From IMG/VR virus record IMGVR_UViG_3300029319_000042, positions 24,742-53,784 of that record: a DNA stretch of 29,043 nucleotides, one strand, 5' to 3'. Both the position numbers and the translations under genes were made by a program. This document shows positions 1 through 29,043 of this stretch, piece by piece (the first letter of the stretch is position 1; each line of letters starts with the position of its first letter). Source of the DNA: a virus. A model generated the notes under the pieces. The model was not told the DNA's origin. It did no database searches and saw nothing but the letters and a program-made list of their open reading frames with translations.

Positions 1-106
1 AATAGCCCATCGTGCCGAGTGCTACGATTATGATTAGACTAGCAACCGTTTTCATTGGCATTTGCACGGCGGCAGATTCAGATATTGTTAAAGGTTTCTT
101 ACTCAT
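1..106 (-). CDS. Small membrane-anchored phage protein, cut by the left window edge
   Basis: The reading frame opens with ATG at 106-104 and runs off position 1, so only about 35 residues are visible: MSKKPLTISESAAV, then QMPMKTVASL, then a hydrophobic run (SLIIIVALGTMGY). The pattern is a short polar N-terminus of about 20 residues followed by one membrane segment. The start overlaps the last codons of the upstream 43-residue gene by 8 bases, which suggests translational coupling. Similar short N-termini are familiar from uncultured marine phage genomes, where the protein has no assigned function; that resemblance is from memory. The rest of the protein lies outside the window, so no role is proposed. 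It could be a membrane-tethered accessory protein of the replication operon. Confidence 0.7.
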   Translation of the reverse strand, partial: MSKKPLTISESAAVQMPMKTVASLIIIVALGTMGY

Positions 107-230
107 GTTTTGGTTTTGGTAGCGGGATTATATAATCTTTTGGATCAACTTGCAATGGTTGCTGTGGTCGTACAAAAACCGCCAATAAACATAACAAAAT
201 TATTAGTATTGCTGTGAATCTGTAATCCAT
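99..230 (-). CDS. 43-residue membrane peptide, unknown function
   Basis: This small gene reads MDYRFTAILIILLCLLAVFV followed by a proline-rich polar tail (RPQQPLQVDPKDYIIPLPKPKHE). A strong Shine-Dalgarno GGAGGT lies about 5 bases before the ATG (plus-strand aacctcc near 234-240), which is the main reason to accept such a short frame. One hydrophobic segment spans residues 6-20, so it is probably a single-pass inner-membrane peptide or lipoprotein-like peptide (Cys14 lies inside the hydrophobic stretch, but no convincing lipobox follows). Its stop overlaps the start of the next membrane gene by 8 bases, so the two are probably translated together. It follows the 215-residue gene by 12 bases. 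Function is unknown. Confidence 0.65.
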   Translation of the reverse strand: MDYRFTAILIILLCLLAVFVRPQQPLQVDPKDYIIPLPKPKHE

Positions 231-242
231 AACAACCTCCAA

Positions 243-890
243 TCATTTCTTTTTTTCCTCTATTTCATAGAAGAACTTATCCGTATCTTCTGTACGCCAA
301 GCTCTACTATCTTCTACATTCCACTCAGAGGTTTGCACTTTCCAATCAGGAATATTATCTTTTACGGTAAAAGAAGGTATGTCCCATATACATCTGTTGT
401 TTGGTTGTGCTGCAAAATTACCATCGTCTAATGCAATTATGTGAGCGCACTTGTGTTCGTGCGGTATCTCTGAATGATCAGTGTCGAGTATATTAGGCTC
501 AGGATGTGCAAAGTCAATAGTAAATAAATATTTTCCTGGGTGCCATTTTTTATCTTTTCCAATATACTTACCGGCTTGTGATTCTAAAATGTCCCAAGAA
601 TGAACAGAAGGATAATAACTAAAACAATTCCAGAGCTGAAGTTCATCAAGTCTTCGTATGGGTACATCTTTGGGTTTAAATCCTCTTTGAATGAACGCCG
701 TAATAGGTAGTCTATAAAAGATCGCACCATTTTCCATAATAGCATGCCATAAAATGCTACGACCTGTAAGAGCGCTAATACCAAAGATAATACAATCTTC
801 AACATCTCCATGATGTTTTTTAAGATCATATAAATATTCTCTTTTAATTTGTGCATAAATAACTGGTATGTTTGCATTTAAATAAGCCAT
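243..890 (-). CDS. Conserved phage protein of unknown function, downstream of DNA polymerase
   Basis: The product has 215 residues and begins MAYLNANIPVIYAQIKREYL. No catalytic motif or membrane segment is recognised. It is rich in aromatic residues and histidines (HHGDVED near the N-terminus, EIPHEHKCAHIIALDDGN in the second half), with a charged lysine-rich end (FFYEIEEKKK). The HEH and CAH groups could bind a metal, but nothing proves it. It starts 3 bases after the polymerase stop codon and no clear Shine-Dalgarno is visible, so it is probably coupled to polymerase translation. Proteins like this commonly accompany polymerase genes in uncultured marine phages, as far as I recall, but no function is known to me. 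A role in replication or in modulating the host is inferred from position only. Confidence 0.75.
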   Translation of the reverse strand: MAYLNANIPVIYAQIKREYLYDLKKHHGDVEDCIIFGISALTGRSILWHAIMENGAIFYRLPITAFIQRGFKPKDVPIRRLDELQLWNCFSYYPSVHSWDILESQAGKYIGKDKKWHPGKYLFTIDFAHPEPNILDTDHSEIPHEHKCAHIIALDDGNFAAQPNNRCIWDIPSFTVKDNIPDWKVQTSEWNVEDSRAWRTEDTDKFFYEIEEKKK

Positions 891-893
891 ATA

Positions 894-2747
894 TCATTTG
901 ATGTTACCCCAGTTTGTGCCTGATTCGTAGTCTACTTTATTTGGCACTTCAAGAGCAACAGCCCCTTCCATAATTTCTTTTATCTTATCAGCATGTGCTT
1001 CAGATTCAACAGATATATCAAGTTCATCATGCACTTGTATATGTGGTGTGATGCCTTCCTTATGTAGATCTATCATGGCTTTTTTTGTCATGTCAGCTGC
1101 TGATCCTTGTATTAATCTATTCAATGCTTTGTATGTATACGCTCTTTTAATCCCTGGTCCGTGTTCCGCGAGCGCTGCATCGTGAGGCAATGGTTTATGT
1201 ATTCCAAATTGATTAGGCTCCCACAAATGAAACCTACACAATCTACCAAGTAAAGTTCTTATACGACCTCTGTCTTGTGCTCGTGCCATAACACTATCCA
1301 TCAATTGTTTTACAAAAGGTACACGTGAATGATATTGTCTAAATAATTCATCGGCTCTTTCTTTATTAACACCTAACTCTGCTTGTAATTTATTTTTACC
1401 CATACCATAAAACAAACCAAGATTAATTGTCTTTGCTTGTTCTCTCGGTATATCTGCCATCTCTGCTACAATTTTATGAAAGTCTGCATCACCTTGAGTA
1501 TAAGCATCTAATACATCATTAACTGCATACATATTCTGTAGTGCAGCATAGTGAACTACAAGACGTGGCTCTTGTTGTGAGTAGTCAAACACACCCCATT
1601 TACAATCTTGTTCTGGTATAAACAAGGACCTGATCATTGGTCCAAGTTCCTTGTTCCGTGCTGGTATCTGCTGTAGATTTGGATTAGCATAACTGAATCT
1701 GCCAGTCACGGTCCCACCACTATCAGATCTAAGTTGATTTATCTCAGCAAATATTCTACCTTTATGTTCGTGTTTTATTATGGTATCAATAAAAGTAGTA
1801 TGAGCTTTATTAATTTCTCTAGCACGTGCAATTTTTTGAACCATTGGGTGTGGGTGATTCTGCAAAAAGTTTTTAGTAAATGATGGAGAATTTGTTTTTT
1901 CAGTTCGGTCAAAAGGTAGGTGCAGTTTTTCAAAGACTTGCGCAATGGAACGTGCAGCCCATATTTGAGTGTCTACTCCTGTCTCTTTTTTTACTATGTG
2001 CAGGCATTCTTTTTCTTCTTTTAATAATTTGTTCTTCAATTCAAATGCTGCTTGGGTATCTACACGAACTCCTAAAAAACGCATATCGACTAGGCAAGGA
2101 AAAAGTTCAGTCTCTAAATTAAATATATCCTCTATATCTTGATTGATAATTTCTTTTTTCATCTCTTGCCAGAGATCTAGTGTTAGTTGTGCATCTGCTT
2201 CAGCGTATGTTCCGACATACATTGCAGGTAATTTATACATTTCTGATTTTGGATCTATACCCCATTCTTTTGCTGTTTCAGCTAATATAGCCTCATTTTT
2301 ACCTCTTCCAACATAATCTCGACCCAAACTACCTAAATCGTAACGAAAGCGATTCTCGTCCACCAGAGAGCCAGCAATCATGGTATCTACGATAGGTCCC
2401 TGTATTTTAAGACCTGCTGCCTTAATAAAACACACATCATACATAGCGTTATGAAATATCTTCATCGCTGGTGTATTTAATACATCTTGAAACCAGTTTA
2501 GAACCATTCTAAAGTCCATATTACCACCACCTTCATGTTTGATAGGATAGTATCCTGCCCAATCATGCACAGCCACAGCTATACCTACAATTTTTCCTGT
2601 GCCTGTAACAGAGCCAGATCCCATAGTTTTTAGCTCTGGATCTTTTGTTTCCAAGTCAATTGCTATCTCGTCATACTTTGATAAATCAGGAAACTCAGTA
2701 GGTGGTAACCACTCTACCTGTGGACTAAATAAAGGTTTTTGTATCAT
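894..2747 (-). CDS. polA: Family A DNA polymerase with 3'-5' exonuclease domain
   Basis: This 617-residue replicative polymerase carries both enzyme domains and lacks a 5'-3' exonuclease domain, as is usual for phage enzymes. The exonuclease shows the DEDDy set: D31 and E33 (AIDLET), D104 (HNAMYD), and Y181-x3-D185 (YAEAD). Polymerase motif A is DYSQQEPR with catalytic D388. Motif B is REQAKTINLGLFYGMG. Motif C is QVHDE with catalytic D574. The position equivalent to Phe762 of E. coli Pol I is Leu443, a variant discussed for marine virioplankton. The start ATG at 2747 overlaps the DUF3310 stop by 4 bases. Together with the primase and SF1 helicase upstream, it forms a self-contained replication module. 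Family and activity are certain at the motif level; the effect of Leu443 is inference. Confidence 0.97.
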   Translation of the reverse strand: MIQKPLFSPQVEWLPPTEFPDLSKYDEIAIDLETKDPELKTMGSGSVTGTGKIVGIAVAVHDWAGYYPIKHEGGGNMDFRMVLNWFQDVLNTPAMKIFHNAMYDVCFIKAAGLKIQGPIVDTMIAGSLVDENRFRYDLGSLGRDYVGRGKNEAILAETAKEWGIDPKSEMYKLPAMYVGTYAEADAQLTLDLWQEMKKEIINQDIEDIFNLETELFPCLVDMRFLGVRVDTQAAFELKNKLLKEEKECLHIVKKETGVDTQIWAARSIAQVFEKLHLPFDRTEKTNSPSFTKNFLQNHPHPMVQKIARAREINKAHTTFIDTIIKHEHKGRIFAEINQLRSDSGGTVTGRFSYANPNLQQIPARNKELGPMIRSLFIPEQDCKWGVFDYSQQEPRLVVHYAALQNMYAVNDVLDAYTQGDADFHKIVAEMADIPREQAKTINLGLFYGMGKNKLQAELGVNKERADELFRQYHSRVPFVKQLMDSVMARAQDRGRIRTLLGRLCRFHLWEPNQFGIHKPLPHDAALAEHGPGIKRAYTYKALNRLIQGSAADMTKKAMIDLHKEGITPHIQVHDELDISVESEAHADKIKEIMEGAVALEVPNKVDYESGTNWGNIK

Positions 2748-2983
2748 GAGTAGTCTCTCTCTAAAATCATTTCTAAATAGTGGATTGCTTTCTTAATATC
2801 TTCTTCCTTCCCTTTTACAGAATGTCTGCAGATATACTTTATAGCATTTCCCTCCGCAAACAAGAGTTTATTTTCATTAATAAAATGTGCTGGTTGAATT
2901 TTCATCGAGCGATAATGCTTCCCGCCTACCTGCTCTTGTAATGATTTATATGTTGACTCTTTAAATATATCTTTGTTTGTCAT
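2744..2983 (-). CDS. DUF3310 family small protein
   Basis: The product has 79 residues. The pattern EQVGGKHY, then IQPAHFI, then EGNAIKYICRH, then DIKKAIHYLEMIL is the signature of DUF3310, a small domain spread through phages and also found in the T7 gp1.7 nucleotide kinase. The match covers almost the whole protein, so it is a stand-alone domain. Biochemical work on T7 gp1.7 suggests nucleoside monophosphate metabolism, but it is not shown that an isolated DUF3310 does the same. The gene overlaps the helicase stop and the polymerase start by 4 bases each (ATGA-type overlaps), so it is certainly read as part of the replication operon. A nucleotide-pool role next to the polymerase would fit but is inferred. 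Confidence 0.88.
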   Translation of the reverse strand: MTNKDIFKESTYKSLQEQVGGKHYRSMKIQPAHFINENKLLFAEGNAIKYICRHSVKGKEEDIKKAIHYLEMILERDYS

Positions 2984-4464
2984 AGATCGTATCCTTTGTT
3001 ATATTGTTGTGGTCTAATAATGTGTAAATGTTCCTTGGTCCTTGTTGCACCAACATAGAACAATCTATTTTCATCATCAGGATTTTTTTCATAACTTTTC
3101 ATTGTGTTAAAACTAAGATCAGTGAGCAACACAACGTTTTCTGCTTCACCACCTTTTGCACCATGTATTGTAGATAAAGTTATACGTGGTGCCTGGTTTA
3201 ACTTTTCTCCTTTTCTTCTCATTTGTTTTAAGTAGTTTACTTCTCGTCTTGGAGCTGCATCAAATGCTTCAAACCAGACAGCATTTGTTTTTAACCCATA
3301 ATGTTTTTTTAAAGTATCCATGTCGTACATACCATTTTTTAACATGCTTTTTAATTTTGTTTTATCTACATGCATGTAACCATAGATTCTTACAACTTGA
3401 TCGTAAGATAATAATTGACCCTTACATAGGTTCTCCCAATCTAATGCAGCTAAATGTAGTGTGTGTTCTTTTTGTTTTTTAAATTTATTATTGTAATAAT
3501 ATCCATTTTCATAAAGTGTTGGCTCTAACTTGTCTAACATGTATTTAGTTCTAGCTAGAACCAACCATTCACCTGATGACATGTTTATATCTTCAAAGTC
3601 ATCATACCTAGAAAGAGAGCCTTCGTGAATTTTTGGATTCCAAGATTTATTTATTCTTGTTTTAATTTTATTTATTATACTCATTGCAAGTCCATGCACT
3701 TTTGCAGGTATTCTATATGATTGTTGCAGAGGCAGCATCTGTCCCTCTTGCGCTATAAAAGAGTCCACATCTGCCCCTGCCCATCTAAATATTGCTTGGT
3801 CATCATCACCTGCAATAAAAGAATCTGTTGTTTTTTGCCAAATAGCTTTGGCCATACTCCATTGCATTCTTGATAAGTCTTGTGCTTCATCGATAAATAC
3901 AACATCAAACTTTGGCACTGCTAAATCAGATTTTGTAAATTCTAATATCATGTCATTAAAATCTATAAGATTGTGTTCTTTTTTATATCTTTGTAATTCA
4001 TTTGATATGATACGTAATTTATCTAATTCTAAATCTTGATTGTGTTCGTTTAAATTGTATTGTTGCTCTGCTGTAATACCTTTTAATATTGCAAGATTCA
4101 CTATTCGTAGATATTCACTATCCGATGTAAAGATTCCATTGTGATCATTTTCATAATCTGCATAGTTTATTTCTTCTTTTACTTTCCTGCCAAAATCTTG
4201 ATAATGCCTACGCTGCATAACGTTTTCTTTTTTGATTCCTAATCTTCTAAACGCTAGTGAATGCAGTGTTCTAAAATATGGTAAGTCGTCTTCATCTAAA
4301 TTAAATTTTTTAATGGCTCTGTCTCTTGCTTCGTACGCAGCTTTCTGTGTAAATGCAAAGTATCCAACCTTGTCAGGATCTGTGTTTTTAAGATAATCAT
4401 CTACTTTATTTAATAGTGTAGTTGTTTTACCTGTCCCTGGTGGTCCTAATACAATAGTTTTCAT
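2980..4464 (-). CDS. UvrD/PcrA-like superfamily 1 helicase
   Basis: The 494-residue protein contains the SF1 helicase motifs in order: Walker A GPPGTGKT (residues 7-14), motif Ia around AFTQKAA, motif II IDEAQ (191-195), motif III GDDDQAIFRWAGA (219-231), motif IV QQSYR (247-251), motif V STIHGAKGGEAENV (from 431), and motif VI with LFYVGATR (Arg475). This predicts an ATP-driven 3'-5' DNA unwinding enzyme. It is shorter than cellular UvrD (about 720 residues); the inserted 1B/2B-type domains are reduced. The gene starts at the base that ends the primase frame and overlaps DUF3310, so primase, helicase, DUF3310 and polymerase are translated as a chain. It most likely serves as the phage replication helicase, because no DnaB-type helicase is visible in the window. 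Confidence 0.95.
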   Translation of the reverse strand: MKTIVLGPPGTGKTTTLLNKVDDYLKNTDPDKVGYFAFTQKAAYEARDRAIKKFNLDEDDLPYFRTLHSLAFRRLGIKKENVMQRRHYQDFGRKVKEEINYADYENDHNGIFTSDSEYLRIVNLAILKGITAEQQYNLNEHNQDLELDKLRIISNELQRYKKEHNLIDFNDMILEFTKSDLAVPKFDVVFIDEAQDLSRMQWSMAKAIWQKTTDSFIAGDDDQAIFRWAGADVDSFIAQEGQMLPLQQSYRIPAKVHGLAMSIINKIKTRINKSWNPKIHEGSLSRYDDFEDINMSSGEWLVLARTKYMLDKLEPTLYENGYYYNNKFKKQKEHTLHLAALDWENLCKGQLLSYDQVVRIYGYMHVDKTKLKSMLKNGMYDMDTLKKHYGLKTNAVWFEAFDAAPRREVNYLKQMRRKGEKLNQAPRITLSTIHGAKGGEAENVVLLTDLSFNTMKSYEKNPDDENRLFYVGATRTKEHLHIIRPQQYNKGYDL

Positions 4465-5960
4465 TAGTATGGTGTTTCTTCTTTTAATTGTTTTTGTTTG
4501 TATTCTTCTGTTTTCTTTTCAAACTCTTCTACCATATATACAGATAATTTATTTTTACCTATTCGTTTGTCTGCACAACCACATTTTTCTCTTAACATTT
4601 CAGCCGTTCGTGAATATCCAAGATCCCAACGTTTACGCATTAAATGATTATGATAAAATTTATCAAACACAAAATAATGATAACCATTGTTAGTCCATGT
4701 ACCACCTCTTGGTAAATCTTCTTTTGAATCTAGTTGTGTTCTGTTTAAACAATACTCTTGTAAATGATTTTGTAATTGATCCTCTGTTCGTAAACCTGCT
4801 GCAGGTTCTGTAACTTCTGCATTATTTAATAATATATTTGTTATGTGCACCCAATCTTTTTCTTTCAATGTTGGTGGTCTACTTTTTAACTGCACCATGC
4901 ATGCTTCTTGAAATAAACTTTGTTGTCGTAAATGTTTTACACTTTCTAATTTTAATCTTTCTCCATCTACATTAAGATAATAATATGGATCTTCTAAGTC
5001 TATGACTTGTAAATCTGTAAGATTTGGAAATAATACTTCTTGCCCAATACCAAATTTTCTAGACCTACATAGTGTTTTGTCACACAAACTACACATTGGT
5101 TGATCATTACACTTATATCCCCAATCTTTTTTATCATGTTGTTTAATTATAATATCTACTTCTGAATCTGCTAATGGTTGTTGCATAGCTGTTTCGTTAA
5201 ATACATTTAATTTAGATTTCCAACCATCTGGCCATTTTTGTTTTGCATATACACCATAATGAAACAATGCATTATTTCTGCCACCCTCACCTATTTTATT
5301 TTCTGACATCAATTCTATGCATGGTGGTCCATCAGAATATTTTGTTTCTGGTCTTTTAATTTTTATTGTGCTTATGTCTTCTTGTTTATATCTTTCTTGT
5401 AATAGAAAAAAATCATCCAGTGTAGCACCACTGCCATCATCTTTAAATGCATATCGAACAGAATTTTTATAATTAAAGTATGGTAAATTAAGAAAATTTC
5501 CTGTATCATCTTGTGATTTTAATTCTGTTTGTTTTGGAAATACTTCTGAATTACCATAACCTAAAACAGCTCTTATTTGCACTAACTTATCTCTCATTAA
5601 TTTTGCTGATACATAATTAGATGTAAATAAAAATACATGTGCACCACCAGATTTTGATCTACAAACGACCAAAGGTAATTTCATGTTAGTTATTTTATCA
5701 ATTAGTTTTTTGTGATCAAAACCTGCGTAAGAATCTATATCGATACAACCCCACCTACACTCGTTGTTATCATTAATAGGTATAATACCTAAATTTTCTT
5801 CACCATCTAAATGTTTTTGCCAAAGTTCATCAGTGACTGGTTGACGTTTTACAAATGATTTACCTTTTACTTTTGTGCCATTACCATTTGTATCTTCTAC
5901 AATAGTGACACCATGTGCACGTTCTAAACCTGTAAATATATTTTTAAATCTCTCTATCAT
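4464..5960 (-). CDS. AEP-superfamily primase (TOTE-type primase domain)
   Basis: The 498-residue protein has an archaeo-eukaryotic-type primase core. Metal-binding residues D74 and D76 lie in GCIDIDSY. The nucleotide-binding SKSGGAH motif follows (His108), then SEVFPKQTEL. Downstream is a cysteine cluster C284-x5-C-x2-C-x4-C298 followed by RKFGIG, a zinc or iron-sulphur type motif common in such phage primases. The C-terminal 150 residues show no motif I know and may contact helicase or template. The expected product is a primer-making enzyme (primase or primase-polymerase). It is followed directly by the SF1 helicase with shared bases. A GC-rich hairpin (5972-6005) lies just upstream and no clear Shine-Dalgarno precedes the ATG, so expression may be controlled there. 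Identification rests on motif pattern; specificity is not known. Confidence 0.85.
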   Translation of the reverse strand: MIERFKNIFTGLERAHGVTIVEDTNGNGTKVKGKSFVKRQPVTDELWQKHLDGEENLGIIPINDNNECRWGCIDIDSYAGFDHKKLIDKITNMKLPLVVCRSKSGGAHVFLFTSNYVSAKLMRDKLVQIRAVLGYGNSEVFPKQTELKSQDDTGNFLNLPYFNYKNSVRYAFKDDGSGATLDDFFLLQERYKQEDISTIKIKRPETKYSDGPPCIELMSENKIGEGGRNNALFHYGVYAKQKWPDGWKSKLNVFNETAMQQPLADSEVDIIIKQHDKKDWGYKCNDQPMCSLCDKTLCRSRKFGIGQEVLFPNLTDLQVIDLEDPYYYLNVDGERLKLESVKHLRQQSLFQEACMVQLKSRPPTLKEKDWVHITNILLNNAEVTEPAAGLRTEDQLQNHLQEYCLNRTQLDSKEDLPRGGTWTNNGYHYFVFDKFYHNHLMRKRWDLGYSRTAEMLREKCGCADKRIGKNKLSVYMVEEFEKKTEEYKQKQLKEETPY

Positions 5961-5971
5961 AGCGCTTTAAA

Positions 5972-6005
5972 AGTGGGCGTGTCCACTCTCGCTTCGACGC
6001 CCACT
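5972..6005 (-). terminator. GC-rich hairpin between SSB-like and primase genes (attenuator or weak terminator)
   Basis: Two perfect 9-base arms, AGTGGGCGT and ACGCCCACT (plus strand 5972-5980 and 5997-6005), enclose a 16-base loop. Read on the minus strand, the second arm is followed by TTTT. The stem is strikingly GC-rich in an AT-rich region. The T run is only four bases long, so it would be an inefficient intrinsic terminator or attenuator. Part of the loop (GTCCACT) can also pair imperfectly with the first arm, giving an alternative fold. A recognition site for a replication protein is another possibility. Confidence 0.5.
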
Positions 6006-6015
6006 ACCTAGGATT

Positions 6016-6765
6016 CTAGTAATGTCCTTTAGATTCCGGTTCTTCTGAGCCGTGTTTTACTTCGACCTCACCTTTACCTACACTTGATGCAAAAGTTTTA
6101 GCCGTGTCATAGATAGCTTTATCTGTAACAGGACCAACCATTTTTACATCCCAACCAAACCATGTTCCTTTGTCATTAGACAGCTGAACTGTTTTTAGTT
6201 TATAAATGTGGCTATACGTTGGCGGAGTAAATAATCCATTTTTACCCTGTAATTTTAAACCCATCATCATTGTGTTCCAATTTCTACTAACTTTTAATTG
6301 AGTAGATTTCATAGATATCAATGCTGTTGTAGGTCTATCACCAACTACTAAGACAAAATGATTTGCAGTGTTTTCAATATAATTACCATTTGGTAACCTA
6401 TCTTTATACGACGCATCTCTTTTACATGTGCTTAGTATATCGCTTGTAACATCGTGAATAGCTACTGGTGCGCTTACTCCTGCACCTCTATCTTGCCATT
6501 CAACAAGTTGTCTATTGTAGTGACAAGGCACAACAGAAATTTCATCAAACAATTCTTTCGTTACGCTGTTTAATATTTTTCCTGGTTCTGCACCTTCTAC
6601 ATACTTACCATCTCTTTTGTTTACTTCCGGAGATAGTTGACCCAAAACTTTTAAAAAAGGTAACGCAAGATCTTCTTGCGATATGTTTTGAGCACCTTGG
6701 TTTGCATCAGCTTCAAATAAATTGAGTGCTAACGCTCCTTCTTTTTTTTCTGCTACTTGGTTCAT
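6016..6765 (-). CDS. Putative single-stranded DNA-binding protein
   Basis: From the ATG at 6765 the product has 249 residues. A second in-frame ATG at 6786 would add MNEERGT. I prefer 6765 because GAGG sits 4 bases ahead of it. No catalytic motif is seen. The core contains LALPFLKVLGQLSPEVNK, a central LPNGNYIENTANHFVLV region, and PTYSHIYKLKTVQLSNDKG, resembling, from memory, phage proteins annotated as ssDNA-binding. The C-terminal end (EVEVKHGSEEPESKGHY) has some acidic residues but is not the strongly acidic tail of T7 gp2.5. Its place directly before primase, helicase and polymerase supports an SSB role. A recombination or annealing protein is an alternative. Seven-base tandem repeats cover its translation start. 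Confidence 0.55.
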   Translation of the reverse strand: MNQVAEKKEGALALNLFEADANQGAQNISQEDLALPFLKVLGQLSPEVNKRDGKYVEGAEPGKILNSVTKELFDEISVVPCHYNRQLVEWQDRGAGVSAPVAIHDVTSDILSTCKRDASYKDRLPNGNYIENTANHFVLVVGDRPTTALISMKSTQLKVSRNWNTMMMGLKLQGKNGLFTPPTYSHIYKLKTVQLSNDKGTWFGWDVKMVGPVTDKAIYDTAKTFASSVGKGEVEVKHGSEEPESKGHY

Positions 6766-6804
6766 CGTTCCTCGTTCCTCGTTCATCGTTCTTCGTTCCT
6801 CGTT
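6759..6804. repeat. Imperfect 7-bp tandem repeat over the start of the SSB-like gene
   Basis: On the plus strand, units of cgttc(c/a/t)t are repeated about six times: ggttcat, cgttcct, cgttcct, cgttcat, cgttctt, cgttcct, then cgtt. On the coding strand this reads AACGAGG, AACGAAG and AACGATG units, so individual units supply either a Shine-Dalgarno-like GAGG or a start ATG. It fills the whole gap from the upstream stop codon (6805-6803) to the gene start. Confidence 0.85.
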
Positions 6805-7351
6805 AATTGTTTCGCTTTATCGAAGTTTTAGTATCTAACCAAACTCCGAAAAGGTCCGTTGGCAAGGGATTCCCTGCCTCAGCACGCTCACGGACAAGCG
6901 CTTTTAGGGTTTGGGAATGCACCGCCATCTTTTGTGTTGGTGCATACCCTTTACCCCGTGCAAGTTCGGCATAATCAGCCGCCTTGTTATCTTCGTCTTT
7001 CCCAAATGATACGGATATCTCATTTTTGATTATATCACCGAGATTGTTGTCACGAAGCCAGTTAAAGGCCGCTTCTTTATTTGCTTCACTTATGTGGGCC
7101 TTATAATCTGTAGAAACTTTTAAATGTGATCCATCATGAAGTTTCAATTCTTTTAATCCCATATCCGACATCAAAGTCGGTATGATTTCACTTGATATTT
7201 TTTTTATTTCATTCTTCTTTTTTTTGACAGCCTCTTCTTGTATTTCAAGTTGTTGCTGCATAGCTTCTAACTTTTTAACTTGATCTGCAAGAGACTGAAT
7301 GTGTTCAGTTTTACTCATTGCATCTTGTTTATCTTTTTCAAAATCAATCAT
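6803..7351 (-). CDS. Conserved phage protein with N-terminal coiled coil, replication block
   Basis: The 182-residue product has a long charged, heptad-like helix at residues 1-60 (HIQSLADQVKKLEAMQQQLE and following, ending in KKKKNEIKKISSEI). A compact C-terminal part includes ELKLHDGSHLKV, NEISVSFGKDEDNKA and AVHSQTLKALVRE. The last motif, a variant of xVHPQTLKAFVRE, recurs in many podovirus proteins of unknown role, from memory. It might be a host-nuclease inhibitor (Gam-like proteins are also coiled-coil), but I see no decisive motif. The ATG at 7351 has AAAGGA as ribosome site and overlaps the upstream gene by 8 bases; an internal ATG at 7318 is less likely. It belongs to the early or replication operon just ahead of the SSB-like gene. 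Confidence 0.75.
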   Translation of the reverse strand: MIDFEKDKQDAMSKTEHIQSLADQVKKLEAMQQQLEIQEEAVKKKKNEIKKISSEIIPTLMSDMGLKELKLHDGSHLKVSTDYKAHISEANKEAAFNWLRDNNLGDIIKNEISVSFGKDEDNKAADYAELARGKGYAPTQKMAVHSQTLKALVRERAEAGNPLPTDLFGVWLDTKTSIKRNN

Positions 7352-7712
7352 CTATTTTTCCTTTCTCGTATAAATTAATTTCTATTGGGTAGTATCTTCT
7401 TTCTTGTCTATCCCATTTTATAAATTTGTATTTGCCATTTGTAATATCAGAAACAATAGAACATGCAACACCTATAATCGCAGGATCACCTACTAATAAT
7501 AAATAATCTTCTGGTGTATAATTTTTTAATTTTTTTCTTAACTCAAAAATTAATGGACCAGGTGACCACATAAGTTGTGATAATTCTGGTAACAAAAATT
7601 TTAATTCACCATATTCTAATGCACCTGTAATATTAATTTTAGGACTATTAAATCTTGTACCGGCGATTTCTTGTAAGACATATACTATTGGTCTTTTATT
7701 GCTTTCTGACAT
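7344..7712 (-). CDS. Conserved phage protein, first gene of the leftward replication operon
   Basis: The product has 122 residues from the ATG at 7712 (MSESNKRPIVYVLQEIAGTR), or 125 from an ATG at 7721 (MSSMSES). I prefer 7712 because a promoter-like -10 box (TATATT, 7720-7725) overlaps the upstream ATG. The pattern YVLQEIAGTR, then INITGALEYGELKFLLPE, then SPGPLIFELRKKL, then GDPAIIGVACSIVSDI, then KWDRQERRYYPIEI recurs in marine phages next to replication genes, from memory. Its function is not known. No membrane segment or catalytic motif is evident. As first gene of the block it may be an early regulator or host-takeover factor, but that is only positional reasoning. Its start region is shared with the divergent SNF2 gene. 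Confidence 0.75.
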   Translation of the reverse strand: MSESNKRPIVYVLQEIAGTRFNSPKINITGALEYGELKFLLPELSQLMWSPGPLIFELRKKLKNYTPEDYLLLVGDPAIIGVACSIVSDITNGKYKFIKWDRQERRYYPIEINLYEKGKIDD

Positions 7713-7713
7713 A

Positions 7714-7748
7714 CTTGACAATATAGCGATCCTATATTATATGTCAAG
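7714..7748. promoter_or_regulatory. Divergent promoter region with palindromic TTGACA boxes
   Basis: A perfect 7-base inverted repeat, CTTGACA (7714-7720) and TGTCAAG (7742-7748), places a consensus -35 box on each strand. Leftward: TTGACA (7747-7742), 16 bases, TATATT (7725-7720), ATG at 7712. Rightward: TTGACA (7715-7720), 17 bases, TATATG (7738-7743), ATG at 7763. A second leftward -10, TATAAT (7741-7736), also exists but has no good -35. The two promoters overlap face to face, so they should compete, and the palindrome could also be an operator. Confidence 0.65.
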
Positions 7749-7762
7749 CATAGAAAGAAAAT

Positions 7763-9193
7763 ATGAAATATAAATTTAAAACAAAACCATATAAGCATCA
7801 ATTGACTGCTTTAGAAAAGTCATGGAATAAAGAAACGTACGCGTATTTTATGGAGATGGGTACGGGTAAAACAAAAGTATTAATCGACAACATGTCTATG
7901 TTGTATGATAAAGGTAAGATAGATAGTGCCTTAATTATAGCACCAAAAGGTGTTGTTAAAACTTGGTATGAACAAGAACTACCAACACATTTACCAAATC
8001 ATATTGAAAATGTGACCATATTGTGGCAATCAAATATTACAAAGAAACAACAAAAAAAATTAGAAAGTTTATTTGAAATAGAAACTGCCTTACATATTTT
8101 AGTTATGAACGTTGAAGCGTTTAGCACAGAGAAAGGTATGAAGTTTGCAGCCAGATTTTTAAACTCACATAAAACTCTAATGGCCATAGATGAGTCTACT
8201 ACAATTAAAACACCTACAGCTAAAAGAACTAAAAATATTATTGCGTTAGGTAAACATGCAAAGTACAGAAGAATTATGACAGGATCACCTGTTACAAAAA
8301 ATCCTTTAGACTTATATACTCAATGTGAGTTTTTAGATCCCTTTCTTTTAGATTTTTATTCATACTATGCTTTTAGAAATAGATATGCAGAAATGACTAC
8401 AATGAATCTTCGAGGAAGATCAATACAAGTTGTAAAAGAATTTAGACACTTAAATGAACTATCTGAGTCTTTACAACCTTTTTCTTACAGAGTTTTAAAA
8501 GAAGATTGTTTAGATTTACCGCCTAAAAATTTTATTAAAAGGCATATTGTTCTTACAAGTGAACAAAGAAAAATTTATGAACAAATGAAACAACATGCAA
8601 TGGCTGTGTTAAATGGTAAAGTTACATCAACCATGACGGTATTGACTCAACTTATGAGATTACATCAAATAACTTGTGGTCATTTTACTGCAGATGATGG
8701 AAGCACACAATTAATACCAAACAATAGAATTACTGAGTTAATGAATGTATTAGAAGAAACAGAAGGTAAAGCAATAATTTGGGCTAACTATCAAAGAGAT
8801 GTAAATCAAATTATAAAAGCTATTACTGACGTGTATGGTCCGGGATCCGTGGTTGATTATTATGGATTAACACCACAAGAAGAAAGACAAGATAATATAC
8901 GTAAATTTCAAAATGGAGATGAGTGTAGATTTATTGTTGGCACAACACAAACAGGTGGATATGGTATTACACTTACAAAAGCAAACACCGTTATATATTA
9001 TTCTAATGGTTATGATTTAGAAAAAAGACTACAATCAGAAGACAGAGCACACAGAATAGGCCAAAAGAAAACGGTAACTTATGTTGACTTAATTTGCGAG
9101 GATACCGTTGACGAGAAGATTGTGAAGGCTTTAAGAGATAAAATAAATATTGCATCTGAAGTGTTGGGTGAAGAATTAAAAGATTGGATTTAA
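7763..9193 (+). CDS. SNF2-type superfamily 2 helicase/translocase
   Basis: The 476-residue protein has all SF2/SNF2 landmarks: YKHQLTAL (Q-like motif), MEMGTGKT (Walker A, Lys36), LIIAPKGVVKTW (Ia), AIDEST (motif II, D143-E144), MTGSPVTK (III), IIWANYQRD (IV), GTTQTGGYGITLTKA (V), and QSEDRAHRIGQ (VI, 424-434). Motif II reads DEST where SNF2 proteins usually have DEAH or DEGH. The protein is a compact two-lobe motor with no added nuclease domain. It is probably a DNA translocase acting on replication or recombination intermediates. It is the only plus-strand gene, divergent from the replication block and convergent with the lysis genes, so it can be expressed on its own schedule. The ATG at 7763 has only a weak AGAAAGA ribosome site. 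Confidence 0.93.
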   Translation: MKYKFKTKPYKHQLTALEKSWNKETYAYFMEMGTGKTKVLIDNMSMLYDKGKIDSALIIAPKGVVKTWYEQELPTHLPNHIENVTILWQSNITKKQQKKLESLFEIETALHILVMNVEAFSTEKGMKFAARFLNSHKTLMAIDESTTIKTPTAKRTKNIIALGKHAKYRRIMTGSPVTKNPLDLYTQCEFLDPFLLDFYSYYAFRNRYAEMTTMNLRGRSIQVVKEFRHLNELSESLQPFSYRVLKEDCLDLPPKNFIKRHIVLTSEQRKIYEQMKQHAMAVLNGKVTSTMTVLTQLMRLHQITCGHFTADDGSTQLIPNNRITELMNVLEETEGKAIIWANYQRDVNQIIKAITDVYGPGSVVDYYGLTPQEERQDNIRKFQNGDECRFIVGTTQTGGYGITLTKANTVIYYSNGYDLEKRLQSEDRAHRIGQKKTVTYVDLICEDTVDEKIVKALRDKINIASEVLGEELKDWI

Positions 9194-9666
9194 AACAATT
9201 CTTTTGCTGAACCTAATATGGGTTTGTATTTTGTTTTACCTTCTGATCTATACGCGTGTAAGAATGATGCACGTCTACCTTCAGGTATCCAGCTACAATG
9301 TATCCAGCCAGAGTTAGGCTCACCCGGAGTGTAGAACTCAAGAATCAGCTGATCTGGTTCAAGATTATTTTTAATCCAGTCAAATAATTCTACATTATCT
9401 GTGCCCACAACTTCGAAGTCTGCGGCCTCAGCTTTGGCATGCTGTGAATTAATGCTGCTGCCAATTGCAATACATAACTCTGCACTACGATATCCGCTAG
9501 TTATTTTTACTCTGCCAAAGTGATCACGTACTGGCTGTAAAATATTTTCACACAAAGCTTTTAATTTTTCTATTTGCTCTGCGTTAGGATTGTTGTTTAT
9601 ACCTTTACGGATCGCTGTGTCCGATTTAGTTAATTCTGAAAGAGTAAAATTTCGTGTAAGATTCAT
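9190..9666 (-). CDS. M15-family peptidase, probable endolysin
   Basis: Starting at the ATG at 9666, the product has 158 residues (MNLTRNFTLSELTKSDTA). The motif SGYRSAEL (57-64), SQHAKAEAADF with His76 and Asp83, and GWIHCSW with His123 give the zinc ligands of the peptidase M15A type (D-Ala-D-Ala carboxypeptidase or L,D-endopeptidase fold). The ligand set is complete. In phages such small M15 proteins cut peptidoglycan peptides at lysis, or sit in the virion to help entry. The frame stays open to 9729, but those 21 residues overlap the holin-like gene, and the TAATG junction at 9664-9668 supports 9666. Being next to a small membrane protein argues for lysis. No signal peptide is seen, so it would need a holin. 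It ends in a TTAA shared with the SNF2 gene. Confidence 0.88.
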   Translation of the reverse strand: MNLTRNFTLSELTKSDTAIRKGINNNPNAEQIEKLKALCENILQPVRDHFGRVKITSGYRSAELCIAIGSSINSQHAKAEAADFEVVGTDNVELFDWIKNNLEPDQLILEFYTPGEPNSGWIHCSWIPEGRRASFLHAYRSEGKTKYKPILGSAKELF

Positions 9667-9860
9667 TAGCTTAATATAATACCTAGTGCGAAGAGCGCAG
9701 CAGTTCCCGCAGCCGCTAAAAGAACCCAATAGATCTTGTCTATCTTACCACCCAATTTCTCGACGTCTTCATGCACATGTTTTAAATTTTTTTTAACACC
9801 TGAAATATGTCCGTATAGTGATAAGATGTGTTCTCTAGTTGTTTTTGGATTCATAGCCAT
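9666..9860 (-). CDS. Small membrane protein, probable holin (XhlA-like layout)
   Basis: The 64-residue protein has a charged helical N-terminal half (GVKKNLKHVHEDVEKLGGKI) and one C-terminal membrane segment (residues about 43-63, YWVLLAAAGTAALFALGIIL). This layout is like the hemolysin XhlA-type holin partners of phages. Its stop codon shares one base with the start of the M15 peptidase gene (TAATG), and its own start shares one base with the end of the 1497-residue gene. The M15 gene directly downstream makes a holin or holin-accessory role likely. A second in-frame ATG at 9854 is a possible alternative start, giving two forms that differ by two residues. The prediction rests on topology and position; no specific motif proves it. 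Confidence 0.7.
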   Translation of the reverse strand: MAMNPKTTREHILSLYGHISGVKKNLKHVHEDVEKLGGKIDKIYWVLLAAAGTAALFALGIILS

Positions 9861-12800
9861 TATGTTCTCAACCTTTTTGCAATAATTTGTTCTGTAGGAG
9901 ATAGTAGTGCACTCTCTGTTGCTGTCAACCCTGTTGTAGGGTTTATATTAGCCGCAAACATATTAGCTATTTGTGGATCTGGTAAAATTGGAGCAGCCGG
10001 TACGGCTGGTTGTACTAAACTACTTTGATCTTGACTTTCTTGTAAGTCTCTTAATCTATCTCGTTCATCAAGTCTTTCATCTTTTAGATCAAGTTTTCTA
10101 TCTATAGTAGATCTTAAAAATTCTTCTCGATCTTTTTCATCTAAACCTAAAGGTATATTTTTATATTTATTTCTTATTTCTCTTAATTTACTTTTATCAA
10201 CAAAATCATCTATTTTAAAATCTGTTTTAAGTTCTCTATTTATATTTTTAATTGTATTTCTTATTGCAGAATCTTTTTTAAAATTTGGTAATGGTTCTGC
10301 ATTGAATATTCCAAGCATAACCATGCTAACATCTTTATCAGACAAAGCTCTTCTACCTCTTAATAAATCTTTTATTTCTTTTTCAGTAAAATTTAATTTT
10401 CGTAAAGCTTGTACATCTTTGTACACTTCAGATAAAATCCTGTAATTATTTGATTGTAGTTTATCAAATTCATTTACAAGAGTTTCAGCTTCTAAACCAT
10501 TTATTATCAACCTCGCATCTTTTTGTAATTTTGCAGCGTTATTAATATCTCTTGTAAATGCACCTCTAGCATCAGCTAATAAACCTGAGTATGTACCAAG
10601 TTTAAATCTCATTGATGTATATGGATCTTGCTTAACAATACTAAATCCAGTCAATACTTTTAATACGGTATCAAATAAATCTCTTTTAATTGCAGATTTA
10701 GATAGATCTCCACCGATAGCTTGCGCTATTTCCTCTGCACTTCTTATAGTTGTTGGTGTAACTTTTCTGTAAGCATGATATAAAATTTTAGAAAACCAAT
10801 CAGGATCATTTTTTATATCAGCAATAACTCCACCTTGTTTAGTTCTAAATATACCTTTTGAATCTGGTGTTAATTCTAAAGCTGTCTCTGCCATAATTGA
10901 TGGTGCTAAAAAAGGCTCTAAAGATCTTACAACAAAAGATTTTGCTGATTGTGCAAACAATAAAGCTGTTGATTCATCTGTATCTTTGCCTTCAGCCAAG
11001 GTTGTCATAGCAGCTTTAACTGGAGCAGCCACATCTGCATATGGAACAAGGTATGAAAAATTAGTTGCTTTCCATGACCTGTCTTCTTTTTGTTGTGTAA
11101 CAGGTATAAGATCAGATGCTTTTTCATAATCAGGTGCAAATCTAGTTTTATATGCTTCATACATATCTTTTGTAATACCAGTCATAGTTTGCGCAGAATC
11201 CATGACTACAGGTGTTGCAATATTAACAGTTGTAGTCCAACCTATTAACTGTCTTGCACCAATCTGTCTTATGTATGGATTATCTGATTGCATCTTACGC
11301 AAACCACCTCTTACTATTTGAAAAGAGTTTCTGTACATCTCTGATACGAATGCAACGAAATTTCCTAAGAAAGGAAACTTTCTAACATTTTGTACAAATG
11401 TTGGTATCATAGAATAATTCGGATATGTGTCTCTTATCTCAATACCCGCTATTTCTTTAATAGCATCACTTAAAGATTTTTTACTACCATCTGCTCTGAC
11501 TGGTTTAAAATCATATTTATAAACTTGTCTAAAATATTTTTTTACATCATCTAAATTTCTTAACGCTGGTGTTAATTGTGATTTAACAAAGTTGTAACCA
11601 AACAATTTCCACAAGTTATCACCTAATTGATATGCCTCCATGGATTTTCCAACCACTCTACCGAAAGCACCTTTGTTTGTAAATAAAGATGCAAACACAT
11701 TATCTGATGTAGTTCCTTCAATTACTGTTTTGTTAAAAAGTTTTGATGATCCAAATAATTCTGGTATCATTTGTTCTAATTCTTGTGCGATTGTAGAAGA
11801 ATCAATTGCACCATTATCTAACGCTTCTTGTAAAACTTCTCTTAATTTTTTAGGATCTGTTGTTTTACCTGTAAGTTCATCAAACAATATTCTAAAATTG
11901 TCAGCAACACTTGCACCTTTTCCAACGTGTCCATTAGCAGTTGCAAACATAGCAGCTGTCGTTATGTTACGCATTTGAGTCATTAAAGATAAAACTGTTT
12001 TGTTCATTTGTATTCCTGCTTTTATTGCAAGCAAAGATTTCATAAAAGGTAGTTTTAATAACGTGTCCATGATTAATGTATTATCTTTCATGGCTTTTGC
12101 TATTTCTGGTAAAGTCAACATTTTTTCTTTACCTATACTAAATATTTTTTGTAAATCTAAATTGTATGGTTTAGATACGTTAATCTCTACTAAATCTCTT
12201 GGATTTGTAATTCCATTTTTCTTTGCAAATTCAATGTAGTCTCTTCTATTTTTAAATATAAAATTATCCATACCAAACTCAGCTATTTCTCTGTAAGCTT
12301 TTGCACTATTTGCTGTGTGTGCCATTTCAACGATAGTGTCCATAATAATTTGTTTGGGATCTTCTACTTTACCTAGTAGTTTTGCTATTGCATCTGGTAA
12401 ATATTGTTCGTCACTAAAAAATTTATTAAATGTAGTTTTTGGTATTTTTAATTCTTGTGCTGCATTTGCAATAGCTTTTAATCTTTGTGCAGGTGTTGAC
12501 CCTTCAGATCTACCGATTGTTAATATCCTGTTTACTAGGGCTGTTGCTTCAAGTTTAGCATCTGATGTTGAAATATTTTTGTTAAAGTTTTTTTGTAATT
12601 TTACAAAATAATCAATTGCTTTATTATATGTTCCTTTATCTGCTCTATATTTATTGTTTTTAAATATTTCGTACCCTTGGTGTAGATATCTACCCATATT
12701 TCTTATGATATCATCTTTTACATTCAACCCTTTTAATATTGGTGAAAGCTCCGTAGTGTAATCATCAATTATTTTTCTAATTGCTAAAGAAGAAGATTGT

Positions 12801-14353
12801 AGTGATTTAGGTAATTGACCTAATTTTATATTACCACGCATGTATTCTAATACGTCAGCCCAATATCTTAACGCTTGATTTGCAGTATTAGTATTAAAAA
12901 ATATGTCATCAAATCCAGCTTCAGCTAATTTATACATTTGTCTATCTAAATCTTTCATAAATATGTCTGTAGATTTTTTTGCAGATTTATTTAAACCATC
13001 TAATTTTTTAAGTTCGTTTCTAGTCTGCACGTTAAAAGGTCCACCTGATTTAAAATTTTGTGTAAATTGATCAATACCTCTTCTAATTGCTGTCCATCCT
13101 CCTGCACTATAATCAGAAAATTTCCAAAGATCTGATCTTGGTATACCTGATTTTGTTAAAGCTTTATCTGCAACTTTAGATACCGTTCTAAATAATTTTG
13201 GTATTTGACTTTTTTCACTGGCTAAAACTTTTGTTATACCTGTTAATGCAGGGTCTACTACATTTGATAATATGACACCTGATCCTGTAGACATCATTTT
13301 TATAGATGGACCTACTAATTTAAGAGCACCTAAAAACGTTGTGCCCTCTGCACCAAATTTTAATTTGTTTCTTAATACAGCTGCAGCATATTCTTTTGGA
13401 TTTGTAATACCCTCTAAACTTTCTAGTTGAGTATTAGCTAAGGCTCTTTCTAAAAAATTACCTTTCTCATCACCAAATATTTCTCCAACAGATTTTTGAC
13501 CTGTAGCTGATACAGTTGTGTCAGACACAAATGCAGGTAATACCCAGTAACCACCATATTTAGCTAAGTTTAAACTATACTCACCAGCTTTTGTTGCTGC
13601 TAATTTTTTTGCTGTTTTTTCTGCAAGTTTTGTTTTTGCAGCTTTACCAAATAATCTTTTTGCTATTTTTTGTGCGATTGCAAAACCTGTACCATATTGT
13701 ACTAATAAAGAAGTAAATTTTGCAACACCACCTGCATCTTCACCATAAATGTCATCTAAGTTCATTTCTGGTAATGCTTTTTGAACATTATCTAATGTTT
13801 CTGTGTCAAGATATAAATCTGATAAAGCAGAAAGTGTTTCTGCTGTTCCTCTTACTGCTGTGTATAAACCTGTGGTTGGACCTATAAATGCTTGTCCAAG
13901 TTTAGAATCTAATACTTTTTGTCTAGCTTTGTCACCAGCTTCGTCTTTTCTATACAAAGCATCATAAGAGCCCTTACCTAAATAATTGTAATCAGTAAAT
14001 CTAGCAAAATCTTTTTTGTCTGCTATATCAACAAAATTTTTAACACTATCAAAGTAGTTAGAATATCCTTTATCTTGATATTCTTTAATATATTCTATTA
14101 CTGGTGTTGGATCATTTTTAAATATGTGTAAGTATCTATCTATATCTGCTTGAACTTCTCCAGGTAATTCTAAAACAAAATCACTATATACTTTATCTAA
14201 TACTGCAGCTGGTTTATCTCTATCCTCTCTTGCTTCTATACCTGGGCCATAGATACCCACAGCTAATTTTTGCATAAAAGATCTATCTGCAGGATCTGTA
14301 TTTAACGCGTCTTGAAGAAAAGGTCGTATGTTTGATTTTCTAGCTTCGTCCAT
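9860..14353 (-). CDS. Very large structural protein, probable internal virion/ejection protein
   Basis: At 1497 residues this is the longest protein in the window. The start has a strong AAGGAG that overlaps the stop codon of the preceding gene. The sequence is mostly helical, with alternating charged and alanine-rich amphipathic stretches (for example KLAEKTAKKLAATKAGEYSL) and a few hydrophobic runs, but no signal peptide. The C-terminus has a highly charged helix (RKLDLKDERLDERDRLRDL) and a proline/alanine-rich tail. The length, the lack of enzyme motifs and the position after three other internal-protein-like genes and before the lysis pair resemble the T7 gp16 position. I see no lytic transglycosylase motif at the N-terminus, which T7 gp16 has. 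Likely role: ejected with the DNA to form a channel. This is inferred from size and context. Confidence 0.7.
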   Translation of the reverse strand: MDEARKSNIRPFLQDALNTDPADRSFMQKLAVGIYGPGIEAREDRDKPAAVLDKVYSDFVLELPGEVQADIDRYLHIFKNDPTPVIEYIKEYQDKGYSNYFDSVKNFVDIADKKDFARFTDYNYLGKGSYDALYRKDEAGDKARQKVLDSKLGQAFIGPTTGLYTAVRGTAETLSALSDLYLDTETLDNVQKALPEMNLDDIYGEDAGGVAKFTSLLVQYGTGFAIAQKIAKRLFGKAAKTKLAEKTAKKLAATKAGEYSLNLAKYGGYWVLPAFVSDTTVSATGQKSVGEIFGDEKGNFLERALANTQLESLEGITNPKEYAAAVLRNKLKFGAEGTTFLGALKLVGPSIKMMSTGSGVILSNVVDPALTGITKVLASEKSQIPKLFRTVSKVADKALTKSGIPRSDLWKFSDYSAGGWTAIRRGIDQFTQNFKSGGPFNVQTRNELKKLDGLNKSAKKSTDIFMKDLDRQMYKLAEAGFDDIFFNTNTANQALRYWADVLEYMRGNIKLGQLPKSLQSSSLAIRKIIDDYTTELSPILKGLNVKDDIIRNMGRYLHQGYEIFKNNKYRADKGTYNKAIDYFVKLQKNFNKNISTSDAKLEATALVNRILTIGRSEGSTPAQRLKAIANAAQELKIPKTTFNKFFSDEQYLPDAIAKLLGKVEDPKQIIMDTIVEMAHTANSAKAYREIAEFGMDNFIFKNRRDYIEFAKKNGITNPRDLVEINVSKPYNLDLQKIFSIGKEKMLTLPEIAKAMKDNTLIMDTLLKLPFMKSLLAIKAGIQMNKTVLSLMTQMRNITTAAMFATANGHVGKGASVADNFRILFDELTGKTTDPKKLREVLQEALDNGAIDSSTIAQELEQMIPELFGSSKLFNKTVIEGTTSDNVFASLFTNKGAFGRVVGKSMEAYQLGDNLWKLFGYNFVKSQLTPALRNLDDVKKYFRQVYKYDFKPVRADGSKKSLSDAIKEIAGIEIRDTYPNYSMIPTFVQNVRKFPFLGNFVAFVSEMYRNSFQIVRGGLRKMQSDNPYIRQIGARQLIGWTTTVNIATPVVMDSAQTMTGITKDMYEAYKTRFAPDYEKASDLIPVTQQKEDRSWKATNFSYLVPYADVAAPVKAAMTTLAEGKDTDESTALLFAQSAKSFVVRSLEPFLAPSIMAETALELTPDSKGIFRTKQGGVIADIKNDPDWFSKILYHAYRKVTPTTIRSAEEIAQAIGGDLSKSAIKRDLFDTVLKVLTGFSIVKQDPYTSMRFKLGTYSGLLADARGAFTRDINNAAKLQKDARLIINGLEAETLVNEFDKLQSNNYRILSEVYKDVQALRKLNFTEKEIKDLLRGRRALSDKDVSMVMLGIFNAEPLPNFKKDSAIRNTIKNINRELKTDFKIDDFVDKSKLREIRNKYKNIPLGLDEKDREEFLRSTIDRKLDLKDERLDERDRLRDLQESQDQSSLVQPAVPAAPILPDPQIANMFAANINPTTGLTATESALLSPTEQIIAKRLRT

Positions 14354-14361
14354 CGGTCTCC

Positions 14362-15435
14362 TTATACGGTAGACACATCAATGTTCATTGAGACATTATA
14401 CTTTTGATTAAATGATGTTACGTCTTCTTGGTTTTTAATACTTGCAAAATCTGCAAAAGCTTGTTTGTTATATGCTATTAATTTTACAACTTCATCTGGT
14501 ATTTCTTGTGGTAGTCTAGCTCTTAATATAGCGTATGCATCGTTGCCTTGACCTTCAGTTTCCATAGCTACATCTTTTCTTTCAACAGCCATTGGTTGTT
14601 CACCTGTCATTGGTGTACCCATAGCTCTTCCTACTCTTCCACCTTCAGCATTTGGTTCAGCGTCTTGGAAATAGTATAATGAAGATGCTATTCGTTCAAC
14701 TTCCTTTTGGAATCTATCTCCCCTTAACTCACCTTCTTCATATGCTTTACTGTTTGTTACTTGCATGATTGCAAATCTTTTTGCTTCTTGTTGAGTTATA
14801 AAACCACTACCTAAAGCTATTTTCATTAATCTTTCATATTCAGGTCGTTTTTCAACTGGCACAACTCCATCTATTCCTTTTAAACCTTCGGCTTTTAATG
14901 CCATATCATTTTTAATTTCTGTTGCTGTTTTTTTATTTGCTGCTGCTCTTGAAATATCTAATTTATCTAAAGCTAACTTACCAGTTATAAGTTGATCTAA
15001 ACCTTTACCTTGTAATTCTTTTTCTTTTAAATCTATTTGTTTTAATCCAGTTAGACCACCTATAGCACTTTGTGTTGTCATTGGATCTTTAAAAAAATCT
15101 GTAACTGCTCTTAATCCACCGCTTTCAATATTTGGTAATACATTTGTTGCAAGATTACCAAGAGTTTGTAATCTAACAATGTCTCGCATGTCATCAATTC
15201 CAGACATGGCTTTATTCATATTTTGTTGTCGTATATTCATTAATTCTTCTACCGTTTTACCTGTGTAGTCTGGTTGTTGAAAACCCTCTCTCGCACCAAA
15301 ATTGTCTCCTTGAATTACTCCACCACCAATAGCCATGTTAACTTTTTGATCTAAACCTGATGTAATACCAGTGCCTTGTGAGGCAGCTTTACCTCCTAAT
15401 TTAAACATGGGTCTTTTCATTACTTTATAATTCAT
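14362..15435 (-). CDS. Internal virion-type structural protein
   Basis: The 357-residue product starts MNYKVMKRPMFKLGGKA, and the PMFKLGG motif is typical of structural proteins in marine podovirus-like contigs (from memory). The middle is helical and charged (GLKQIDLKEKELQGKGLDQL and following). Two short motifs, KVNMAIG and EGGRVGRAMG, recur in related form in the 477-residue neighbour. No enzymatic motif or membrane segment is seen. It lies between the 322-residue gene (one-base overlap) and the 1497-residue protein, as the internal core proteins of T7-like phages do. A minor tail or scaffold-like role is possible. Assignment comes from context. Confidence 0.65.
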   Translation of the reverse strand: MNYKVMKRPMFKLGGKAASQGTGITSGLDQKVNMAIGGGVIQGDNFGAREGFQQPDYTGKTVEELMNIRQQNMNKAMSGIDDMRDIVRLQTLGNLATNVLPNIESGGLRAVTDFFKDPMTTQSAIGGLTGLKQIDLKEKELQGKGLDQLITGKLALDKLDISRAAANKKTATEIKNDMALKAEGLKGIDGVVPVEKRPEYERLMKIALGSGFITQQEAKRFAIMQVTNSKAYEEGELRGDRFQKEVERIASSLYYFQDAEPNAEGGRVGRAMGTPMTGEQPMAVERKDVAMETEGQGNDAYAILRARLPQEIPDEVVKLIAYNKQAFADFASIKNQEDVTSFNQKYNVSMNIDVSTV

Positions 15436-16403
15436 TAAAATCCAAATAGTTTACCTAAACTAAATGCTCCTATTCCTGCTGTTAAAGCACTTGATAAAGG
15501 ACTAGGTGTTGGCGTTGCAGGTCCAGTAGTTGTTTGTACTGATCCTAATCCTCCACCGACTCCTGTCAAACCTTGACCAAATCTTGCAAGTCTTTCAATT
15601 GGTTCAAATGCTGCCATTCTGTTTGCACCTGCTTGAGCGTCTCGTATTGCTTGTCTAAATGCTAAATCTTGCGATCCTAAACCTTGTATAAGACCTAATC
15701 TACCCATCGCTAATTGTGGTTGTGTTGTTGCAAAACCAAGTTGTTGATTAGCAAGTCCTGATTGCAATCCTGCTAAAGCTCCTTGTTGTTGAAATGCATT
15801 AGCTGCTAATTGATTAGCTTGTGTAAACCCTGCTTGATTTAATTGTGCTTGTAGAAGTGCTCTATCCATGTCAGATTTTCTATCATATTCTGCAAGTTGA
15901 ACTCCTGTTCTACCAGCTCCTAATGCACCCAATCCTGCTGCTTGGTCCATGATTCCTTGTCTTCGTATCTGAGCTTGTTCATCAAATTGTCCAAGCGTAG
16001 CATCTCTAACAGCAGCTTGATATGGTGATTCAAAATCTTTGTAAGCATCTGGACCTGTTCTTTTTGCTGCTTCCGATATCATAGATGATACACCACCTAA
16101 AGTAGATGTAGCATCGTCTAAAAATTTTTGATATCCCGCAACACCTGTTCCAGTTCCAGGTTCAATACCTGTTACAAATCCTTTGTCAGCATCAAATGTT
16201 AAAGTTCCAAGACCAGCTTCTGTTGCTGCTTTTTGAAAAGCTTCTTGTTGTAATTTATTAAGTCCAACAACTGATGGTGCAAACGATGAGGTATCCATCG
16301 GATCAGCAGATGATGCTGTCAATAATTCTAAAAATTTTTCTATACCTGGTCTTAAATAATCAGGTGCTTCTGTTATCGTTTTTTGTACTACTTCTTCAGC
16401 CAT
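15435..16403 (-). CDS. Glutamine/alanine/glycine-rich internal virion or DNA-ejection protein
   Basis: The 322-residue product is rich in Ala, Gln and Gly (NQAGFTQANQLAANAFQQQ, then GALAGLQSGLANQQLG), suggesting long low-complexity helices. It has an acidic start (MAEEVVQKTITEAPDYL) and a hydrophobic/glycine-rich end (SSALTAGIGAFSLGKLFGF) that could contact membrane. This composition is typical of internal virion proteins that leave the capsid with the DNA (compare T7 gp14 and P22 ejection proteins), but there is no specific signature. It overlaps its two neighbours by one base each (TAATG), so it is translationally coupled within the structural block. I regard ejection or tail-assembly function as likely and specific function as unknown. 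Confidence 0.65.
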   Translation of the reverse strand: MAEEVVQKTITEAPDYLRPGIEKFLELLTASSADPMDTSSFAPSVVGLNKLQQEAFQKAATEAGLGTLTFDADKGFVTGIEPGTGTGVAGYQKFLDDATSTLGGVSSMISEAAKRTGPDAYKDFESPYQAAVRDATLGQFDEQAQIRRQGIMDQAAGLGALGAGRTGVQLAEYDRKSDMDRALLQAQLNQAGFTQANQLAANAFQQQGALAGLQSGLANQQLGFATTQPQLAMGRLGLIQGLGSQDLAFRQAIRDAQAGANRMAAFEPIERLARFGQGLTGVGGGLGSVQTTTGPATPTPSPLSSALTAGIGAFSLGKLFGF

Positions 16404-17836
16404 TATGCCCTCATTCCTTTTGCTTCAGGTTTTGCCTCTAATTGTTTCATTGTTGCATACATTTTTTTAGCGCCTTCGTTAACACTACCACCACCTGCTG
16501 CTCTTACAGCATCAGCAGTAAATACAAATTCGTTTTTGCTTAATCTAGCAGGCACGTCATCGGCTTTTTCTTTTGCGCCGTATGGCATGAAACCTCCTGT
16601 ATACCTCATATCTGCCTCAATTGGAAGACCTCCTAGACCACTTTCTTCAGGTGTAGGTTTTGTTCCAAGAGCAAGATTCATTCTATTATTTGGTTTTCCA
16701 CCCATGGCATTACCACCCTCATCAATCATGTCTAAAGCTATTTGATATATTTTCATTTGAGTTCGTATATCAAGGTCATAAAAATCCATTCCATATTCTT
16801 CTTCAGCTAACATATCTGCTAATTCCATTGCTCTATCTTTCCTATCCATACCAGCCATTTTTAATGGTTTTAATGGTCTTGGTGTAAATGGTTTATCTTC
16901 TTCTGGTAATATAGGTCCTATTGGTTTTGGTTTAAAAGGATTAATTGGTTCTGCGTTAGGATTATCGTCACTACCTAGTGCATAATTAGTTCTCATTAAA
17001 CCACCACTTTGTGCTTCCATTCTAAATCGTTCTGGCACTCTAAATAATTCTGGTGTTAATTGAGAAAATAATTGATAACCTCTTTCATAATCATCTGAGT
17101 TTCCTGTAGCTGCAGCTAAATTATTTCCTGCTTCTTCTGGTGTTTCAGCATTTTGTACCAATGATAGTAAACCTACACCAATTCCTGCTGCTTTACCTAA
17201 ACTTAATCCAAACGTCCCATCTGGTTTTTCTTTACCCAATAACGCTTGTCCTGCTTTAGTTTCTAAAATTTTTGGTCCATCTTTTGCACCAAATTGAAAA
17301 AACTTACCACCTTCACCAAATATACCAGAGGTTGCATCTACAGTTCCTTGACCTAAACCTTTTGTTGTAAAAGTTTCTGTAGCCATGCCAGGATCAAATA
17401 CTCCTGCTATACCATCTCCCTCTATAGACATTAATTCTTGTCTTATAGGTCCTTGAAAAGGTAAAGTTTCTTTTCCTTTACCAACTAAAACTTCTTTTAA
17501 ATCTTTACCACCTGTAAATGGCACGTTTAATGCTCCAAGTCTATCTTGGATACTTTGACCACCTATCTTCATTTTTCCAATACGTGGCGCTGCAACTAAC
17601 GCTAGATCTACAGGACTAATTCTACCTGTTTGTCTTGCTGTACCTAATAAATATGCCGCTGCTCTTAATTGTGGTGGTAAGAAAGGTGCAGCAACTCTCA
17701 TAATACCTGCTATCTCTTTTGGAACTATTTTCTTAGCTACTTTTACAAAAGGTTTAGTAATCTTTTTAGTAGCTTTTTTTACAAAGCTTCCAAGTCCGTA
17801 CATCTGTCTGGGTTGTTGCATTCTAGATATCGCCAT
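16403..17836 (-). CDS. Structural protein with C-terminal ARLSKNEFV motif
   Basis: The 477-residue protein begins with a strongly basic stretch (VKKATKKITKPFVKVAKKIV, residues about 19-38) that could bind DNA or membrane. It then has a hydrophobic/basic segment and glycine-rich parts. The central region has a proline-rich linker (NPFKPKPIGPILPEEDKPF). The last 60 residues contain VPARLSKNEFVFTADAVRAA and GGGSVNEGAKKMYATMKQLE, a motif pair I have met repeatedly in marine phage structural proteins of unknown role. It carries two copies of a short [RK]xN-hydrophobic-A-[LI]-G motif (RTNYALG and RMNLALG). The start is 9 bases after the stop of the small 56-residue gene. No enzyme domain is visible. 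A virion (tail or core) role is inferred from its place among structural genes. Confidence 0.65.
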   Translation of the reverse strand: MAISRMQQPRQMYGLGSFVKKATKKITKPFVKVAKKIVPKEIAGIMRVAAPFLPPQLRAAAYLLGTARQTGRISPVDLALVAAPRIGKMKIGGQSIQDRLGALNVPFTGGKDLKEVLVGKGKETLPFQGPIRQELMSIEGDGIAGVFDPGMATETFTTKGLGQGTVDATSGIFGEGGKFFQFGAKDGPKILETKAGQALLGKEKPDGTFGLSLGKAAGIGVGLLSLVQNAETPEEAGNNLAAATGNSDDYERGYQLFSQLTPELFRVPERFRMEAQSGGLMRTNYALGSDDNPNAEPINPFKPKPIGPILPEEDKPFTPRPLKPLKMAGMDRKDRAMELADMLAEEEYGMDFYDLDIRTQMKIYQIALDMIDEGGNAMGGKPNNRMNLALGTKPTPEESGLGGLPIEADMRYTGGFMPYGAKEKADDVPARLSKNEFVFTADAVRAAGGGSVNEGAKKMYATMKQLEAKPEAKGMRA

Positions 17837-17845
17837 CCTACTATT

Positions 17846-18016
17846 CTATTTTGTTTTTGCAAAGAAATCAAGGCTAGGCATGATCACTTTTACGTCCTGA
17901 GCCATGTCCTCATTTTTGTAACCTTTAGCTTCCCAGTCTTTTCTTTCCTTAAAAAGCTCGCCTGTTTCCTTGTGTCTATATGTTGTTTCTACTTTTGCTG
18001 GTTTTAGTGTTTCCAT
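17846..18016 (-). CDS. 56-residue basic protein in the structural operon
   Basis: The frame reads METLKPAKVETTYRHKETGE, then LFKERKDWEAKGYKNEDMAQ, then DVKVIMPSLDFFAKTK and stop. It is compact and charged, with no membrane segment. The ATG at 18016 shares one base with the stop of the 113-residue gene (TAATG, as elsewhere in this block), and the stop is 9 bases before the 477-residue gene, so it fills its gap exactly. That fit supports it as a real gene despite its length. Similar small proteins (TYRHK..GE.FK...WE..GY..EDM) occur in related marine phages, in my recollection, without known function. Confidence 0.7.
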   Translation of the reverse strand: METLKPAKVETTYRHKETGELFKERKDWEAKGYKNEDMAQDVKVIMPSLDFFAKTK

Positions 18017-18357
18017 TATGTTGTTACCTCTCTTGGCTGTATTTCTAATATTGAAGCTATGACGTGCAGCTCATTCGCGTCACCGGCTTGTACTTTAAGT
18101 ACCTCACTCTCCTCCATTACTAAAGGTTGAGATAAAAGTTCTGTTGTGGAATTACCCGATATAGTTTTTGTTTTGAACAAACTAAATATATTACTATTAG
18201 CATCTACTAATGTTACCGTTATTGTGGTCCCTGATCCAGCATCCTCTGATACTAGTATTGACTTAACAACCGTTGTTGTTGCGGTTGGCACCGTGTATAA
18301 TGTTGTAACATCAGTTGTTGTTAAATCTGCTTTTTTATTTTTAAAACTATTTGCCAT
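18016..18357 (-). CDS. Small threonine/valine-rich virion protein (beta-sandwich-like)
   Basis: The 113-residue product begins MANSFKNKKADLTTTDVTTL and alternates polar and hydrophobic residues (TLYTVPTATTTVVKSILVSE, then TITVTLVDAN), ending VIASILEIQ. The pattern MANSFK, YTVP, then beta-rich repeats and a terminal SILEIQ resembles a family of small tail-associated proteins in marine phages. A beta-sandwich decoration or tail protein is likely; the true role is not known. It is linked by one-base overlaps to the genes on both sides, so it is probably made in step with them. No enzymatic residue pattern is visible. Confidence 0.65.
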   Translation of the reverse strand: MANSFKNKKADLTTTDVTTLYTVPTATTTVVKSILVSEDAGSGTTITVTLVDANSNIFSLFKTKTISGNSTTELLSQPLVMEESEVLKVQAGDANELHVIASILEIQPREVTT

Positions 18358-18521
18358 TATGCTAAAAAGAAGTTTTCAGCTTCTACCTCATCTTTTAATT
18401 CTTGTTGATACGTTGTATTTAATTTTTGTATTATACCATCTAAATCTCTAACTTGCGCTTCTGCTGTAGCTAAATCATATTCTGAACTTGGTCTTGTTAA
18501 TACTTGTACTATCTTTGCCAT
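18357..18521 (-). CDS. 54-residue helical protein in the structural operon
   Basis: The frame reads MAKIVQVLTRPSSEYDLATA, then EAQVRDLDGIIQKLNTTYQQ, then ELKDEVEAENFFLA and stop. It is an acidic amphipathic helix with a likely short coiled coil (residues 18-48). The ATG at 18521 shares one base with the upstream stop, and its own stop shares a base with the next ATG (18357). Perfect fit between its neighbours and the TAATG chain support a real gene. Function is unknown; a small structural or chaperone protein is plausible. Confidence 0.65.
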   Translation of the reverse strand: MAKIVQVLTRPSSEYDLATAEAQVRDLDGIIQKLNTTYQQELKDEVEAENFFLA

Positions 18522-19264
18522 TATAAACTTGCTAAACCTCCATATCTAAAAGAACCCATAGTGCTAGATAAATCAGCACCGCCACCATAACCACCACCTC
18601 CTGGTCTATCACTTGGTCCTTCCATAAAATCACGACTATATCCATCACCTTTACCTGGAGAAGACTCTGCAGCTTGGTAACCAAGAGTGCCTACTCTTCT
18701 TCCATAATCTTGTAAGCCTTTGGCAACACTTTCTCTTCGTTCTTCTTCTTGTTGTTTTAATTCTAATAATTTTTCTACTCTTTCATCTAGTTTAGTTTTT
18801 GGACCTTTATAATTTGCATCACCATATTTTCTAGCTAAAGTTTTTCTTATTGTATCTATTCTTCTATCTATAGCTGGGCCTAAACCAGCGCCTCCACTTC
18901 TACCATATACAGGAGAATATCCTTTCATAATACCTGATTGAATTCTACCTATGTTATCAAGTCCAAATTGTTGATCATAAAAATCTCTCATCATTCTTTG
19001 TTCAAATGTATCTTCAGGCACAAATGCTCTTAATGCCTCTATGCCAATACCTGCTAAGGCAAGAGGATTACCACTCATAGCTTGTGGCAATGTAAGAAAT
19101 AAATTTGCAGGTGTAAAACTAGTATTTCCTATTGGGTCAAATACTTTTGACGTTGTATTAATAAATTTACCAAATGGTGTGTTAGGATCAAAATTATCTC
19201 TTATTCTAAATGGTCTAAACATTTCAGGATTATCTCTAGGATTAAGTAAATTAAGTATACTCAT
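18521..19264 (-). CDS. Structural protein of unknown role with glycine-rich C-terminus
   Basis: The 247-residue product has an N-terminal part rich in Asn, Pro and Phe (MFRPFRIRDNFDPNTPFGKF). A hydrophobic middle follows (PANLFLTLPQAM, then GNPLALAGIGIEALRAFVPE), then a charged helix (KLLELKQQEEERRESVAKGL). A glycine-rich tail ends RYGGLASL. That ending, close to GGLAS(M/L), is shared with other structural proteins of marine phages in my recollection. It is joined to the large tail protein by a one-base overlap at 19264. No enzyme motif is present. Most likely it is a minor tail or connector-associated protein; alternatives such as an assembly chaperone cannot be excluded. Confidence 0.65.
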   Translation of the reverse strand: MSILNLLNPRDNPEMFRPFRIRDNFDPNTPFGKFINTTSKVFDPIGNTSFTPANLFLTLPQAMSGNPLALAGIGIEALRAFVPEDTFEQRMMRDFYDQQFGLDNIGRIQSGIMKGYSPVYGRSGGAGLGPAIDRRIDTIRKTLARKYGDANYKGPKTKLDERVEKLLELKQQEEERRESVAKGLQDYGRRVGTLGYQAAESSPGKGDGYSRDFMEGPSDRPGGGGYGGGADLSSTMGSFRYGGLASL

Positions 19265-21450
19265 TATCTACGTCCATCTGGTTGTACATCGAGTCTAAAA
19301 GTTCCTAATTTCCAATCTTGACTTGTTGATGTATTTTCTACTTTTAATGCAACAGCTCTTGCTCTTGCTCTTGTATCTACTTTTTGTGTGCTTGATGTAA
19401 TATCAAAAGGTCCAAGCGATGAAGTTGCAGCAGTGTCGTTTGGAAAATTTCTTAAATTTAATGTAACTCTAGTGCTACCTGTTTGTGATATAAAGTCTGG
19501 AACAAATCTTCTTATTTTCATAATAAATTCTCCATCTCCTCTAAATGATGCAACACCTGTTTGTTGACCTGTAGCTGCTCTTGTTTGTGTAATATCAAAA
19601 TCTCCAGATGTAATATTTGCAGCTATGGCAGTTATAGTTCCATTTCTATTTTGATCTACACCTGTTTCATGTTCATAGTAAGAAGTTCTACCTTCTGTAT
19701 TTCCTACAACATCGTGAGATGTGTCAGTATCAATATCATATTCTAAAGCGTGTGGCTTACCAAATACTGCTGAGTCTCTCCACATTGTTCTAGGTAATGT
19801 ACCAACAGTCCACACAGGTCTTTGTGGTGAAGAATCAAAATAATTATAAGCAACCATTTTGTTTACGACTTGTGAATTTGCTCCTGGATAAAACCACATA
19901 ATTTCACCAAATAAATTATTTAATCCTGCAGATATCATTTGATTACCAGAATTTAAATTTATATCATCGTATACATGATCTTCTACTAAACATGGTAATG
20001 ATTCTAATCTACCAGCATATCTAAAAAAACCATTCTCTGACATCCAGTATGCAGCACCATCTACTTCAACACATGCGTTCTGTCCTGCAAGTCCGCAGTT
20101 AGTTCCTACTTGTGAGAAAGCAAAAGTAAATGGAGATCCTACAAAACGCATTGTAAACAACGCTGTATCAGTCCAAACATAAATTGCATCTCTACCTCTA
20201 ATCGCTCCTCTGATCTGTGATCCGTCGGCCAGTCTTTGTGTGCCAGCTGTATTGATTGCAGATGGAGCATAAGTATTTATATCTTCTTGGTCCGAAAATC
20301 TTACAAACATATCGTCTTGAGTTGTTGGATCACCAATAGTTGTTTCTGTTCCAAAAAATACTAAGTGACGATCCGGAGTAGATACAACCATATGTCTTGA
20401 TGCCGTTGGTGCGCCAGATATAATTGTTGCTCTTGTATCTGTTGCTGCTGATGTAGAAGAGTCCCAAGAAAAACAAGCACCATCATGAATTAAACAAATT
20501 GCTCTATCACCAAAATTATCTAGTGACCACATACCAGGTTCTAATACTAAGTCACCTGATGCAGCTTCACCCCAAGCAACAAAGTCTGTTGTATTTGTTA
20601 CGGTTGCTCCATCACTATGTGATGCAGCAGTTGTACTTCTTCCGCCTCTTTCCACACCTGTTAATGTATTACCTGATACACCTGTGTATTTTATATCTTC
20701 TGTTCCTATTCTTATAAAACTAGTTCCAGAACTAGGAAACTGTGATGCATCAGTTAATACAATTGTAGTTGTTGAATCGTTAATAGCACCATTTAATGTT
20801 GTAGTTACAGCTGATCCATCTTCTCCACCCCAAGAACCAAGACCCCAACCAAAACCTTTTTCTTGAACAGCAGATCCAACCGTATAATAATGCTGTACTC
20901 TAATACCTCCTGATTCTGTAGCTCCTGATCCAGATTCGTTTGATGGCATAGTTATTTTAATTTGTGTATTATTAGGAACACTTGTAACCATAAATTTTTT
21001 GTTATCAAAATCTGATGCACCAAAATTAGATCCGGTTATTGTAGTAAAATTATCTAACAAAATAATATCTTGTGGATTGATTGTATGTCCACTAGGAAAA
21101 TTTATTGTAACAACGGCTGATCCGTTTTCCGTGGTAAATGCACCTGTGAGAGTAGTTGTAGATTTAATAGGGTGTATGTCATAAAATACACCTCCTGAAT
21201 AAGCATATAAAATTCTATTAGTGCCTATGATAGCATATCTTCTACCTTTACTATTAACAAAATGATGAAGACCTCTACCTGCCCCTGTTAATTCATTTTC
21301 GTTTAAAGTCCCTAATTGATTCCAACCACCTATTTTTTCAGGTGTGCCATATCTAAAACGAACATTATCACAATCGGTCCATTGACCTTCTGCTCCTGTT
21401 GGTGTGACTTGTTTGTTGATTCCTGGGGCAAAGCCTATTTTCTGTAACAT
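19264..21450 (-). CDS. Large tail protein (nozzle/tail-tube type)
   Basis: The 728-residue protein opens MLQKIGFAPGINKQVTPTGA, then EGQWTDCDNVRFRYGTPEKI and GGW. That start is shared by a phage family often annotated as tail or virion protein. It is beta-rich with repeated Gly/Trp/Tyr turns, compatible with a beta-propeller or nozzle fold like T7 gp12. Residues about 218-287 form an inserted Thr/Gly-rich beta domain (TTIVLTDASQFPSSG, then TEDIKYTGVSGNTLTGVERG) that recurs in many phage tail and capsid proteins. It is the first structural gene after the oxygenase cassette, with a possible promoter in the 26-base gap upstream and no clear Shine-Dalgarno. Tail location is strongly suggested; the exact position in the tail is inferred. 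Confidence 0.75.
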   Translation of the reverse strand: MLQKIGFAPGINKQVTPTGAEGQWTDCDNVRFRYGTPEKIGGWNQLGTLNENELTGAGRGLHHFVNSKGRRYAIIGTNRILYAYSGGVFYDIHPIKSTTTLTGAFTTENGSAVVTINFPSGHTINPQDIILLDNFTTITGSNFGASDFDNKKFMVTSVPNNTQIKITMPSNESGSGATESGGIRVQHYYTVGSAVQEKGFGWGLGSWGGEDGSAVTTTLNGAINDSTTTIVLTDASQFPSSGTSFIRIGTEDIKYTGVSGNTLTGVERGGRSTTAASHSDGATVTNTTDFVAWGEAASGDLVLEPGMWSLDNFGDRAICLIHDGACFSWDSSTSAATDTRATIISGAPTASRHMVVSTPDRHLVFFGTETTIGDPTTQDDMFVRFSDQEDINTYAPSAINTAGTQRLADGSQIRGAIRGRDAIYVWTDTALFTMRFVGSPFTFAFSQVGTNCGLAGQNACVEVDGAAYWMSENGFFRYAGRLESLPCLVEDHVYDDINLNSGNQMISAGLNNLFGEIMWFYPGANSQVVNKMVAYNYFDSSPQRPVWTVGTLPRTMWRDSAVFGKPHALEYDIDTDTSHDVVGNTEGRTSYYEHETGVDQNRNGTITAIAANITSGDFDITQTRAATGQQTGVASFRGDGEFIMKIRRFVPDFISQTGSTRVTLNLRNFPNDTAATSSLGPFDITSSTQKVDTRARARAVALKVENTSTSQDWKLGTFRLDVQPDGRR

Positions 21451-21458
21451 AACACATC

Positions 21459-21485
21459 ATTATAGCAGATTATAGGCTATTTCAA
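21459..21485 (-). promoter_or_regulatory. Possible promoter ahead of the tail/structural block
   Basis: The 26-base gap between the last oxygenase and the large tail gene holds two TATAAT boxes on the minus strand (21469-21474 and 21459-21464). TTGAAA (21485-21480) lies 15 bases ahead of the second. A consensus -10 twice in a short gap is unusual in this packed region, but the spacing is short and the region is AT-rich, so it could be chance. Confidence 0.3.
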
Positions 21486-22010
21486 CAGGCTAAAAATATC
21501 GTCCATTTTCTCCATAGTACAGATTTCCATATTAATAGAGAGTCTTAGCTCTTTTGATTTAACGTTTATAGGGTTATGCCAAAGCCAACCCGGAAATATG
21601 TACAGCTCATTTGTTCTGGGTGTTATCTTTAATATATCTTTTCGTTTACTTTTAAATTCTATTTCACCACCTTCCATGTCTTTAGGTATATGCAAATAAT
21701 AAACTGAGTTTATACTAGATGATAAAATATGATTATGCCAATTAACAGAGGGTATAAAGTCTTTATTAGAAGCAACAGCAAAACAACTATCTCTATTATT
21801 TGAACGAAGAGTAAAAGGGTTTAAATGTTTTTGAGCTGTGTTTACAAAATTTTGATATAGTTTTTTTGTAAAAGTATCTTTTTTAAGAACATAGTTATTA
21901 TCCCATTCAGCTCGTTTTATTTGATCTATAACATTACGTCGAACTCTAGCTTGTTCGCCTTTTTTAAAACTATAAAAATCTTCAATCCTAACAATTGGAA
22001 AGTCTTTCAT
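21477..22010 (-). CDS. 2OG-Fe(II) oxygenase-like protein (HxH type), last in the cassette
   Basis: The 177-residue protein has the compact double-stranded beta-helix pattern of phage 2OG oxygenases. It shows NWHNHIL (His92-x-His94), then SINSVYYLHIP, a GGEIEF turn, and IFPGWLWHNPIN (His145), then ELRLSINMEI with Arg156 as the likely 2OG-carboxylate partner. Where classical members have HxD, this one has HxH. The substrate is unknown. It is the final gene of the cassette; its ATG shares a base with the stop of the previous oxygenase (22010). The N-terminal 60 residues are basic and helical (ARVRRNVIDQIKRAEW). The fold call is good; activity is not shown. It could be an inactive or non-oxygenase DSBH protein. 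Confidence 0.75.
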   Translation of the reverse strand: MKDFPIVRIEDFYSFKKGEQARVRRNVIDQIKRAEWDNNYVLKKDTFTKKLYQNFVNTAQKHLNPFTLRSNNRDSCFAVASNKDFIPSVNWHNHILSSSINSVYYLHIPKDMEGGEIEFKSKRKDILKITPRTNELYIFPGWLWHNPINVKSKELRLSINMEICTMEKMDDIFSLLK

Positions 22011-22690
22011 TACTTAGGTATTTTTCTTTCTACTCTTTTAAATTTTGAGGGCAGTCCTAAATGTGGCCTTTTATCTAAAGCATTTGTTTCAGCTCCTGGA
22101 GTTTTAACGTCGTTGTAATGTAAAAACACTTGTGCACAATAATTACCTGTATAAGATTCTCTCCAGTGTTCTAACAAATCACCTCGATAAACTAACATAT
22201 CACCTGGATTTAAATCTACTTTAACACCTTTAGATTTGGAGGGCATATATTCTCCAGTTGTTTCATTGTAATAACCCTCCTCCTCTTTTGGATTAATATA
22301 TATGGGCCACTTATGGTCACCACCTAAATTAAGTGTAGTAGATATTTCACAGCTAAACCTATCTTTGTGTCTTCGTAATTCATCTTTTACTTTATAGATT
22401 CTTGTGTAAGAATAATTTTCATATAATTTAGTGCCTGTAACTTTTTCCATTTTAGGTTTTAATGCTGTTAACAATGTTTCCATAGCAATATCTCCATAGT
22501 GAGAATACGTTCCAGGAACTTGTGGATCTCTCCACGTACCCCAATCAGTGTTAAACTCAGACAAATATTGTGTAGTCATAAATGTTTGCAACACTTTTCT
22601 TTTTAACAAAATATAGTTTTTTAAATACTCTGCCATACTGGGGTCTATGGCTTTTTTAATTACGGTGTATTTATTCTTTTTCCAATTCAT
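22010..22690 (-). CDS. 2OG-Fe(II) oxygenase (HxD type)
   Basis: This 226-residue protein has YSYTRIYKVKDELRRHKDRF with HxD at His108/Asp110, then CEISTTLNLGGDHKWPIYIN, then LNPGDMLVYRGDLLEHW with the distal His175, and YCAQVFLHYND. The iron-binding triad is complete. At the usual 2OG-binding position there is no Arg or Lys; the segment is CAQVF, with Arg177 the nearest basic residue, so cosubstrate binding may differ. Such proteins are common in marine phages, with unknown substrate. Position 8 from the start of the cassette; its start is 3 bases after the upstream gene's stop. Hydroxylation of a protein, sugar or small molecule is the expected chemistry; the target cannot be read from sequence. 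Confidence 0.8.
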   Translation of the reverse strand: MNWKKNKYTVIKKAIDPSMAEYLKNYILLKRKVLQTFMTTQYLSEFNTDWGTWRDPQVPGTYSHYGDIAMETLLTALKPKMEKVTGTKLYENYSYTRIYKVKDELRRHKDRFSCEISTTLNLGGDHKWPIYINPKEEEGYYNETTGEYMPSKSKGVKVDLNPGDMLVYRGDLLEHWRESYTGNYCAQVFLHYNDVKTPGAETNALDKRPHLGLPSKFKRVERKIPK

Positions 22691-22693
22691 GAT

Positions 22694-23200
22694 TTATTGA
22701 TAGTTAAAATTTATTAATACTCTAATTTTTTCATTTGTGCAAGTTGTGCCATAATGTCTTTGGTTTGCTTTAAACAATACGATTGTATTTTCTTTTGAGT
22801 TTACAAATTTATCTGAACCGTGTCTTCCTCCATTATTAAAATAAGTGTAACCATTATTTGTATTAATATATAAAATGGCTGCTTTGTAATCTTCTTCTTG
22901 ATCTAAATGTGCTTCAAATTTATGTATTCTAAATGTTCGTGGTACTAAATTAGCTTTCACTCTTATTAATTTTTTTACCTTTAATTTTTGTAAAATAGGT
23001 TCTATTAAATTATACGCGCCAGAATTAATTTTGCCATCAGAAAAAAATGTGTGAGTTAGTTGATAATTGTTTAAATCATCTTTGCCTTCTTTATCAACTT
23101 TAGTATTATTGTAGTACCATGGAAAATTTGGACCCAACATAGGATCTTTTAAATTTTTAAAATCTTCTTTATTTAAAAAATTATTTTTTGTTTTTATCAT
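22694..23200 (-). CDS. 2OG-Fe(II) oxygenase (prolyl-hydroxylase-like, HxD type)
   Basis: The 168-residue product shows FEAHLDQEEDY with His98-x-Asp100, a YKAAILYIN strand, GGRHGSD, then FKANQRHYGTT with distal His149 and KIRVLINFNY with Arg160. All three iron ligands and the 2OG-binding Arg are in their expected order and spacing, so it is probably an active dioxygenase of the prolyl 4-hydroxylase-like class. The N-terminal half is polar and lacks motifs. It overlaps the arginase-like gene by 20 bases (23181-23200), the longest overlap here after 24264-24286, so the two proteins should be made together. Substrate unknown; peptide or virion protein hydroxylation is possible. Confidence 0.82.
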   Translation of the reverse strand: MIKTKNNFLNKEDFKNLKDPMLGPNFPWYYNNTKVDKEGKDDLNNYQLTHTFFSDGKINSGAYNLIEPILQKLKVKKLIRVKANLVPRTFRIHKFEAHLDQEEDYKAAILYINTNNGYTYFNNGGRHGSDKFVNSKENTIVLFKANQRHYGTTCTNEKIRVLINFNYQ

Positions 23201-23717
23201 TTTGTAATATTATTTCTATAGCATCGTATGTTTGAAGAGCAGTCCAATTACCCTCTTCGTGATTATGAAAAGATCTACACATAAAAAAATAATCATAATC
23301 AAACTTTGATATTTCTTTTATATCTAATTTAATATTTAAAATGTCATTATTTAATAAAACAAAGTCTTTTCGCCAATCTTGATATCTATTAAAAACAGAA
23401 TTGTAATTAGCTATCCAAGTGCACCCAGTAATTTTACCACTTTTCATGTAGTGCCCTAACCAATTACCTGACAAGAAACCAGCGTTTAAAGGTTCAGATG
23501 GTATATATTGTATATCGTGATGGTGATCTACGTTTACACAATAAACAGGTTCATTTAATTCATCGACAATTTTATTTATCTCTCTATGTGATTGTGCAAC
23601 AACTATTTTTTTAAATTTATTTTTTTTAATAATAGGGACTAAATTTTCTAGTAAATCTTTAGCATCTCTCGGAGAGCCTACCCAATCTATATCTATTGAT
23701 AGTAAATTTTTTACCAT
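23181..23717 (-). CDS. UPF0489/arginase-like metal-binding protein inside the oxygenase cassette
   Basis: The 178-residue protein is not a 2OG oxygenase. It begins MVKNLLSIDIDWVGSPRDAK with Asp9 and Asp11. It has VNVDHHHDIQY (Asp64, His65-67, Asp68), which resembles the DxHxD metal motif of arginases and deacetylases and of the UPF0489 family, and CRSFHNHEEGN (His151, His153) near the end. These acidic and histidine clusters suggest a bound metal pair, perhaps a hydrolase acting on C-N bonds. That is inferred from the fold-like motif, and no substrate can be named. It is translated with its neighbours through overlaps on both sides (7 and 20 bases). It might act on the same target as the oxygenases, or be an unrelated passenger. 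Confidence 0.55.
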   Translation of the reverse strand: MVKNLLSIDIDWVGSPRDAKDLLENLVPIIKKNKFKKIVVAQSHREINKIVDELNEPVYCVNVDHHHDIQYIPSEPLNAGFLSGNWLGHYMKSGKITGCTWIANYNSVFNRYQDWRKDFVLLNNDILNIKLDIKEISKFDYDYFFMCRSFHNHEEGNWTALQTYDAIEIILQNDKNKK

Positions 23718-24286
23718 GATGCTCTATAGTTAAATGCTATTGAAACTCTTTGTTTGTTTGATTTACTCTGTTTAACATAATGTATTAGATAACCTGGAAA
23801 GATAACAACCTTACCAGTTTTAGGAATTATATCCCAAGTAAAAGAATTATAGTTATTCCAATTTTCTACCATTTCATCGTGTATTACGTATTGTAGTTTA
23901 GAGTTAGGATTTAAAAGTTGTAAGTTACCACATCCTTCTTGTGCATAAGGAAAATAAACTATAGCTAAATCAGCTGTTGGATGTTGATGTGGCATAGAAA
24001 TATTATACGAACCATAATCATTAATCCATGCATCTATACAAATTTGTTTTGTGTTTTGTTTATATTGTAAAAGTTTGTGTGTTTCATCAGCTATTTTATT
24101 TACTTGATCAAACACCTCACTAAATTCTGTTACTAGTTTTGGATTATGAAATATATTTTTTTGTTTGTAGTCATCAGCAGTTTCTAATGCATCAGCGCAT
24201 TTATCTGTGATCCTATCGTGATTTAAATTTAATTCTTTCTCTATTACAAAAGAAGAAAAAATATTATTTATTTGTTGGTCCTTCAT
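23711..24286 (-). CDS. 2OG-Fe(II) oxygenase-like protein (HxH type)
   Basis: The 191-residue protein has IDAWINDYGSYNISMPHQHP with His100-x-His102, ADLAIVYFPY, then GKVVIFPGYLIHYVKQ with distal His169, and NKQRVSIAFNY with Arg180. The pattern (HxHP, FPGxLxH, R-x-S-x-x-FNY) is that of the compact phage 2OG oxygenase family close to Pfam PF13759, which commonly shows HxH rather than HxD. The first 70 residues are helical and charged. It overlaps the upstream oxygenase by 23 bases and the arginase-like gene by 7, so all three are strongly coupled. Catalysis is likely but not proven, since the usual carboxylate ligand is missing in the motif. Substrate unknown. Confidence 0.78.
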   Translation of the reverse strand: MKDQQINNIFSSFVIEKELNLNHDRITDKCADALETADDYKQKNIFHNPKLVTEFSEVFDQVNKIADETHKLLQYKQNTKQICIDAWINDYGSYNISMPHQHPTADLAIVYFPYAQEGCGNLQLLNPNSKLQYVIHDEMVENWNNYNSFTWDIIPKTGKVVIFPGYLIHYVKQSKSNKQRVSIAFNYRASW

Positions 24287-24959
24287 TTCTTAGATAACCT
24301 GTAAGTAACTTTCTAACTGCCTGTAAATTAAAATGCACAAATCTATAATCATCAACACCAGAATCTACGGTAAAACCATGATTTAAATATGCAGGAAAAA
24401 ATATCATTGTTCCAGGTTTAGGCTTATAATGTATAAGAGGACTAGCCATTGATACATTTTCTTTATCTTTTAATGGTAAGTCACTCATAGTTTTTGCAAT
24501 TCTAGGATCGTTAAAAAATGGCACTGATGTTCTATTACTACATTTTAAAAAATAAAAACCTGAAATGTGATTATCATAATGAATGTGTCCTTCGTGATGT
24601 CCGCCACCTTTTTTAGAAAACTCTTGTACCCATAACTCTGTCCACATTAATTCGTATTGTGATAAATCATAGCCAAACCAGTCTAAACAATTCCAACTGG
24701 TAGAACCAATATAATCTGTAAACTCTTTTAAATCAGGATCTCCTATCATACTTGATGAATGATGAGACATGGTTACATCTCCAACTTTCTTTTTCCATTC
24801 TTTTTCTCTTTGTTTTATAATTTTTTCATTATTCTTCTTAGCGCTCTTTATATATCTATCGCAAACTTTATTTACATCTTTAACAAATTCTGGAACCTCA
24901 ATATGAAAAATAGGTGATTGAAAATAAATAGATGTTTTAAGAGTATCTGTTTTAGACAT
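24264..24959 (-). CDS. 2OG-Fe(II) oxygenase-like protein (HxH type, larger)
   Basis: At 231 residues this is the largest member of the cassette. The N-terminal half holds a basic helix (SAKKNNEKIIKQREKEWKKK). The catalytic part has GGGHHEGHIHYDNHIS (His125-x-His127), SGFYFLKC, then GTMIFFPAYLNHGFTV with distal His194, and DDYRFVHFNL with Arg206. An insertion between the two halves (about residues 148-178) carries FFNDPRIAKTM and could shape the active site. The gene starts one base after the previous stop (24961), and its end overlaps the next gene by 23 bases. This resembles TIGR02466-type proteins. Function is likely hydroxylation or a related oxidation; substrate not identifiable. Confidence 0.78.
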   Translation of the reverse strand: MSKTDTLKTSIYFQSPIFHIEVPEFVKDVNKVCDRYIKSAKKNNEKIIKQREKEWKKKVGDVTMSHHSSSMIGDPDLKEFTDYIGSTSWNCLDWFGYDLSQYELMWTELWVQEFSKKGGGHHEGHIHYDNHISGFYFLKCSNRTSVPFFNDPRIAKTMSDLPLKDKENVSMASPLIHYKPKPGTMIFFPAYLNHGFTVDSGVDDYRFVHFNLQAVRKLLTGYLRNEGPTNK

Positions 24960-24960
24960 A

Positions 24961-25515
24961 TTACCAAACCCAACTTACGAATGAGTATCGAGTTCCTTTC
25001 TTTACACTATTTACTTTATGTGCATACATAAAATTACTAGGAAACATTACGACGTCTCCTTGTTTTAGTTTTATAGTTTTATCTTTCCACATTACAAATT
25101 CACCTCCATTGTAATTATCATTTAATACTCCAACAATACTTAATATTGGTATACCCTTTGTATGACCATCAAATATATTATGGATGTGATCACAATGCAT
25201 ATTAAAATTTTGACCTTTAGAATATTTGTTAACTCGTATTGGTGTATAACCATTCCAACCTGCATACCAAGGCATACGTAATTGTTTTATATATTTACCT
25301 ATAACATTATATAGTTTGTCCATAATAATTTGTTTAGATGGAAATTCTTCAAAAGACATGTCAGCTTCTTTATCTATAGAAAAAGTTCTATCGCCTTTAG
25401 GGTTATGATATTGTCCCTTTTCAAATTCTGTATCATCTAGTTCTTTTATAGCTTTATTACAAATGCTTTTACTAAGCATGGGATATACTTTTATGTAGTC
25501 AGTTAATTTACTCAT
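24961..25515 (-). CDS. 2OG-Fe(II) oxygenase (prolyl-hydroxylase-like, HxD type)
   Basis: The 184-residue protein has KYSKGQNFNMHCDHIHN with His107-x-Asp109, PILSIVGVLNDNYNGGEFVM, then KLKQGDVVMFPSNFMYAHKV with distal His166 and GTRYSFVSWVW with Arg176. This is a textbook iron triad plus 2OG-binding Arg, and the GG-E-F turn before the second half matches P4Hc-type domains. It is the clearest candidate for an active dioxygenase here along with the 25515 gene. Its ATG shares a base with the previous stop (TAATG). The N-terminal 60 residues include an acidic-aromatic part without known motif. Substrate not known; peptidyl-proline or small-molecule oxidation are possible. Confidence 0.87.
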   Translation of the reverse strand: MSKLTDYIKVYPMLSKSICNKAIKELDDTEFEKGQYHNPKGDRTFSIDKEADMSFEEFPSKQIIMDKLYNVIGKYIKQLRMPWYAGWNGYTPIRVNKYSKGQNFNMHCDHIHNIFDGHTKGIPILSIVGVLNDNYNGGEFVMWKDKTIKLKQGDVVMFPSNFMYAHKVNSVKKGTRYSFVSWVW

Positions 25516-26186
25516 TATTTAAATGGTTTTCCTAATGCCCAGATTACCAATGAATATCTTGTTCCTTTCGTAACTGGTTTAACTCTATGCCATAAATGTG
25601 ACGGAAATATGATAACACTTCCTCTAGGTTTAAAGTGTTTGTCTGTGTTTAATACTAACTTTGGATCTTGTGTCATTCTAGGTTGTATTTCTAATCGACC
25701 ACCTTTGTAATCTTTTGGATCTGATAATTGCACTATGCCAGAAACTTTTCTTGTTTTACCGTGATAGTTTGGATTGTTAGGAGTGTTATATGGCTCAGGA
25801 AAAGGATCATGGTGCCAATTGTAAAACTGATTTAATTTATATTTTGTAAACTGCATGGATTCAAAAAAATCAAATTCAAAATTCCAACCTGCGTTTTCAT
25901 TTGCCATATGAAAAAACGGAGAAATCTCTTCGTATATCCATCTATCTTCTAACCAAACAACATTAGAGTCTCTATGTTTTTTTAAATCTTTTAATTCTTT
26001 TTTAGTAATCGAATCAGATATTCCTTCATTGTTTAATTTTTTTTTAGTTCTTTTTTTAACTTTTTTTGAAGTGTCACCAGTTATAGCAACTAATTCTTTT
26101 TTCGAGTTCGCATGTTGTATTACATCATTACAAAATCTATCACCTAATCTACCTGTAAAATACCAGTATGCGTTTTTTAAATTCAT
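25515..26186 (-). CDS. 2OG-Fe(II) oxygenase (PKHD/PiuC-like, HxD type)
   Basis: The 223-residue protein carries NQFYNWHHDPFPEPY with His125-x-Asp127, KVSGIVQLSDPKDYKGGRLE, then RGSVIIFPSHLWHRVKP with distal His200 and GTRYSLVIWALGKPF with Arg210. This is the PKHD-type hydroxylase pattern (compare PiuC), including the FPSxLWHRV motif and the WALG-type end. It is thus a probable active dioxygenase. A lysine-rich segment near residues 41-50 (KKVKKRTKKK) and the helical 60-72 part are extra and could bind nucleic acid or polyanion. It overlaps the upstream gene by 4 bases and the downstream one by one. Substrate unknown. Confidence 0.88.
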   Translation of the reverse strand: MNLKNAYWYFTGRLGDRFCNDVIQHANSKKELVAITGDTSKKVKKRTKKKLNNEGISDSITKKELKDLKKHRDSNVVWLEDRWIYEEISPFFHMANENAGWNFEFDFFESMQFTKYKLNQFYNWHHDPFPEPYNTPNNPNYHGKTRKVSGIVQLSDPKDYKGGRLEIQPRMTQDPKLVLNTDKHFKPRGSVIIFPSHLWHRVKPVTKGTRYSLVIWALGKPFK

Positions 26187-26635
26187 ATTAAATCTATTGC
26201 GATTGAAAACCTTTTAATTTTTTTAGGAGAATATGGTTGTGAGTGTGTTTTACTTGCATCAAATACCAATAAAGAATTTTCAGGACATTTAGTAGATGTA
26301 ATTTTGTCATAACTATATTTCTCATTTCTAAATATAGTTCCTAAACTATCAGGATTTTTTAAAAAGTAAACAGCAGATATTATAGATGTTGGGTGTGTAT
26401 GCCAATTTATTATATCTCCCTCTGAATAATTAGCCCAAGAATATTGTATAGACATATCTTTAAAATATTTTTTCATAATTTTATTATAGAAATGTTGTGT
26501 TTCAGGATGCGTATGCAAATTCATCGGTGTCTGCAAACCAGGAACATTGTCATTCCAATATTTAACTTTTGTTTTTACAAACCGTAATAATCTTTTGCGT
26601 TCTTTTTCTTCTAATATATTCTTATACAATTTCAT
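26183..26635 (-). CDS. 2OG-Fe(II) oxygenase-like protein (HxH type)
   Basis: Taking the ATG at 26635, the product has 150 residues (MKLYKNILEEKERKRLLRFV). This start has AGAGG 9 bases ahead, and it overlaps the upstream oxygenase by 14 bases. The longer frame to 26731 would overlap it by 110 bases and has no such support. The core shows SEGDIINWHTHPTSIISAVY with His79-x-His81, then SLLVFDASKTHSQPY with His131 and KRFSIAIDLI with Arg142. The protein is short for the family but has all the elements in order. The HxHP/SAVYF pattern puts it next to the 27098 gene's product, with which it shares WHTHP exactly; they may be distant duplicates. Activity likely; substrate not known. Confidence 0.78.
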   Translation of the reverse strand: MKLYKNILEEKERKRLLRFVKTKVKYWNDNVPGLQTPMNLHTHPETQHFYNKIMKKYFKDMSIQYSWANYSEGDIINWHTHPTSIISAVYFLKNPDSLGTIFRNEKYSYDKITSTKCPENSLLVFDASKTHSQPYSPKKIKRFSIAIDLI

Positions 26636-27101
26636 TTTTAAACGCCTCTGGTTTATATGTCCACGGGTTAAGTAATAATACTTTTCTAGTCCCTTTAAAC
26701 GATTCAACTGAATGGTGCAATCCAGGATCAAATATAACTAATCTATTAGATTTAGGTTTTATCAAATCTCCGGCTAATGTTAATTCACCCCCTTTTAATT
26801 TTTTTACATCTGCATAAAATACTAAAGAACAAATAGGATATTTTAGTTTACCAGTTTTTTTGAAATAACCTTCATCTTTATCTACATGTGGATTGCATTG
26901 AGTATTGTTTTGGCTCCACTCTTCAAAACCTTTGTATTTACTAAAGTCATATGTTTTAGCAGCTTCAACTAAAAAAACATTTCTACGATAATCAATCTCA
27001 GCCCACCTAACAGGTATATTACCTTTTAAGTTATTAAATATTTTTATAATTGTTTTATAATTTTTTTTAGATAAAAAATTATCTATGACTCTAAAACTCA
27101 T
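26622..27101 (-). CDS. 2OG-Fe(II) oxygenase (HxD type)
   Basis: The 159-residue protein shows QCNPHVDKDEGYF with His72-x-Asp74, SLVFYADVKKLKGGELTL, then RLVIFDPGLHHSVESF with His129/His130 as the distal ligand and GTRKVLLLNPW with Arg139. Triad and 2OG-binding Arg are complete, in the P4Hc-like order. FDPGLHH replaces the more frequent FPSxLxH. The N-terminus has no known motif. It overlaps the first cassette gene by 4 bases (ATGA) and the next by 14. It is likely active as a dioxygenase. The substrate, and whether it works with its partners, cannot be read from the sequence. Confidence 0.85.
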   Translation of the reverse strand: MSFRVIDNFLSKKNYKTIIKIFNNLKGNIPVRWAEIDYRRNVFLVEAAKTYDFSKYKGFEEWSQNNTQCNPHVDKDEGYFKKTGKLKYPICSLVFYADVKKLKGGELTLAGDLIKPKSNRLVIFDPGLHHSVESFKGTRKVLLLNPWTYKPEAFKNEIV

Positions 27102-27607
27102 TTGTGCCTGCCTAGATAATCTGTTGGTATTATTTGAAAGTCACAATTAAAAGCAATAACAGTTTTTCTTTTATTTGTATTGTTAATGGGTGCTCGGTGT
27201 AACATATAAGATGGAAAAAATAATATATCTCCTTCTTTTACATTTACTTTTGTTTTAACTTTAAACTCTGTAATTAATTCTTTGCTTGGTAATTCTAAAA
27301 AATAAATTGCAGATAAATTAGATTGTGGGTGAGTATGCCAATGATGATTATTATTTTTTGAATACTGATTGTACCAACCATTATGTATTCTCCAAGTATT
27401 GCAACCAAAGTCTTCTGCGGTTTCTGTCATTAAATCTGACACCTCTTGATAAAATAAATCTAAATATTTTCTTTCTGCATTTACTGGTAAAGACCAATCA
27501 GATTTAACAAAAGATTTATCAGATTTAAAATGCGATGGCATTTTATTAATTAATGATAACAACTTCTTTTTTAAAGTCTTATGCTTTCTAAATTTCTTGA
27601 CCCACAT
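27098..27607 (-). CDS. 2OG-Fe(II) oxygenase-like protein (HxH type), first gene of the cassette
   Basis: The 169-residue protein has NNNHHWHTHPQSNLSAIYF with His91-x-His93, EGDILFFPSYMLHRAPIN with distal His137, and KRKTVIAFNCDF with Arg147, matching the compact PF13759-type 2OG oxygenases. It opens with a basic helix (MWVKKFRKHKTLKKKLLSLI). It starts 22 bases after the fibre gene ends, and the promoter-like element TTGACT-N16-TATATT lies across that junction with the ATG only 9 bases after the -10 box. No Shine-Dalgarno is visible, so the transcript may be nearly leaderless. It is the start of an uninterrupted 11-gene array. Oxidation of an unknown substrate is expected. Confidence 0.78.
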   Translation of the reverse strand: MWVKKFRKHKTLKKKLLSLINKMPSHFKSDKSFVKSDWSLPVNAERKYLDLFYQEVSDLMTETAEDFGCNTWRIHNGWYNQYSKNNNHHWHTHPQSNLSAIYFLELPSKELITEFKVKTKVNVKEGDILFFPSYMLHRAPINNTNKRKTVIAFNCDFQIIPTDYLGRHK

Positions 27608-27616
27608 AGGTAAGTC

Positions 27617-27644
27617 AATATAGCAAATTTTAATTTACAGTCAA
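27617..27644 (-). promoter_or_regulatory. Promoter-like element driving the oxygenase cassette
   Basis: On the minus strand, TTGACT (27644-27639), a 16-base spacer and TATATT (27622-27617) form a good sigma70-type promoter that overlaps the end of the fibre gene. The -10 region reads GCTATATTGAC, nearly identical to GCTATATTGTC at the leftward promoter of the replication block (7727-7717), with the same 16-base spacing. Confidence 0.55.
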
Positions 27645-29043
27645 TGTTCCAGAAACTGTGAATGTAGCAACAGAATGACCACCAACACAAGTAACTTGGT
27701 TAGTTCCTGGTGATACACTTAATGGGTGTCCTGCAGGTGATCTTACAACTACAATACCTGATCCACCTCTAGATCCATATTTAGATCTTCCACATGGAGA
27801 TAAATAAGTTGGTGCTCCATAAGACGTAGGTCCACCTGTACCTCCGCCACCACCGCCTCCGGTGTTTGCTGTTCCTGAATAAGCTAATTCACTTGGTGCT
27901 CCACCAGCGCCATTTCCACCGCCACCAGCTCCTCCAGATCCACCAGATACACCTGGATAACCTCTATCTGTACCAGAACCACCGCCACCAGCGTAAGTTA
28001 CATCTGATCCTGTAATTGAATTTGGTGCTCCATCTCCACCAGCTACACCTGGGTATCCAGATCCACTTGCTCCAGCTGCTGTAGCACCACCACCGGCACC
28101 ACCACCTCTGTTGTCAGGGTTTCCTCCAGATCCTCCAGAATTTCCTTCTGGTGGTGAGAAACCTCCAGCATTACCAGATCCTCCTGGTCTTTTTGGAGCT
28201 TTTGCACTAGGCCAACCTCCAGAACCTGATCCTCCAGGTCCTCCTCTTCTTCCATTATTATTGTTCCAAGGATTACCACAAGATGCATTTAATGGATAGG
28301 CACCACCTGATGATTGAATTAAAACGGTACATCCTTGTTTAATTGATGATACGTTTCCATAACCTTCTCCAGATCCATCTGGCGGACTAGCACATGGTGC
28401 AGGATAAGCTGTACCACAAGAATTTCCACCTCCGGCTCCGACTGTAATTGTATAAGTTGAAGATGAACAAACTGTTAATGCGCATCCTTGTAATGGTGCA
28501 GGTCCATAACCTGAAGCTCTATAACCTCCGGCTCCACCACCAGCAAAACTACCTCCAGCTCCGCCACCAGCTACTACTAAATAATTTAATGTTACTGATT
28601 GTATTTCTGTTCCATCTGGCCAGTTACCACCTTCTTGTGCATCAAATTGTTGAGACAAAGGCCAGTTACCTCTGTTGTTATTTAATTCTTTTGTAAGGAC
28701 TACTCCAGATCCTCCGTTTCCTCCTCGGCCTCCATAAGAGGGACCAAAACCTATTCCACCTCCACCGCCTCCGGTGTTGTCTGTTCCATTGTTTCCGACC
28801 GTTGAAGGGCTAGGTACGGTTGTAGGGCCTCCTGCTCCTCCACCGCCAGGTCCTGCAGCTCCTGCAGTTCCTCCAGTTCTTGCACCACCGCCACCGCCTC
28901 CAGCGAATACTGAACACGTTGGTCCTATGTTTCCAAAAGTTGCACTTACATCTAAACCTGCTCCACCTGCTCCACCTTGTGTAACTCCAGGTGCATTTCC
29001 TCCAGCAGCAGATTTTCCTCCGCCACCTCCACCTGCGTGAGCA
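27630..29043 (-). CDS. Glycine-rich fibre-like protein, 5' end beyond the right window edge
   Basis: The frame is open from the stop at 27630 to the right edge, at least 471 codons, so the start lies outside. A TTG at 28658 could be mistaken for a start but lies within the coding frame (GNWPLSQQFDAQ). The visible part is made of glycine-rich modules. A first ends NGGSGVVLTKEL, and a second opens SVTLNYLVVAGGGAGG and closes GGSGIVVVRS. A cysteine-containing beta region (CALTVCSSSTYTITVGAG) lies between. The C-terminus HSVATFTVSGTLTV is the usual cap of phage glycine-rich tail fibres. The gene is thought to encode a receptor-binding or fibre-tip protein; glycine-rich loops may form polyglycine-type helices (inferred). 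A 26-base near-repeat links the modules. It directly precedes the oxygenase cassette. Confidence 0.8.
   Translation of the reverse strand, partial: AHAGGGGGGKSAAGGNAPGVTQGGAGGAGLDVSATFGNIGPTCSVFAGGGGGGARTGGTAGAAGPGGGGAGGPTTVPSPSTVGNNGTDNTGGGGGGIGFGPSYGGRGGNGGSGVVLTKELNNNRGNWPLSQQFDAQEGGNWPDGTEIQSVTLNYLVVAGGGAGGSFAGGGAGGYRASGYGPAPLQGCALTVCSSSTYTITVGAGGGNSCGTAYPAPCASPPDGSGEGYGNVSSIKQGCTVLIQSSGGAYPLNASCGNPWNNNNGRRGGPGGSGSGGWPSAKAPKRPGGSGNAGGFSPPEGNSGGSGGNPDNRGGGAGGGATAAGASGSGYPGVAGGDGAPNSITGSDVTYAGGGGSGTDRGYPGVSGGSGGAGGGGNGAGGAPSELAYSGTANTGGGGGGGTGGPTSYGAPTYLSPCGRSKYGSRGGSGIVVVRSPAGHPLSVSPGTNQVTCVGGHSVATFTVSGTLTVN

Follow-up and report, generated by a model that had tools for sequence, protein, structure and literature searches.

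A fibre-adjacent array of ten predicted 2OG-Fe(II)-type oxygenases and a permuted arginase-like gene in an HTVC023P-type pelagiphage

Introduction

Few unexplained genes are as common in abundant ocean phages as those for 2OG oxygenases, which tend to be classed with host metabolism. In phages of the HTVC023P type, eight non-orthologous 2OG genes are described as co-located auxiliary metabolic genes (AMGs) by Wittmers et al. 2022 (PMC9599517), and the cyanophage S-SCSM1 carries 24 2OG genes (PMC9602691). The active site of VirX1, the flavin halogenase of cyanophage Syn10, is large and open, and its native substrate is not listed (PMC8407142). UPF0489 proteins with a characterised function act as peptide arginases (PMC12703449, PMC10028609); during biphenomycin biosynthesis one such arginase and then a 2OG JmjC enzyme act on the same Arg residue (PMC12707348).

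Here, a gapless array combining predicted 2OG-type oxygenases with an arginase-like gene is described from a window of 29,043 nucleotides, the whole stretch of DNA analysed, which belongs to a 60,294-bp (~60 kb) record of an HTVC023P-type, SAR11-infecting pelagiphage.

Results

The array occupies positions 21477-27607 on the minus strand, where eleven ORFs run head to tail, as the first-pass annotation had described, with overlaps of at most 23 nt and gaps of at most 3 nt. Its predicted products are ten double-stranded beta-helix oxygenases of the 2OG-Fe(II) type (ox1-ox10) and one ureohydrolase-like protein (arg); in a profile search, every PF13759 and PF13640 match of the 60,294-bp record fell within it. 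A 22-bp gap separates ox1 from a gene for a Gly-rich fibre-like protein, the proposed substrate (27630..29042, minus strand; PF21722 Gly_rich_2, 2.6e-6; phrog_2295, 1e-34), whose C-terminal 470 aa lie inside the window; the full ORF of ~654 aa, which includes a run of N, extends upstream (L113:1372-3336). At the other side the island is closed by stab (19264..21450, minus strand), a stabilisation-protein-like virion structural protein (phrog_3287, 1e-96). Both neighbours are structural, so the earlier placement between a fibre and the main tail gene stands in that respect, but the label of main tail gene is not established for stab, whose family is named only 'virion structural'. Promoter-like sites within the array occurred at shuffle level (35 versus 38.8 expected), and no minus-strand terminator was found at either array border.

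On profile matches, residue conservation and modelling, all ten ox genes encode double-stranded beta-helix oxygenases of the 2OG-Fe(II) type, with predicted activity. Eight of the ten products exceeded the Pfam 2OG cut-offs: PF13759 for ox1 (27098..27607, 2.9e-13), ox3 (26183..26635, 2.1e-7; also phrog_81, 1e-15), ox6 (24264..24959, 3.5e-14), ox7 (23711..24286, 1.4e-16) and ox10 (21477..22010, 3.5e-8), and PF13640 for ox2 (26622..27101, 1.5e-6), ox4 (25515..26186, 1.7e-15) and ox5 (24961..25515, 4.7e-15), all on the minus strand. For ox3, the best start is the ATG at 26635, preferred over the TTG at 26731 because several orthologues begin at ATG. The ox8 product (22694..23200, minus strand) was assigned via phrog_274 (1e-44), with a further match to phrog_81 (5e-5). 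The PHROG name of ox8, 'DNA endonuclease V', is a misnomer: accepted 2OG proteins in the array match phrog_274 as well, and the ox8 triad is invariant.

Metal triads were invariant in each ox gene across 8-15 array-bearing sequences per gene, bearing out the His/(Asp or His)/His pattern first noticed in the ten translations. The triad is HxD..H in ox2 (H72xD74..H130), ox4 (H125xD127..H200), ox5 (H107xD109..H166), ox8 (H98xD100..H149) and ox9 (H108xD110..H175), and HxH..H in the five others, ox1 (H91xH93..H137), ox3 (H80xH82..H132), ox6 (H125xH127..H194), ox7 (H100xH102..H169) and ox10 (H92xH94..H145). The distal, C-terminal Arg is present in nine of the ten, as had been claimed, and invariant in eight; in ox8 it is present in the window and varies among relatives, and ox9 does not have it. 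The oxygenases are mutually divergent (median paralogue pair ~27% identical) and maintained, in agreement with the first-pass annotation: all eleven genes are under purifying selection, with omega of 0.02-0.38 across unsaturated comparisons (ox1, 0.02-0.12 where dS was unsaturated; ox2, 0.06-0.22; arg, 0.06-0.11).

The ox9 product (22010..22690, minus strand) had profile matches only to phrog_2954/3531, named 'ferrochelatase' (9e-50). This identity was rejected: there was no Pfam ferrochelatase match, and the AlphaFold model (AF2, pLDDT 93.7) matched the P. putida prolyl-4-hydroxylase in a Foldseek search (PDB 4j25/4iw3, E 5e-8), the nearest solved relatives being prolyl hydroxylases of proteins, with EF-Tu and PHD substrates. 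An invariant Gln (Q187, 37-sequence alignment) occupies the position where the distal Arg is expected. On the basis of the model, the protein proposed as a heme partner under the name 'ferrochelatase' belongs among the prolyl-hydroxylase-like oxygenases, an assignment new here. The profile searches and structure prediction that had been proposed as checks gave no indication that most of the ten are other than double-stranded beta-helix proteins. Some cyanophages (S-P4, S-ShM2 and ACG-2014f) also have ox9 homologues well away from fibre genes, beside replication or metabolism genes.

The eleventh gene, arg (23181..23717, minus strand; 178 aa), encodes the complete set of six metal ligands of ureohydrolases (H, DxHxD, DxD) in a circularly permuted order with DxD first (SIDID - SH - DHHHD). 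Each of these ligands (D9, D11, H44, D64, H66 and D68) is conserved without exception across 40 divergent relatives, which upholds and refines the initial arginase-like call. In Pfam, the window arg protein itself had no UPF0489/PF12640 match; five of the 40 relatives matched UPF0489 (best 3.5e-5) and three matched Arginase, and one relative inspected in detail scored 18.5 bits for UPF0489 against a gathering cut-off of 27. An hhalign comparison of arg with a bacterial UPF0489-scoring permuted protein gave P 92% and E 6e-7, and hhalign could not discriminate between native and permuted arg against three canonical UPF0489 proteins; the permutation is claimed because of the motif order and a bridging protein (L197). 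As judged by these alignments, arg relates to UPF0489, the peptide-arginase family, a relationship new here. A DHH-phosphoesterase (DxD then DHH) was considered but abandoned, since the residues that stay invariant are the six ureohydrolase ligands and the Pfam matches go to UPF0489 and Arginase.

Neither phmmer nor a profile search of the PDB with arg produced a meaningful match, and Foldseek against the PDB returned none below 0.001, with agmatinase, arginase and HDAC appearing only amid noise. No match was obtained by tblastn against isolates; weak cyanophage relatives were found only via a clostridial homologue (L191), and a BFVD search returned one S-RSM4 protein (E 7e-7). The S-RSM4 fibre island gave no match to arg, and none of the weak relatives from S-RSM4 and S-SCSM1 was placed within an examined fibre island. 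No 2OG gene lies within 3 kb at 34 of 76 arg loci.

Down to ~56-80% protein identity, the array is syntenic in relatives, with its order fixed and all genes intact. With array matches below 35 bits discarded (e.g., an 'ox7-like' ORF of 23-30 bits before ox4), the same fibre-to-tail slot of relatives holds 0-10 2OG genes (median 4), and ox5 is absent from the L097/L099/L101/L102 sublineage. This gain and loss fits the earlier suggestion of a diversity-generating set, although diverse products are not shown. The same interval of relatives also encodes a Trp halogenase (1e-95), an O-carbamoyltransferase (9e-50) and weak GT8/GT9-like genes, possible glycosyltransferases.

At loci having both flanks, oxygenase/arg genes numbered 40 within 7 kb upstream of stab versus 0 within 7 kb downstream. 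At least one of the three ORFs preceding the array was Gly-rich (>18% Gly) at 67% of dereplicated loci, versus 2% for genes after stab. Array similarity followed fibre-region similarity after backbone similarity was removed (partial Mantel r 0.35-0.43, p 0.001-0.002). With the fibre removed, the array did not track stab in the least biased set (r 0.02, p 0.41), although stab and the fibre are equally near to the array. The content of the array thus goes with the fibre region beside it and not with the backbone, a result new here. Such covariation could also arise, independently of function, if a single hypervariable block is exchanged.

Discussion

On balance, we lean towards the array being a module for modifying side chains, in the style of RiPP maturases, on the fibre or on a different tail protein. 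Its products would act together on a structural protein encoded in this region, for which the neighbouring Gly-rich fibre is the likeliest candidate, with the oxygenases hydroxylating or otherwise oxidising different residues or positions and the permuted UPF0489-like enzyme converting peptidyl arginine to ornithine. In relatives, the Trp halogenase, the carbamoyltransferase and the possible glycosyltransferases may attach further groups. The outcome would be a receptor-binding or surface-exposed protein that differs between phages in chemistry and not in sequence alone, and we propose that the enzyme set is therefore exchanged together with the fibre. Modification of fibre protein, one of the options raised in the first-pass annotation, remains the best reading, supported by the position between fibre and tail genes and by the fibre association; a multi-step pathway strictly on one small substrate is without direct support.

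The carbamoyltransferase family is known to act on sugar hydroxyls, and together with the weak GT8/GT9-like genes in the slot of relatives it suggests an unlikely but serious competitor, in which the island tailors a surface glycan, either phage-attached or host lipopolysaccharide (e.g., in superinfection exclusion), with oxygenases working on sugar or acyl groups alongside glycosyltransferases. A glycosyltransferase gene lies 1-2.5 kb after stab in isolates, S-SCSM2R mixes 2OG genes with glycosyltransferases, and LPS genes occur in pelagimyophage fibre regions (PMC7029224). The array in the window, however, holds no glycosyltransferase, the nearest solved folds of ox9 target proteins or proline, and the UPF0489-type arginase and the Trp halogenase of relatives point to amino-acid side chains. 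The same arginase, oxygenases and halogenase resemble RiPP clusters (PMC12707348, PMC12703449), which would make the island a maturase set for a small modified toxin or signal peptide from a short ORF; this is the least probable reading, since the array, with intergenic gaps of at most 3 nt, showed on ORF inspection no precursor gene with a leader, no protease and no exporter.

The current literature view (PMC3037559, PMC9599517), with a nitrogen idea repeated in PMC9602691, proposes that 2OG turnover tunes the host's metabolism of nitrogen or energy, or that the genes form an iron/heme set with the ferrochelatase. We regard this as improbable here: the 'ferrochelatase' is by our analysis an oxygenase, and 2OG consumption requires neither ten divergent enzymes nor a fixed fibre-side slot nor covariation. 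Little probability likewise attaches to modification or repair of phage DNA or RNA, even though HTVC023P-type phages have DNA hypermodification genes (PMC9599517) and other cyanophage 2OG genes adjoin uvsW/helicase. The array genes are of the PF13759/PF13640 type and sit in the structural, not the replication, module. The 2OG superfamily does include AlkB and TET/JBP members, and the idea of a TET/JBP DNA hydroxylase was not supported, the 60,294-bp record yielding no match to TET/JBP.

Should fibre-side islands prove to act on fibres, their interpretation as AMGs would be mistaken, and with it the ferrochelatase/heme idea; phage adhesins would then also vary at a chemical level invisible in the fibre sequence, and the native substrate of VirX1 would become testable. 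The permuted arginase-like family is also a candidate source of enzymes that introduce ornithine into proteins. Similar fibre-side islands of other marine phages, some with halogenases, have so far been read piecemeal as 'metabolic' genes. Pelagimyophages and cyanomyophages, which have unrelated tail types, likewise carry islands with these kinds of gene, placed between the tail fibres and neck gp13. As a more tentative extension, unrelated marine phages may have converged on fibre-adjacent islands that diversify receptor-binding proteins after translation by hydroxylation at multiple sites, conversion of Arg to Orn by a circularly permuted peptide arginase, halogenation and carbamoylation, with exchanged enzyme sets tuning host range; this would amount to RiPP-like maturation of virion proteins.

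Comparison with known systems

The first-pass annotation knew of no comparable density, a claim only partly borne out in view of the eight genes of PMC9599517, the 24 of S-SCSM1 (PMC9602691) and the islands of 7-8 2OG genes in a row after the tail fibres of syn9/Syn10 and S-RSM4. The Wittmers phages are of the same type, with the same gene kinds and 'ferrochelatase' partners, a partner that is an oxygenase by the present analysis; as far as the available text of PMC9599517 goes, their 2OG genes are near each other but not adjacent and are given no function, in contrast to the ten plus arg that run gapless in the window, and neither a fibre link nor an arginase-like gene is described. S-SCSM1, syn9/Syn10, S-RSM4 and S-RIM44 resemble the window in comparable numbers, in the same subfamilies (ox1, 4, 5, 7, 8 and 9 types) and in islands directly after tail fibres. 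They differ in being myophages, for which the literature treats 2OG genes as AMGs, and the cyanophage island regions examined contain no arg gene. Earlier 2OG-rich cases are thus on record, but in the available sources they are not interpreted as a fibre-linked system.

The islands of syn9/Syn10 and S-RIM44 additionally hold two Trp halogenases and a JmjC_2 gene (syn9 gp49 and S-RIM44 gp158), of a family that includes ribosomal-protein hydroxylases. VirX1 (PDB 6QGM; PMC8407142) is the orthologue of the island gene syn9 gp42 (1271 bits), and its gene lies within a fibre-adjacent 2OG island; podophage relatives likewise have a halogenase in the corresponding slot, but the window itself has none. 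The peptide arginases OspR and BipC (UPF0489/PF12640; PMC10028609, PMC12707348) share ureohydrolase motifs and oxygenase neighbours with the window, from which arg departs in being shorter, in its permuted motif order and in having no Pfam match (weak in relatives). Unlike those RiPP pathways, the array has no precursor peptide gene and holds ten oxygenases; their conversion of Arg to Orn followed by hydroxylation nevertheless provides a chemical precedent for the activities predicted here.

Composition and maintenance of the oxygenase array

Eleven minus-strand genes fill positions 21477-27607 without real gaps, as the first-pass annotation had described, flanked by a Gly-rich fibre-like gene (27630-29042) and by a phrog_3287 virion structural gene, here called stab (19264-21450). 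No PF13759/PF13640 matches were found elsewhere in the 60,294-bp IMG/VR record, of which the window covers bases 24742-53784. Judged by the structural protein after the array, the nearest isolates are the HTVC023P-type pelagiphages 023Pt_psg01, HTVC027P and HTVC023P (45-49% identity). The podophage replication module includes a primase (4464-5960) that matches an archaeo-eukaryotic primase domain of TOTE type (PF22548, 4e-15).

The ten proposed 2OG-Fe(II) oxygenases (ox1-ox10, numbered from the fibre side) were all recovered, although by different routes: profile search placed 8/10 above Pfam cut-offs, while ox8 and ox9 were assigned by PHROG family and fold, respectively. Ox8 belongs to phrog_274, a family labelled “DNA endonuclease V” to which accepted 2OG proteins of this array match as well. 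Ox9 belongs to phrog_2954 (“ferrochelatase”); its HxD...H triad is invariant in an alignment of 37 members, and its AF2 model (pLDDT 93.7) matches Pseudomonas putida prolyl-4-hydroxylase, including the EF-Tu complex, and other 2OG enzymes, with 575 PDB chains at E<0.001. Ox9 is therefore of 2OG type, and both PHROG names are misnomers; the 2OG-ferrochelatase partnership proposed in PMC9599517 thus becomes a 2OG-2OG partnership. In many marine phage records, the names of phrog_2954/3531, phrog_274, phrog_2297 and phrog_1644 (“Ferrochelatase”, “DNA endonuclease V”, “DNA endonuclease” and probably also “minor coat protein”) cover 2OG-oxygenase-like proteins, and AMG counts and heme or repair readings in print carry these errors over.

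Metal triads are invariant among the orthologues of each oxygenase, five being HxD and five HxH (ox1, ox3, ox6, ox7 and ox10); a metal site made of three His residues would be chemically unusual within the 2OG superfamily. Ox9 lacks the 2OG-binding Arg. Paralogue pairs share a median identity of ~27%, and omega was 0.02-0.38 in every unsaturated comparison of the eleven genes, all of which are therefore maintained.

Comparable arrays in relatives and published genomes

Using profiles made from the window genes, we counted oxygenases in the slot between the fibre region and stab in 54 relatives with at least 6 kb before stab. Numbers ranged from 0 to 10 (median 4), with at least eight in nine loci including the window, loci obtained via the arginase-like gene over-representing full arrays through their sampling. 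The order of the ten genes is the same in L094, L096 and L105. A sublineage (L097, L099, L101, L102) lost ox5 and carries an extra oxygenase between ox9 and ox10; an eleventh oxygenase is present in L104, and L015 (10) and L046 (9) are separate expansions. Contig NZAX01000069 of a Flavobacteriaceae MAG (L114), probably a viral contig binned there, holds ten oxygenases and the arginase-like homologue in 7.8 kb; its positions 1-7766 contain almost nothing else apart from a DUF6445 gene. In a second clade, HTVC027P (L010:8093-9754) with L021, L031 and L089, the slot oxygenases run opposite to the structural genes, which suggests cassette exchange.

The first-pass annotation had no described system of such density to compare, a view that is only partly right. 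After their tail fibres, syn9 and Syn10 carry in a row seven profile-detected oxygenases, one JmjC_2, one weakly 2OG-like DUF6445 and two Trp halogenases; S-RSM4 has eight oxygenases, and the S-SCSM1 genome has 24 2OG genes (PMC9602691). Oxygenase count alone is thus not new. The array is real, maintained and bigger than most, a variant of islands that published genomes already show and that have in part been recorded as AMGs.

A permuted arginase-like partner

The 178-aa arginase-like product, encoded between ox7 and ox8, has 94 relatives in viral contigs. Across 40 divergent members D9, D11, H44, N62, D64, H66, H67, D68, W86, W101 and S149 are invariant, and the D/D, H and DxHxD residues correspond to the six metal ligands of ureohydrolases. 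The motif order is circularly permuted: DxD stands first (D9, D11), whereas in OspR (ligands H12, D39/H41/D43, D165/D167; PMC10028609) it stands last. Some members weakly match UPF0489 or Arginase profiles, and three matches that were located each span the H...DxHxD part only. A clostridial protein (L197) scores 30.8 bits, above the UPF0489 cut-off, has its DxD motif at the N terminus (DLDLD) as in the phage family, and aligns with the phage profile at a probability of 92% (E 6e-7); a homologue of the arginase-like protein in another clostridial genome (L191) shares this permuted order. The AF2 model is moderate (pLDDT 78), and a structure search with it found no significant PDB match. We call the protein UPF0489/ureohydrolase-like, short of a proven peptide arginase.

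Link to the fibre and the probable substrate

In the loci that have both flanks, the 7 kb before stab hold 40 array genes in total and the 7 kb after it hold none. At least one of the three ORFs preceding the array is Gly-rich (>18% Gly) in 67% of dereplicated loci; for genes after stab the figure is 2%. In partial Mantel tests controlling for stab and downstream genes, array and fibre correlated at 0.43 (52 loci), 0.37 (43 dereplicated) and 0.35 (31 from the stab query only, the least biased set), all p <=0.002; with fibre controlled, array and stab correlated at 0.25, 0.24 and 0.02 (p 0.41), respectively. Fibre and stab are equally close to the array, which means that proximity alone does not explain this difference, although exchange of the hypervariable region as a block could contribute to the covariation with fibre. 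The fibre ORF (27630-29042 plus upstream sequence; L113:1372-3336, with a run of N inside the assembly) is Gly-rich, and its repeated GYPG and RGG-like segments would make plausible hydroxylation or arginase sites.

Because the array contains no precursor peptide gene, and position and covariation point to the fibre, we infer that the substrate would be a virion protein, probably the fibre. The oxygenases would hydroxylate its side chains and the arginase-like enzyme would convert Arg to Orn, both activities being predicted from family; in relatives, aryl halogenation and carbamoylation of side chains would be added. The same slot there holds a flavin Trp halogenase between oxygenase genes (PF04820, 1e-95; a cluster common to eight loci), an O-carbamoyltransferase (9e-50; five loci) and genes that weakly resemble glycosyltransferases. 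A surface glycan as the target of these enzymes is the strongest rival to modification of the fibre. Fibre modification would fit both earlier ideas, namely that one protein is modified several times and that the set of modifiers changes. This reading, the ferrochelatase re-annotation and the permuted arginase-like partner are new here as far as the literature searched, which under-represents subscription journals, can weakly indicate.

Comparable gene sets in cyanomyophages and pelagimyophages lie between the tail fibres and neck gp13; ox9 relatives of S-P4, S-ShM2 and ACG-2014f are exceptions, sitting among replication or metabolism genes. The island gene syn9 gp42 is an orthologue (1271 bits over 530 aa) of VirX1, a viral halogenase whose active site is large and open and for which no pathway is listed (PMC8407142). 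Orthologues of VirX1 (PDB 6QGM) lie in the tail-fibre-adjacent islands of syn9 (L187:10479-12071) and Syn10 (L206:11514-13106), a location that suggests where its native substrate may be sought. Hydroxylation, conversion of Arg to Orn, aryl halogenation and carbamoylation, the reactions of the island families, overlap with those that RiPP clusters carry out on peptide side chains; one Arg of biphenomycin, for instance, is modified first by a UPF0489 arginase and then by a 2OG JmjC enzyme (PMC12707348).
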